A stretch of DNA of 49,631 bases from a virus, in IMG/VR virus record IMGVR_UViG_3300044634_000076, positions 1 to 49,631 of that record. One strand, written 5' to 3'. The translations under genes and the position numbers were made by a program. Positions within the stretch are counted from its first letter, which is position 1. Each line of letters opens with the position of its first letter. Positions 1-49,631 of the stretch are shown here, one piece after another. The notes beneath the pieces are model-generated. The model saw only the letters and a program-made list of their open reading frames with translations, was not told the DNA's origin and did not search any database.

Positions 1-723
1 GGCTCAGGTGATGGTGATGGCGATGAGGAAAGCCAACCCAATGCAGGTGGCTTCGATGGCAAGGGTGATCTCGAGGATGCTCAAGATGATGCTACTCGTG
101 TGGACATGGAGGCAACTATTGTAGCCGCAGCTCGTATGGCCAAGGAATGTGGTCAGGGCTCTAGCTTGATCGATCGTGTGCTTGACAACGTAGGCCAACC
201 CCATGTGCGGTGGCAAGACGTGACTCGTTCCATGATGACTGAATCGTCTGCCGCTGACTACACGTACACACGCCCGTCTCGTCGCTTCATTGGCTCTGGC
301 TTGTACTTGCCATCGCTTCGCACTGACTCACTCGGTGGCTTGGCTATTGGCTTTGATACATCGGGATCGATGGGCCCAAAGGAATGCAACCAGATTGCCG
401 CTGAGATTCAGGCGATCGTTGACGACTTGCAACCATCATTCGTAGAAGTTATTTACTGCGACTACCACGTTACGCACATCGAGCGGTTCGAGCGTGATGA
501 CATGCTTGCCCTGCATCCCAAGGGCGGTGGCGGTACGCGCTTTCAGCCAGTGTTCGAGCACCTTGACAAATCAGACGAGCGTTACTGCGGCATGATTTTC
601 TTCACTGACATGGAGGGCAACTTAGACGAATGCGCGGAGCCAACCTATCCTGTCATCTGGGCCGACATCGGCCATTCCCATCCACGTGAGCCCTTCGGCA
701 CACGGGTTACCGTAGCATTATGA
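1..723 (+). CDS. VWA-like domain protein (metallopeptidase-associated type), 5' end missing
   Basis: The frame is open from the first base of the window, so this is the C-terminal 240 residues of a longer protein. A von Willebrand A fold is indicated by the metal-ion-dependent adhesion site: DTSGSM at visible residues 119-124, T179 after a GGGG run, and D203 in FFTDMEG. The start of the visible part is Gly/Asp-rich, like a linker. This arrangement matches the VWA-like half of DUF2201-type proteins, whose upstream half carries an HExxH metallopeptidase domain and which are usually encoded next to a MoxR-type AAA+ ATPase. Both of those would lie left of the window and are not seen. In other systems such pairs remodel protein complexes; the role in this phage is unknown. 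The VWA call is firm, and the DUF2201 assignment is from memory. Confidence 0.8.
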   Translation, partial: GSGDGDGDEESQPNAGGFDGKGDLEDAQDDATRVDMEATIVAAARMAKECGQGSSLIDRVLDNVGQPHVRWQDVTRSMMTESSAADYTYTRPSRRFIGSGLYLPSLRTDSLGGLAIGFDTSGSMGPKECNQIAAEIQAIVDDLQPSFVEVIYCDYHVTHIERFERDDMLALHPKGGGGTRFQPVFEHLDKSDERYCGMIFFTDMEGNLDECAEPTYPVIWADIGHSHPREPFGTRVTVAL

Positions 724-730
724 GAACAAC

Positions 731-1018
731 ATGAACACATCCTTCAACAAAGAAAAAGACATTCAGTATCGCTTGACGCGTATCGAGACGAAACTCGTGC
801 GAGGCTTTGAGGAACTGGGTGTCAACATCGACCAAGACCGAGAGTGGTTGTCCGTCGACGAAGAGAACCTTGTCGTGTACGTTTCCACACTGGGACGTTC
901 ACTAACTGTAGTACTAAGTGACATGGCACGTAACGGCGCTAAAAGCGTTGGCAAACACTACGACATCGTTAATCGCGGTGAAGTAGTTGGATCAATCTGT
1001 TTTAAACCAATTGTGTAA
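731..1018 (+). CDS. Hypothetical protein, 95 aa
   Basis: It begins 7 bases after the VWA gene in the same transcription direction. The protein is soluble and mixed-charge, with no membrane segment and no cysteine cluster. The middle (about residues 40-60) is predicted beta-rich, and the N-terminal third is rich in charged residues. I do not recognise the family. Position suggests it is part of the early operon. Confidence 0.7.
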   Translation: MNTSFNKEKDIQYRLTRIETKLVRGFEELGVNIDQDREWLSVDEENLVVYVSTLGRSLTVVLSDMARNGAKSVGKHYDIVNRGEVVGSICFKPIV

Positions 1019-1029
1019 AGAGTACTATC

Positions 1030-1203
1030 ATGAACCCAGAACCAATCATTCACCAAGGCATACCTGTTCGTTCAGTGTGCTTCCCCGTCATCCCTGCAGA
1101 CGACAAACGTTTTGTCTGGACTGCCGGTGCAGATGTGCAGTCTGTATGGCGTCGCTTCGGGTGGAAACCCCTAGAAGAAACTTTGAAGGTGCCACAGCAA
1201 TGA
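1030..1203 (+). CDS. Small hypothetical protein, 57 aa
   Basis: This short ORF starts with MNPEPII and ends in a TGA that overlaps the next start as ATGA. It sits 11 bases after the previous stop. The ATGA coupling and the tight packing support it as a real gene. It contains two Trp residues and a short basic stretch but no recognisable motif. Function unknown. Confidence 0.55.
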   Translation: MNPEPIIHQGIPVRSVCFPVIPADDKRFVWTAGADVQSVWRRFGWKPLEETLKVPQQ

Positions 1204-1448
1204 TTAAATATCCGGGATATGAGGAAGCCGTTATCGGCCCTGCGTATGTACGTATAGACAAGCAAATGGTTAACGTACTTGTTTACGATGCTGAAAAGAT
1301 CAGAGAAATTCTTAAAAAACGCGATGGCATGTCGCACGAAGAAGCACGTGAGCATATTGAGTTCAACATCGAAGGTGGCTACTTGGGCCCAGAAACACCC
1401 ATACTTGTATGGTCAGAGGATATTTGGGATGAAGATGATGAAGAGTAA
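1200..1448 (+). CDS. Acidic hypothetical protein, 82 aa
   Basis: I chose the ATG at 1200 because it overlaps the upstream stop (ATGA). The open frame extends further upstream, but only through the preceding gene. The C-terminus is strongly acidic (DIWDEDDEE), which can suggest a DNA mimic or protein-binding tail. No domain is recognised. It overlaps the next gene by 14 bases. Confidence 0.6.
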   Translation: MIKYPGYEEAVIGPAYVRIDKQMVNVLVYDAEKIREILKKRDGMSHEEAREHIEFNIEGGYLGPETPILVWSEDIWDEDDEE

Positions 1449-1650
1449 TTTTGTAAACAATCACTTGGCCATTGGTAGCCAACAACCCGTACATAGATTA
1501 CAACTTTGTAATAAATGTGAAGAAGTACGACCGCCGGAGGGCGGCGTGCAGATGAGCCCATCGAGGTGGATATGTGCGTCATGTTGGACGAACAGAGTAA
1601 CTGGACGTAATCTTAAACAGGTAATTAGGAAGGATGAGAAAAATGATTGA
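1435..1650 (+). CDS. Small zinc-ribbon-like protein, 71 aa
   Basis: Two CxxC pairs are present, CNKC at residues 25-28 and CASC at 47-50, spaced like a treble-clef or zinc-ribbon knuckle. A basic C-terminus follows (RNLKQVIRKDEKND). Binding of one zinc ion is the likely reading; nucleic-acid binding is inferred from the basic tail. The start is uncertain (1435 or 1438). It overlaps both neighbours, which fits the compressed early operon. Confidence 0.6.
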   Translation: MMKSNFVNNHLAIGSQQPVHRLQLCNKCEEVRPPEGGVQMSPSRWICASCWTNRVTGRNLKQVIRKDEKND

Positions 1651-1894
1651 GATGATCGAGAACGCAGACGATTTGCAGATTGGCGGATCGCACTACAAAG
1701 ACATGCCCGTGCAACCGTGGAGTGTCATGGCCGCGGTGTTAACGCCTGAGGAGTTCCGTGGGTTTCTGAAAGGCAACATCATTAAATACTCCATGCGTGC
1801 CGGACGTAAAGATGGAAGCGATGACGGCAACAAAGCATTGCACTACATTCACAAGTTGTATGAAGTAGAAAATGCGCAAACGCAGCAAGTATAG
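1643..1894 (+). CDS. DUF3310-like protein (SaV-like), 83 aa
   Basis: The sequence follows the widespread phage DUF3310 pattern: IGGSHYKDMPVQPW near the N-terminus, then FLKGNIIKY and a KALHYIHKLYE helix. These small proteins are often annotated as putative nucleotide kinases, without a biochemically secure role. An ATG at 1634 is also in frame. AGGAAGG at 1627-1633 sits at proper Shine-Dalgarno distance (9 bases) only for 1643, so I take that start. It overlaps the gene before by 8 bases and the gene after by 23. Confidence 0.8.
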   Translation: MIEMIENADDLQIGGSHYKDMPVQPWSVMAAVLTPEEFRGFLKGNIIKYSMRAGRKDGSDDGNKALHYIHKLYEVENAQTQQV

Positions 1895-2345
1895 ACCTCG
1901 TAGCGTATTGGTTAACCCGATTGGGTATGTACTTGAGGGGATGACACCGGTAGCCAAGTACGATACCTATTTGGTTGATCTCAAGATCAAGAACCATTTA
2001 GCAATGTCAACCTTAACTAAAGGGTTGGCGACGCGTGCTGACATTGATACTTTGATTGCCACAGTAAACATCACTGAAGCTTTGTATCGATTGGGTTTTG
2101 GAAGAGAATATGCAGACGTAGTTAGCGAAGGGCTTGATGCATTACGTGATGTTGGTAGACGAGGTGTTGAGACGGGAAGGTTTATCCTAAAAGCATCTGA
2201 GATGAATGCGCTAAACCTTGTCATGGAATTGCATGACGCGCAGATGGACTTGATTACTGTAAAAGATATGGACAAAGCTGTTGAGCTTGTTCGTGAAGAG
2301 TTTCGTCAACGAAAAATGAGACCTATTGTGGAGGTAAGCAAATGA
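1872..2345 (+). CDS. Hypothetical early protein, 157 aa
   Basis: The N-terminus is basic (MRKRSKYRPR), followed by a mainly alpha-helical protein with Leu/Ala-rich helices around residues 45-135. The look is that of an all-helical regulatory or DNA-associated phage protein. I recognise it only as a recurring type in phages of aquatic bacteria. It overlaps the DUF3310-like gene by 23 bases and ends 4 bases into the next gene. No catalytic motif is seen. Confidence 0.7.
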   Translation: MRKRSKYRPRSVLVNPIGYVLEGMTPVAKYDTYLVDLKIKNHLAMSTLTKGLATRADIDTLIATVNITEALYRLGFGREYADVVSEGLDALRDVGRRGVETGRFILKASEMNALNLVMELHDAQMDLITVKDMDKAVELVREEFRQRKMRPIVEVSK

Positions 2346-2530
2346 GAGCACGAATTAAAAGGCATTGGGAGTACGAAGACGGTTGGCTTGTTGAATCTCG
2401 CCGTTGGTACGACTTTAGGTGGGTTACTGAAAAGTATGTTGTCGGCGACGACGCAGAAAAAAGAGCACTGAAGTACGCCAGAGATTTACTAGACCCTATG
2501 ATTATTGAGATAACAAAGGAAAAGCTATGA
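2342..2530 (+). CDS. Small Trp/Tyr/Arg-rich protein, 62 aa
   Basis: It has a clean Shine-Dalgarno (GGAGG at 2330-2334, 7 bases before ATG) and is ATGA-coupled at both ends. The first 40 residues are rich in Trp, Tyr and Arg; the rest is a charged helix. No family is recognised. The good ribosome site and the coupling make it a confident gene of unknown function. Confidence 0.65.
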   Translation: MRARIKRHWEYEDGWLVESRRWYDFRWVTEKYVVGDDAEKRALKYARDLLDPMIIEITKEKL

Positions 2531-2733
2531 ACGATTTAATTTACTTTCTAATTGCACCGATAACCGTTGCAGTACTTATCCTGCTGTACAAGATGAAGGC
2601 GACCGAGCGTGAATGGGTTAGCTTGACCAAAGAAGAGATTTACCACTTGTGGGATACCAACTCAGAAAAGTTTGGCAGTGTAGAAGACTTTGGTAGAGCC
2701 GTCGAGCGTGCTATACAGGAGAAGAATCCATGA
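2527..2733 (+). CDS. Small membrane protein with shared C-terminal module, 68 aa
   Basis: Residues 3-22 form a hydrophobic transmembrane helix (LIYFLIAPITVAVLILLYK). Residues 29-68 carry a module beginning EWVSLTKEEI and ending RAVERAIQEKNP. The same module ends the ORF at 3160-3585, and its tail recurs in the two ORFs after that. The codons for the final QEKN supply the AGGAG (2717-2721) used by the next gene. Anchoring of the module to the inner membrane is inferred. Confidence 0.65.
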   Translation: MNDLIYFLIAPITVAVLILLYKMKATEREWVSLTKEEIYHLWDTNSEKFGSVEDFGRAVERAIQEKNP

Positions 2734-2948
2734 ATGAACCAGCATTCCCCAATGAAGGCTTTAATGGATGGGGTGAACCATTCCAAGGCATGACCTTGCG
2801 CGACTACTTTGCGGCTAAGGCTATGCAGGGATTACTCAAAAATGCTCTTACGGAAGAGTTCCATCTTATCGACAATGATTGGATGGCAGGCATCTCGATG
2901 GACGCATACTCTATGGCAGACGCCATGCTGAAGGCGAGGGAAGCATGA
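2730..2948 (+). CDS. Small early protein with GMTLRDYFAAKAMQG motif, 72 aa
   Basis: It contains the phrase GMTLRDYFAAKAMQG (residues 19-33) and ends with a helix, AYSMADAMLKARE. I recognise this combination as a frequent small phage or prophage protein without an assigned function. It is ATGA-coupled to the gene before and overlaps the next start by 4 bases. The Shine-Dalgarno lies inside the upstream coding region. Confidence 0.7.
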   Translation: MNEPAFPNEGFNGWGEPFQGMTLRDYFAAKAMQGLLKNALTEEFHLIDNDWMAGISMDAYSMADAMLKAREA

Positions 2949-3163
2949 ACAGAGAAGACATTATTCGCATGGCACGAGAGGCGGGAGAAGCTGAAGGCAT
3001 GGCGGAGTTTGTGTTTCATCCTGTCATTGAACGCTTTGCTTCTCTTGTCGCTTCTGCCGAGCGTGAGGCGTGTGCGCAAATGTTAGAAGCGGCTTCAAAG
3101 ACAGGAAAAATAATAAGTTGTACAAGTGCGGCTGAAGCCATCCGAGCAAGGGGACAAGCATGA
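2945..3163 (+). CDS. Small helical protein, MNREDIIRMAREAG type, 72 aa
   Basis: The start at 2945 is supported by the ATGA overlap with the previous stop. The protein is nearly all helix: a first helix MNREDIIRMAREAG, then IERFASLVASAEREAC, and a final AAEAIRARGQA. This module is common among small ORFs of phages infecting beta/gamma-proteobacteria. Function unknown. ATGA-coupled to the next gene. Confidence 0.7.
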   Translation: MNREDIIRMAREAGEAEGMAEFVFHPVIERFASLVASAEREACAQMLEAASKTGKIISCTSAAEAIRARGQA

Positions 3164-3585
3164 CTAAAGACGAAGCATTACGCCTTGCATGGGATGCGTT
3201 ACAACAAATAGCTCATGTTTCAGCAATGGACTACGAATATCAACAATGGGCAGTAGAAGCCATCACTGCCATCAAAGAAGCCTTGGCACAGCCAGAGCCT
3301 AATTACAAAAAAGCACTTGAGGTGTGGTTAGACAAAACCGAGTGGGTTCAGGAAACTGTCAAACCACATGAACTTGGTATGCACAGAGCCGATGTTTTAA
3401 AACAAAGAATTGAAGAAGCATCACCACAGCGCACATGGGTAGGGCTGACGGATGATGAGATTGAACATGCGTTTAAAACAAATTCAGTCATGGTTGACAA
3501 CGGCAATGCCTATATGGTCGCAGGATTACGAGCAGTCAATATTGCCCAAGCCATTGAAGCCAAACTGAAGGAGAAGAATTTATGA
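3160..3585 (+). CDS. Modular hypothetical protein with EKN-type C-terminal module, 141 aa
   Basis: The N-terminal helical module (MTKDEALRLAWDALQQI to about residue 48) ends in ALAQPEP. A middle charged stretch follows. Residues about 96-141 hold the module TWVGLTDDEIEHAF to AIEAKLKEKNL, homologous by eye to the end of the 2527-2733 protein. This looks like a domain mosaic. The terminal KEKN codons (AAGGAG at 3568-3573) form the ribosome site for the next gene. No enzymatic motif is visible. Confidence 0.7.
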   Translation: MTKDEALRLAWDALQQIAHVSAMDYEYQQWAVEAITAIKEALAQPEPNYKKALEVWLDKTEWVQETVKPHELGMHRADVLKQRIEEASPQRTWVGLTDDEIEHAFKTNSVMVDNGNAYMVAGLRAVNIAQAIEAKLKEKNL

Positions 3586-3833
3586 ATTGGTTACCAGAAC
3601 ACAAATGCGGTTTACACCTATCCCACAACGAACATCGTGATGTTTACGAAACTATTGAGCAGTTCTATGACTCTGAAGATTTTATTTCACCAGAGGAATG
3701 GCATGAGGCTGTGGCAAAAGATAGTGTGTGGGTTTTACATTGGTATCCCGAAACACCCATTGGGTTTATCCGCATTGCCGCCTCTACATTGGAAGCCATA
3801 GAAGCCAAACTCAAGGAGAAGAACAATGGATAA
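3582..3833 (+). CDS. Hypothetical protein retaining the IEAKLKEKN tail, 83 aa
   Basis: The first 65 residues are acidic and aromatic (two HEWH/HWYP-like stretches) and unlike the neighbours. The last 17, ASTLEAIEAKLKEKNNG, match the tail of the preceding protein and include its 'gaagccaaact' DNA. It has therefore kept only the end of the shared module. The tail codons again place AAGGAG (3813-3818) 7 bases before the next ATG. Function unknown. Confidence 0.65.
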   Translation: MNWLPEHKCGLHLSHNEHRDVYETIEQFYDSEDFISPEEWHEAVAKDSVWVLHWYPETPIGFIRIAASTLEAIEAKLKEKNNG

Positions 3834-4056
3834 ACCAATAAGCGGAACAATTCGCTTTGATGATGAATACAAAGCTGAAGGCTCGTATAAATTTCATGTA
3901 CCCGAAAGGTCTGAATGGGTTTGCTACTTGTTTGGTGGTCGTAAAGGAGAAGGTATTTCTTACAGGCCAGTAAAAGGATACGAACCAAATTGGTTTGTTC
4001 GTTGGATGATGAAGATATGTTTTGATTGCACATGGGTGAAGGAGAAGAACACATGA
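3826..4056 (+). CDS. Hypothetical protein ending in KEKNT, 76 aa
   Basis: The protein is rich in aromatic residues with a predicted beta-rich centre (about residues 5-50) and ends CTWVKEKNT. Only the last few residues of the shared EKN tail remain. They again encode the AAGGAG (4039-4044) used by the glutaredoxin gene. It overlaps both neighbours by a few bases. I do not recognise the family. Confidence 0.65.
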   Translation: MDKPISGTIRFDDEYKAEGSYKFHVPERSEWVCYLFGGRKGEGISYRPVKGYEPNWFVRWMMKICFDCTWVKEKNT

Positions 4057-4292
4057 ACATAACTGTTTACTCGAAAGAAAATTGCCCTAACTGTGTGACG
4101 GCTAAGCTCATTCTGCGTTCGTTGGATATGCCGTTCACTGAGATTGACATCGAAACGGGTGATCGCTTTGCTAATTTCGTGGCTAACTACCCCGACGCAC
4201 GTCAGATGCCGCAGATATTTATTGGCGACCAACGTGTTGGCGGATTAGCAGGCTTGCAAGCTGCGTTGCAGAAGATGGGGTTGTTAGTATGA
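4053..4292 (+). CDS. Glutaredoxin
   Basis: This is a compact 79-residue thioredoxin-fold protein with the active site CPNC at residues 11-14 after MNITVYSKEN, the cis-proline in QMPQIFI (P53) and the glutathione-binding GG at 63-64. Both redox cysteines are present, so a dithiol mechanism is possible. Phage glutaredoxins commonly recharge ribonucleotide reductase. No reductase lies in the window, so the partner is probably a host or off-window enzyme. The start at 4053 is set by AAGGAG at 4039-4044 and ATGA coupling. Confidence 0.88.
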   Translation: MNITVYSKENCPNCVTAKLILRSLDMPFTEIDIETGDRFANFVANYPDARQMPQIFIGDQRVGGLAGLQAALQKMGLLV

Positions 4293-4471
4293 TCTTAGTA
4301 GACACTGACATAGAACGTAAACGCTGTGCGGCAATTGTGCGTAGATCAATCGTACGCAACAAAAACAACATCATGCACGTGCAGATACTTAAACGCGTGC
4401 TCGATAAAATAGTTAACCCGAGGAAACCAAAATGTACAGAATCCCTAGTGACCTCTCCCAACTTGAGCTGA
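4289..4471 (+). CDS. Small basic protein, 60 aa
   Basis: It is ATGA-coupled to the glutaredoxin gene and overlaps the next gene by 40 bases. The protein is strongly basic (RKR, RR and KR patches), suggesting nucleic-acid contact, but no fold is recognisable. The long overlap at the 3' end makes the last 13 residues less certain in function than the start. Confidence 0.5.
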   Translation: MILVDTDIERKRCAAIVRRSIVRNKNNIMHVQILKRVLDKIVNPRKPKCTESLVTSPNLS

Positions 4472-4629
4472 TGCTTGCCGACTCGCAAGCAGAAGGCCGA
4501 TTGCTACGAAACCGACTAGACATTGTGTCTGAGGAAGCTCTACGTTTGCGTCAGAAGCTAGAACAGATTTACACTGTCGCTTACTTAGCTCTGGACAACA
4601 GAGAACTTGATAACATGGACTTAAACTAA
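4432..4629 (+). CDS. Small coiled-coil protein, 65 aa
   Basis: Residues 8-45 form an amphipathic Leu-rich helix with heptad spacing (LELMLADSQAEGRLLRN onward), suggesting a dimeric coiled coil. Its TAA overlaps the polymerase ATG (TAATG at 4627-4631), so the two are translationally linked. It could be a polymerase accessory factor by position only. No family is recognised. Confidence 0.6.
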   Translation: MYRIPSDLSQLELMLADSQAEGRLLRNRLDIVSEEALRLRQKLEQIYTVAYLALDNRELDNMDLN

Positions 4630-6464
4630 TGGACATACTCACTGTAGATATTGAGACGTACTACGATGCACAATTCAGTTTGTCAAAGATGCAGACTGAT
4701 GCGTACATAACCGACGAACGGTTTGAATTCATTGGAGTATGCGTTGCGAAGAATGACGGTGATCCCGTATGGTTCAGCGGCACTGAAGCAGAGATTCTTG
4801 AGTGGATGCACGTCAACTACGACTGGGGTAACTCCGCCGTAAGATGCCACAATACTTTGTTCGACGGCTACGCGCTGACGCAACGACTAGGTATACGACC
4901 GAGGCTATGGATGGATACACTCCCGCAAAGCCGAATGCTCTACCCCTATTTAGTCTCACACTCACTTGCTAACTTAACTAAATTCTTTGGGTTCCCTGCG
5001 AAGGGCACTGAGGTTGTTAAAGCATTAGGCAAACGCCGAGAAGACTTTAATCCCATGGAATTAGAGGCGTATGCAGATTACTGCAAGCATGACACATGGC
5101 TGTGCCGTGCGATCGGTGAGAAGATGGACGCCTTTACGCCGCCATTAGAAGTTCGTTTGATCGACATGACTGTGCGTATGTTCACAGAGCCTATGCTTGT
5201 GGGCGATGTTGCTGTGATGGAGCGGCTGTACCACGAGGAAGTTGCACGCAAGGAAGACCTGATGCGCTCGCTAGTTGTCGGCAAGGATACGCTGATGTCC
5301 AACGACAAGTTTGCAGAACAGCTCGAGTTGCTTGGCGTTATACCGCCTAAGAAGATAAGCCCCGCAACAGGGCGTGAGACCTTCGCTTTTGCTAAAAGTG
5401 ACAAGGGCTTTACTGACTTGCTCGACCACGAAGACTCTGGCGTTCAGGCACTGGTAGCCGCACGCCTTGGTGTCAAGACCACCATTGCAGAAACCCGTGC
5501 GCTCAAGTTCGTGGATACTGCAAAGCGTGGCCCCCTGCCGGTGTACCTTAACTTCTGGGGTGCCAAAACCACTGGCCGGTACTCAGGCGGCAACAGCATT
5601 AACTGGCAGAACATCCCTGCGCGTGGGCCGTCTGCGGGCTTGCGTAACGCTCTGCTTGCCCCCGCCGGACACACCGTGCTTGTAGGTGACTCGTCCAACA
5701 TTGAGCTTCGCACTGTGATGGCTTTGGCCGGACAGGATGACGTGGTAGAGAAGTTGGCCAATGGTGTTGATCTGTACTGTGACTTTGCGTCCAAGCTCTT
5801 TGGCCGTGACATTACCAAGGCAGACAAGGCTGAGCGTTTCTTGGGCAAGACCGCCATGCTCGGGTTGCAGTACGGTGCCGGTGCCCCTCGCTTCCAAGAG
5901 ATGGTGCGTATCGCGGCGCGTACTGATCCGGCTGTGAAGGCCATTGACCTCGATCGTGCATACGACATCGTGAACCTATACCGCTCTGTGCACCACAAGG
6001 TAGTTGATCTATGGGGTAGGTGTCAGCAAGTAATCCTGCCCGACATTGCCAATGGTTGTAGCTTGATGACTGTGGATGTAAACGGGTGGTTTATCACGCA
6101 GAAGGACGGCTTTGGTCGCCCCGGTGAGCCCGGTGTGATGTACTACGACCTAAAGTATGACGGCAAAGAGTGGACGTATTTAATGGGCAAACAACGTGTA
6201 CGCATCTTTGGCCCGAAAGTTGTAGAAAATTTATCACAACATGCTGCAATGCGGATCGTTATGTGGCAAACTGCACGTATCAACGAACGGTACCCCGTCA
6301 AGCTGTCAGTCCATGACGAAGCAGTCTGCGTAGTACCAAATGAAGAACTTACTCAAGCACGCGCCTATATGGAAGAGTGCCTATCTCTAACACCCAAGTG
6401 GTGTCGGAGCATTCCCGTATCTTGTGAGACGGGTGTAGGCCCGTCATATGGTGCGGCGAAATAG
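4629..6464 (+). CDS. Family A DNA polymerase with 3'-5' exonuclease domain
   Basis: This 611-residue replicative polymerase has an N-terminal DEDDy exonuclease: D7 and E9 in VDIET, N75-D79 in HNTLFDG, and Y151/D155 in YCKHD. The polymerase domain has motif A GDSSNIELR with D354, motif B (O-helix) R403, K407, Y415-G416, and motif C VHDE with D563-E564. There is no 5'-3' exonuclease domain, as usual for phage enzymes. The residue equivalent to E. coli Pol I F762 is L411, a variant seen in many environmental phages. Motif A has SSN where Pol I has YSQ. It leads the replication block and is followed 7 bases later by a nuclease gene. Confidence 0.95.
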   Translation: MDILTVDIETYYDAQFSLSKMQTDAYITDERFEFIGVCVAKNDGDPVWFSGTEAEILEWMHVNYDWGNSAVRCHNTLFDGYALTQRLGIRPRLWMDTLPQSRMLYPYLVSHSLANLTKFFGFPAKGTEVVKALGKRREDFNPMELEAYADYCKHDTWLCRAIGEKMDAFTPPLEVRLIDMTVRMFTEPMLVGDVAVMERLYHEEVARKEDLMRSLVVGKDTLMSNDKFAEQLELLGVIPPKKISPATGRETFAFAKSDKGFTDLLDHEDSGVQALVAARLGVKTTIAETRALKFVDTAKRGPLPVYLNFWGAKTTGRYSGGNSINWQNIPARGPSAGLRNALLAPAGHTVLVGDSSNIELRTVMALAGQDDVVEKLANGVDLYCDFASKLFGRDITKADKAERFLGKTAMLGLQYGAGAPRFQEMVRIAARTDPAVKAIDLDRAYDIVNLYRSVHHKVVDLWGRCQQVILPDIANGCSLMTVDVNGWFITQKDGFGRPGEPGVMYYDLKYDGKEWTYLMGKQRVRIFGPKVVENLSQHAAMRIVMWQTARINERYPVKLSVHDEAVCVVPNEELTQARAYMEECLSLTPKWCRSIPVSCETGVGPSYGAAK

Positions 6465-6471
6465 GAAACTT

Positions 6472-7164
6472 ATGACCCAAGTAATGCCGCTGTCTTTTAG
6501 TCGTCTATCAACATTTGAAACATGCGAGGCCCAGTTTGATTATCTGTACGTATCTAAACGCGTACCCAATTCATCAAACGAAGCGTCCGAATATGGAGAT
6601 CGTGTACACAAGTTGCTAGAAGCTAAAGGCCGTGGCGTGCTTGACATGGACTCACTATCTGCTGAAGGGCGTAGCACACTAGATCAATGGGGTAGCGTTG
6701 TTGACGTCATCATGAAACGTCCGGGCGAGAAATTGTTTGAGCATCAGATGGCTGTCAACGCAGACCTCAAGCCTGTTGATTGGTTTGCTAAAGATGTGTG
6801 GATCAGATCAATTGCTGATGTGCTTGTTGTGGATGGCGACACTGCGTACTGCCTTGACTACAAGACAGGCAAAGTAAAAGAAAACCCAACACAGTTGCAA
6901 CTGTTTGCGGCCATGGTGTTCTGGCATTACCCAGAAGTCACCAAGGTCAAGACATCATTCATCTGGCTTAAGTTCAACGAGACAACAAACGCCGTGTACG
7001 AACGTAGGTTTCTAGACTCAATGTGGCGAGCACTGAAGCCTCGATTCGCAAAGGTGCAGGACACAATTGAACTTGGCGTATACAAAACAAAACCGTCGGG
7101 CTTGTGCCCATGGTGCGCGGCAAAAGATATTTGCCCTGACGCACGACTGAAAGGTAAGAGATGA
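6472..7164 (+). CDS. PD-(D/E)XK nuclease, RecB/Cas4-like, with Fe-S cysteines
   Basis: The 230-residue protein contains the RecB-family exonuclease core: H46 in GDRVHKLLE, D116 in IADVLVVD, D129 and K131 in LDYKTGK, and the Q141 helix QLQLFA. Four cysteines (C18, then C212, C215 and C221 near the C-terminus) have the spacing of the 4Fe-4S cluster in Cas4/AddB nucleases. It probably resects or trims DNA ends during recombination. An in-frame ATG exists at 6448, but AGGAAA at 6463 fits the ATG at 6472. It overlaps the next nuclease gene by 4 bases. No CRISPR array or cas genes are nearby. Confidence 0.88.
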   Translation: MTQVMPLSFSRLSTFETCEAQFDYLYVSKRVPNSSNEASEYGDRVHKLLEAKGRGVLDMDSLSAEGRSTLDQWGSVVDVIMKRPGEKLFEHQMAVNADLKPVDWFAKDVWIRSIADVLVVDGDTAYCLDYKTGKVKENPTQLQLFAAMVFWHYPEVTKVKTSFIWLKFNETTNAVYERRFLDSMWRALKPRFAKVQDTIELGVYKTKPSGLCPWCAAKDICPDARLKGKR

Positions 7165-7466
7165 AGAATGAAGCTGATGTTAAGAAAATTGTCAAAGATG
7201 TTCTTAAGGACGCAGACTTATGTTGGTGGTTTATGCCACCTGCTAATGGCTATGGTCGGTCTGGTATTCCTGACTTTGTGGGCTGCGTTAATGGTTCTAT
7301 GTTTGCTGTTGAGACCAAGTACGGTAAGGGAACGACTACAGCCAACCAAGAGAGAGAAATATCAACGTTGACTAGATGCGGTGCCAAAGTGTGGATCGTT
7401 CGCGAAACGTCTGTCGACGTATGGACAATTGAATTTAAAGCTTGGGTTGCACTGACATGCTTGTAA
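7161..7466 (+). CDS. VRR-NUC domain nuclease
   Basis: A minimal 101-residue VRR-NUC (PD-(D/E)XK superfamily) protein. GIPD with D38, E51 and K53 in VETK, and Q63 in the following helix form the active site. Family members, including the FAN1 nuclease domain, cut branched or flapped DNA. In phages they are repeatedly found beside SNF2 helicases, as here. It is ATGA-coupled to the RecB-like gene, and its stop overlaps the helicase start by 10 bases, so the nuclease and helicase are probably made together. Confidence 0.9.
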   Translation: MKNEADVKKIVKDVLKDADLCWWFMPPANGYGRSGIPDFVGCVNGSMFAVETKYGKGTTTANQEREISTLTRCGAKVWIVRETSVDVWTIEFKAWVALTCL

Positions 7467-9007
7467 TACCAGATCAACGTAGGATCGTAATTAACAGCAA
7501 CGAGAATGCAATGGTGCAGTCTCTGATGCCGCATGCCAAACAGTTCATGCATGATGGTGAGTCAATGCTTGCTGTGCCGTATGGCGTAGACGAATCAATT
7601 GTGCTGAAGAACTTGGGCTTCAGTGTCCCTGCTCCCATCACGCACTACTACAACTGGCCCGCTCGGTTTGCACCGATGGATCACCAGAAAGACACCGCTG
7701 CATTTCTCACAACACACAAGCGTGCCCTGTGTCTTAACGCACCGGGTACTGGTAAATCCATCAGTGCTATTTGGGCCGCTGACTTTTTGCTTGATGAAGG
7801 TATAGCGAAGAAAGTTTTAATCATCGCGCCGTTGTCAACGCTGACTGTTGTATGGGGGAGAGAGCTTAAGCACCACCTGCCTCACCGCATGTTTGTGATT
7901 GTCACTGGCACGAAGGAAAAACGCAGACAGTTGCTTGAGAAACCCGGGGTGCAATACTTCATCATTAACCATGATGGCTTTAGTAACATGGCCGCTGACA
8001 TCAAAGACTTTGACGTTGTGATCTATGACGAAGCCACTGCGCTTAAGTCTCCGAGCTCACAACGCTACAAGATTTTTGCTAAGTGGATGCAAGCACACAA
8101 GCCATGGCTGTGGATGCTAACGGGTACGCCTATATCGCAAACACCTGCAGACGCATGGACACTAGCACGACTTGTTGACTCACCTACATGCCCAAAAAGT
8201 TTTACGACTTTTAAAGACATGGTGATGCAAAAGGTCACAACGTTTCGTTGGGTGCCACGGCAAGACGCGCTTGAGACATGTAAAAAAGTTTTACAACCAT
8301 CGATACGTTTCTCACTTGACGAGTGCAAAGATTTGCCTGACACTAACTTCGTTGGTCGCAAGACAGAGTTAACACTTCAACAACAAAAAGCGTTTAAGGA
8401 AATGAAAGACAAAGCCGTGACTGTGTTTGCGGCTGGTGAAGTGACTGCTGCGAATGCGGCGGTTGTGCTAAGCAAGATGTTGCAAATTAGTTGCGGTGTC
8501 GTGTATAGCGAGACCGGTCGAATTGCAATCGATGGCTCGTTGAGGTATAATACACTCACTGAGTTACTTACAGAGATCGGAGATAAGGTTATTATCTTTG
8601 TGCCGCTTCGAGGCGTACAAGATCAATTGCAGGCGAAGTTAACTGCTGATGGATTCGATGTTGCATCGGTGCATGGCGACGTTAACAAAAACGAACGCAA
8701 TCAAATCTTTAACGACTTTCAGCACACGGACAGGCCACAGATTTTGTTGGCTCACCCGAAGGTTGCGGCACACGGATTGACATTAACTCGGGCAAAAGAT
8801 ATTGTTTGGTTTGCTCCCATTTATTCACTTGAACAGTACGAGCAAGCTAATGCGAGGATTCGCCGGTTGACAACAACTGGCAAAACGACTGTATGGCACA
8901 TATGGGCTACAGGCTTTGAAGCAGAGTTATACCGCCGACTCCGCGCAAAGCAGAACACATTGGCGGAGTTTTTAAATTTGGTGCAAGGCATCAACAGTGA
9001 CGATTAG
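7457..9007 (+). CDS. SNF2-type DEAD-like helicase
   Basis: This is a 516-residue superfamily 2 ATPase. Walker A APGTGKS (about 95-101), motif Ia IIAPLSTL, Walker B DEAT (191-194), motif III LTGTP (222-226), and the C-terminal helicase half with VHGDV and QANARIRR (motif VI) are all present. It likely remodels or unwinds branched DNA in replication or recombination, partnered with the adjacent VRR-NUC. A TTG 15 bases upstream is in frame, but the ATG at 7457 gives the natural start MLVIPDQ. No clear Shine-Dalgarno is seen, so reinitiation from the overlapping gene is likely. Confidence 0.92.
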   Translation: MLVIPDQRRIVINSNENAMVQSLMPHAKQFMHDGESMLAVPYGVDESIVLKNLGFSVPAPITHYYNWPARFAPMDHQKDTAAFLTTHKRALCLNAPGTGKSISAIWAADFLLDEGIAKKVLIIAPLSTLTVVWGRELKHHLPHRMFVIVTGTKEKRRQLLEKPGVQYFIINHDGFSNMAADIKDFDVVIYDEATALKSPSSQRYKIFAKWMQAHKPWLWMLTGTPISQTPADAWTLARLVDSPTCPKSFTTFKDMVMQKVTTFRWVPRQDALETCKKVLQPSIRFSLDECKDLPDTNFVGRKTELTLQQQKAFKEMKDKAVTVFAAGEVTAANAAVVLSKMLQISCGVVYSETGRIAIDGSLRYNTLTELLTEIGDKVIIFVPLRGVQDQLQAKLTADGFDVASVHGDVNKNERNQIFNDFQHTDRPQILLAHPKVAAHGLTLTRAKDIVWFAPIYSLEQYEQANARIRRLTTTGKTTVWHIWATGFEAELYRRLRAKQNTLAEFLNLVQGINSDD

Positions 9008-9028
9008 TTAAACAGTTAGGACTTACTT

Positions 9029-9421
9029 ATGAACTATGAAATAGCCGCAGAGAAATATCTGCAGGTGCGCAATGCTATCGACGCTCTAGAGCGTGAGCAT
9101 AAAGCGGCCAAAGCCAAGCTGACAGAAAAGCTTGTAGCCGTTGAGAACTGGATGACTGCCAAAGCGCAGGAAGACGGTCTCGAGACAGTTAAAACAAATT
9201 CTGGTACGGCCTATTGGTCGACACACCACACCGCGACCGTTGCGTCGCGCGAAGAGTTCTTTGCGTATTGCAAGGAAACCGATGCTTGGGACATGGTAGA
9301 AGCCCGCGCATCGAAGCTAGGGGTAAAGAGTTTCATTGAAGCCAATGGCGCTCCTCCTCCCGGCGTAAATTTCTCGTCTATCCGTGTTTTTAATCTTCGT
9401 AAAGCTCAAGCAAAGGAATAA
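9029..9421 (+). CDS. Hypothetical replication-module protein, 130 aa
   Basis: A long N-terminal coiled-coil helix (residues 1-50, alternating charges) is followed by a compact domain with GTAYWSTHHTATV and ending PPGVNFSSIRVFNLRK. I recognise this architecture as common in phages directly beside single-strand-binding or recombination genes, without an established function. It could be an SSB or nuclease accessory, by context. It sits 2 bases before the GTG of the SSB-like gene. Confidence 0.75.
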   Translation: MNYEIAAEKYLQVRNAIDALEREHKAAKAKLTEKLVAVENWMTAKAQEDGLETVKTNSGTAYWSTHHTATVASREEFFAYCKETDAWDMVEARASKLGVKSFIEANGAPPPGVNFSSIRVFNLRKAQAKE

Positions 9422-9423
9422 TC

Positions 9424-10314
9424 GTGAGCAACATTCAAACAGTACCTGCACACATTGCAGCCCGTATAGCCGCCCGTCAGCAAGCGGGCACTAAATCAAC
9501 AGTGGCATCTGCGATCGTCGGTAGCGACGGCGTTAGTTTTCCAAAAATCAGCATCCGCGCAGGGCGTTATCGCTTGAGCGAAGACGGTGTTGAGACAACA
9601 GTTGGCGTCACTCTAGACACCATCATCGTAGGTGCAAACCCTAGGGTTTCCAAGGTGTTTTATGCCAAAGCGTTTGATGCGTCTGCGGAGAACGTTCGAC
9701 CAGATTGTGGCTCTAGTGATGGCCTAAAGCCTGATGCTAATTTTGAGTCACCAGTGCACGCTAGTTGCGCGGACTGCCCCAACAATGTGCTTGGCTCTAA
9801 GGTTCTTATGTCTGGTGCTAAGTCTAAGATATGTGCTGACCAACGCCACTTGGCTGTTGTAGCCGCCGCTGATCCTTCCAAGGTGTACAGCCTTACTGTA
9901 CCTGTCAGCGGTATGAAAGCCCTGCGTGAATACTTTAAGGACTTAGGTAACTACGGCATTGGCCCTGAAGAAGTAATTACCGAGTTGGGTTTTGATGACG
10001 CGGCAAGTTACCCCAAGATTACATTCAAGCAAAAAGGTTACGTTCCAGAGAAAGCAATTTCTCGCGTTGACACTTTAGTTGGAAGTGATTCTGTTAAAGT
10101 AGCTACTCGTCAACTTGCTCCACAAGCGGCGGCCCCTGCTATTGCAGCGCCAACGCCAAAGGCCGCTATTGCGCCACCCGCTGTCGACGATGCTTACGAA
10201 GAGGAAACACCTGCACCAGTAGCCGCGCCTGTCAAGGCGGCGAAACCCGTAGTTGCTCCAGTAAAAGCGTCAGATGAATTAGCGGCAAAGCTCGACAGTT
10301 TGTTCGACGAGTAA
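9424..10314 (+). CDS. Putative ssDNA-binding protein with acidic C-terminal tail
   Basis: The protein has 296 residues. The N-terminal ~220 residues look like a beta-rich globular domain with cysteines C98, C117, C120 and C137 by approximate count (DCGSS, HASCADC, SKICADQ), which may bind zinc. A disordered Ala/Pro-rich linker follows, then an acidic hydrophobic tip, LDSLFDE. That layout is shared by phage and bacterial SSBs, whose tips recruit partners. The identification rests on layout and neighbours, not on a recognised OB-fold signature. The start is GTG with AAGGA at the right distance. A strong terminator follows. Confidence 0.6.
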   Translation: MSNIQTVPAHIAARIAARQQAGTKSTVASAIVGSDGVSFPKISIRAGRYRLSEDGVETTVGVTLDTIIVGANPRVSKVFYAKAFDASAENVRPDCGSSDGLKPDANFESPVHASCADCPNNVLGSKVLMSGAKSKICADQRHLAVVAAADPSKVYSLTVPVSGMKALREYFKDLGNYGIGPEEVITELGFDDAASYPKITFKQKGYVPEKAISRVDTLVGSDSVKVATRQLAPQAAAPAIAAPTPKAAIAPPAVDDAYEEETPAPVAAPVKAAKPVVAPVKASDELAAKLDSLFDE

Positions 10315-10336
10315 TAAAATAAAAATGTAAAACGCT

Positions 10337-10359
10337 CCCCGGGTAATGCCGGGGTTTTT
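10337..10359 (+). terminator. Rho-independent terminator after the SSB-like gene
   Basis: The stem CCCCGG (10337-10342) pairs with CCGGGG (10349-10354) around a 6-base loop and is followed by TTTTT. It lies 23 bases after the SSB-like stop and before the primase, so it should reduce readthrough into the 988-codon gene. Confidence 0.85.
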
Positions 10360-10375
10360 CATCTAGGGGCATGTC

Positions 10376-13342
10376 TTGGACACAAAAAACTTTTTTACTC
10401 GCGTATTCGCCCAAACAGACGAACTGGTTATCTGCATACATAAGCCTGATCCATCAGGACAGAACCCCCGAGGGTTTTTTTGGAATCGTGGATCATTCTA
10501 TGACATCGATGACGCGGTAGCCGCGATCAGTAGGTGGGATGCAGAAGCTGAGTCAACTGTTTACTTCGGTGTTGGTGCATTTGCCGATCACTGCTACACA
10601 GAGAACGGTAAACAGAAATGGTACCGCACGCAAGCACACGCAACAGTGTTTAAAGCACTGGCGCTTGACTTAGATATTGGTGAGGACAAACCTTACGCTA
10701 CTCAGAAAGAAGGTTGGATTGCAATGTCCGTCGCTCTCAAAGCGATTGGAATGCCTCAGCCTATGGTCATCTCTTCCGGTCGTGGTATTCACTGCTACTG
10801 GCCAATGACTCAGAACATTTCGAAAGAGCATTGGATAAAGGTTTCTACCGCGCTTCGCATTGCGCTTGAAGAGCATGGTGTCGAGATCGACACAAGCAAA
10901 ATTCATGATCCATCGATGGTGCTTCGTCCAGTTGGTACGCATCATAAAAAGCAACAGCCGTGGAAGTTGGTCGAGTGCAAACGTGATTGCCCTGACTACG
11001 ATCCAGTAGAGTTGTTCACGGTATTGAAGCCGTGGTTTGGTAAGTTGCCAAAGAATGCAAAGACAACAGCATCACGCAAAGGTGCAAGATCATCGATCCT
11101 TGATGCAGTGCTCAACACAAACGATGTTGTACTTACCGCGGTCGCAGGGCGTTGTGCTCAGGTGGGTGCGCTTGTAGCTTCTGGTGGCGTGTTAGATGCC
11201 GCAGGTCGCAATGTAGAAGAACCTTTATGGCGTGCATCGTTAGGTCTTGCTAAGCATTGCACAGATGTGCAGGAAGCGGTCATCATGATCGCAGGAACGC
11301 ACCCTGACTTTGATCTAGCCGCAAGCATGGATAAGCTCAAGGGTTGGAACGGCACTGGGCCTACGACGTGTGCGAAGTTTGAGCAGTTGTGCGCTAAGGG
11401 CTGCGAAGGTTGCCCAAGCCGTGGAAAGATTACAAGCCCCGCGCAGTTATCGGTTGTTACTGAGACTGAAGTTGTTACTGAGGAAGGCGAAGAGTTCACG
11501 TTCACACTGCCCAAGGGCTATGTTATTCAGAACAACCAGATCATGCGTGAGGTCAAGACCGAGATCACAACGACTGATGCAAACGGCAATGAAGTAGCCC
11601 AAGAGGTAACAGAGTTTGACCATGTGTGCCAGTACGAGATTCACATCACGGGTGTGTATCACGATTCAGAAAGTCGCAAGTCTGCATTCCGAATGATTGC
11701 GAAGTACCCAATGACTGGATGGAAAGAGACAGAGCATGAGATGTCTGTGCTCGCGACGATTGGTAAAGACTTTTCTACATTTTTATTGAACCAACAAATC
11801 TACGTAAAGAATGCTGGACAGCAAGAAAAAGTTAGGAGCTATTTGATGGATTACTTGACGATGGTGCAACAGCAAGCACCAACAGGATTGGACTTTGTTA
11901 ACTTCGGTTGGCAAGAAGACGGCTCGTTTATGTGCGGCCAGACAGTGCTAGGCTCTCCAACGGGTGCCACAGACACACGCCTTCGCGGCCCTGCGTCCAA
12001 CTTCGCTAGACTTATCGGCCCGCATGGTGAACGCTCTGAGTGGATTCGCGCGATGGACATGCTGAACCTACCCGGTGCTGACAATATTCGTGCGTCAGTA
12101 TTAACAGGCACAGTGGGAATCCTAGGCCCTGCCGCCGGTAACGCAACAGCAATTGTGTCGATCTATTCTGATGAAACGACAACTGGTAAATCACTATCTC
12201 TTATCGGAGTGAACAGCTTGATCGGTAGCCCGAAGGAATTGTTCCTGAGCCAGAAAGATACTGCGAACGCTCTATACAAAATGCGCGGTGTTTTAAATAA
12301 CTTGCCATGTTGTATCGACGAGATGACTGCGGCTGACGACAAAGACATGGCCGACATGGGCTACACACTTAGTTCTGGTCGCGAAAAGATTTCAATGACG
12401 AAAGAACGCGAGTTGCGTGAACCTGCTAAGTGGTGCGCTCCTACTCATGTCACGTCTAACATTTCGATGTATCGGAAGTTTGAAAATGCACAGGCAGGCA
12501 ACGATCCACTGAAAGCACGTTGCTTAGAGTTCCCGCAACACGATAGAACTTTTGTCGCTACCCGAGAAGATGGGCGTAGCTACGGGTATGACTTTTTTGA
12601 GATCGTAGAGAAGCATAACGGTTGGGCTTTCCCAGAGCTTGTGCAAGTTGTGATCGACAAGGGCGGCCCTGAAGCTGTATGGAAATGGTCTGAAGCATCG
12701 TTTAACAAAACGTTTGGTTTTATATTTGAACCCCAAGAGCGTTTCTACAGGACGCTACTTATTGCATCATGGGGCATGGGTCGTATTGGCCAAGCCTTGG
12801 GTTTGTTCCCGTTCGATATAAAGGGAACCATTGACTTTATGATTGACCGCGTCAAACAAACTCGGCAAGCTGCAATTGAAAGTAAGTCAGATGTATTTGA
12901 TACGATTGGCCAGTACATCATGGAGCACAACGACCGCTTGGTGCATTGCACTGAGGTCTACAGTTCAGGTAAAGAGCAGGTGACACAACCGGCTCCAGAT
13001 AAAGCAGTTGCCCGTGTCAAGGTTGTTTATGATGCCAAGAACCCTGTCATGCCCGGTAGCATGATCGCGATCAACTTGGCTTTGTTCAAGGCATGGCTAG
13101 GTAGGTCGCAGGACGGTATTGACCGGATTGAGCGTGAGCTAGAACTTAACGGTGCGATGATTGCTAAGCGCGATCGAGTAACGATGTTTAAGGGATGTAA
13201 GGACAGAAGCCCCGGCCAGACGCATTGCCTGATTGTGAACCTGAACCATCCTAGGTTTGTAGCAACTCTGACTGGCACCATGTCCAGAGAGCAAAGCCCT
13301 GTACTATTGGCTGTTCTAAATGGCGCGGCTGTGGGACAATAA
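10376..13342 (+). CDS. Primase-polymerase (AEP) fused to SF3/DUF927-like helicase
   Basis: The 988-residue fusion has an N-terminal archaeo-eukaryotic primase domain: catalytic D98xD100 in ALDLDIG, SSGRGIH with H139, and the third motif around D178 to R184-PVGT. A cysteine cluster CX6CX3CX2C near residues 331-349 may bind zinc. The C-terminal half is an ATPase with P-loop ETTTGKS near residue 600 and downstream IDEMTAADD. One protein would therefore prime and unwind DNA. The start appears to be TTG at 10376, since no in-frame ATG occurs before about residue 117; AGGGG at 10365-10369 is correctly placed. It stands alone after a terminator, so expression may be kept low. Confidence 0.88.
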   Translation: MDTKNFFTRVFAQTDELVICIHKPDPSGQNPRGFFWNRGSFYDIDDAVAAISRWDAEAESTVYFGVGAFADHCYTENGKQKWYRTQAHATVFKALALDLDIGEDKPYATQKEGWIAMSVALKAIGMPQPMVISSGRGIHCYWPMTQNISKEHWIKVSTALRIALEEHGVEIDTSKIHDPSMVLRPVGTHHKKQQPWKLVECKRDCPDYDPVELFTVLKPWFGKLPKNAKTTASRKGARSSILDAVLNTNDVVLTAVAGRCAQVGALVASGGVLDAAGRNVEEPLWRASLGLAKHCTDVQEAVIMIAGTHPDFDLAASMDKLKGWNGTGPTTCAKFEQLCAKGCEGCPSRGKITSPAQLSVVTETEVVTEEGEEFTFTLPKGYVIQNNQIMREVKTEITTTDANGNEVAQEVTEFDHVCQYEIHITGVYHDSESRKSAFRMIAKYPMTGWKETEHEMSVLATIGKDFSTFLLNQQIYVKNAGQQEKVRSYLMDYLTMVQQQAPTGLDFVNFGWQEDGSFMCGQTVLGSPTGATDTRLRGPASNFARLIGPHGERSEWIRAMDMLNLPGADNIRASVLTGTVGILGPAAGNATAIVSIYSDETTTGKSLSLIGVNSLIGSPKELFLSQKDTANALYKMRGVLNNLPCCIDEMTAADDKDMADMGYTLSSGREKISMTKERELREPAKWCAPTHVTSNISMYRKFENAQAGNDPLKARCLEFPQHDRTFVATREDGRSYGYDFFEIVEKHNGWAFPELVQVVIDKGGPEAVWKWSEASFNKTFGFIFEPQERFYRTLLIASWGMGRIGQALGLFPFDIKGTIDFMIDRVKQTRQAAIESKSDVFDTIGQYIMEHNDRLVHCTEVYSSGKEQVTQPAPDKAVARVKVVYDAKNPVMPGSMIAINLALFKAWLGRSQDGIDRIERELELNGAMIAKRDRVTMFKGCKDRSPGQTHCLIVNLNHPRFVATLTGTMSREQSPVLLAVLNGAAVGQ

Positions 13343-13367
13343 GATATCTTTTTTAAGGACAACTATC

Positions 13368-13619
13368 ATGCCACGTGACTACAAGAAAGAGTACGCGAAC
13401 TACCAAGGTAAGCCGGAGCAGATTGCTAACAGGGCTGACCGCAATTCAGCGCGTCGACAAATGGAAAAGAAAGGCGTCGTCAGCAAAGGCGACGGCCTTG
13501 ACGTCGATCACAAGAAGCCCATGGCAAAGGGCGGTGGAAACGGCGGAGGTAACCTCCGCGCAGTTCCTAAGTCTGCGAACCGATCGTTTGCACGAACACG
13601 TTCAGCAGGGATGAAGTAA
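13368..13619 (+). CDS. HNH-like small protein, 83 aa
   Basis: It begins MPRDYKKEYANYQG and contains GDGLDVDHKKP, a Gly-rich turn and NLR, which resembles the core of phage HNH endonucleases. The final histidine of a classical HNH is replaced in this stretch (NRSFAR), so catalysis is uncertain. I recognise the family as widespread in phages. The start at 13368 is set by AAGGA at 13355-13359; 16 upstream codons are open but lack a ribosome site. It is the last plus-strand gene, and its stop abuts the first minus-strand stop. Confidence 0.75.
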   Translation: MPRDYKKEYANYQGKPEQIANRADRNSARRQMEKKGVVSKGDGLDVDHKKPMAKGGGNGGGNLRAVPKSANRSFARTRSAGMK

Positions 13620-13626
13620 TTACTTC
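13613..13626. repeat. 14-bp perfect palindrome spanning two convergent stop codons
   Basis: GAAGTAATTACTTC is its own reverse complement and contains the TAA of the plus-strand gene (13617-13619) and the TAA of the minus-strand gene (13620-13622) back to back. It has no T-run and is too short for a classical terminator. Both proteins end in Lys-stop, which partly explains the symmetry. Confidence 0.7.
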
Positions 13627-13772
13627 TTGGCTTTGGGCTTAGCGCCCTTGGCTTTGTCATGGGCTACCATTTTCTTGGCAGCTTTGACTTCAATACCCAG
13701 CTTCTTTGCAAAGCTAGGATCATGTGCAGCAGCCCGCATAGTGCGAGCTTGCTTCTCAGACGTAAATGGCAT
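13620..13772 (-). CDS. Tiny lysine/alanine-rich protein, 50 aa
   Basis: It reads MPFTSEKQARTMRAAAHDPS at the start and ends with repeated AK/PK motifs. The protein is strongly basic. I recognise the opening as a recurring type of tiny phage protein with no known function. Its start codon overlaps the stop of the gene before it (13770-13774). As the last late gene it lies at the convergence with the early module. DNA or virion binding is inferred only from charge. Confidence 0.65.
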   Translation of the reverse strand: MPFTSEKQARTMRAAAHDPSFAKKLGIEVKAAKKMVAHDKAKGAKPKAKK

Positions 13773-13909
13773 TACTTGGCTTTAGCTAAACACTTGCCAG
13801 CGGCTTTGCACTTAGCAGGGCTCTTGCAACCGGGGCAAGGCTTAAATGGAGCAGCTTTTTTACCAGCTTTTGCGGGGGCCTTAGCCATCATCATTTTTCC
13901 GTACATCAT
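13772..13909 (-). CDS. Tiny basic cysteine-motif protein, 45 aa
   Basis: It starts MMYGKMMMAKAP and carries CPGC and KCKAAGKC, four cysteines that could form a small metal site, in a Lys/Ala-rich chain. A Shine-Dalgarno AAGGA (13916-13920) precedes the start by 6 bases. Like its neighbours it is extremely basic. I know this as a repeated phage miniprotein type without a function. Confidence 0.65.
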   Translation of the reverse strand: MMYGKMMMAKAPAKAGKKAAPFKPCPGCKSPAKCKAAGKCLAKAK

Positions 13910-13918
13910 GGTGGTTCC

Positions 13919-14065
13919 TTATTTCATCTTAGAGGTTGATTTTTTGCCTTCGTGCTTCTTCTCCATAGCGGCATAAGCCTTTTTGCTAGGAGCCATTTTC
14001 TTTTCTTTGGCTTCCATGGCTTTGGACTCGCCTTTGCCAAATGGATTCATTTTTTTACCGTACAT
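13919..14065 (-). CDS. Tiny lysine-rich protein, 48 aa
   Basis: It opens MYGKKMNPFGKGESKAMEAK and is about one-third lysine. The MYGK opening is shared with the next gene in the cluster, suggesting that the two derive from a duplication or a shared N-terminal module. A GGAGA ribosome site precedes it. No fold is predictable; it is probably disordered or a single helix. Confidence 0.6.
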   Translation of the reverse strand: MYGKKMNPFGKGESKAMEAKEKKMAPSKKAYAAMEKKHEGKKSTSKMK

Positions 14066-14084
14066 AGTAATCTCCAATTAAAGT

Positions 14085-14318
14085 TTAACGAAATTTTGCA
14101 GTTTTAGCCGCAATCTTTTTTGGTTGCGCTACGAATTGTTTTCCGGCTTCTTTTCCGGCTCGCTTGGCTTTGGTTGTCGCAGCGTACTCACTAGGGCTGA
14201 GACTTTTAATCGCAGCGCTTGGAAGGTATCTTTCACCTGTGTCAGAAGATTTTTTACCACTTTTGGTTCTCCATTTTTGGTCGCCCCAGTCTTTTAGGGA
14301 TTGTTGTGGGGCTTTCAA
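14085..14318 (-). CDS. Small basic protein, DWGDQKWRTKSG type, 77 aa
   Basis: Its recognisable phrases are LKDWGDQKWRTKSGKKSS, GERYLPSAAIKSL and a Lys-rich end. I recognise this combination from many aquatic phages, where it sits near the miniprotein genes found here. Function is unknown. It is ATGA-coupled to the preceding gene (14315-14318). The high positive charge suggests association with DNA or with the virion interior. Confidence 0.7.
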   Translation of the reverse strand: MKAPQQSLKDWGDQKWRTKSGKKSSDTGERYLPSAAIKSLSPSEYAATTKAKRAGKEAGKQFVAQPKKIAAKTAKFR

Positions 14319-14497
14319 TCTCGATACCCCCCGCCTGCTGCCTTATACTTCTTAGCAACAAGCTGTGCCTTACGAGCAGACCATTGGCCTGCACCAGTGC
14401 CTTGCGTTGCCGCGGACTTTACCTGAGCCACAATCTTCTTGCGAAGTGTAGGCTTTGTGTAATTGCCAGCGGCATTAACAGTTGATTTGGTAGCCAT
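14315..14497 (-). CDS. Small basic protein with QWSARKAQ motif, 60 aa
   Basis: I place the start at 14497 (MATKSTVNAAGNYTKP), because the upstream extension lacks family character. The C-terminal half reads GAGQWSARKAQLVAKKYKAA followed by GGGYRD, a motif known from phages and large DNA viruses and listed in databases as an uncharacterised domain. Basic and small. It is coupled to the gene that follows. Confidence 0.7.
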   Translation of the reverse strand: MATKSTVNAAGNYTKPTLRKKIVAQVKSAATQGTGAGQWSARKAQLVAKKYKAAGGGYRD

Positions 14498-14498
14498 G

Positions 14499-14753
14499 TT
14501 AGCACTTCCAAGCACGTAATGATTTGTTGATACGACTGTTAGGATCGTTTGCAGTCTTCGCACTGGTCAGCTTCTCTTTCATGCCTTCCATACGGGCACA
14601 GAATGAGTCACGTCGTGGGCCACCCTCAGGTTGAGGGGCCTTGAGTCCCGGCTTCCCGGGATTGGCTTTATTGTACGAGGCTCGCCCCTTGGCGTTCAAG
14701 CCCCCTTTTTCCGATTTACCTTCTTTGCGTGTCCAAGCTGGTGTTTTAGCCAT
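14499..14753 (-). CDS. Small basic protein resembling DUF6321, 84 aa
   Basis: The pattern is MAKTPAWTRKEGKSEKGGLN, AKGRASYN, then RRDSFCARMEGMK and INKSLRAWKC. I recall this as the uncharacterised DUF6321 family of phages; the name is from memory. Its ATG overlaps the stop of the 2083-residue ejection protein (TAATG at 14751-14755), so it is translated in tandem with it. This is the first of six consecutive very basic small proteins. Confidence 0.7.
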   Translation of the reverse strand: MAKTPAWTRKEGKSEKGGLNAKGRASYNKANPGKPGLKAPQPEGGPRRDSFCARMEGMKEKLTSAKTANDPNSRINKSLRAWKC

Positions 14754-17700
14754 TAGTCTAACTCCCCTGTGCCGCCTCGGGCTTTATCAAGTTCTTTTTC
14801 CATGCGAATTTGCAAGTCTTCAAGTTGCTTGTCTAAGGCTTCGTAATCAGGATACCCTCTACGATCTTCCTCACGTTTTGCTTTGCGCATTGCATCTTTA
14901 AACTCACGTTCAACACGCTTTGAGACAATATCTTGAACAGCTTCAGATTCAATAACGTCGTAGTCATACATTTTTAATCCAAATGTTCTGGCTATAGCAA
15001 GATTGCTGACAGGTGCACCTGTAATGCCTGTTTTCTCATCCAGTATATCGTTTACTGCCTTGAGTTGGGTAGAACTAATTGCTGGTGGAGTCACGATGTC
15101 GTACGCAAACTTGGCGGCGTTTTTAAATTTCTGCCATTCAGTATCCGTTGGTTGGTTCAGAGATTTACCTGTGTAAGGGTTTACACCTACTACTAATCCT
15201 GCGATAGCCGAGACTATTGGGCCGCTTGGCGTGATTGCTCCGGGAATCCAAGACTGACCCATAAAGCCATTTGGCAAACCCTTAGCGGCGGAAGCCATTG
15301 GAACGTAATCACCCAGACGGTAATACACAGGGTTGTTCTCGTCGCCCATAAACGGGATGCGGATATGCATGTAAGGGCCAATGCCAAACATGCGTTCACG
15401 GATTTCTTTCGGGCCACGCTTGCGAGTTTCTTCGTCATCGTCGCCTGCCGCAGAAGCCATGGCTACATCAATCAGGTAGTAAGCCGCTAAGACGTTAGCG
15501 ATCTTCCAAGGCTGGTGCAACGCGATACGCCCCATAACAGGGGCAATGGCATACGTCCATGACACGAACGGCAAGAACGACTGACGTGCGATACGGACTG
15601 CTTTGGAGTCGATGTCGTAGTCAAGGAATGCCTTACGTGCAAAGGTACCCGCGTCGTTAAAGTTCTCTGTAGTGGGGGTCTTCTCGCCACTCCGCTCTTG
15701 CAATTCGCCGACCTTCTTCATGAACGCGGCTAAACGGAATACGTTATCTTCGGCGGCATACAGTTCGGACGCGATGCTGTCTAACTTATTTCCTGCTTTG
15801 GCTGCAAGTGCAACGCCCATCTGCGCTTTAGATTTCTCGTACCCAGTAAACATCTTTAGACGTTGCATCAGCGACGTGTCTGTTGGCTGTGCAAGGTTCT
15901 CGTTCCATGCTTTGTAGATGGCTTCTTTGACCTCAGCACTTGAGTAGTCGCCAAGCATCGCACCGGAGTTCATGAACTGCGACATGATTGCAAGTTCACT
16001 TGGCGTCAGAGACTTAGCGTTTAACTCGTATTTGGTAAACAGCTTCGCTGCAGAAGCAATCGTGCTAACAGGGATGTCGTGCATCATCGCCAAAGTGACG
16101 TTAGAGGCAATGTTAGTAATGTGCGTGCCGGGGTTGTAGACGGTCTTGGACTTCTTAAACCAGCGCATAGAAGCGTTGTAAGCACGGAACGAGACCAATG
16201 GCTTGCGGTCAGCCATGTCGGTCATTGCGCTCCACACGGGGCCGGGCAAATACTTGCCTGCTAACGCGCCATAGGCTTCTACATTAGGGATAAGAACCCA
16301 TGTGTTGGAGTTGCGGTATAGGTCAGCAATCTGGGGCGTCTTGGCCTCATCCTTGGAAACGCTTAGCACTTGGTTAGGGTTGGGTGCCCGACCAAAGATT
16401 TTCTTAACGGCCTCTAGCGAATCAAACGAAACGCTTAGCTCTGTTGGCTTGCCGTCTTCATAACCCAGCGTAGACGCGGCTTTAGAGAAGTTGCGTGACG
16501 CATAGTTATTAGCCAGTGCGGCCATGGTGTTACGCATAGCGTTAGCAAGTTCAGTGACTTTCTTTTCAAGGATCGCTTGTTGAGCCGTCATGTTAGATGT
16601 GAACTTATAGCCCTCACCCTTCTTGCCGGAGATACGCCACTGACGTGAAGGATCAACAGTAAAGCCTACGGGATTACCCGTAGTTTCGTAACCCTTGATA
16701 GACATATACCCTTGCGGGACTTGGGGGCCAGCAGGGTCTTTGATGTTGGGGCCAAACACTTGGTAGAAGGGGCCTGTGATGTCAACATCACCGTTTTTAT
16801 CTACGCCCATCCAGTGCTGAAAACCTTCGATGGTTTCTTCAAAGCGATGCTGCAGACCAATGATCTCACTTAGCTTACGTGCACCGAATGTGTGGCTTGC
16901 AACTTGGTTTGTGTTACCTGCAAACAGCAAGGACTCAGAAAATTTAGTGTTCTCAAAGTATGCGCGGTCTTTAGCTGGAAGCTCAGAGATGTACATCGCC
17001 ATGCTCTTTTCAATAGAGTCGGCAATCTCTTTGACCTTTGCGACATCTGGGAATTTATCCAGTGCTTTTTTATCTCCATCAAGGTAGTCAAAGATTGCCT
17101 TTGCTTCTTCTGCGCTACGTGACTCAACGAAGTTGGCCAACTGCTCCATACGTTGGTAGCCGGTGTTCTTGTCAACCTTGTACTTCTCCATGAGCTTGCT
17201 AGTGAAATCATTTACACCGAAGCGTGAGTTGATATAGGTGATGTAACGCTCGGCAGTTGGAAAATCTTTGCGAATTTTGTCTGCTAACTTGCTAGATAAG
17301 TCGCCTACTTTTTGAGCACCACGTTGCCAGCCAACTAAGTCAAAAAACAACTTTGTGCTTAACGCTGCAGGAGCAATCTTTTTGTTGTAAACAACATAGT
17401 CTTGGGCATTAACTTTTCCTTGCGGAGTGCCAGTGCTTTCTACAGCGGCTTCGAGGATGTTGCCCGTAGCTTCACCTTTCTTGGCAGCGCCAGCAGCTTC
17501 GAGGAGCTTAAACGTGTTACCAATTACATCTGCAGCAACAGATGGGCGAACACCGACTAACCGCTGAACAGTAGTCAGGATGGTTTGCCAGACGTTTTTA
17601 GCCGCATCATAGAAAGACTTGGGAGCCTCAGTGCTGTCCATGGCTTCTAGTGCACGACGGAAATCATTAAGCGTGTTGCTGTATGAAACTAATTCCAAAA

Positions 17701-20700
17701 CGGCGTCGAGTTCTTTATTGTCCTTCATCAGTGCTTTGAGCACATCTTGAACACGTTTAGCGTCAGGGCTCAATTCACCTTTAAAGTTAACGACGCGCTT
17801 AAGCGCCGCCTTCAATGCACGGACTTCTGGTGCATTAGGATTTTGATAAACATACCACTGCAGTGCACCATGCAACGACTCGTGCAATGTGACCGCCGCA
17901 GACGCGTCTCGTTGGATATAGACTGTATTGGTTTTTGGGTCATAGTAAGGTTTACCCTTAGATATGAACTCAAGATTTGGTGCGGTGTCGCTGTCGTACA
18001 AAGACTGAAATACACCCTTTGCGATTGTACGTTCAAACGGCGTGCCATGAGTCTGAATGTAATTCAGCAAACCAAGAATGCCAGTAGAAGATTCCCCCTT
18101 GCCAAACTTGGCATAACCCAAAGCGGCTTTTTCTAGCGGGGTTTGAGTCTCACCTGCGGCAGTAGATTCTTTAGAACCACGAATCGGTGTTTGCCGAACA
18201 AAAGCTGCGTCAGACTCGCCTTGGAACATATTGTCCTTGGCGGCTCTCCAACCTTGTGACAGCATGGTATCCATCTTCAGAAATGCCTGTGCTACACCAC
18301 CGTCACCCTCTTGGCCGAAGTCTTCGTTCATACCTTCATCAGTTGTCTGAGTATGCAACTTCTGTTGCACCATATCTTTGACAAGCTTGACAATAGCTTC
18401 AACATCTTTTGCGTTGCCGTTAACTGCTTTACCCAAACCAGCAAGGGCGGCACGAGTCTCTCTTAGTTGTTCTAGTGTTGTCTCAACGCGTTGGCCAGTT
18501 TTGGCCTTTATTTGTCCACGTTGTTGCGCAGGGGTTTGGCTAGCCAGTTTGGTAGGCTTGTAAATTGTTTCGCCGTTCTCGCCTTTAATTGCGCGTTCGG
18601 TAGGGATGCCGCGAAGCATATTGCCACCAGCATTACTAAACTTGTAATACGCTTTTGCAAACGCACGCACAGCGTCAGCAATCTGTTGTTCTCTGTCACT
18701 AATGCCTTCGACAGTCGCAGAAGGGTTCAGCAACGCGTCACGGATGTTTCGTAAGGCGCTAACAGTTAAAGATGTTTTGCCGGGTACGGCCTTCTTATCA
18801 ACGCCTTCTACACCAGCTTGCAACGGATTGTTTGTAACATTAGTCCGATTCGCAGTCTGAAGTGCCGCGGTCAAGCCCATTTCGTCTTGCTTTTTCTGTT
18901 CCGCGGTTTGTCGGTCAGCAACGCGATTAGCGGCTTGCTGCTCTTTGGCAGTCAAAGCCCCAGTAATTTTTCTACGTTCTGCAGACAACTGCATACCGGC
19001 ACTACGTAGAGCGCTTTCGCGGTCTTGGTAGTTAGCTATCTCTCGTGCACGACGGGTTCTGCCATCGTAGGTTTCCTGTGCCTTATTCCAAGCATTAGCT
19101 TGTTCTTGGCTAAGCGTTACCTCGGTATCGTTAATCTTTACGACTGATCCAACGGTGATGGGTGCTTTTTGTTTTTTCGTTTTTGTTTGCTGGGCTTGAG
19201 TGGTTTTAGTGCCATCTTGAATAACAGGAGTAGTTACGGGAGTAGTTACGGGCGTAGAAGAAACGCCCTCCGCGGCGGGCGCGGAGGGCAAAGGGGTGGC
19301 TTTAGCTTCACCACCCAAAGGAGCAACGGCAATAGGACGCTCTGAAAGTTGGCTTGTAGGCCCAGTGAGTGACTCTTGGGGGCCCGGTCTGTCCAAACGC
19401 ATATTACTGAACGGAGCGGAACGTGGTGGCACAAGGGATGTGCGAGCAATGGGTTGAACTTCTGCAGGCGTGATGGGTTGCATCACATCTGGGTTCATGA
19501 TTCGGTCAAAGTCTGTCTTTGTTCCAACACCTTGTTGGGCATCAAACATGGCTTGTACTGCGGTACCAAGTTGCATTGCTTGCGCAAGCGGAGCCTCTTG
19601 TTGGTTGGCTTCTGCCTCTAGATCGCTGACAAGGCCACGGGCTTGGTCGCCTACATCTTGAATGTTCAGCAACTGGTCGCCGCGCTTACCAACAAAGTTT
19701 TGCCAACTTTTACCAACTTCCTTAACGGCTTCTAGACCTTGTTCTTTGCGTGCTAGCAAATCTTGGTATTGCCCGCCGACGTCTTGCGCGGCCATGAACG
19801 AAGACAAACGTTTCGATGCATCGGCCTCAGACATTGGACGCCCAGCAGCCATCCGTTTGTCAAACTCAGCTTGCGTATCTACTTCAGAAAGTTTACGCCC
19901 ATCAACATCTGCCTGTGTTTGTGTCAGGTCTTTAGGTGCTTCTTCAAGAGATTTTAAGGCGGCGTTACGTTGTTCTTCAAGAGATAACTGCTCTGTAAAC
20001 CATGCACCAACGTTTGTCTCAGGAACATTTTGTCTGCGGGCTTCCTTCATCACAGCTTCAAACGCCTGTGCGCGGATTTCAGGAGGAGCGTCTTCGCCCA
20101 ACGCGGCCTTTAAAGATTCTGCTCGTCGAGCACGCGACGCATGACCACCCAGTGCAAATGGGCCAAGCAACATTGTCAGACCCGCACCGCCTAACGCTGA
20201 CTGCCGTGCAATCTCATAGGGGTTTTCGTCTCCTGCCGCGCCGTAGGCGCGTTCAACCGCGTATGTGCCTAAATCTTGAGCAACCTCAGTACTGGGCTGC
20301 ACTAGCATGTTGATACCCATGCTTTTTGCAAAAGGCTTCAGGACACTGGTATCAGTCATCCTTGCCGCAACGCCAGCCGTAGTGCGTTCACCCATGCCCA
20401 ACAATGGGGACAATCCTTTAATAGCGCGACCGCCAACGAATGTAGCGGCACCTTCACCAACACCTTGAATTAGACCAACACGGCGAGCAGCCTCTGTTGC
20501 TGCTTGAGGATCACCAGTTTGCTCTAATACTTTGTCGTAAGTTCCTTGCGCAGACGATGTGCCGAACAATAACGCCGCCGCCGCGGGGGCAACGACTTGC
20601 CCACCGGGAACAAAAGCTAAAGGTAAGGTAGCTGCAACAGGAGCCAACCCACGAGCACCTGTAGTAAGTGCCTCGCTGACAAGCCCCCGACTACGGTTAT

Positions 20701-21004
20701 CGGGAATATATGCAGGAGCACGGGCTTCTGCCGCTTGCGACATTTCACGACCATACGCGGGAGCAACGCCAGTGTATTCAAGCCCTTGGCCGACCATCTT
20801 GGGCAGATCGACTACTGCACCGCCCATAGCCTGACGACCCATCTCCGCTAGCGTACCACGAGGTTTAAAGCCTAAGTAGCTTGCCGTAGACTCAAAACTC
20901 TTGCCAACGCGCCCTGCGTAGTCTCGGATTAACTCGTCGTCAGACAGGTCACGCATGGAGGACGGCACTGCCGCCCGCAAGTCTTCAAGGTTATAAATCG
21001 GCAT
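14753..21004 (-). CDS. Giant internal virion (ejection) protein with HExxH motif, polyvalent type
   Basis: This is a 2083-residue protein. Ala/Gly-rich hydrophobic segments lie near residues 115-150 and 265-290. A long disordered, Gln/Thr/Pro-rich middle spans about 520-700. A zinc-metallopeptidase motif HESLH occurs near residue 1041 (17870-17884) after YIQRDASAAVT. The C-terminal region, including RQSFLPFVSWTYAIAPV, resembles a 'large polyvalent protein-associated' domain (LPD38 by memory). By position and size order it corresponds to T7 gp16, the protein ejected into the cell with the DNA. The peptidase could open the envelope or attack host proteins; this is inference. The start follows GGAG closely. 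Confidence 0.8.
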   Translation of the reverse strand: MPIYNLEDLRAAVPSSMRDLSDDELIRDYAGRVGKSFESTASYLGFKPRGTLAEMGRQAMGGAVVDLPKMVGQGLEYTGVAPAYGREMSQAAEARAPAYIPDNRSRGLVSEALTTGARGLAPVAATLPLAFVPGGQVVAPAAAALLFGTSSAQGTYDKVLEQTGDPQAATEAARRVGLIQGVGEGAATFVGGRAIKGLSPLLGMGERTTAGVAARMTDTSVLKPFAKSMGINMLVQPSTEVAQDLGTYAVERAYGAAGDENPYEIARQSALGGAGLTMLLGPFALGGHASRARRAESLKAALGEDAPPEIRAQAFEAVMKEARRQNVPETNVGAWFTEQLSLEEQRNAALKSLEEAPKDLTQTQADVDGRKLSEVDTQAEFDKRMAAGRPMSEADASKRLSSFMAAQDVGGQYQDLLARKEQGLEAVKEVGKSWQNFVGKRGDQLLNIQDVGDQARGLVSDLEAEANQQEAPLAQAMQLGTAVQAMFDAQQGVGTKTDFDRIMNPDVMQPITPAEVQPIARTSLVPPRSAPFSNMRLDRPGPQESLTGPTSQLSERPIAVAPLGGEAKATPLPSAPAAEGVSSTPVTTPVTTPVIQDGTKTTQAQQTKTKKQKAPITVGSVVKINDTEVTLSQEQANAWNKAQETYDGRTRRAREIANYQDRESALRSAGMQLSAERRKITGALTAKEQQAANRVADRQTAEQKKQDEMGLTAALQTANRTNVTNNPLQAGVEGVDKKAVPGKTSLTVSALRNIRDALLNPSATVEGISDREQQIADAVRAFAKAYYKFSNAGGNMLRGIPTERAIKGENGETIYKPTKLASQTPAQQRGQIKAKTGQRVETTLEQLRETRAALAGLGKAVNGNAKDVEAIVKLVKDMVQQKLHTQTTDEGMNEDFGQEGDGGVAQAFLKMDTMLSQGWRAAKDNMFQGESDAAFVRQTPIRGSKESTAAGETQTPLEKAALGYAKFGKGESSTGILGLLNYIQTHGTPFERTIAKGVFQSLYDSDTAPNLEFISKGKPYYDPKTNTVYIQRDASAAVTLHESLHGALQWYVYQNPNAPEVRALKAALKRVVNFKGELSPDAKRVQDVLKALMKDNKELDAVLELVSYSNTLNDFRRALEAMDSTEAPKSFYDAAKNVWQTILTTVQRLVGVRPSVAADVIGNTFKLLEAAGAAKKGEATGNILEAAVESTGTPQGKVNAQDYVVYNKKIAPAALSTKLFFDLVGWQRGAQKVGDLSSKLADKIRKDFPTAERYITYINSRFGVNDFTSKLMEKYKVDKNTGYQRMEQLANFVESRSAEEAKAIFDYLDGDKKALDKFPDVAKVKEIADSIEKSMAMYISELPAKDRAYFENTKFSESLLFAGNTNQVASHTFGARKLSEIIGLQHRFEETIEGFQHWMGVDKNGDVDITGPFYQVFGPNIKDPAGPQVPQGYMSIKGYETTGNPVGFTVDPSRQWRISGKKGEGYKFTSNMTAQQAILEKKVTELANAMRNTMAALANNYASRNFSKAASTLGYEDGKPTELSVSFDSLEAVKKIFGRAPNPNQVLSVSKDEAKTPQIADLYRNSNTWVLIPNVEAYGALAGKYLPGPVWSAMTDMADRKPLVSFRAYNASMRWFKKSKTVYNPGTHITNIASNVTLAMMHDIPVSTIASAAKLFTKYELNAKSLTPSELAIMSQFMNSGAMLGDYSSAEVKEAIYKAWNENLAQPTDTSLMQRLKMFTGYEKSKAQMGVALAAKAGNKLDSIASELYAAEDNVFRLAAFMKKVGELQERSGEKTPTTENFNDAGTFARKAFLDYDIDSKAVRIARQSFLPFVSWTYAIAPVMGRIALHQPWKIANVLAAYYLIDVAMASAAGDDDEETRKRGPKEIRERMFGIGPYMHIRIPFMGDENNPVYYRLGDYVPMASAAKGLPNGFMGQSWIPGAITPSGPIVSAIAGLVVGVNPYTGKSLNQPTDTEWQKFKNAAKFAYDIVTPPAISSTQLKAVNDILDEKTGITGAPVSNLAIARTFGLKMYDYDVIESEAVQDIVSKRVEREFKDAMRKAKREEDRRGYPDYEALDKQLEDLQIRMEKELDKARGGTGELD

Positions 21005-21016
21005 TGTCGCTCCAGA

Positions 21017-22726
21017 TTATCGACGTGGCAGTAAGTCATCATACCAAGGTCTCTCTAACCCTGTATTACCGCCTAAGAACTGATAGCCTAATTTGTTTAA
21101 TTCACTGATGGACATAACTCTTGTTGTGCCGTCTGGCATTTCAACGCTGTAGCCCGAGTTACCAGCACGACCTAGAAGTTTTGTATTACCTGTGTTTAAT
21201 GCAGGGGCAGAAGAAGTTTTAGTTAGCCCTTGCTTTGTTGGAGCAGGGGCGGCAGGAGCATCTCGATCTGCGGCGTAGGCGTCACCGCCCAAGGTAACAC
21301 CACCAGACGATTGCGCCGCACGTTCCCGCACAGTGCGAAGAAGGTGGCTAACGCCCATCTGTTCGGCCATAGCGTCTTTTTCACCACCAGACAAACGGGC
21401 GTTGCGGGGCGCAGCCAGCCACTCGTTATAGGCTTTAAGTTGTTCTTTTTCTACTTCATCCATAGCTCTAGGAGCTTTGCCTTCAGGAGAAACACGAAGT
21501 TGAGCGCCGGGTTTTGCAACCAGCATGTTGTACTGTTTCTCAAGAGCTCTGCCTTTGGGGCCGTTCTGTTCAGCTTCTGTAAGCGCTGCAAAGTCTGTCA
21601 TCAGCTTTTTAGCTTCTTTGGTGCTTGCTGCGGTTTCGTCCAAATCTTTTATTTGTCTATTGACTAAATTACCACGAATTGCATTGAGCCCAGACGTAGA
21701 CGCAGAAGCAGCAGAAGCGGCTTTAGATGCAGCAATGGCTGCTTCTGTTTTGCCAAGGTTAAGCATCCAAGAACCAATGGTCTCAGGTTCGGTAGCTTGT
21801 CTGTTTAGGTACTCCACAGCCTGTGCGTCGTTCTTAAACGTCTGAGTTCCTGTAATTTTCTTAGTAGCCTTGTCAATAAAATTTAAAGTAACCGCGCCGC
21901 CTTTACCGGGCACAATGGCCAAATCAGTTTTGTCGTCAAAGTCGGGATCAGAGTTGTAGAGCGAGCCAAGCTGAGTAAGGTTTTTGCCTTGCAGCTTTTT
22001 CTTAATCCCGTTTTTAAAGCTGTCCATCTCAGCGTTTTCAATACCAAGACGTGTAGTTACAGTGTCTTGCCACTGCTTGGGGGTAAATTTAAACTGTTTA
22101 AATGCAGCTTCTTTTAGTTCTGCTATTGGAGCGTCAGGACGTTCGGCAGCAAAATTAGCAAAGTTAGTAGCTTGCGCTGCCTCTGCTTCAATACGTGTAA
22201 GACCTTTAAGTTGAATACCCTTAAGATCGCGTTCTTGAGCTTGACCGGCAAGAGCACCTTCTAGTTGCTGTTTTTGAAGTGGGTATAGTTCGTCTTGTTG
22301 TTTTGCTATTTGAAGTTCTCGGCGCATACGTTGCGCAGCAACAGGATCGCGTTCGGCAAGAATATTTGCAGCAGCGCCGTAACGAACAGCTTCTAGTTCG
22401 TTTTGAGTAGGCATCCGGTCAAAACTTTGTTGACCAACTTGATAACGATTTAAACCAATACGTTGGCCTTCTACTGGCATTTGCGGAGCGTAAGAAACTT
22501 GTTCTTGAGGTGTTAACCCAAAAACTTCAGCGTCTTGCGCTGCCATTGCTTGAGCTTCGGCGCGTGCTCGCCCTAGTTCATCTGGCGTTGCTTGACGTTG
22601 TTCAACTTCTTGCGCTGTCAACCCCATAGCTGCTTTTATACGTTCGCGTTGTTCGTTCTCATCACGCATCCTAAGACCGCGCTCAACTGCTTGTGCTCCA
22701 ACTTGGAATCCTGATGCGAAACCCAT
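21017..22726 (-). CDS. Internal virion protein, gp15-like, 569 aa
   Basis: The N-terminus MGFASGFQVGAQAVERGLRM and a long helical, Gln/Ala/Arg-rich body (residues 20-200) match the second internal virion protein of podovirus-like phages. The rest alternates coiled coil and low-complexity Ala/Ser runs. It sits between the 316- and 2083-residue proteins with gaps of 1 and 12 bases, the order of T7 gp14-gp15-gp16. A GGAGG ribosome site is present. Homology to T7 gp15 is not visible at sequence level; the role is by context. Confidence 0.7.
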   Translation of the reverse strand: MGFASGFQVGAQAVERGLRMRDENEQRERIKAAMGLTAQEVEQRQATPDELGRARAEAQAMAAQDAEVFGLTPQEQVSYAPQMPVEGQRIGLNRYQVGQQSFDRMPTQNELEAVRYGAAANILAERDPVAAQRMRRELQIAKQQDELYPLQKQQLEGALAGQAQERDLKGIQLKGLTRIEAEAAQATNFANFAAERPDAPIAELKEAAFKQFKFTPKQWQDTVTTRLGIENAEMDSFKNGIKKKLQGKNLTQLGSLYNSDPDFDDKTDLAIVPGKGGAVTLNFIDKATKKITGTQTFKNDAQAVEYLNRQATEPETIGSWMLNLGKTEAAIAASKAASAASASTSGLNAIRGNLVNRQIKDLDETAASTKEAKKLMTDFAALTEAEQNGPKGRALEKQYNMLVAKPGAQLRVSPEGKAPRAMDEVEKEQLKAYNEWLAAPRNARLSGGEKDAMAEQMGVSHLLRTVRERAAQSSGGVTLGGDAYAADRDAPAAPAPTKQGLTKTSSAPALNTGNTKLLGRAGNSGYSVEMPDGTTRVMSISELNKLGYQFLGGNTGLERPWYDDLLPRR

Positions 22727-22727
22727 A

Positions 22728-23678
22728 TTAAACCTCCACCATTTCGATGCCTAAACCGGCGTAGTTAACAGCGTCGTAGCCGTCAGGCATTGTGACAACC
22801 ATTTCAGGGTAACGAGCTTTTACATCGTCAGCCATCACACCGAGGTAGCGTTTGCCAGAACCGCCAATGTATTCAAACTCATAAAGCGGCAACATCGTGC
22901 GCTCGTCTCGGCCAACTTCCTCAATGTTCTCTTTAAGGCGACGATCAGATTTTGAAAGGCCGTAAGTTGTACCTGCACCTACCAATGCGCCAATAACCTG
23001 ACCTTCAGCATTAAGACCAGTATTAAACTGGCTAGTCTGGTTACTAAGAATATTGCCGTAGGTTTGTCCTGATTGCTGCATACCTTGCTGGTACTGTGAA
23101 CCGGGAGCCATAGATGTATTGACGCCAGCAGAACCTGCAGCATTTGCCCCTTGGTAGGCAGCGGTAGAAGCGCCAGCTAGATTACGGCCAAGACCTGTAA
23201 CGTCAAGACGACGAGCAAATCCGATCTGTTCAGCTTGGTTACGAGCACCTGTCATAGCATTGGCACGATTAGCAGCAAGGCCAAGATTAGATTGGTTAGC
23301 CATTGACATTGCCCGACCAGAGGCAGGGTTTACCCCCATAGAAGCTTGGGCTCGTTGGGAGGCTGCTTGAGTTGTACCAAAGGCTCGGCCAGCGGCTGCG
23401 GCTGCATCGCGAGCTAAAGTTTCTCGGTAGTTCTCGGTATTAAATCGTTCAGCGTCTCGAACAAGCCCCTGCTCTAGCGGCCTAAACGTTTGCTGTTGGT
23501 AGTCGTAATAGTCCTGACCTTGTCGCATCTGTTGCTGCTGAGCGGCCATTTGTTGAGCGGCTACTTGACGAGCAAGTGGAGCCATCTCTGCGTATTGTTG
23601 TTTAGCAAAGTCTAACTGCTCACGCCCAATCTGTTGCATTGGGGTGTAGTCTGGTGCTGGTTGCGATTTTCCGCCCAT
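22728..23678 (-). CDS. Internal virion protein with C-terminal S74 chaperone domain, 316 aa
   Basis: The N-terminal 240 residues are Gln/Ala/Gly-rich (ejection-protein-like, about as hydrophilic as T7 gp14). The C-terminal 73 residues, from SDRRLKENIEEV (Ser244) through LGVMADDV to NYAGL, match the intramolecular chaperone/peptidase S74 domain, which cleaves itself off before its serine after trimer folding. S74 normally ends trimeric fibres, so its presence here is unusual. A start 7 codons upstream is open, but AAGGAG sits 5 bases before the ATG at 23678. The trailing coiled coil of typical S74 domains is absent. Confidence 0.75.
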   Translation of the reverse strand: MGGKSQPAPDYTPMQQIGREQLDFAKQQYAEMAPLARQVAAQQMAAQQQQMRQGQDYYDYQQQTFRPLEQGLVRDAERFNTENYRETLARDAAAAAGRAFGTTQAASQRAQASMGVNPASGRAMSMANQSNLGLAANRANAMTGARNQAEQIGFARRLDVTGLGRNLAGASTAAYQGANAAGSAGVNTSMAPGSQYQQGMQQSGQTYGNILSNQTSQFNTGLNAEGQVIGALVGAGTTYGLSKSDRRLKENIEEVGRDERTMLPLYEFEYIGGSGKRYLGVMADDVKARYPEMVVTMPDGYDAVNYAGLGIEMVEV

Positions 23679-23680
23679 AT

Positions 23681-24097
23681 TTACTCCTTGCGCAGCCATC
23701 GACAGTTGTCGGGCCGCATTACCAAAATCTGCATATCAGCGCCGGGTGCGCCGTCTTTCATTACAAACTCTTCCTCAAACCCAAGATGCTTGTCAAACGC
23801 AATAATCGAGGGTTCATTTGTGGGTACCATGCCGGTCAATCGTTTCAATTTACAGTGGTTAAACGCGTAGTCACAGACGTGATGGAACAACGGCACAAGA
23901 AGTTTTGTGTGTTGAGCAACAGCAATGTGACATGTAGCATTTGATCCATTGTAGTTATTGATGACTACTCCTGCAATAACATCTTCTCCACGAATAACGC
24001 CCAAGGCATAAAAAGAACCCCAACTGGAGTCTTGCCCTGTCTGTTCGGCTACCCAGTTCCCTATACGTTCTTTCTGGTCAAAGACGAGTTCTGCCAT
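23681..24097 (-). CDS. GNAT-family N-acetyltransferase
   Basis: This 138-residue protein has the GNAT layout: a beta-rich centre with IAGVVINNYNG, the acetyl-CoA region in VPLFHHVCDYAFNH, and the C-terminal NEPSIIAFDKHLGFEEEF, which is the classic 'N..a..lyek.GF' element. The substrate is unknown. It lies between tail and ejection genes and is seen there in other phages, possibly modifying host or virion proteins. I chose the ATG at 24097 (MAELVF); no strong ribosome site is visible. It ends 2 bases before the next gene. Confidence 0.8.
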   Translation of the reverse strand: MAELVFDQKERIGNWVAEQTGQDSSWGSFYALGVIRGEDVIAGVVINNYNGSNATCHIAVAQHTKLLVPLFHHVCDYAFNHCKLKRLTGMVPTNEPSIIAFDKHLGFEEEFVMKDGAPGADMQILVMRPDNCRWLRKE

Positions 24098-24111
24098 GTG
24101 CGTATTATGTC

Positions 24112-24540
24112 TTATTGTGGCGGAGTTGGCCATACCACATTGACAGGATATCCCGATTGTGTTGGAACATCGCGCAAAGCTTGGCGGTAAGTCTGCCACT
24201 GGGCGTACAAAGTTTGACCAAGGCGGGTAGGCGCGGACGCGGTGTCAGTCCAGTCAGATTCTTGTAACTTTTGTAGCCGAACAACGCCAATCTTGTAAAT
24301 CAAGTATGTTGTATCAGGCTCCCACGACTTGGTCGTGTAGTTGAATGTGTAGCCGTCGGCGGGAGGCGTACCCTTTTCAGCCGGAGTATCCGCTGCAATA
24401 TTATGATATTGCGTAACAATGCTAACCTCGCCGTAGTACACAGAGCACCCGTCAGGAATGTCATATTCTGTTAAGTCACTTTCGCAGGTACCAGAAACAA
24501 TGTACTGACCACTAGGTTCATAGCAAGCATAAGATTTCAT
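24112..24540 (-). CDS. Tail (fibre) assembly chaperone-like protein, 142 aa
   Basis: The C-terminal half has the signature of phage tail assembly chaperones: LQESDWTDTASAP, WQTYRQALRDVPTQSGYP and a final NVVWPTPPQ. The N-terminal half is beta-rich with a GYTFNY segment. Such proteins are encoded just after the tail protein they help to fold, as here (4-base overlap with the 1250-residue tail gene). The family call is firm, while the exact client is inferred from position. Confidence 0.75.
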   Translation of the reverse strand: MKSYACYEPSGQYIVSGTCESDLTEYDIPDGCSVYYGEVSIVTQYHNIAADTPAEKGTPPADGYTFNYTTKSWEPDTTYLIYKIGVVRLQKLQESDWTDTASAPTRLGQTLYAQWQTYRQALRDVPTQSGYPVNVVWPTPPQ

Positions 24541-27500
24541 CGTTTACTTCCGATCACAATGATTGTGCAGTACTCAGCTTTCCAGCTATCGCCATACGGA
24601 TTGGTAACAATAGCCTCGACTTTATAAGAACCAGTTGCCGGAATTACGTATGTTCCCGTAAAAGTAGCAGTGACTTTATCGTTGGTAGGCCCCATAGTCT
24701 GAATCAATCTGCCAGTAGACGCCCCAGCAAATGTAGCTACCAAAGTGTTTGAGGAATTTAATACGTTTAAAATAACCTCAATATCTCCAGCGCCAGCATC
24801 TATTTTTAATGCAGTAAAGAACGCGCTAATCGTAGTATCTTCTGGAAATGAAGTTAACGCTGTTTTTATACTTACGCTTGTACTTGAAGTAAAAACTTGA
24901 TCGACTGCGCCTGTAACAGTCACGGGAATTGTGACGGCATTAATTTTAATGTTACCGGTTGCTACAACGTCGCCATTAAGGGTTAATTGTGTACCGTTGT
25001 AGTTAATGTTAGTCGTTGAGTTGCCTAACGCAAAAGTGCCGCTAGGGTTAATCTTCGCGCCTGATCCAGTCATCGTTGTGCCAGATAGGGCAGGGGTAGA
25101 GCCAACCGTTAACGTGCCTGCAAAAGATGCAGCGCCTGTAGAACCGTTTAGGACAAAGGTAGCTTCATCATCACTGTTGTAAGCAACCAAACCATTTGCA
25201 GTCAACCCAATGCCGTAACCGCTGGTACGGACACCCGAAGAATTCCAGTTAAGCGTGCCTACAGCCAAGCCGCCCGAACCTGCTAATACGTTTCTTGCGT
25301 TAGAATTTAATTTTGTAGACAGTCCGGCTACCGCATCAGCGGCATCGGCTGCGGCAGCATCAGCAGCAGACAAAGCATCGGCGGCATCACTTGCAGCAGA
25401 ACTTGCATTGGCTAGAGCTGTACTTGCATTACTTACTACAGTACTTGCAGCAGTACCTGAAACGGTACCTGTTACATTGCCAGAAAATGCTCCGCTACCT
25501 GCATTAAGAATTGTGTTACCGTCGGCGTCGCGAATAGATAAACCATTTGAATTAATCTGTGCAGCAGTCAACTGACCCCGAATAACAGCAGCACCAAATT
25601 CAGCCGTACCATCTCCACGAATTATCCAGCCTTGCGAGCCAGCAACAAAATTTGTAGAGTAAATATCTGTGCCAACACTGATAGCACCAGTCAAAAGTTT
25701 AGCCGCGCTTAAGTCAACAATTTTTGCGTTATCAATAGCAGCATCAGCAATCTGAGCATTCTGGATCGTGGCATTTAAAACATAAGCCGCATCAATATAC
25801 ACACCGGATGGGACACTGACACCACCAATGGAAGTAGGCACTGCCTGCACTGCAAACGGAACTCGGCTAGCTACCTGCCACGTAACTGTGCCGTCTAAAA
25901 TCTTAGTGCCGATAGCGCCAACCGTTAACGCCCCTGTACCGGTCGTACCACCAACTTTACAAACAAGAGTTTTACTTCCCTCGGTAGATACTCGAGCAAT
26001 AGCGCCAACAGCGTATGTTGTAGAAACAGCTCTAAGGGCAATAGATGTCTCTGGCGTTGTGACCGCAAAGCGATTTACGTTCGCAATGAACTGTGAATTA
26101 CCGACTGCATCGCTGTAAATACCGTAGCCTGCCACGTTGCCGTTAACGTCCAGCTTGATGGTGTATTGGGCTTGAAGTCCATCGTTAAGCGTCTTTTGCG
26201 CAGTAAACCGTTGCTCTAAACTAGCTGACGCAGTTCCATCGCTGACACTAACTTGTTTAACAGCAGTTGCCAAGGGTAAGCCGACTGTCCATGTGCCGCC
26301 TGCGGCTTCGCAAGTTGCTTTAGTTGTGTCGTCAGTTGCAACGCCGCCAATCGCGCAGTAACCAATCTTTGTGGATTCAACAGTCGTAACTCGAGCATCT
26401 ACTGCAGTAACGGAACCTGTGATGACTGCATCTGGAGAATAGACCCAAGCTGTGCCAGACCAGAGATACAACTTATTACTATCATTTGTGTCGTACCAAA
26501 CATCACCATTTACCAAGGCAATGTTGCCTGCAGTTTGTGGATCAACACCACGGATGGTTGGCGCGTCAGCTTGACGAAATACTTTAGACTGAATGCTTGC
26601 ATACGCACGTAGGAACGTACCGCTCTGGGCAATAGCGCTCTCAGTATCAGTCTGCGTTAGATAGTCGTTTGTCAGTGTTGCAGTCAACGAAGTCACAGAG
26701 CCCGTAATAACTCCGTCAGGCGAGTACACCCATGCAGTGCCAGACCACTGGTACAACTTGTTCTGGTCATCTAAATCAATCCAAACGTCTCCAAGTTGCA
26801 ATGGAATATCAGCACTGGTGGATGCATCCACACCGCGCTTTGTAGGTGCAGAAACTTGTCTAAATGTTCGGGACGCAGATACATCCGTGTACGCACGAAG
26901 AACGGTTTTGCTATTGGCAATGGCTGTGTTAACTGTAGACGTAGTCGAGTAATCGTTAATCAGCGTAGCCCGCGTTGCCACAAGACCAGTCACTGGGTCA
27001 TTCACTGACGTTTCAAGCGTAGTGACATCGGAAGCAATCGCTGCATCAGCGGTAGCCCGTGCAGTCTGCTCGTTAACGATTAACGCAAAGTTATCTGTAA
27101 TATCCGTAAGGGTAATGTCAACCCAAGCCGTGCCGTTCCATTGGTATTGATTGTTGCGAGCTACCGCATAGTCTTCATCAAAGTAAGGGATGGCATAACT
27201 GGGTTTGATATCCACCCAAATGTCGTTTAACGCAGGAGTCGCAGGAGCGGTAGTAGTCCGGTAAATTGTATTTTTGCTAGACGCCGTTGCAGAAACAGAC
27301 GAAATTGAAGACGCTAAACCAGAGTCAGCCGTTGCCCGTGCAGTCTTTTCTGAGAAGATAAGGCCAGTAGTTACACTGGTAATGTCTGTGCCGGTATAAG
27401 TCCCGCGCATTTGCGTTGCAAGAGTTTCTCTTGCAGTAACTTCCGCGCCCAAATTAGTTGTAATCGTAGCTATGTCTGCGGTGTGAGCAGCAACAATATC

Positions 27501-28289
27501 CGCAAGAGACGAGTAGTCTCCGATCTTTAACCAATACGTTGCGTTGGTCGGAAGGTTACCAGTTGTAGAACTTAGAGCTTTATACAAACCGCCGTTGTAC
27601 TTAACAATAAAGTCTGTTGCGTAAGTAGTCCCGTTGTCGTACGTTGGGTACGTATTGATCGTGTCAATCTGACCTTGAATCTGAGCTAACTGATTGGGGA
27701 TAGTGCCGGGTGTTCCAGCAGGGCCATCAATTAAGTTAATACGGCTATTAAGCGACGTAGCAAGTTGTGATGAAGTTATGCTGCCAGCCAGAGTGGTTAG
27801 CAAATAAGATACAGCAGCGCCGGTTGTAGCTAACGTTCCGTTGATACTGTTATAGGGGCCAATAACGTCTAGCGTATTAACAAACCGAACCCAGTAGTAA
27901 CGAGAGACACTAGGCCCCACAGAGTCAACATAGATCGCACCGGGAGAAAGACCAATCAAAACAGCCGTGCCAATAGCGTCTGTGGAGTTACCCCAAATCT
28001 CAGCATGCGAGTGGCCGAAGTACTGCGGGTTATCCCACGAAATAATAATGTTCTGAATAGCAGCAGATGCGGTTACGTTTGTTGGCGCAGGCGAAGTTCC
28101 AATTAACCTAACGCCGGGTTTAACAACAGTGCCACCGTTTCCCGGATCAACAACACCACCTGCAATTAACTCCCTAGCAGTTACAAAACGGTTATCGCCA
28201 TCGCTCGTAATAAGCTCCCGAACACGGTCAATAAACGTGCGTAGGTCGCGGGGGATATCCGACGTTACTGATGGAAGTTTATTAGACAC
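24537..28289 (-). CDS. Large tail protein, J-like/fibre, 1250 aa
   Basis: From the N-terminus there is a short leader, a fibronectin-type III-like domain (about 60-140), several coiled/beta modules with TARATAD repeats, two near-identical ~60-residue copies ending SGTAWVYSPD, then a region resembling the DUF1983/host-specificity J C-terminal part (YTIKLDVNGNVAGYG, about 730-760). Residues after 980 are Ala/Asp-rich coiled coil, then a beta-sandwich-like end. It probably forms a receptor-contacting fibre or spike. The start is GTG with GAGGAG well placed, overlapping the upstream stop by 8 bases. There is no S74 domain, so it probably depends on the chaperone encoded next. Confidence 0.8.
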   Translation of the reverse strand: MSNKLPSVTSDIPRDLRTFIDRVRELITSDGDNRFVTARELIAGGVVDPGNGGTVVKPGVRLIGTSPAPTNVTASAAIQNIIISWDNPQYFGHSHAEIWGNSTDAIGTAVLIGLSPGAIYVDSVGPSVSRYYWVRFVNTLDVIGPYNSINGTLATTGAAVSYLLTTLAGSITSSQLATSLNSRINLIDGPAGTPGTIPNQLAQIQGQIDTINTYPTYDNGTTYATDFIVKYNGGLYKALSSTTGNLPTNATYWLKIGDYSSLADIVAAHTADIATITTNLGAEVTARETLATQMRGTYTGTDITSVTTGLIFSEKTARATADSGLASSISSVSATASSKNTIYRTTTAPATPALNDIWVDIKPSYAIPYFDEDYAVARNNQYQWNGTAWVDITLTDITDNFALIVNEQTARATADAAIASDVTTLETSVNDPVTGLVATRATLINDYSTTSTVNTAIANSKTVLRAYTDVSASRTFRQVSAPTKRGVDASTSADIPLQLGDVWIDLDDQNKLYQWSGTAWVYSPDGVITGSVTSLTATLTNDYLTQTDTESAIAQSGTFLRAYASIQSKVFRQADAPTIRGVDPQTAGNIALVNGDVWYDTNDSNKLYLWSGTAWVYSPDAVITGSVTAVDARVTTVESTKIGYCAIGGVATDDTTKATCEAAGGTWTVGLPLATAVKQVSVSDGTASASLEQRFTAQKTLNDGLQAQYTIKLDVNGNVAGYGIYSDAVGNSQFIANVNRFAVTTPETSIALRAVSTTYAVGAIARVSTEGSKTLVCKVGGTTGTGALTVGAIGTKILDGTVTWQVASRVPFAVQAVPTSIGGVSVPSGVYIDAAYVLNATIQNAQIADAAIDNAKIVDLSAAKLLTGAISVGTDIYSTNFVAGSQGWIIRGDGTAEFGAAVIRGQLTAAQINSNGLSIRDADGNTILNAGSGAFSGNVTGTVSGTAASTVVSNASTALANASSAASDAADALSAADAAAADAADAVAGLSTKLNSNARNVLAGSGGLAVGTLNWNSSGVRTSGYGIGLTANGLVAYNSDDEATFVLNGSTGAASFAGTLTVGSTPALSGTTMTGSGAKINPSGTFALGNSTTNINYNGTQLTLNGDVVATGNIKINAVTIPVTVTGAVDQVFTSSTSVSIKTALTSFPEDTTISAFFTALKIDAGAGDIEVILNVLNSSNTLVATFAGASTGRLIQTMGPTNDKVTATFTGTYVIPATGSYKVEAIVTNPYGDSWKAEYCTIIVIGSKR
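26400..26579 (-). repeat. Second copy of a ~60-residue module in the large tail protein
   Basis: This unit starts FRQADAPTIRGVD and ends PDAVITGSVT. It matches the copy at 26685-26864 with a period of 285 bases (95 residues). About 70 percent of residues look identical by eye. Confidence 0.75.
26685..26864 (-). repeat. First copy of the ~60-residue module in the large tail protein
   Basis: This unit starts FRQVSAPTKRGVD and ends PDGVITGSVT. A third, more diverged version (YRTTTAPATPALNDIWVDI) lies near 27260. Internal duplication of fibre modules lengthens the tail protein. Confidence 0.75.
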
Positions 28290-30831
28290 CAGCTAACTCC
28301 TCAATAGACTGGGCAATCGACAACGAGAATACTTCAGAAGTTCCTTCAATCTGAACTTCCCAGTCACGACCCGGAGCCACAGGGAGTCTGAACGGATTGC
28401 GGTTTGCAACAGTCTGCGTCCTAATTAAAGTTCCATTGGAATAAAACTTGGCAGTAACTGGATATGTCTCGGCTTCAAGTTGAGCGCACGAAAACCCTGT
28501 GACTTGCGGCAATGTAAACTTCTTGGTCTTCCACGTATAAGTCTTGTTTGCGCCTGCCTGCCACACTTTAACGGAGCGATCAGCAAAGGCCAAAAACAAC
28601 TTATCTCGTTGGATATCAGCGTAGCCTGCTGTGGCGTAGATATCGTGCAGGACAAACTGCCCCGACGTAGGATCATAAATAAATCCACCGCTGGTTGTGC
28701 CGTTGTTGTAGAAACCTATGTACTTCAGATCATGAGAGTAGCCGTGAATCGAATCTGGCTTAAAGTAGCTTTGCCACTGGGCGCGAGTAAAGTACTGTTC
28801 GGTTACGAGCTTAGAGCCGCCGGGAGACAGCAGAACAAGGCCGTCAGGACTTGCGTAAAGAACTACACCGTTGGTGCTAACAATGCTTCGTTTGGATGCG
28901 CAAGACTGCTCAAGGTCAGACTTAACAGAAACCAGAGAATCTGGGTGACTGCCTTGTAAAAAGTAAGGCGTGCCGGTAGTAAGCACTGCCAGTGTGGTAT
29001 CCATGCGGCCAAGGCCAATTACAGGAAAATCCAGAGACTGCACATAGTTCTCAGGCCATGCATGCGGGTGATAAGGATCACAGAAGTAAACATCACGGCC
29101 AACAAAACCAGCCATGCCACCATTGGGTAAATTAATTAAACCTCGAAGGGCTGCAGGGGGTTGAGCCCACGTCAGCGAGGGTAGCTCTTCACCTAGGCTT
29201 TCTGCAAGCACGTCGTCTGTGTAAGATATTTGAGAAACAGGAAGTTCCGTAACAAACAAAAATACGCCCGAAACAGAGCGGTACAGCCGCCAATGAGTAA
29301 CAACATAGCCGGTAGGTACGCCTGCCCGACCCGAGATAGCTACAGTCTGCTTAGGGTAAACATCTACTGGAGTGGCTGCGGCAGAGGGAGCAGACTCAAA
29401 TTCATAGCCAGACTCTTTGTTAACCCACGTCCATGCATAAACGCGGGTCTCTGTAGCAGCAGGTGTATCAGCGTATCCTGCGCCCGTTAATTCTGAGAAC
29501 TGCGCAACCGTTGGATAATCCCCGCCCCGTAAACGCAACGTAACGCTAGAGCCAACTGATACGGTTTCAACAACTGCGATAGGGTCGGCAACGCCGTAAA
29601 TTGTTGTAGTCAAACCATACCCATTAAGTAGTCTAAGACTGTTAACAGTAGACGGGTTAATCACTGGCGCAAAGGACTCTGTGCCATTTACAGTCACAGA
29701 AACATACCTTGACTCTAAGCTATCTACATCGGCTTGGGTAATAAACAACCGTGCAGGAGCCGCGGCGTCAGACCCGGTAGCCTCAACAACTTTAGCCTCG
29801 ACACTGCCAATGTAACGACGATAAAACATCGTTGAAGAATCGGTTGAGCCTAGCGATCCGGGCGTTACAACAACACAACCGCCATAAGCAGTAGCGACTA
29901 ATTGCCCAGACATCCTTGAGTTTAAAAACGTAGCCAGTGTAGTTGCCGTTAAAGTAGTAGACGTTGCGGCATTAACACGATCTACGCCTTCTACGCTTAG
30001 GACAATGACATTGCCTGCTGCAATAGACCCAATCTCGGTGTCATCGATGATGAGGTACGGATACGAGTCTGCCGCACCACTGGCTGAGTAATCAATGCCT
30101 GAATAGGTAAACGTGCCGCTGGTGTTGGGGATGGAGCCCGTACGGAATTTAACGTACAGTTTTGCTGCGGCTCCTGTGGCATCAGTTTTTACAACGACTG
30201 TTCCATTAACAGCAGTAGCGTTTACATTAGGCAATGCATCAATAGCAGTAGCAACAGACGAAGCCGAAATAGGCGAAGTCAAAGTTACAGTTGTGTAATC
30301 TCCGTCAGCTTGTCCTGTAATACTTCCTAGAACGCCGTAGGTTGTCGTTAGCTGGGAAATGTGGGTAGCAGTCAGCGTTACTTCGGCGGCATAAGAATCC
30401 GCAACAAAGGCGTCTACACTTGCATTAAGAGCCGCTGATGGGGCTGGTAACCCCAAGGGTCGAGTAACGGCTGGGTACGGAGTTCCAGACAAAGCAATCG
30501 TAGAATATGTAGACTTTGGTATTCCATCGCCTGTAAAAAATGTCCACTCGGAGGTATCTCCAGAGATTTGACCTCGGCAAACATCAACGTCTGTAAGCCA
30601 GTGAAACCAGTACTGAGAATCAGAAACAACGTCTTGGCCGAAACGATAGATAGTCTGCGGTGTACCTGCTTTTGTGAGGGTAGTTACAGCGGAACCAACA
30701 TCGGAAAGGGGCTGCAGCGCACCGTTAAAGACGGGGCAATTAAGAGCAACTTGTGCTTGGCTATCTTGCAGATAGCGCGGCGGAACCTTGGGTGAAATTC
30801 CACCGAATGATTTTATTTGGAGTACAGCCAT
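28282..30831 (-). CDS. Tail nozzle-like protein (tail tubular protein B type), 849 aa
   Basis: The N-terminus MAVLQIKSFGGISPKVPPRY, followed by A.VALNC and GALQPLSD, is the characteristic opening of podovirus nozzle proteins (T7 gp12-like). The rest is beta-rich with several Ig-like stretches and a propeller-like region around residues 560-740, consistent with a six-bladed nozzle subunit. It would form the hexameric distal tail through which DNA leaves. It is followed by the J-like tail protein. The ribosome site AAGGAAG precedes the start. Assignment is by pattern, not alignment. Confidence 0.7.
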   Translation of the reverse strand: MAVLQIKSFGGISPKVPPRYLQDSQAQVALNCPVFNGALQPLSDVGSAVTTLTKAGTPQTIYRFGQDVVSDSQYWFHWLTDVDVCRGQISGDTSEWTFFTGDGIPKSTYSTIALSGTPYPAVTRPLGLPAPSAALNASVDAFVADSYAAEVTLTATHISQLTTTYGVLGSITGQADGDYTTVTLTSPISASSVATAIDALPNVNATAVNGTVVVKTDATGAAAKLYVKFRTGSIPNTSGTFTYSGIDYSASGAADSYPYLIIDDTEIGSIAAGNVIVLSVEGVDRVNAATSTTLTATTLATFLNSRMSGQLVATAYGGCVVVTPGSLGSTDSSTMFYRRYIGSVEAKVVEATGSDAAAPARLFITQADVDSLESRYVSVTVNGTESFAPVINPSTVNSLRLLNGYGLTTTIYGVADPIAVVETVSVGSSVTLRLRGGDYPTVAQFSELTGAGYADTPAATETRVYAWTWVNKESGYEFESAPSAAATPVDVYPKQTVAISGRAGVPTGYVVTHWRLYRSVSGVFLFVTELPVSQISYTDDVLAESLGEELPSLTWAQPPAALRGLINLPNGGMAGFVGRDVYFCDPYHPHAWPENYVQSLDFPVIGLGRMDTTLAVLTTGTPYFLQGSHPDSLVSVKSDLEQSCASKRSIVSTNGVVLYASPDGLVLLSPGGSKLVTEQYFTRAQWQSYFKPDSIHGYSHDLKYIGFYNNGTTSGGFIYDPTSGQFVLHDIYATAGYADIQRDKLFLAFADRSVKVWQAGANKTYTWKTKKFTLPQVTGFSCAQLEAETYPVTAKFYSNGTLIRTQTVANRNPFRLPVAPGRDWEVQIEGTSEVFSLSIAQSIEELAGV

Positions 30832-30868
30832 GTCGGGTCTTCCTTGCTAAGCTGCGCATATTGTAGTA

Positions 30869-31483
30869 TTAACCGCCCAATACAGCTATAGCATGCGTAA
30901 TGTGTTTAATTCGATCTTCTAGGCCAATCGTACCGCCGTTGATCCGTTTAGTCATTGTTAAAAAATCCCGACTGTCGGCGTATTGATTAAGGTTATGCGT
31001 TTGCCAAAACCAGCCTGCGGTTTGTGCAGCGTACTTGGGAGTGCGGACTAGTTCAGGCTCCATTACGAAGTCCACACCGAGGGCTTTGCCTGCGTGGAAG
31101 AAGTTGCTATGGCCAGTTAGCTGGAGAAATCCGGAGCCGCGGAAACGGTACCCATCCCCAGAAGCCTCATCCCGATTTCCCATACGACTCCCGTAAATGC
31201 GATTTGCAATTTTACGTGGCTGCTTTTCGTAGGCAGCAGCTTCCTCGGGTGTGAAGCCCCATGCGCGTTTAGCAGTCCGTGGGAACAGTTTAAGTAGGGT
31301 AGCGGCGCGGTAGTTCAGATTCTCTTCCATGATCTTAAAGTTACCGCATTCGTGGCCGCACTGACCTATCCAGCTTGCTTGTTGAGGAGCCGTGAAAATA
31401 TTGAACTTATCAAAAGTTTCGTTAAACGCATCTGCAAGAGATGGGTCTATGTGCATCTGTTTTAGTTGGTCAGGACTTACCAT
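30869..31483 (-). CDS. Endolysin, GH19 chitinase-like
   Basis: This 204-residue protein covers a full GH19 (lysozyme-superfamily) domain: GHECGNF with E45, EENLNY with E54, then YGSRMGN, YRFRGSGFLQLTGH and the C-terminal helix. In phages this fold cleaves peptidoglycan. There is no signal peptide or SAR helix at the N-terminus, so a holin is needed for release. Its start overlaps the i-spanin gene by 14 bases. It is the last gene of the lysis cassette. Confidence 0.92.
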   Translation of the reverse strand: MVSPDQLKQMHIDPSLADAFNETFDKFNIFTAPQQASWIGQCGHECGNFKIMEENLNYRAATLLKLFPRTAKRAWGFTPEEAAAYEKQPRKIANRIYGSRMGNRDEASGDGYRFRGSGFLQLTGHSNFFHAGKALGVDFVMEPELVRTPKYAAQTAGWFWQTHNLNQYADSRDFLTMTKRINGGTIGLEDRIKHITHAIAVLGG

Positions 31484-31970
31484 TTAAGAGGTTCCTTACT
31501 TCATTGTACGAATCTACGCAAGCATTTAAAGCAACAGTATTTCTATCGCCTTGAGCGACTATTTCCGCGATGGCGTCGATGGTTGCTCTTTCGGCGTCAG
31601 AAGCTGTATCAGTCGGTCTGTCAGGTTCACGGGCTGCTTCTGTATTTGCGCTGGCAACGGGGGAACTTGCGGGGGCTTGTACGTTACTTGGGGCGCAGAG
31701 GCGCAGCTTGCCAGCACGATTGGCAACAGCAAGAGCAGTAGTTTTTTTGTTGATGGCATCGTTAGCCTCCTGTAGTTTGGCAGATTGTTGATTAAGTTTC
31801 TCACCCAAGTTTTGCTCAATTTGACGAGCTTCCTCGTTCTTCTTGGCAATGGCAATTTTCATGTCATTGTCTCTGTCTGTCCACCCAAAGTGGTAGCCTC
31901 CACGGTAGGAGCCTAAGAGCGCTAGCCCCACAACAAATGCAATCCAAGGTAGTGGTATGCCAAACATCAT
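31470..31970 (-). CDS. Rz: i-spanin (Rz-like)
   Basis: The 166-residue protein has one N-terminal transmembrane helix (residues 8-22, WIAFVVGLALLGSY) and a long periplasmic coiled coil (about 36-85), the layout of inner-membrane spanin subunits. With the o-spanin encoded inside it, it would fuse inner and outer membranes at lysis. The C-terminal part has an Ala/Pro/Ser-rich linker and two cysteines. It is coupled to the gene before it by a 4-base overlap. Assignment is by architecture and the embedded partner. Confidence 0.85.
   Translation of the reverse strand: MMFGIPLPWIAFVVGLALLGSYRGGYHFGWTDRDNDMKIAIAKKNEEARQIEQNLGEKLNQQSAKLQEANDAINKKTTALAVANRAGKLRLCAPSNVQAPASSPVASANTEAAREPDRPTDTASDAERATIDAIAEIVAQGDRNTVALNACVDSYNEVRNLLNGKS
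31559..31759 (-). CDS. Rz1: o-spanin (Rz1-like lipoprotein), nested inside Rz
   Basis: This 66-residue protein is encoded entirely within the Rz gene in another frame. It has a lipoprotein signal MPSTKKLLLLLLPIVLASC with the lipobox LASC, and a mature part rich in proline (PPQVPPLP), as in lambda Rz1. The frame is open for 32 codons further upstream, but a full AGGAGG site (31766-31771) lies 6-7 bases before the ATG at 31759. The mature end should sit on the outer membrane and bind Rz across the periplasm. Confidence 0.88.
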   Translation of the reverse strand: MPSTKKLLLLLLPIVLASCASAPQVTYKPPQVPPLPAQIQKQPVNLTDRLIQLLTPKEQPSTPSRK

Positions 31971-32497
31971 TCGGTCTCCTTACGGGCTGCTGCGATTTCT
32001 TCGCGTTCGTCATCGGGCTCCATGTGCTCAGGAGGTGTAGTCGGCGGTGGGCCGGGTGTCCATGACTCGTCTAGCTCAGGATTCTTCCAGACAGGCATTG
32101 CACCAAACGGTTGCGAGGGTAAGCCATACGCAGATTGCGGAGGGGCGTAACTGCTATTAGGCATGCCGTAGCCACCACTCATACCGCCCATCATAGGCTG
32201 ACACATTGGTTGCATCGGAGGTTGAGGGTTAAACATCTTAGAAGCCGCACCTGCCGCCCGTTTAGTCATCACCCCACCAATACCGCCAACGATAAGTAAT
32301 ACTATATCATTAAGCATCTTTGTGTAGGCTTGGTCAATCGGAGCCATACTTTTGATAGGTTGTGTGACGAACGTTACAGAGTAAAGCAGCGCAATGACAA
32401 TGACGCACAGTATCAAAGTGACCACCATGACCACAAAGCCCCAGACCCGGACTTCAAATTCTTCAGTTGTTAGGTTTGGTTTCTGGTTGGACGTCAT
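31967..32497 (-). CDS. Candidate holin, two membrane helices, 176 aa
   Basis: Two hydrophobic helices are evident (about residues 16-42, VWGFVVMVVTLILCVIVIAL, and 63-80, NDIVLLIVGGIGGVMT). A Met/Pro/Gly-rich, then acidic cytoplasmic tail ends ARKETE. Position immediately before the spanins and endolysin makes it the best holin candidate. The 100-residue Pro/Gly tail is longer than in most holins. I chose the ATG at 32497, preceded by GGAGAAG. Alternatively it may be another structural membrane protein. Confidence 0.55.
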   Translation of the reverse strand: MTSNQKPNLTTEEFEVRVWGFVVMVVTLILCVIVIALLYSVTFVTQPIKSMAPIDQAYTKMLNDIVLLIVGGIGGVMTKRAAGAASKMFNPQPPMQPMCQPMMGGMSGGYGMPNSSYAPPQSAYGLPSQPFGAMPVWKNPELDESWTPGPPPTTPPEHMEPDDEREEIAAARKETE

Positions 32498-32669
32498 TGA
32501 CTTTCTTCTCCAAGATAGGGGCAACTAGGTATTCAGGACACTGCTGGGTAAACAGGCACTTTGGCTTCTGACAATCAGGTGCGTGGAAGTTGTCGGGGTT
32601 CTGGCACGGATAGCGGTAAACGTCTTTGCATCCAGCCAACAACAACAAAATCAGTATAAAGTATCTCAT
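32463..32669 (-). CDS. Small cysteine-rich lipoprotein, 68 aa
   Basis: It begins MRYFILILLLLAGC, a clear lipoprotein signal with lipobox LAGC. The mature part contains five more cysteines (YPCQN, PDCQKPKC, QQCPE), suggesting a disulfide-stabilised periplasmic domain. It is coupled to the preceding gene by ATGA and overlaps the next by 35 bases. It may be a superinfection-exclusion or lysis-modulating lipoprotein; that is inference. Confidence 0.65.
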   Translation of the reverse strand: MRYFILILLLLAGCKDVYRYPCQNPDNFHAPDCQKPKCLFTQQCPEYLVAPILEKKVNDVQPETKPNN

Positions 32670-32836
32670 GCTTTGATATCCACCAAGCGGGCCCATTGCG
32701 TCTTGATTTCTTGAACTTTTTGTTGGTGTGCAGCCTGTCTGGTTAGCTCTGCCAAACGTTTCATGTTTTGTTCGTGGATCATCCTATGAGCCTCTAACAA
32801 CATCTTGGCATTCTGTTGATACGTGGTAATTCTCAT
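32666..32836 (-). CDS. Small helical protein, 56 aa
   Basis: It reads MRITTYQQNAKMLLEAHRMI and continues as one long charged helix with heptad-like Leu/Met spacing. It is coupled at both ends by ATGA overlaps, which is the main evidence for it being real. No membrane segment or family is seen. Function unknown. Confidence 0.55.
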   Translation of the reverse strand: MRITTYQQNAKMLLEAHRMIHEQNMKRLAELTRQAAHQQKVQEIKTQWARLVDIKA

Positions 32837-32988
32837 TTGCCTAATCCAACCCTTCCAAGTAAGAGATTAACAATCCTGTCCGACAAATCGTCAGGCAAGA
32901 ACTTCAAGAAGCCAAGAAACCACAGTGCCACACACCCGTAAACGAAAATCTTGAGGCATAGGTCAAAGGTCTTCTGATATTCATTCAT
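32833..32988 (-). CDS. Small membrane protein, 51 aa
   Basis: It starts MNEYQKTFDLCLKIF and has one hydrophobic helix (about residues 11-30, including VYGCVALWFLGFLKFL) followed by an amphipathic end. ATGA overlaps join it to both neighbours. Its location in the lysis cassette and its size would suit an antiholin or holin accessory, but no family is recognised. Confidence 0.55.
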   Translation of the reverse strand: MNEYQKTFDLCLKIFVYGCVALWFLGFLKFLPDDLSDRIVNLLLGRVGLGK

Positions 32989-33485
32989 CTGCCGCTACAT
33001 CTGCGAGTCGTGTTACAGAACTCCATTAACTCATAGATACCAATTGCCACTAAGAACAGAACAAACGCACAACCGCCAAGGATCACGGCCAGCTCATTTA
33101 ACTCTGCTTCTTTTTCTTTTGCTTTTTTATCGGCCCGCTCTAGGGCACGAAGTTCTCTTGCGTCATCAATGTCCATCTGGTCTTGGCGGGCTTTGATTTT
33201 GTTCCAGACATCGACTTTGCCTGTAGTCATGAAGAGCATTTTGAGCTCCTCTTCGAATGCGCGAGCTTGCTCGAGCGCCATCTCAATCTGTAGCGCGATT
33301 CCCATGTTGGAACCCTTGCTCTTTTTTGATTCAATCAATGCCTTGGTGGCAGTTGATTTTGCGTCGAACATCTTGCCAATCATTGGCGCAAGAGAACCTA
33401 GGTCATTGGCTACCTTACTAGCCTTCTTGACCATTGAGATGGCGGACTGTATGCCAGCTAGGGCTGTTAGCGGATCCACCATCAT
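32985..33485 (-). CDS. Membrane-anchored coiled-coil protein, 166 aa
   Basis: The N-terminus MMVDPLTALAGIQSAISMVK, a helical Lys/Glu-rich body (about 30-130) and a C-terminal transmembrane helix (about 131-155, AVILGGCAFVLFLVAIGIYE) are visible. I recognise the opening from phages of aquatic bacteria, where it lies among lysis or structural genes. Function unproven. Either of two adjacent ATGs can serve as start. ATGA-coupled to the HNH gene upstream and the small membrane protein downstream. Confidence 0.65.
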   Translation of the reverse strand: MMVDPLTALAGIQSAISMVKKASKVANDLGSLAPMIGKMFDAKSTATKALIESKKSKGSNMGIALQIEMALEQARAFEEELKMLFMTTGKVDVWNKIKARQDQMDIDDARELRALERADKKAKEKEAELNELAVILGGCAFVLFLVAIGIYELMEFCNTTRRCSGR

Positions 33486-33970
33486 GCAACCTCTGGCAAG
33501 TTGTAATACTGCTTTTCGCCAGCCTTTCTAGCGGCAACAGCGTCATCTAAATTTTTATAGTAACCAAGCCATTTATTCTTTTTGTTTACTTTGACAAATA
33601 CAGTCCAACAATTATGACTTTTAATCCACGACACACCTATGTGACCGCTTTTATTATGGCTTGGCAAGGAAATGTTTTGTGCGTTATCTGTAGTATTTAC
33701 ATCACGCAAATTACAAAGTCTATTGTCATTTCTAACTCTATTTTTGTGGTCTATATGTTTGTTTGGAAAACTTCCATGTACATAAAGCCACGCAAGTCGA
33801 TGGGCCAAATAAGACTTCCCATGTATTTTGGCAGTGTAATAACCGTGACCATTTTTGGCTTTAACTTCTTGCCAAGGTTTAACATTACGCCCATTACCAA
33901 AACGCCAAAGTAGCATCCCGCTTTCAGCATCATAGTGAAACAACTTTTTGACTGTCTCTTGGTCTATCAT
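33482..33970 (-). CDS. HNH homing endonuclease with AP2 DNA-binding domain
   Basis: This 162-residue protein has an HNH core (AHRLAWLYVHG, KHIDHKNRVRNDNR, CNLRDV) followed by an AP2-type DNA-binding half (SGHIGVSWIKSHNCWTVFV and WLGYYKNLDDAVAARK). This is the layout of free-standing homing endonucleases that spread by cutting alleles lacking them. By hand count, bases 33541-33900 are about 35 percent G+C, against about 53 percent for three 60-base lines in the next gene, a sign of recent arrival. Nevertheless it overlaps both neighbours by exactly 4 bases (TCAT). The ATG at 33970 is preferred over an upstream GTG. Confidence 0.9.
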   Translation of the reverse strand: MIDQETVKKLFHYDAESGMLLWRFGNGRNVKPWQEVKAKNGHGYYTAKIHGKSYLAHRLAWLYVHGSFPNKHIDHKNRVRNDNRLCNLRDVNTTDNAQNISLPSHNKSGHIGVSWIKSHNCWTVFVKVNKKNKWLGYYKNLDDAVAARKAGEKQYYNLPEVA

Positions 33971-34122
33971 TTTCGTTCTACCTTTTGCCACTCAAGGCAT
34001 ACTACTCTGCGGTTGTAAACATCTCCTGTCCAAGACCACCTGACACATCTGTATTCTGGTTTTTTCTCTTTGTTAGATACCTCGGGTGAAAATAAGAAGA
34101 ACAGTACCAATAACCATTTCAT
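33967..34122 (-). CDS. Small secreted or membrane protein, 51 aa
   Basis: It opens MKWLLVLFFLFSPEVSNKEK, a probable signal peptide or membrane anchor, followed by a short basic domain with two cysteines (YRCVRW, VVCLEW). I take the ATG at 34122, which overlaps the upstream miniprotein stop; an in-frame GTG lies 33 bases earlier. Function unknown. Confidence 0.5.
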   Translation of the reverse strand: MKWLLVLFFLFSPEVSNKEKKPEYRCVRWSWTGDVYNRRVVCLEWQKVERK

Positions 34123-34211
34123 CCCCAAATCCAAACAAGGGTAAATGTCCCCCACACAACAAATATGATTACACAGGCTGCTACGACAAACGCATCAAGC
34201 CAGTCAATCAT
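34119..34211 (-). CDS. 30-residue membrane miniprotein
   Basis: This very short ORF encodes MIDWLDAFVVAACVIIFVVW and ten more residues, essentially one transmembrane helix. It has an AGGGA ribosome site at proper distance, starts 1 base after the previous stop and overlaps the next gene by 4 bases. These signals support real translation. It may be a lysis regulator or a membrane-perturbing peptide. Confidence 0.5.
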   Translation of the reverse strand: MIDWLDAFVVAACVIIFVVWGTFTLVWIWG

Positions 34212-34212
34212 T

Positions 34213-34407
34213 TTACATCCCTAACACTTTTTTGACAAATTCAGCCGCGACGCCGGGGCCAAACAAAACGGCAAGCATAACGGCGTAAAGCATATACTCA
34301 ATATTACGCATGCGGTCTTTACCGCTATCGAGTTTGCCCTCAATAGACCTGTAGCGTTCTGCGCAGACAGCTTCGTGTACAGCCAATTTTGTTTCCACCG
34401 TTTCCAT
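34213..34407 (-). CDS. XhlA/holin-like small membrane protein, 64 aa
   Basis: A charged N-terminal coiled coil (METVETKLAVHEAVCAERYR to about residue 38) is followed by a single C-terminal membrane helix (about 40-58, MLYAVMLAVLFGPGVAAEF). This layout matches XhlA-type haemolysin/holin accessories. AAGGAA lies 6 bases before the ATG at 34407. It is the first gene of the lysis cassette in transcription order and follows a UUCG hairpin. Confidence 0.6.
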   Translation of the reverse strand: METVETKLAVHEAVCAERYRSIEGKLDSGKDRMRNIEYMLYAVMLAVLFGPGVAAEFVKKVLGM

Positions 34408-34422
34408 AAAATTCCTTGAAGA

Positions 34423-34440
34423 AGCCACCCGAAGGTGGCT
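34423..34440 (-). terminator. UUCG-capped hairpin between genes
   Basis: On the minus strand AGCCACC-TTCG-GGTGGCT forms a 7-bp stem with a C(UUCG)G loop, directly after the 78-residue protein gene. It lacks a good T-run, so it may act as a weak terminator, an attenuator or an RNA-stability element. Confidence 0.55.
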
Positions 34441-34445
34441 GGTTC

Positions 34446-34682
34446 TTAGTTTGCTACTACGTCAGTCACGGCCTCTTCAGGCTTAGCTTCCAACGCTTCT
34501 TTCAGCAACTTGAAGAAGGCATCTCTGCCCACTTGCAACTGATCCACATTGAATCTTGCTGAGTCCAACTTACGATCCAAGTCGGCAACATGGTTGAGCA
34601 ACATCTGCTGTTGCTGTGTCATGTCTTCAAACTTGTACTCTACACCGTCGATTGTCACAGGGGTCTTTTTTTCGTTTCCCAT
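34446..34682 (-). CDS. Small coiled-coil protein resembling DUF6447, 78 aa
   Basis: It begins MGNEKKTPVTIDGVEYKFED, a beta hairpin, followed by a helix with heptads (QQQQMLLNHVADLDRKLDSA) and a second helix ending in an acidic tail. The pattern 'TIDGxEYxxxDL plus helices' recalls DUF6447 of phages; the name is from memory. It is flanked by hairpins on both sides, so it is probably expressed as its own unit. Function unknown. Confidence 0.6.
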   Translation of the reverse strand: MGNEKKTPVTIDGVEYKFEDMTQQQQMLLNHVADLDRKLDSARFNVDQLQVGRDAFFKLLKEALEAKPEEAVTDVVAN

Positions 34683-34685
34683 GAT

Positions 34686-34702
34686 TTTCCTTTAAAGCGC
34701 CA
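34686..34702 (-). repeat. 17-bp intergenic repeat, copy 1
   Basis: On the minus strand TGGCGCTTTAAAGGAAA lies immediately before the 34682 start and contains its AAGGA ribosome site. An identical 17-mer occurs at 44125-44141 before the scaffold gene. Confidence 0.6.
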
Positions 34703-34720
34703 CCAAGATCGGGTGGTGGC
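34699..34720 (-). terminator. Intergenic hairpin, weak terminator or attenuator
   Basis: GCCACCA (minus strand) pairs with TGGTGGC across an 8-base loop and is followed by GCTTT only. It lies between the 122-residue and 78-residue protein genes, and the 3' arm overlaps the 17-bp repeat. Confidence 0.5.
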
Positions 34721-34731
34721 TTCCCGTTAAC

Positions 34732-35100
34732 TTATGCTGCTGGTGCTGGTGCTGATGCCCAAGGCAGGGGTGGCTGCACAATGGGTGGGTTGATCTGGCT
34801 GTCAATCTGTGACTGGATAGCCGCCTCTGTTGCCGCTTGGTCAAGACCATTTGCATAGCACCAGCCCAAGACTTGTGCCTGAGTCAACTCAGCGAATGGT
34901 GTGAACTGTCCGCCCTCTTCTGGTTGCGGGAAAGAACAAGTGCTGTACACGGTAGCATTGTAGGTTTTGGCTGTGTCGCCAGAGCCTTCTACCTGTACGC
35001 CGTTACAGCGCCATCCTGCGGTGATTACAGTCTCAGGAGGAGTTGCTGTCGTAGGAGTGGTGTTCATCCATTCGATGACCCAAGTGATAGTTGCTGACAT
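34732..35100 (-). CDS. Small structural-region protein resembling DUF7936, 122 aa
   Basis: A beta-rich N-terminal domain opens MSATITWVIEWMN and contains WRCNG and YNATVYSTCSF. Then come the helix ELTQAQVLGWCYANGLDQAA and a Pro-rich end NPPIVQPPLPW. I recognise this as a frequent phage protein next to tail fibre genes (DUF7936 in my memory). Role unknown; the three cysteines are conserved in the relatives I recall. It follows the fibre gene by 17 bases. Confidence 0.65.
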   Translation of the reverse strand: MSATITWVIEWMNTTPTTATPPETVITAGWRCNGVQVEGSGDTAKTYNATVYSTCSFPQPEEGGQFTPFAELTQAQVLGWCYANGLDQAATEAAIQSQIDSQINPPIVQPPLPWASAPAPAA

Positions 35101-35117
35101 GATTTACCTTTCAGTGA

Positions 35118-38102
35118 TTAAAGATTAGCGGCATCCAAACGTGCCTTGAGTGATTCAATGATTATTTGTTGTTCTTGGATGCACTTCATCAAAGCGTATT
35201 GCAAATCGGTTTGATAAATTGACAAGCGCATTTTAGGTTCTGCATCTTTGCTTGCCCAATTGCTCTCCACAACCAACTCAGGTGCAACCGCTTGAACATC
35301 TTGAGCAACCACGCCTAATGTCAAACCACCATCTTCTTCCATGTTTTGGTCAATGTAGTTGAATGTCTGAACAGGTATTGCACAAATCTTGTTAAGGTAA
35401 GAACCGGCAGGTGCAAAGTTTGTTTTCTCTCTGCGGTCTGACAGGTTTGAGTCATTGGCTTGATAGTTAGCAATACCACCATTTGAATAAACTCTAAAAC
35501 GAGTTGCAGTAGTGTCTAAAGCACTGTAAAAATAATTTGTGCCATTGTTTGGTGAGGCTCCCCAAAAATAACACTGAACACCAAATGGACTAGCATTGTT
35601 ATTAAACACAACAAGTGTGTCGTCAGAAGTTGACGTTTCTACAGAATGCCAAGCACCCGCAGTATTAAAATAACTTGTTGCAGTTCCTAAAAAGTGAGCA
35701 AAACCACTAGAGGATATTCTGGCTTTCTCATTGCCACCAATGAAAAACCTATGGTCAGCGGCATAAACACTATTTGTGCAATAAACTGCTGTGCTTCTGT
35801 TGTAGTTAAGTGTTTGATTTTCGTTTGATGCAACACCGGGGTAAAATTGAAAAACTTCAGCACCAGCATTTGAAATTGTTAGTTTTGCACTATTGGATGT
35901 TGTAGTCCCCACCATCAAATTCCCACTGGCATCCAGAGTCATGTAAGTGCTAAACGACCCAATAGCACCACCAGCAGATGGGGTTCCAGCGGCTAATTGC
36001 CATGTAAACGCACCATTGCTTTGGTTAAAGTTGGTTGCGGGATTGGCGGTAATCCATCTGTAAGTTGCAGTCTCATCAAGATACAAGTTTTGCGATAAAA
36101 CAGCATTGGTATTTGCGGAAGACCAAAGCGATAGGCCGTTTCCAATTTGGAATGCTTTTACGTTTGAATACCAAGCACTAGGAGTAACTCCCAAGCCCAA
36201 ATTGCCTGCGTTATTAAGCCTCAACGCTTCAGCCGAACCAATGCCAAAACCAAAATAACCACCAGTATTTGTAGCCGCAGTAGATGTAACGCCAATGAAG
36301 CCTTGCATTTGGCTTACTGATGCCGAGCCATTCCAATACTTTGACAAGAAAGCAATAGTAGGCGAATTTTTAGTAGTAGCACCCGCCGTAGCGTTAACTG
36401 CGTTGATGGTCACATTTGCATCTGCGCCAATACCAAACTGAGAACCATTGGTAGGATGAACTGCTTCAAATGGCGTTGTATCAGAAACTATGCGAAATCC
36501 ATTTGTACCAGTTGGTACAGTCAAAATGAGGCGTGGGTTGCTTCCATAACTAAGCGTGTCGCCTGACGCGTTATAAACCTCAAACTTTTGGGTTGGCGTA
36601 AGGCCAATGCCAAAATTGCCTGTTGTTGTAATTATGGCTTTAGCGGTTGCTGAATTATTAGTAAAAAACTGAATACCACCACCAGAGTCGGCATAAACCG
36701 CCGCATCTGTGCTTGTGTCTCCTTTTATCCAACCACTTGTACCAAATACTGCTTTTTGTACGCCATTGACGTAAGCACTAAACGCACCGCCACCAGTAGT
36801 GCCAGTATTATCTGAAGCAATTGCACCATAAGCACCACTTGTTTTGTAGTAAATACCAATTTGTTCAGCACTACGCACATCTAACTTATAAGCAGGGTTT
36901 GTAGGCCCTATTCCTAAGAATCCACCATTTCCAAGAGTCATCACTTGAGTAAAGGAAATAGGATTTCCTATTGTGCCTGACCCTGCGGTGTACCAAGCGT
37001 GGTAGCCGTCTTGCTCGTACATAGTTGCAGTACCAGAGCCAATATATTTATAACCACCGTTGTAGTAAGTGTTAGCGTTCATACGCGCATTTGCAACGCC
37101 CGATGACCATGCCGCAAAACCCGAACTTACTTGAAGCGAAGTAAATCCACTCCAAGCACTTGGACTAACTCCTACACCTACATTTCCACCTTGAGAATTT
37201 AATATTAAATCTTTAAACGCACCGCTACCTAAATAACTTGTTTCAATAACTGCTTTGGTATCATCGTGATAAAACTGCAACATATTTTGTGTTGTTGCAT
37301 TGCTTGAAAGAATACGGATGCCGTTAGTTCCAGTTGTTTGGTTGACTTGTAATCTAACAGTAGGATTATTTGTACCAATACCTACATTGATTCCACTAGC
37401 CGTATAAAGGCTTGAGGAGTTGAGGGTTAGTTGTGTTGTGCCGCTAATCCCAAATGTTTGAGTAAGTGCATCTATAAAAATGTTCTTGTATGCACTCGTG
37501 GCTCGGTTGTACGATAGGATTTTTGCTGTCGGAGCCGTGAAGGAAAACTCAAGCCCTTCGCCCGTACCAAGGGTAGAGGTTATCCCCACTCCTACTCGCA
37601 ACATGATATTGGAATCGAGGTTATTGAAAAACGATATGCCATTGCCAGCACTCAGCGTAGTAAACGCACCAGTAGATGCCGTAGTAGCACCCACAGTCAT
37701 GCCATTGATAGTTCCACCTGTAAGAGTAGCACCGCTAGAAGCAAGTGTGTTTAGCGTAGCTGTAGAGGATGCACCAAGGGTTGTGAAGTTACCCGCAGCA
37801 GGGGTCACATTACCAATAATGCCTTGGAATGATGTTCCTGTAGCTGCGCCCAAAACTGGTGTCACCAATGTCGGAGAAGTCGCAAAGACTAATGAGCCTG
37901 TACCGGTCTCGTCAGTGATAGCCGCCAAGAGTTGAGCAGATGTTGCAACTAACGTGTTGCTTGTCAGGTTAATAGTCTTGTTGGTAAGCGTAGCTGATGT
38001 CGCGGCTTCTAGTTTGTCCGTGTTCAAATTACTGAAGTTGGTATCAACCTCTGTGTTAGTCAGGGGCGTGCCCTTAACACTGCGTAGAACAATGGTGCTC
38101 AT
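35118..38102 (-). CDS. Tail fibre with C-terminal S74 intramolecular chaperone, 994 aa
   Basis: The N-terminus MSTIVLRSVKGTPLTNTEVD plus LTNKTINLTSNTL is typical of fibres whose shaft is built from repeated beta modules; here several GNLGLGVTPSAW-type units recur. The C-terminal 107 residues, from SDRREKTNF (Ser888) through LGVVAQDVQ to a coiled coil, form an S74 chaperone domain that trimerises the fibre and then cuts itself off before Ser888. It likely binds host surface sugars. A GGAGA ribosome site precedes the start. The ORF is much longer than needed for a simple spike, suggesting module accretion. Confidence 0.85.
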   Translation of the reverse strand: MSTIVLRSVKGTPLTNTEVDTNFSNLNTDKLEAATSATLTNKTINLTSNTLVATSAQLLAAITDETGTGSLVFATSPTLVTPVLGAATGTSFQGIIGNVTPAAGNFTTLGASSTATLNTLASSGATLTGGTINGMTVGATTASTGAFTTLSAGNGISFFNNLDSNIMLRVGVGITSTLGTGEGLEFSFTAPTAKILSYNRATSAYKNIFIDALTQTFGISGTTQLTLNSSSLYTASGINVGIGTNNPTVRLQVNQTTGTNGIRILSSNATTQNMLQFYHDDTKAVIETSYLGSGAFKDLILNSQGGNVGVGVSPSAWSGFTSLQVSSGFAAWSSGVANARMNANTYYNGGYKYIGSGTATMYEQDGYHAWYTAGSGTIGNPISFTQVMTLGNGGFLGIGPTNPAYKLDVRSAEQIGIYYKTSGAYGAIASDNTGTTGGGAFSAYVNGVQKAVFGTSGWIKGDTSTDAAVYADSGGGIQFFTNNSATAKAIITTTGNFGIGLTPTQKFEVYNASGDTLSYGSNPRLILTVPTGTNGFRIVSDTTPFEAVHPTNGSQFGIGADANVTINAVNATAGATTKNSPTIAFLSKYWNGSASVSQMQGFIGVTSTAATNTGGYFGFGIGSAEALRLNNAGNLGLGVTPSAWYSNVKAFQIGNGLSLWSSANTNAVLSQNLYLDETATYRWITANPATNFNQSNGAFTWQLAAGTPSAGGAIGSFSTYMTLDASGNLMVGTTTSNSAKLTISNAGAEVFQFYPGVASNENQTLNYNRSTAVYCTNSVYAADHRFFIGGNEKARISSSGFAHFLGTATSYFNTAGAWHSVETSTSDDTLVVFNNNASPFGVQCYFWGASPNNGTNYFYSALDTTATRFRVYSNGGIANYQANDSNLSDRREKTNFAPAGSYLNKICAIPVQTFNYIDQNMEEDGGLTLGVVAQDVQAVAPELVVESNWASKDAEPKMRLSIYQTDLQYALMKCIQEQQIIIESLKARLDAANL

Positions 38103-38137
38103 AGATTTTTCTCCGGTACCGAACTCAACATCAAATT

Positions 38138-38578
38138 TTAGCTAACAGTGATTGTCCAAGTAATGCTCATGGAGTCATCTGCGCCTTTATTGACAACCGC
38201 AAATTCTGTACGGCAAAGCAATGTGCCAGCGGAAGAAGCGTTAAGAATACCTGCCTCAACTACCGCGCCAGTACCAGTACCAGCACCAAAAGACGCAACG
38301 TAAGTCACAATTGCTCCAGCGGATGCACTTGAAGTCAACGACACTCGAGCCAATTCAGTTTGCAAAGTAGTATCGCCAACTGCAGGACTACCAGTATCGC
38401 CAGAACCAATGGCCATGTGGCTCATTGCTGTAGGTGTGCCAACCATGCGGGCAGCGATAAATGTCTTACCTGTTGTTACAACAATGTTGGGGACGGTTTT
38501 ATCTTCTTTGATTGTGCCATCGGGGCCAAACAGTTTGATGTTTAGTTTACCTGTAGCTTTAATGGTTTCTTGAATCAT
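38138..38578 (-). CDS. Virion or fibre-associated protein, 146 aa
   Basis: It is an all-beta protein opening MIQETIKATGKLNIKLFGPD. It includes GSGDTGSPAVGDTTLQTELA and a final immunoglobulin-like strand set ending ITWTITVS. I have seen this type between adaptor and fibre genes in other phages, where it is taken as structural. A TAGGAG ribosome site is present. Function is inferred from place. Confidence 0.6.
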   Translation of the reverse strand: MIQETIKATGKLNIKLFGPDGTIKEDKTVPNIVVTTGKTFIAARMVGTPTAMSHMAIGSGDTGSPAVGDTTLQTELARVSLTSSASAGAIVTYVASFGAGTGTGAVVEAGILNASSAGTLLCRTEFAVVNKGADDSMSITWTITVS

Positions 38579-38587
38579 CGTAATCTC

Positions 38588-39715
38588 CTATGCAAATGTG
38601 CGGTACTCACCGACGTAATCAGCTTCAAAATATGTCAAGTCACAGTATCCTTGAGAGATCACCGAACCAGACTCCGAAAAAGCCAGAGTGTCTGCTACCA
38701 CTTTCGATGGCGTCAAAGCTATGGCATCCGCCGTCCCGGTTGTATCCGATAACGTTTTAGAGAACGCTACAGAAACAACGTCAACAGACGTTAGTGTATC
38801 CGCAAGTGCTTTACTAAAGCTAGTAAATGTTGCACTACTTGTGCTAAATGCGTCGGATAAAGCTTTCGCAACAGTCAGGGCTTTTTCGTCTGAGACACCT
38901 AAAGTGTCTGTCAAAACCTTGGCTATGTCAAAAAAGCGGGCGTCTGTAATGGCGTTTGTATCGGTAAGATTTTTATCAATACCGCGGACAAGCCCTTCTA
39001 TAGTCGCAAAAGAATCAGACAAGACTTTATCAACGCTAAAGGTAACGTTGTCTTGGAAAGCCTGTGCATCTGAGAGCACTTTAGAAACTTGCAACGCCGT
39101 TGCGTCCGTTAGCCCAAAGCTATCCGTCAAAGGTTTAGTCGAACTACGCGCCATTGCTTCCGCAACAAACGCAACATTGTTGATGTATTTCTGAAAAGCG
39201 TAAGTTGACCCATCCCCCACATCAGCGCCGTCGTTTAGACCAAACGCATCTGTCAGAACTTTATTGATCGCAAAAACGGAGTCTTCCGTAACAGTAGCCG
39301 TATCCCCTAGATTTTTACCAGCTTCTTTTGCAACAGCAGAAACAGGCGTAACAGAGTCACTCAGCGTTCGAAGCGTTGTTTTGACAATGCTAATAACTTC
39401 GGTAACAGTAACAGAATTTGCTAGTACTTTAGTAATAGCGCGGTCAATATCATCTGTCGTTACAACGGTTTCAGATTTAACCAGCCCAACAGATCGAATA
39501 ACCTGTTCGGGGACTGTAACAATTTCGCGAATCTTCTTGTTCTGACCTAACTCGTCAAGGGCTGCAGAAGCCGCCAAAACGGCGTAAGACAGCGTAAACC
39601 CAGCCGAGACTGCCGAGATACTAGCTTGCGCTACCGCGGACGTTGTAGAGGCCGTTAAAAGCTCATAAGCAACTGCAGCGGAAACTCCATTCGCAGAGAT
39701 GCTTGAGGTCGCCAT
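38588..39715 (-). CDS. Repeat-built virion protein with 18-residue repeats, 375 aa
   Basis: After an Ala/Ser-rich N-terminal region and an irregular segment, the last ~190 residues are 18-residue tandem repeats of the form K-x-L-(S/T)-D-(S/T), then a hydrophobic residue at about 9, D at 11 and hydrophobics at 15 and 17. Earlier degenerate copies include KNLGDTATVTEDSVFAIN. The protein ends in a short aromatic cap (YFEADYVGEYRTFA). Regular short repeats of this sort usually make a solenoid or a fibre shaft. It lies among adaptor and fibre genes, so a virion fibre is likely. I do not recognise a named family. Confidence 0.65.
   Translation of the reverse strand: MATSSISANGVSAAVAYELLTASTTSAVAQASISAVSAGFTLSYAVLAASAALDELGQNKKIREIVTVPEQVIRSVGLVKSETVVTTDDIDRAITKVLANSVTVTEVISIVKTTLRTLSDSVTPVSAVAKEAGKNLGDTATVTEDSVFAINKVLTDAFGLNDGADVGDGSTYAFQKYINNVAFVAEAMARSSTKPLTDSFGLTDATALQVSKVLSDAQAFQDNVTFSVDKVLSDSFATIEGLVRGIDKNLTDTNAITDARFFDIAKVLTDTLGVSDEKALTVAKALSDAFSTSSATFTSFSKALADTLTSVDVVSVAFSKTLSDTTGTADAIALTPSKVVADTLAFSESGSVISQGYCDLTYFEADYVGEYRTFA
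38651..39136 (-). repeat. Nine tandem 54-bp (18-residue) coding repeats
   Basis: Starting at the Lys codon 39134-39136, nine units follow without gaps. Examples are KPLTDSFGLTDATALQVS, KVLSDAQAFQDNVTFSVD and KVLTDTLGVSDEKALTVA. The last unit ends at the Gln codon 38651-38653. The DNA copies are strongly diverged, so the array is old. Confidence 0.85.
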
Positions 39716-40047
39716 TAGAAATCCTGACGAAGTTTAAATTTCAACAGTTCGTAAACTGTTTGGATTGTTGTATCTGCAAAAGTGATTTGAATTTCACCTT
39801 CGTAGTCTCCGGCAGCGCCGTTAAGGGATGTCGGATCGTCTGACCAGTAAAATACTACAACACCGCCAGCGCCATTGGTAACTGACCCCGTAAGCGTAGA
39901 TTGCAGAGTAGTTGCACCAGCCGCACGGAATTTAAGCAAAACAGTAGCGCCAGTTATGTTGATAGCCTCGCCAGTTGTCGAGTCTGTTAGCGTAGTTACC
40001 AAATTAGGGCGAGTGTCCCCTTGGACAAGTTTAATTTTTTCAGCCAT
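39715..40047 (-). CDS. BppU-like N-terminal domain protein, 110 aa
   Basis: The sequence MAEKIKLVQGDTRPNLVTTL, with TGEAINITGATVLLKFR and GDYEGEIQITF, follows the pattern of the N-terminal domain of baseplate upper proteins (BppU) of siphophages, a small beta domain that attaches appendages to the virion. Here it probably links fibres to the tail. I chose the ATG at 40047 with GGAG 9 bases upstream; a TTG further up is open. Confidence 0.65.
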   Translation of the reverse strand: MAEKIKLVQGDTRPNLVTTLTDSTTGEAINITGATVLLKFRAAGATTLQSTLTGSVTNGAGGVVVFYWSDDPTSLNGAAGDYEGEIQITFADTTIQTVYELLKFKLRQDF

Positions 40048-40723
40048 GGTTTGGAGCTCCAGATGTACTTGGGGCAATAGAAGTTGTACCTCTTAGCTCA
40101 GTGCTAAGCGCCGTTGTGTAGAGGGCATAGTGCGCCTGAGCACGACTTGCATTTGCTGAAGACTCCGCGTCTTTGCTGAACGCACGAAACAAAATGTAGT
40201 CCGCAAGCGCATTAGCAAAAACATCAGCAACACTTATATTACCACTCACTGCCGTGTAAACTGCGTTGTCAGCAGGCTCGGTAATGTCAGTTGGGTACGC
40301 TGAATAGACTGTAGAGAGCTGAGCCAACGTAGTCGCTGGCGGATACACATAAAAAACCCTAGGATCAATGGGGTCGTACATGTAGTTTGAGATGTTAACG
40401 CTAGCAGTTGCAACGTGCCACGAGGGGCTTATTGAATCAAGCATTTGGCGATTAACTTTGCGAACCACTTGTTTATCGCTTGTCGTAGCTACATTGCGCA
40501 CAATGTCTATGAGCTTAGATGCCGCAGCAGGCAGGGTTTGCCTTGTACCCGATACACAAGTAAGCGTAGCGGTCGTAGCAGTGGCATCAGGGCGGTAGAC
40601 AGTAATGTCTCGTTGGCCGTCGTTAAGGTAGCGTACAAGCTCGTTTGTTGCCCAGCGAACAGCGGACGCATCCTGCAAAGTTCCTACGACCCGAAGTAAA
40701 ACTGATTGTGCGGAAGTAGTCAT
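40040..40723 (-). CDS. Adaptor-region protein resembling DUF6682, 227 aa
   Basis: An N-terminal helical hairpin (WATNELVRYLNDGQRDITVY) precedes a beta sandwich, and a C-terminal helix has YILFRAFSKDAESSANASRA, recalling the DUF6682 family of phage adaptor-like proteins. In structure such proteins form the ring between portal and tail. It lies next to a second adaptor-like gene. The family name is from memory. Confidence 0.65.
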   Translation of the reverse strand: MTTSAQSVLLRVVGTLQDASAVRWATNELVRYLNDGQRDITVYRPDATATTATLTCVSGTRQTLPAAASKLIDIVRNVATTSDKQVVRKVNRQMLDSISPSWHVATASVNISNYMYDPIDPRVFYVYPPATTLAQLSTVYSAYPTDITEPADNAVYTAVSGNISVADVFANALADYILFRAFSKDAESSANASRAQAHYALYTTALSTELRGTTSIAPSTSGAPNHG

Positions 40724-40731
40724 TTATAGCC

Positions 40732-41364
40732 TTACACAAATGGGCGTGAGCGAACGCGCATAGAACCACGAACATGGCCGTAGTTCCCCTCTATACGAGA
40801 GTTTGTAATGTGACGAGCCGTTTCCATCTGCACCTGCGAAGCGCGGGCGTAGTTAGTAAAAGGCTGATCTGGAAGAAGCATCGCCCTGTAGATTGCTCCC
40901 GACACAACGGGCTCGATCCAACGGTTATACAAGTCGTCTTCGAGCTGCGTAGCTGTCATAGCTGGGCGCAGCGCAACTGTCGTTACCAGTCTATAAACAT
41001 CATCTGGGGTTGGCAAAAGCCGAAGAACAAACTGTGAGTCTGTACGGTCGACATAAAAAGAACTAGGGATGCCAGAATCTACGGGTAAGTACCTAGGAAA
41101 ACTTTCGGCCATGTCGCCGACAAGAGGAATGCCGTCAGCAGTAACACCAAGAACACGACTAATAATTAGTTGCGCAGATGGGCTATCTAAGTCGTATTCA
41201 CCAATGTCGGCAACAGTAGAAAATGGATCGAGGTTCTGCCTGAGAACCTGCGATTTTTCACAAAACTCAATAGCGGATGTCAGCAACATTTGATCCACCA
41301 CCGGCTCGGGACAACCGGGCAAGTGGGGCAGAATGCGCGAATAAAAAGCACTAAGAGCTTTCAT
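40732..41364 (-). CDS. Tail adaptor-like protein (tail tubular A type), 210 aa
   Basis: The helical N-terminus, LPGCPEPVVDQMLLTSAIEF with CEKSQV, is typical of podovirus adaptors (T7 gp11-like), which bind under the portal. A beta insert (about 60-135) and long C-terminal helices with RASQVQMETARH follow. It is transcribed just before the DUF6682-like gene, with an 8-base gap. Assignment is by pattern and position. Confidence 0.6.
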   Translation of the reverse strand: MKALSAFYSRILPHLPGCPEPVVDQMLLTSAIEFCEKSQVLRQNLDPFSTVADIGEYDLDSPSAQLIISRVLGVTADGIPLVGDMAESFPRYLPVDSGIPSSFYVDRTDSQFVLRLLPTPDDVYRLVTTVALRPAMTATQLEDDLYNRWIEPVVSGAIYRAMLLPDQPFTNYARASQVQMETARHITNSRIEGNYGHVRGSMRVRSRPFV

Positions 41365-41372
41365 GACGTACC

Positions 41373-41654
41373 TTACAGTTCGATCTGAGGCTCAGCGGGA
41401 ACTTCGGTAATCTCAGGTTCAGGCGCTGCCTCAACGGATTCTACCAGTTCAGTAGATTTTTTGCGAGACTTTGATGGTGTTTTTGTTTCATCAACATTAG
41501 ACTGCAAATTAGCCAAAGTCTGGCCTTCTTCTGTGTACACCCAATCGTGCTCAACTAAACGAGCAAGAATAACAATTTTCCCGTCAACAGTAGCACGGGC
41601 TTTGTTTGCAAGAAACTCACCACCAAGGCGAGTCGTAAGGTCGATCACGTTCAT
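41373..41654 (-). CDS. Small head-region protein, 93 aa
   Basis: The N-terminal 50 residues (MNVIDLTTRLGGEFLANKAR, then HDWVYTEEGQTL) look folded. The rest is a Lys/Ser stretch and then an acidic, Pro/Glu-rich tail, probably disordered. AGGAG precedes the start. It lies between a terminator and the adaptor gene. Function unknown; a head-completion role is possible by place. Confidence 0.55.
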   Translation of the reverse strand: MNVIDLTTRLGGEFLANKARATVDGKIVILARLVEHDWVYTEEGQTLANLQSNVDETKTPSKSRKKSTELVESVEAAPEPEITEVPAEPQIEL

Positions 41655-41670
41655 AAAAATCTCCTATTAA

Positions 41671-41695
41671 AAAAGGGGCTCCGAAGAGCCCCTTT
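41671..41695 (-). terminator. Rho-independent terminator with UUCG loop after the decoration-like gene
   Basis: On the minus strand AAAGGGGCTC-TTCG-GAGCCCCTTT makes a 10-bp stem and is followed by further Ts. It lies 14 bases after the decoration-like gene stop and is the strongest terminator-like hairpin in the late region. Confidence 0.85.
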
Positions 41696-41708
41696 ATTGT
41701 GCCACCGA

Positions 41709-42047
41709 TTAGGCGCTAAGAACAGCGCCCCAGTTTTCGTCACCTAAGCTGATGTAAGCACCAGACATGTTAGCGGCCAAAGCCTTAGCAGCATTAGCAG
41801 AACCGTTGTTAATTTTGCCGCCAGTATTGGGATACACGTTTAATGCAACACCAGAACTATTAACAATATAAACGATTTCGCCAAGGCCGTAGCCTGTAGG
41901 CAACTTAACGCCGTCGCTGGCGTTGCCAGTTGTAACGTAGTTGATAGCAGAATTCAAGGCAGTAGCACCGGCTTGAGTTTGAGTAGTACCAGCTGTTGCA
42001 GCTTCATAGCCGCCAACCGCACGACCAAATTGAGTTGAATAAGTCAT
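41709..42047 (-). CDS. Capsid decoration-like protein, 112 aa
   Basis: It is a small Ala/Gly/Thr-rich beta protein opening MTYSTQFGRAVGGYEAATAG, with GLGEIVYIVNSSGVALNVYP and NTGGKIN and an end LGDENWGAVLSA. Its location directly after the major capsid gene, between two strong terminators, is that of head decoration proteins. The isolated transcription arrangement fits a high-copy virion protein. No decisive motif is seen. Confidence 0.55.
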   Translation of the reverse strand: MTYSTQFGRAVGGYEAATAGTTQTQAGATALNSAINYVTTGNASDGVKLPTGYGLGEIVYIVNSSGVALNVYPNTGGKINNGSANAAKALAANMSGAYISLGDENWGAVLSA

Positions 42048-42070
42048 TTTAAATCTCCAAAATAAAAGTT

Positions 42071-42092
42071 AAAAACGGGGGCCGAAGCCCCC
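42071..42092 (-). terminator. Terminator with UUCG loop after the major capsid gene
   Basis: On the minus strand GGGGGC-TTCG-GCCCCC is followed by GTTTTT. It lies 7 bases after the capsid stop and should separate capsid mRNA from the following gene. Confidence 0.8.
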
Positions 42093-42098
42093 AGTTTA

Positions 42099-43097
42099 TT
42101 AGGTTGTACCGACTTGAGCAACAACCAAAGCCTCAGGCTTAACAGTCTTACGACCGTAGACAGCCAAACCGCGGACGATATCGCCGAAGTCTGTTTGGTT
42201 ACGCAAAGGTTCTGTCTTGTTTACAGTCATGGCAAAAGACATCGCTGCCTTGGTGCCAGCAACCATGACACGACGGGCTTTAGCGTCAGCCAAAGTAGCG
42301 CCAGTAGAGGGAGCAGTCAAACCAGCCACCAAAGCCTTACCTGCTGCGCCGCGTGGGAGCAAGTTAGACACGTAAACTGTGAAACGATCCAACATACCGA
42401 TCTTGCCGCTACGGATGGTCGACTGAGCGTCGCCAGTGAAGTAGGCTTGAGCGATGTTAGATTGCATCAACAGGTGACGGTCGAAGGGGCTGATAATCAA
42501 CCAACGGCCATCTTCAGGAACGTTCTGCTCGTCCAACACTGTGGACATACGCAGAATACCCTTGAGCACGTTCTCAGGAGTGGCTTGGTCGATAGGAGCT
42601 GTGTCTGTACCCAAGTTGTAGGCAGCAGAGATAGCACCAGCACCAGAACCTTCGTTAGCAGCAGCAGGGCCTTCAGTGACCATGTTGTTGAAGAAAACTT
42701 CGTTTTCAATAGAAATTTTCAACTGCTTGGCAGCGTCTTCTGTGAACATGTTCATCAAGTTCATGTCAGACTGGTATGACAAAACGTCGTTTACTTGAAC
42801 GCCGAAGTACTTACCCTTGTTCACTTGCATATCTTGGAAGATAGGAGTGGGGACTTCGTAAGACAAGTTCTGGCCAACAGTGTAGTCAGAGATGCTGATT
42901 GAAGGAGCCAAACGGATACGGATGGTATCGCCTTGGTTCTTCAACTCGCCTTCGTAATCGGTGTTAGCGATTTCAGACAACATTGTGTTTTGGTAAAACT
43001 TGGCCAGCAATTTGCCAGACCACAGGGTGGGGATAAACGCACCGGAGTACGATGTGCTCGTATTAAACGGAGCTTGGACGGGATATACAGCAGCCAT
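42099..43097 (-). CDS. Major capsid protein (HK97 fold)
   Basis: The 332-residue protein has the expected length and order: an N-arm (MAAVYPVQAPFNTSTSYSGA), FIPTLWSGKLLAKFYQNTM, an E-loop region with GDTIRIRLAP, then PEDGRWLIISPFDRHLL and GMLDRFTVYVSNLL, which are hallmark stretches of podovirus-type HK97-fold capsids. It would form the icosahedral shell on the scaffold encoded just before it. A full AGGAGG ribosome site (43102-43107) predicts high expression, and a terminator follows. Confidence 0.9.
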   Translation of the reverse strand: MAAVYPVQAPFNTSTSYSGAFIPTLWSGKLLAKFYQNTMLSEIANTDYEGELKNQGDTIRIRLAPSISISDYTVGQNLSYEVPTPIFQDMQVNKGKYFGVQVNDVLSYQSDMNLMNMFTEDAAKQLKISIENEVFFNNMVTEGPAAANEGSGAGAISAAYNLGTDTAPIDQATPENVLKGILRMSTVLDEQNVPEDGRWLIISPFDRHLLMQSNIAQAYFTGDAQSTIRSGKIGMLDRFTVYVSNLLPRGAAGKALVAGLTAPSTGATLADAKARRVMVAGTKAAMSFAMTVNKTEPLRNQTDFGDIVRGLAVYGRKTVKPEALVVAQVGTT

Positions 43098-43146
43098 TTT
43101 GGCCTCCTAAAAAATAACAGGTTGGGTTTCAACGCTGTAACACGGA

Positions 43147-44118
43147 TCACGCAACTACGCGACCTTCCATGTATGCAGCATCAATTTCAGCTTCAAGTTT
43201 CTTTGCCGCGTCGATTTGCCCTTTAGTTCCCAAGTCTGTTGCTCTACGAAACATTTTTTCAATGTCCGCGTTGCTGTAGACCTTGCCTTTTGGAGAGGCA
43301 CTAGGGGCGCTTGAGGCACCACGATTTGGCTGAATTTGACGTTCAAGTTCGTCAGTTTTATCTGTTTTGCTTTCTACGGGGGCAATGCTCTGTTGGAACA
43401 TCGTTACGTAGTGCGCAACTCCTTCGGCGTCGCCTCGGTTAAACGCTTGCTGCGCAACAGTGGATCGTGGCGCTCTGAGTAACGGGTCAACTTCGTTCAG
43501 CCACGCAATCCACTTGGGATCGGCGTTAACTGCTTCAAAGTTTGGCACCATACGGTACAGACGTTGCTCAAAACTTGCTTCAGATACCTGAGTACCGGTC
43601 GTGTTCAACTGCTCGCGCAATTTCTCATTCTCAGCTTTCATAGCATCGAGCTCACCTCGAAACTCTGCTGCCACTTCGCGGGCAACCTTGCGTTGGACTT
43701 CAATTAAGTCCTCACCAAATGCTTGAACATCAGCATCCGTAACCAACTTCTCAGCAACTGCAGGCTTCTTCGTCTCGACTGGCTTGGTTTCTACGGCTTT
43801 TTGGAGTTTGTCCAGTTGGGCCTTAAATTCCCGCACGTCGGCGTGTAAGCGTGGCACTTCGGCGTCATATTTGCCTTTTAGGGCGATATAGCGACTTTGC
43901 CATGTTTCTTCAGCGATAGCTGGTTCTGTCGGTTCTGGCTTTGATTCAACAGGTACTTGCTGTTGCGTGGGAGGCTCAGGTGTCGAAGGTTCAGCTGGAG
44001 GATTGTCCTTAGATTGCGGCTCCGGGTCAGCGGGCGCTGGATTTTGACTCTCAGCTATTTGTTTTTCGATCTGTTCCAATTCACGTAATTGAGCTTCTAC
44101 TTGCTTAGGCAATGCCAT
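43147..44118 (-). CDS. Scaffolding protein
   Basis: This 323-residue protein is highly charged and mostly helical. It has a Pro/Glu-rich disordered stretch (about 25-70), a coiled coil (about 80-185, with WQSRYIALKGKYDAEVPRLH) and a basic C-terminal helix-loop-helix (about 270-323) that would contact the capsid. This is the classic scaffold layout, placed between portal and capsid genes. No protease gene is visible. Start supported by AAAGGAAA within the 17-bp repeat. Confidence 0.8.
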   Translation of the reverse strand: MALPKQVEAQLRELEQIEKQIAESQNPAPADPEPQSKDNPPAEPSTPEPPTQQQVPVESKPEPTEPAIAEETWQSRYIALKGKYDAEVPRLHADVREFKAQLDKLQKAVETKPVETKKPAVAEKLVTDADVQAFGEDLIEVQRKVAREVAAEFRGELDAMKAENEKLREQLNTTGTQVSEASFEQRLYRMVPNFEAVNADPKWIAWLNEVDPLLRAPRSTVAQQAFNRGDAEGVAHYVTMFQQSIAPVESKTDKTDELERQIQPNRGASSAPSASPKGKVYSNADIEKMFRRATDLGTKGQIDAAKKLEAEIDAAYMEGRVVA

Positions 44119-44124
44119 TTTAAA

Positions 44125-44141
44125 TTTCCTTTAAAGCGCCA
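44125..44141 (-). repeat. 17-bp intergenic repeat, copy 2
   Basis: TGGCGCTTTAAAGGAAA on the minus strand, identical to 34686-34702. It again lies just upstream of a gene (scaffold, start 44118) and includes the ribosome site. Confidence 0.6.
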
Positions 44142-44205
44142 ACTCTGCATTTCGGGCGTCGGGGTTACCGGTGTGCCGTCCAACATAATGGTTTGCTAGG
44201 ACTAC

Positions 44206-44227
44206 AAAAATCGGGTCATTTGACCCG
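44206..44227 (-). terminator. Terminator overlapping the stop of the small portal-scaffold gene
   Basis: On the minus strand CGGGTCA-AA-TGACCCG is followed by ATTTTTG. The stem contains the TGA stop of the 80-residue gene. A 7-bp stem with a 2-base loop would open slightly but is still stable, and the T-run is clear. Confidence 0.75.
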
Positions 44228-44458
44228 GTCGAAAATCTCGTGCGATTTTTCAACCGCCTCGAGAAAATCTGCTAAGACCTCAGCGCGACCTTGAAGTCGG
44301 TGTATTCGTACTGAATCTTCTGCAAGAATCAAGGAGTCTTTTGTCTCCTCAAGTTTCTTACGAAACAAATCCAATAGAGCACCGTGTTCTTCTAGCTTGC
44401 AACGATATAACGCTTGCACATGCTGTCGATCGGGCTTTTGGCCTATAAAAATCTTCAT
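44216..44458 (-). CDS. Small helical protein between portal and scaffold, 80 aa
   Basis: The sequence MKIFIGQKPDRQHVQALYRC is followed by two charged helices with heptad pattern (LLDLFRKKLEETKDSL and LADFLEAVEKSHEIF). I recognise similar small proteins beside portal genes in other environmental podovirus-like phages; function unknown. It forms its own transcription unit with a near-consensus promoter and a terminator. The predicted RNA start lies 1-3 bases before the ATG, and no Shine-Dalgarno is present, so translation may be leaderless. Confidence 0.7.
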   Translation of the reverse strand: MKIFIGQKPDRQHVQALYRCKLEEHGALLDLFRKKLEETKDSLILAEDSVRIHRLQGRAEVLADFLEAVEKSHEIFDRVK

Positions 44459-44466
44459 ATGTTGAT

Positions 44467-44495
44467 TTTATACCACTGCTCTTTTAAACAGTCAA
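44467..44495 (-). promoter_or_regulatory. Sigma-70-like promoter for the 80-residue gene
   Basis: On the minus strand TTGACT (44490-44495), a 17-base spacer and TATAAA (44467-44472) match the bacterial consensus at 10 of 12 positions. Predicted transcription start is near 44460, almost on the ATG at 44458. Confidence 0.75.
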
Positions 44496-44504
44496 CAAAA
44501 GTTT

Positions 44505-46595
44505 TTAAATTCCGTTAGGGCGTGGTGACATCATGTTACCTTCGCGCCCGCCTACTTGACTTCCATCAGGTAGCGTATTTTGTGGAGCAGGGCCTTGTGT
44601 CATACCGGGAGCGCCCGGTGCGCCGCCCTGAAGTTCGCCTGCAATTATTGCTAACTGTTCTTGAAGCTGCGCGTTTTGCTGCTGCAAAGTTTGCATAGCT
44701 GTCAGTGTAGGACGATCAGGAACAATGCGGTTAACGTTGCCGCTCAGGTTGCGAGCCTGCTCACGTAAGAGTTCGGCAGCGCCATCCATACCAACAATTT
44801 GTTGTGCAACAGGGCTGTTGAGCACCAGAGTCAGGAACTCGTTGCGGCGGATAGCTTCGGCTTCCTTGACCACCAAACTGTTTGCGCCTTTGGCCACGGC
44901 CTTGACGTCGCCGATCAAGTCTGGGTCTTTGCTGTAACGCAAATTGTCTTGGTACAAACGCTCAATTGATGGGACGATGACAGCGCGGTCAATATTGCTA
45001 ATAACCTGCTTAATGCCTTTACCAGCGTTAGAAATTAACATGGACAAGCCAGATGATGTACGTCCTGCGCCGGGTGTGTTCTCGCCAGTCATGTAACGAG
45101 GAATCATGGTGTCTTCATCAGCGCGGGCAGAGAACTTCTCAAACACTGCCATCAACTCATTGGCGTTGCTGTTTGGCTGATAAAACGTTAGCGGCTGTGA
45201 GCCGTCATTAAACTCAGAACTCTGAAACTGCCAGATTTTCCATGGGTGCATTTCAGTGATATCTTCGCCGGGCGGTAAGCGCGAAACATTCACACCCACC
45301 TGCGGGCCAGAGGAGATACCCATGTTGTTTGCTAAAGCACGAGCTGAAGCGTTCACCATGTTCTGGGAATCACGGCACAAGTCCGCAACGCCTTTACCAG
45401 CAACGGCTCCGGGCACTTTCTCGTATGAAGTAACGTAGTATGGTTTGCGACCCAGAGGGTCGTAGTTTAGCACGGCGCGGATCACGGTAGAGCCTACCAA
45501 CCACACTTCGCATGGGTAGCTCAAATCGGGATCGGGAATCTCTTTTGCAGACAAGCCCCAAGTGAGCAAGTCACTGCCCTTTACACTGTCCCACATCTGC
45601 AACGCATCAATCAGGTCAGTTGTAAAAATAGTTTGCGTTGTGTCTTTGCCTTCAGCCGTAGCCTGCGCACTATCTGTCCACAACCATTCGTTTAAATTGC
45701 CGTAGTCAAAGTCTTTAAGCACGGCACGAATTGCGTCGTTGTTATAGCCCGGCACGTCAATCAGAGCTTGCAAATCTTCTTGCGTCATGCGGTGACGCTC
45801 AACGATAAATCCTTCTTGTACATCCGAGCACCATGGAGCCCAGTAAAACATAAACGGATCAACACGCTCCCACTCGTTGGTAATTTCTTCGGAAGGCGCA
45901 AGCTCTCCGTTCTGCCATGCCATGGTTTTGCGTTTACGCTTTACAGGGCCTTTAAGAACGGCATACGGAAAAGTAACAACGTCATCAAGAAATGTATTTA
46001 GCGCATCTGTCCAACCACCCTCAATGAGTTGGTCTTCCATCTTCAATTCCATGCGATCAACACGCTCATTAGCTTCTTCGCGCAGGCGGCGCATAGCCGC
46101 GTCTTTCATCTGCTGTGCATTTTCACGAAGTTGGTTTGGATCAGGAATCTGTCCACCTTGCTCCATTACTGCCTGCAACTGCTGCTGCATGCTAGCCATC
46201 AATTCATTAATTAACTCAGGCGGCAGTGTTGGCTCTGGCGTTGCCTCAAGGCTCCAAGGTTTATCTGTACCTGTACCAAGCAACGTATCACGCAGCCAGC
46301 TCGTAGCAGCGCGGCATTTCACAGAGGTCAAGTTAATGTAAATGTCTGAGCCGCCCTGACGCTTAATCTCAGCTAACTTGTCAGGATTGTATTCACCGTT
46401 ACGCTGCCGTAGACAATCAAGCATGCGCTCTTCAATTGTTCGTTTGGCTTCACGAGCAGACTCCCAGCGCTTTCGTGCGTGCGCAGCCAACCCTTGGATA
46501 ACAGGCGTAGCCTGCATCTCTGTGTTGCGTTTCTGGGATTCCCGTTCCAAATCGCGGGAACGAGCTACTGGGATGAGTGCGATGCCTGAAGCCAT
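44505..46595 (-). CDS. Portal protein
   Basis: The 696-residue protein has the composition and order of large podovirus-type portals. The helical N-terminus is followed by RQGGSDIYINLTSVKCRAAT, the clip/wing region with DPFMFYWAPWCSDVQ, GLSMLISNAGKGIKQV in the stem region, and a Gln/Gly/Pro-rich C-terminal barrel and tail (about 640-696). Twelve copies would form the DNA-entry ring. It follows the 269-residue virion protein gene and precedes the small helical gene. AAGGAC precedes the start. Confidence 0.88.
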   Translation of the reverse strand: MASGIALIPVARSRDLERESQKRNTEMQATPVIQGLAAHARKRWESAREAKRTIEERMLDCLRQRNGEYNPDKLAEIKRQGGSDIYINLTSVKCRAATSWLRDTLLGTGTDKPWSLEATPEPTLPPELINELMASMQQQLQAVMEQGGQIPDPNQLRENAQQMKDAAMRRLREEANERVDRMELKMEDQLIEGGWTDALNTFLDDVVTFPYAVLKGPVKRKRKTMAWQNGELAPSEEITNEWERVDPFMFYWAPWCSDVQEGFIVERHRMTQEDLQALIDVPGYNNDAIRAVLKDFDYGNLNEWLWTDSAQATAEGKDTTQTIFTTDLIDALQMWDSVKGSDLLTWGLSAKEIPDPDLSYPCEVWLVGSTVIRAVLNYDPLGRKPYYVTSYEKVPGAVAGKGVADLCRDSQNMVNASARALANNMGISSGPQVGVNVSRLPPGEDITEMHPWKIWQFQSSEFNDGSQPLTFYQPNSNANELMAVFEKFSARADEDTMIPRYMTGENTPGAGRTSSGLSMLISNAGKGIKQVISNIDRAVIVPSIERLYQDNLRYSKDPDLIGDVKAVAKGANSLVVKEAEAIRRNEFLTLVLNSPVAQQIVGMDGAAELLREQARNLSGNVNRIVPDRPTLTAMQTLQQQNAQLQEQLAIIAGELQGGAPGAPGMTQGPAPQNTLPDGSQVGGREGNMMSPRPNGI

Positions 46596-46604
46596 GAGAT
46601 GTCC

Positions 46605-47414
46605 TTAAATCCTTGGGATTCCGGGGCCGGGGGCCGTAGCACCGGCTATGTAGATGCCCTCAAACTCAGCAGACACATTAGAAGTTCCTGCTGAAGCAAT
46701 TGCCCTAATTTCAATGTCTGTCTTTTCAGCAAAAGCAAGCGGTGTGTGCAGATCAACCACGAAGTCTCCGTTGCCGGGGGTACGCGCTGAACTTTGTATT
46801 CTAAACACACCACCCAATGGGCGTTGAATCAATTGAAAGTTGGTTGATGCGTTTGCGGTTGAGTTTGCAGATGTAAAGAAAGTTCCCATTAAATACAAGG
46901 TATAACCTGCGGGTACAGTCCAAAATGCCATTTGCGTTTGGTTTGCACCAATAGCAATCATGCCGTATACAGTTGCTGGTACGCCCGAAGTAACAGTGCC
47001 AGTGCCAGCGTAGATAGTTCCTACGGCAGTTGCACCAGAACCAGCGGTGGTTACATACATACGAGAAATACGCAAGTAACTGTTGCCAGTATTGACTGCT
47101 GTTTGCCCATCTAATAGGACAGACTCGCTAATTTCGTTGTAATTTGCATCAAGACCAAAAATAGCAATTGTTCTTGCGCCAGTTCCAGCAGAAGTATCGT
47201 CTGCACTTGAGCTAGAGATTTTCATTACAGTGGCAGAAGCGGGGTATGCATACGTTCCGCCTTGTGCCCAAACTGTTTCTACGGATGTGCCGACATCACC
47301 GTTGATGCCGAACTTAAATAAGGCTTTATGGCCAGCGATCTGATTACGGGCTACCTGAAGCTCAAACGGCTCATTGGTGTTTTCAGACGTGGTGGACGGG
47401 TAAAAGAAAGGCAT
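46605..47414 (-). CDS. Virion structural protein, 269 aa
   Basis: It is an all-beta protein rich in Thr/Ser/Ala/Gly, opening MPFFYPSTTSENTNEPFELQ. Its strands include AIFGLDANYNEISESVLLDG and a repeated AGTSNVSAEF-like end. This looks like a jelly-roll or fibre-like virion component; I have seen such genes between terminase and portal. I chose the ATG at 47414 because GGAG is correctly spaced only for it. It has its own promoter at the end of the terminase gene. Role unproven. Confidence 0.65.
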   Translation of the reverse strand: MPFFYPSTTSENTNEPFELQVARNQIAGHKALFKFGINGDVGTSVETVWAQGGTYAYPASATVMKISSSSADDTSAGTGARTIAIFGLDANYNEISESVLLDGQTAVNTGNSYLRISRMYVTTAGSGATAVGTIYAGTGTVTSGVPATVYGMIAIGANQTQMAFWTVPAGYTLYLMGTFFTSANSTANASTNFQLIQRPLGGVFRIQSSARTPGNGDFVVDLHTPLAFAEKTDIEIRAIASAGTSNVSAEFEGIYIAGATAPGPGIPRI

Positions 47415-47436
47415 AGTCATCTCCAAGAGTTACCGC

Positions 47437-47464
47437 ATTGTACCGCCCACTGTCAAGTGGTCAA
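47437..47464 (-). promoter_or_regulatory. Sigma-70-like promoter at the end of the terminase gene
   Basis: TTGACC (47459-47464), a 16-base spacer and TACAAT (47437-47442) on the minus strand. The -35 overlaps the terminase stop and lies in a tandem GTCAAGTG duplication. It would start RNA just before the virion-protein ribosome site. Confidence 0.6.
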
Positions 47465-48906
47465 GTGTATGCATACGATGATTTTTTAATTTCTCTACGT
47501 TTCACATCAAGTCCAAACCCTCTGATGTTCATGTCTATGACAGACGCTCCATACTGCAGTGCGTCATGCACGTGGCTCGACTCGTTCTTATCAGGGCTGT
47601 CTTCCAATTCCCCGTTCTTCTTAACCCTATAGCGGTAGCCTGAGCGAAAACCCGTTACGAGCGACGTGCACTGAGGGTCAATCAGAAACATCGCTTTGCC
47701 CTCAATCTGTTTAGCCAGCAGGCGCTCGACTGCCTGAATCCGTAGCTCCGGCTTATTCGTCGGGGGCTTCACGCATTTAAACCCTGCGTTCTTTAGCGCG
47801 TCTACGAGCGTCATCTCGTTTAGCTGCTGCTTCATAAATCCAGCGGGGTCAGGTGCCGCAATAAACTGGTACCCGGGGTATGTGTTGGAGATATGCGGCT
47901 GCAGGCGCGTGGAGATAAACGTCTCGATGCCCATGTTCTCACTGGTAAGCTCGGAGAGCACCAGCACGCGCCCGCGTGGGTCACGCTGCATGAACACTGC
48001 CGCTGGCGTGCGGCCGAAGTCAATCCCTATGGTGATGGGGTAATCCGCGTTCTGTATGGGCTTGATGTGTTCCTTGGCCACGTGGAAGTCTTGTGTGAAC
48101 GTCCTCTGGTAAACCGGTGTGCCCGACAGAGACCTGCCCCACTTACCGTGCACGTACACATCTATCCAATCCTCGCTCTTACCCTCGCATAAGTCCTCGT
48201 AGTAGTGAGACGGCAAGTGCTGCACCCAGTCTGCCTCTTCGCTGAGACCACTCGGTTGGATCGTCACGTGAACTTTCTCAGGGTCTGCGCTGGTGAGATA
48301 CTGCTCCCAGTGTGTGTCCATGTCCGGCGGGTTGGTCGCGCCCCATACTTTCTTCTGTTGCACACCGTAGTCATCCACGCATCCCTGTACGGGATTACCC
48401 TTATCATCCACTCCCCACTGTGTGCGGTGTGGCACCATCATGCCGTTGGGGTATCTACCTAGACGACCTGTCAACGCGTCGAACACGTCTGAGTTTATCT
48501 CACGCACCTCGTCCACCATGGCAAACGAAAGCTGTAATGACAAAAGGCGACGCACGTCGTTGGCGTCGTCCAAACCCCTGAATAGCACGTCACACTCCAC
48601 GTCGTCAAAGCGTAGCGTGAAGCGCAGTTCTGTCCTATGGTAAATACCAGCTTGTCCTTCGGGGAACAAGCCAAGAAAATCTTTAATGGTCGAGTCAAGC
48701 AACATCTGACGTGTGTTACGAACCACTGCACAACGGGAGCGTCGGATACCGTCCGCGCATGCTGCGACTTTGCGAGCCTCGATGGGAATCTTCATCAAGG
48801 ACGCTGTCGTTTTTGTTGAACCCACTGGCCCTACGATGAATGACTGAAACTTATCAGAGAGAAGATATGGGGTTACAGACTGTACTGGGGTGTAGTTAAC
48901 ACTCAT
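47461..48906 (-). CDS. terL: Terminase large subunit
   Basis: The 481-residue packaging motor has an N-terminal ATPase with a variant Walker A GPVGSTKT (residues 26-33, Thr instead of Gly before the lysine), Walker B FAMVDEVRE with D132-E133, and coupling motif GATNPP near 189. The C-terminal RNase H-like nuclease has D296 (IGIDFGRT), D353 (APDPAG) and D448 (HVHDALQYG). It cuts and pumps DNA into the prohead through the portal. Its start overlaps the small subunit stop by 4 bases. Confidence 0.93.
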   Translation of the reverse strand: MSVNYTPVQSVTPYLLSDKFQSFIVGPVGSTKTTASLMKIPIEARKVAACADGIRRSRCAVVRNTRQMLLDSTIKDFLGLFPEGQAGIYHRTELRFTLRFDDVECDVLFRGLDDANDVRRLLSLQLSFAMVDEVREINSDVFDALTGRLGRYPNGMMVPHRTQWGVDDKGNPVQGCVDDYGVQQKKVWGATNPPDMDTHWEQYLTSADPEKVHVTIQPSGLSEEADWVQHLPSHYYEDLCEGKSEDWIDVYVHGKWGRSLSGTPVYQRTFTQDFHVAKEHIKPIQNADYPITIGIDFGRTPAAVFMQRDPRGRVLVLSELTSENMGIETFISTRLQPHISNTYPGYQFIAAPDPAGFMKQQLNEMTLVDALKNAGFKCVKPPTNKPELRIQAVERLLAKQIEGKAMFLIDPQCTSLVTGFRSGYRYRVKKNGELEDSPDKNESSHVHDALQYGASVIDMNIRGFGLDVKRREIKKSSYAYT

Positions 48907-49448
48907 AAGTAGTCATCCCCTGCGTACTCGTAGTTTTCGTCTTCGACCAGCAAAATCGGGGCGTATTCGGCAATTTTTAACGTTTTTACGTCAATTTCAG
49001 GGGTTTCAGCCTCTAAAACAAGGGTCTGTTTAGCTGAATTTGCAGTGCTTGGGATGTTAATTGTGATTGAAAAACCCGGGCCAGCAGTCGAAATTGCACT
49101 GTTTTTAGGCTTCAAATCACCCCATTCAACGAAGTTTTCGATGATTTTTGCTCTTACAGCCGCTGGTGTGTCAGGGTCTCGCACCATATGGTACGCCGTA
49201 GGCAGCAAATCCTCTGCAAGAATACGGGACTTAGCAGCAAATGAGAAGCCACTCTCCTGCATTTCCTTGGTATAGCTGTCCACATACCTCTTGAACTGTG
49301 GGTTCGCAGAGATAGCATCGTACTCTGATTGCGTCAAGCCTTCACCTGCAAGAATCTCCGCAATAGGGCGTGCAGCCCCCACGGTATTTCTAGCAACAGC
49401 AAGTGCAAGTTCGCGCAACACCTGATCGGCATTGATGGAATTGTTCAT
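48903..49448 (-). CDS. Putative terminase small subunit
   Basis: This 181-residue protein precedes and overlaps terL. Its N-terminal helical region, with GEGLTQSEYDAISANPQF, looks like a helix-turn-helix or DNA-recognition unit. A helical oligomerisation part (about 60-115) and an acidic C-terminal tail follow. Such order and size are usual for TerS, which recognises the packaging site. No decisive family motif is seen. A Shine-Dalgarno before the ATG at 49448 is weak. Confidence 0.65.
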   Translation of the reverse strand: MNNSINADQVLRELALAVARNTVGAARPIAEILAGEGLTQSEYDAISANPQFKRYVDSYTKEMQESGFSFAAKSRILAEDLLPTAYHMVRDPDTPAAVRAKIIENFVEWGDLKPKNSAISTAGPGFSITINIPSTANSAKQTLVLEAETPEIDVKTLKIAEYAPILLVEDENYEYAGDDYL

Positions 49449-49487
49449 GGGCGGAATGTACCATGGTTTTTTAACCAGTGTCTATAA

Positions 49488-49517
49488 AAAATAGCTAGAA
49501 AATTTTTGGATTGTCAA
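49488..49517 (-). promoter_or_regulatory. Sigma-70-like promoter for the late (packaging/structural) operon
   Basis: Perfect TTGACA (49512-49517), an 18-base spacer and TATTTT (49488-49493) on the minus strand, in AT-rich DNA. It lies about 40 bases before the terS start and is the best candidate for the main late promoter. Confidence 0.7.
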
Positions 49518-49581
49518 GAGAAGCCCCGGGGTGTAAAATTTAAACTACAAGGTTATTGTGTACATACTAGACATCAAAAAA

Positions 49582-49612
49582 TTGACCTTGTTCTGAGAGT
49601 GACGGATATACA
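49582..49612 (+). promoter_or_regulatory. Possible divergent plus-strand promoter
   Basis: TTGACC (49582-49587), then TATACA (49607-49612) with a long 19-base spacer, pointing away from the late operon. The spacing is poor and no downstream gene is in the window, so this is tentative. Confidence 0.25.
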
Positions 49613-49631
49613 TATAGGGCGGGGAGTGGGG

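Follow-up and report, generated by a model that had tools for sequence, protein, structure and literature searches.

The window, by which we mean the whole 49,631-nucleotide stretch of viral DNA analysed here (IMG/VR record IMGVR_UViG_3300044634_000076), carries on its minus strand a run of genes of virion type (Table 1), one of which encodes a protein built largely from 18-residue repeats. The first-pass annotation of this DNA was right to place a genuine 18-residue repeat in a protein of the virion region, and the boundaries that it gave for nine contiguous units are exact; the degenerate upstream copies that it described also hold, as two units that score above their null. The sequence K-x-L-(S/T)-D-(S/T) that it proposed for the start of each unit stands for its fixed positions, with lysine at position 1 and aspartate at position 5 in all nine units and leucine at position 3 in eight, and is too strict at positions 4 and 6, which are mostly serine or threonine and hold alanine in two units each. 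Position 11 is aspartate or glutamate in eight of the nine.

Table 1. Features of the repeat gene and its neighbours in the window
Feature	Coordinates	Strand	Basis
Tail fibre, 994 aa, C-terminal Peptidase_S74 domain	35118..38102	-	Pfam and PHROG matches; neighbourhood
All-beta protein, 146 aa, proposed bead	38138..38578	-	Next to repeat gene in 53/53; AF2; structural matches
Repeat protein, 375 aa, candidate string, or rope, in a bead-chain fibre	38588..39715	-	ORF; repeat tests; neighbourhood
C-terminal motif GYCDLTYFEADYVGEYRTFA, aa 356-375, best-conserved part of the repeat protein	38591..38650	-	Alignments A1 and A2
Nine gap-free 18-residue units, aa 194-355	38651..39136	-	Unit scoring; lag-18 test
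Two extra 18-residue units, aa 134-169	39209..39316	-	Scores 11.3 and 15.0; 95% null 6.9
Non-repeat N-terminal region, aa 1-60, D54 and G57 conserved	39536..39715	-	Alignment
Protein of 110-120 aa (phrog_1084), proposed collar or anchor piece	39715..40077	-	Upstream in 55/55; stop overlaps repeat start by one base
Head-tail structural protein (phrog_399)	40040..40723	-	PHROG; by eye alone, of one kind with BcepMigl gp54
Head-tail structural protein (phrog_437)	40732..41364	-	PHROG; by eye alone, of one kind with BcepMigl gp55

Self-similarity at lag 18, scored with BLOSUM62 over aa 181-350, is 1.20, against -0.50 +/- 0.16 and a maximum of 0.14 in 5000 shuffles, and among 34 ORFs in the window the repeat ORF alone has a z score above 3 at this lag (z 10.6). 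As a second control, one of 280 other ORFs of related loci reached z(18) of at least 4 (L036:8315-9263, z 8.2). The two upstream units (aa 134-151 and aa 152-169) are in phase with each other and offset by 12 residues from the main array; the intervening aa 170-193 form no unit and extend a segment rich in glycine and aspartate. A special segment, FGLNDGADVGDGSTYAFQKYINNVAF (aa 158-183, about 39167-39244, minus strand), sits between repeat blocks, and segments like it occur once or twice per protein in many relatives (twice in L067, for example), as if they were a second unit type or a hinge. The repeat units have diverged to a mean amino-acid identity of 31% and a mean DNA identity of 44%, and Tandem Repeats Finder, run on the window, returned no row at the array. 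Thus the 18-residue pattern is old and maintained at the protein level, and with DNA identity between units of at most 57% it does not stem from recent duplication.

Elsewhere in the window, the single row that Tandem Repeats Finder did return (12-nt period, 19227-19257) falls inside a 2083-aa ORF at 14753-21004 (minus strand) that matches neither PHROG (at E <= 0.01) nor Pfam (at E <= 0.001). The 994-aa fibre is not alone in bearing a Peptidase_S74 chaperone domain, which is also present (E 1.7e-7) in the protein encoded at 22728-23699 (minus strand), and a 1250-aa protein at 24537-28289 (minus strand) combines tail-fibre PHROG matches with Pfam Phage_Tail_Tip, an odd companion to podophage-like head-tail proteins.

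Viral contigs were scanned twice for relatives of the repeat protein, giving 37 and 79 largely overlapping loci; 109 of 112 loci carry the C-terminal motif pattern and reduce to 57 distinct proteins (L081, L105 and L109 were left out). Two of the 57 are cut at contig ends, and the complete ones span 200 to 548 residues. Over lags of 8 to 60, 51 of the 57 have 18 as their best lag, and if multiples of 18 are counted the figure rises to 55. Counting repeats in close relatives, as the first-pass annotation had proposed, reveals that copy number varies. L007 and L015, for example, are 94% identical outside one gap of 72 residues (4 x 18). Among internal gaps of at least 6 residues in pairs at >= 50% identity, pairs that are not independent of one another, 71 of 221 are multiples of 18 (72 is the commonest, with 53, and 18 itself accounts for 17); many of the remainder lie in the non-repeat N-terminus, and others take values such as 19, 60 and 65. 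Of 29 representatives, 13 have their N- and C-terminal anchors 161, 233 or 305 residues apart, distances that differ by 72, and the other 16 have other spans. Taken together, these block gaps and anchor spans indicate a copy number that changes often by four units at a time, but not exclusively so.

The gene sits in a fixed module. A homolog of the 146-aa protein lies directly downstream in all 53 distinct homologs with >= 450 nt of downstream sequence, and a homolog of 39715-40077 directly upstream in all 55 with >= 400 nt of upstream sequence, the one-base overlap between this upstream gene and the repeat gene recurring in most of them. The aligned upstream homologs are about 110 aa long and begin MAEKIK, so the annotated TTG start of 39715-40077 is probably too early and an internal ATG the true start; no convincing solved or Pfam relative was found for this phrog_1084 family. 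Farther downstream, the N-terminus of the 994-aa S74 fibre, VLRSxKGxPLTNxEVDxNF, recurs at 49 of the 57 loci, the other eight having little downstream sequence.

Sequence searches with the repeat protein gave no direct match in Pfam, PDB sequences or cultured phages. The first-pass annotation knew of no named fibre repeat of this kind, and we likewise could assign it to no named family of repeats and found no relative of solved structure; searches of the openly licensed literature brought up neither an 18-residue repeat in phages nor such a rope protein. A possible family link is to phrog_384 (E 0.0062), matched through the C-terminal part alone; at E <= 0.1, 16 of 28 relatives match this virion structural family (best 3e-7) and 19 of 28 match phrog_12240 (best 2.5e-11), a family of no assigned function. 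A match to Prochlorococcus phage P-SSM7 (E about 2) was dropped, as no such repeat could be seen there by eye. Conservation is highest at the C-terminus, where Y357 to F363, Y367, G369 and F374 are invariant in all 28 rows of alignment A2, and we regard this motif as probably a terminal docking peptide. The N-terminal region (aa 1-60) is a candidate virion anchor.

The AF2 model of the 146-aa protein (26 sequences; pLDDT 84.1, pTM 0.81) is all-beta with one short helix. Foldseek returned a single match below E 0.001 among the matches listed, a domain of the HFTV1 hub (9h4p_BD, E 6e-6), and 8jou_a was not among the best 50. Upon re-alignment of the Foldseek candidates, the model scored Z 11.6 with 9h4p_BD, 10.9 with both A511 gp105 (6hhk_B) and the phi812 arm segment (9fko_A), about 10 with other phi812 chains, 6.0 with the Bas63 connector and 4.4 with the tail fibre of phage 7-7-1. 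The superposition on 6hhk_B covers 112 residues at 2.9 angstrom and places the model in the gp105 fold; that on GP4 fibre I (8jou_a) covers 101 residues at 3.1 angstrom with Z 7.0, a score that alone is not convincing by the tool's own note. Sequence ties the protein only weakly to GP4 gp80: with the A3 profile, 8jou_a is found at no better than E 0.4, and the protein falls below the cut-off of Pfam PF23140 (GP4 gp80 fibre I; 15.5 against 27 bits, E 0.022), a family reached at E <= 0.1 by six of nine relatives, the best of them at 1.6e-4. PF25691 (BW3TFN), which A511 gp105 itself matches at 4.7e-69, is absent from the protein's Pfam matches at E <= 1. GP4 8JOU_g is described as fibril-forming and dimeric (PMC13243795). 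As modelled, then, the 146-aa protein resembles fold types that have been reported as beads on a string: closely those of the phi812 arm segment and A511 gp105, and less so that of GP4 fibre I.

Searches from the bead side extend the pairing to cultured phages. Seven records were found with the bead of the window and 33 with a siphophage bead, and the genes upstream of the bead were examined in Simon, phiA008, CF418P1, EBPR siphovirus 1 and ART from the former search and in SE2, 83-24, BcepGomr, phiAxp-1, Axy14 and JWX from the latter, with the array of BUCT-ZZ01 added as a twelfth protein (N-terminal domains trimmed by eye; lags 8-30). Similar repeat genes adjoin the bead in both podophages and siphophages. 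The best lag is 18 in six of the 12 (phiA008, CF418P1, EBPR1, Axy14, BUCT-ZZ01 and, weakly, ART with z 1.5), 20 in three (Simon, SE2 and JWX) and another value in three (83-24, BcepGomr and phiAxp-1). Pooling all 12 gives z 13.3 for lag 18 and 4.7 for lag 20; of the 11 upstream genes from cultured phages for which a period was computed, five do not have 18 among their two best lags. Most of these upstream proteins end in a motif like Y-F-A-E-D/S-Y-V-G, which phiA008 lacks; beside the bead of CV-1-33, inspection by eye shows no evident gene of this repeat type. In the siphophages the repeat array is C-terminal to a tail-protein domain, and in the Synechococcus myophage BUCT-ZZ01 (L040:1705-3528) near-perfect 18-residue repeats, FTKPRSDTQGLSDDKDYY, are fused to a Baseplate_wedge match, the bead gene lying far from the repeat gene in the record. 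Thus the repeat array seems to be fused to different anchors in different phages.

The repeats themselves point to an extended conformation. Across 30 representatives, mean z is +3.71 at even lags (multiples of 18 excluded) and -5.51 at odd lags, and this preference argues for an extended two-faced strand and not an alpha-helix; periods of 18, 20 and 22 all preserve the register of such a strand. Hydrophobicity has no power at period 2, since K and D lie on the same face as the hydrophobic residues. At the same time, the AF2 monomer of the repeat protein (16 sequences) failed, with a pLDDT of 34.7 and low-confidence helices in place of any strands or solenoid. A string that takes up its fold only when bound to beads should give such a poor single-chain model, which may also arise for other reasons.

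Overall, we believe that the repeat protein is probably the string of a bead-on-a-string virion fibre, one that would thread along the beads encoded by its neighbour, and the conserved bead gene next door is itself what suggests a string in need of a partner. Our best reading is of a string that works like those of A511 and GP4, a statement about how it works and not about membership of either family. The string would be anchored to the virion by its N-terminus, in this case probably via the phrog_1084 protein at the head-tail collar. The 18-residue units would be extended strands, each reaching about 60 angstrom at full stretch, and the conserved face of each (K1, L3, D5, hydrophobic residues at 7 and 9, D11 and hydrophobic residues at 15 and 17) would dock one bead subunit or dimer. 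The C-terminal YCDLTYFEADYVGEYRTF peptide would then cap the chain or dock a distal part, supposing that this end is the distal one, and the unit count would determine how many beads the fibre carries and hence how long it is, so that the string would act as a ruler.

The strongest competitor, though an unlikely one, is that the repeat builds a fibre shaft by itself, for instance as a homotrimeric beta-structure, which the 146-aa protein would only cap or join. Strand-like alternation and an exact period would fit such a shaft too, an interdigitated trimer would defeat a monomer prediction, and the 30 representatives show a clear hexad sub-period (pooled z 17.6 at lag 6 and 10.7 at lag 12). 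Nonetheless, the two-residue variants in period (20 in several cultured relatives) and the 12-residue phase shifts are awkward for a continuous shaft, the short C-terminal motif contains no obvious trimerisation domain, and the strict one-to-one pairing with the bead gene would be left unexplained. The same hexad signal could speak for a monomeric beta-solenoid, since a turn of the left-handed beta-helix comprises 3 x 6 = 18 residues with a hexad sub-period. The self-standing solenoid that the first-pass annotation had offered nevertheless seems to us very improbable: K1 and D5, each present in 9/9 units, share a strand face with L3 and the hydrophobic positions, so that every odd-position phase puts an invariant K1 or D5 in the core, and the low-confidence monomer contains no strands, in a fold that AF2 usually recognises. 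The disordered appearance of that monomer would also suit a spacer or tether whose periodicity records duplication history without docking, but the invariance of these two residues and the period kept across 55 of the 57 distinct homologs leave this idea with a slender chance. Least probable of all is an amphipathic alpha-helix or coiled coil, with 18 residues making five turns, for although hydrophobicity has power at period 3.6 and AF2 drew helices at very low confidence, the pooled z scores of the 30 representatives are negative at lags 7, 11 and 15 (-5.7, -5.2 and -10.1), the composition is rich in S, T, V and D, and a period of 3.6 is also the fifth harmonic of 18.

If the repeat protein is indeed a string that docks beads, its interest lies in the fact that bead-chain fibres of phages are flexible and usually poorly resolved, with the string the least understood part. 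With a recognisable repeat next to a fixed partner gene, annotators could pick out both string and bead in phages that have not been cultured, and the idea of a molecular ruler becomes directly testable, by counting units against beads. A wider proposal, which we make tentatively and regard as rather doubtful in its full extent, is that all three tail types of phage share a repeat-coded string made of even-length strand units (18, 20 or 22 residues), each docking one bead of the gp80/gp105 fold, with the unit number as length ruler and the far end fused or bound to a siphophage tail protein, a myophage baseplate wedge, a podophage collar or a polysaccharide-lyase-like payload. Were this true, such a string would supply the one that is missing from GP4-like and LSH1-like modules.

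Among known bead-chain systems, A-1(L) has bead-chain fibres too, five of them at its neck, but its beads are trimers of gp81 joined head to tail, without a string protein in the structure as described in the part of the report cited here (PMC10966104). For Milano, the authors state, in the portion of their account drawn on here, that what serves as the string is unclear, and gp125 and gp126 have no 18-residue period. In LSH1, three genes co-occur (gp34-gp35-gp36), of which gp35 matches 8JOU_g and is dimeric (PMC13243795). The likeness to the window lies in a partner that is poorly predicted and possibly repetitive; it differs in that a lyase-like domain and the repeat-like part make up one protein, and the working model of the authors, as set out in the portion cited, runs from gp36 through a gp35 fibril to a gp34 payload, with no string (PMC13243795). 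The same authors ask whether the unpredictable sequence beside the bead module hides a repetitive motif (PMC13243795). The repeat protein of Alishewanella phage Slicko01 (WGH49683; L138:10881-17101), which we take to be the gp34 relative named in that report, may provide an answer: about 780 of its 1843 residues follow a 20-residue period (z 12.9, and 14.3 at lag 40), and after its gene come a 107-aa protein and then a 121-aa protein with a weak Gp80 match (E 0.0036), the module lying at 102880-109100. A duplicated segment precedes the 20-residue array in this protein. Genes for 667-, 138- and 463-aa proteins in the first 50 kb of Slicko01 had also been considered as its bead module and were rejected.

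GP4 and A511 offer the closest parallels. In fibre I of podophage GP4 (PDB 8JOU), Zheng et al. 2023 reportedly describe a rope protein of elongated form that connects five dimers of gp80. The window resembles it in having a small beta bead of related fold, at the Z of 7.0 to 8jou_a, encoded after head-tail adaptor genes; the BcepMigl proteins gp54 and gp55, for their part, adjoin a true Gp80 (E 9.1e-44). A repeat is likewise present beside gp80 in GP4-like phages, though a weak one of about 20-22 residues against 18 in the window: the gene after gp80 gives a pooled z of 7.6 at lag 20 over four related proteins. The gene order is bead then rope in BcepMigl, JC1, Itty13 and PBC5 and rope then bead in the window, the rope sequences of the two groups are not alignable, and no solved chain matched the candidate GP4-type rope genes. 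The gp105/BW3TFN assembly of A511 comprises three dimers only, and A511 gp104 has no 18-residue periodicity, unlike the repeat protein of the window. Yet the bead of the window is by its modelled structure nearer to gp105 (Z 10.9), the string gene gp104 lies directly upstream of the bead gene gp105 just as in the window, and the fusion of array and Baseplate_wedge match in BUCT-ZZ01 is what the role of the A511 string would suggest. The BW3 wedge protein, which threads such beads, is described as an extended chain that runs across bead dimers (PMC10811340), and it is this principle that we propose also for the repeat protein of the window.
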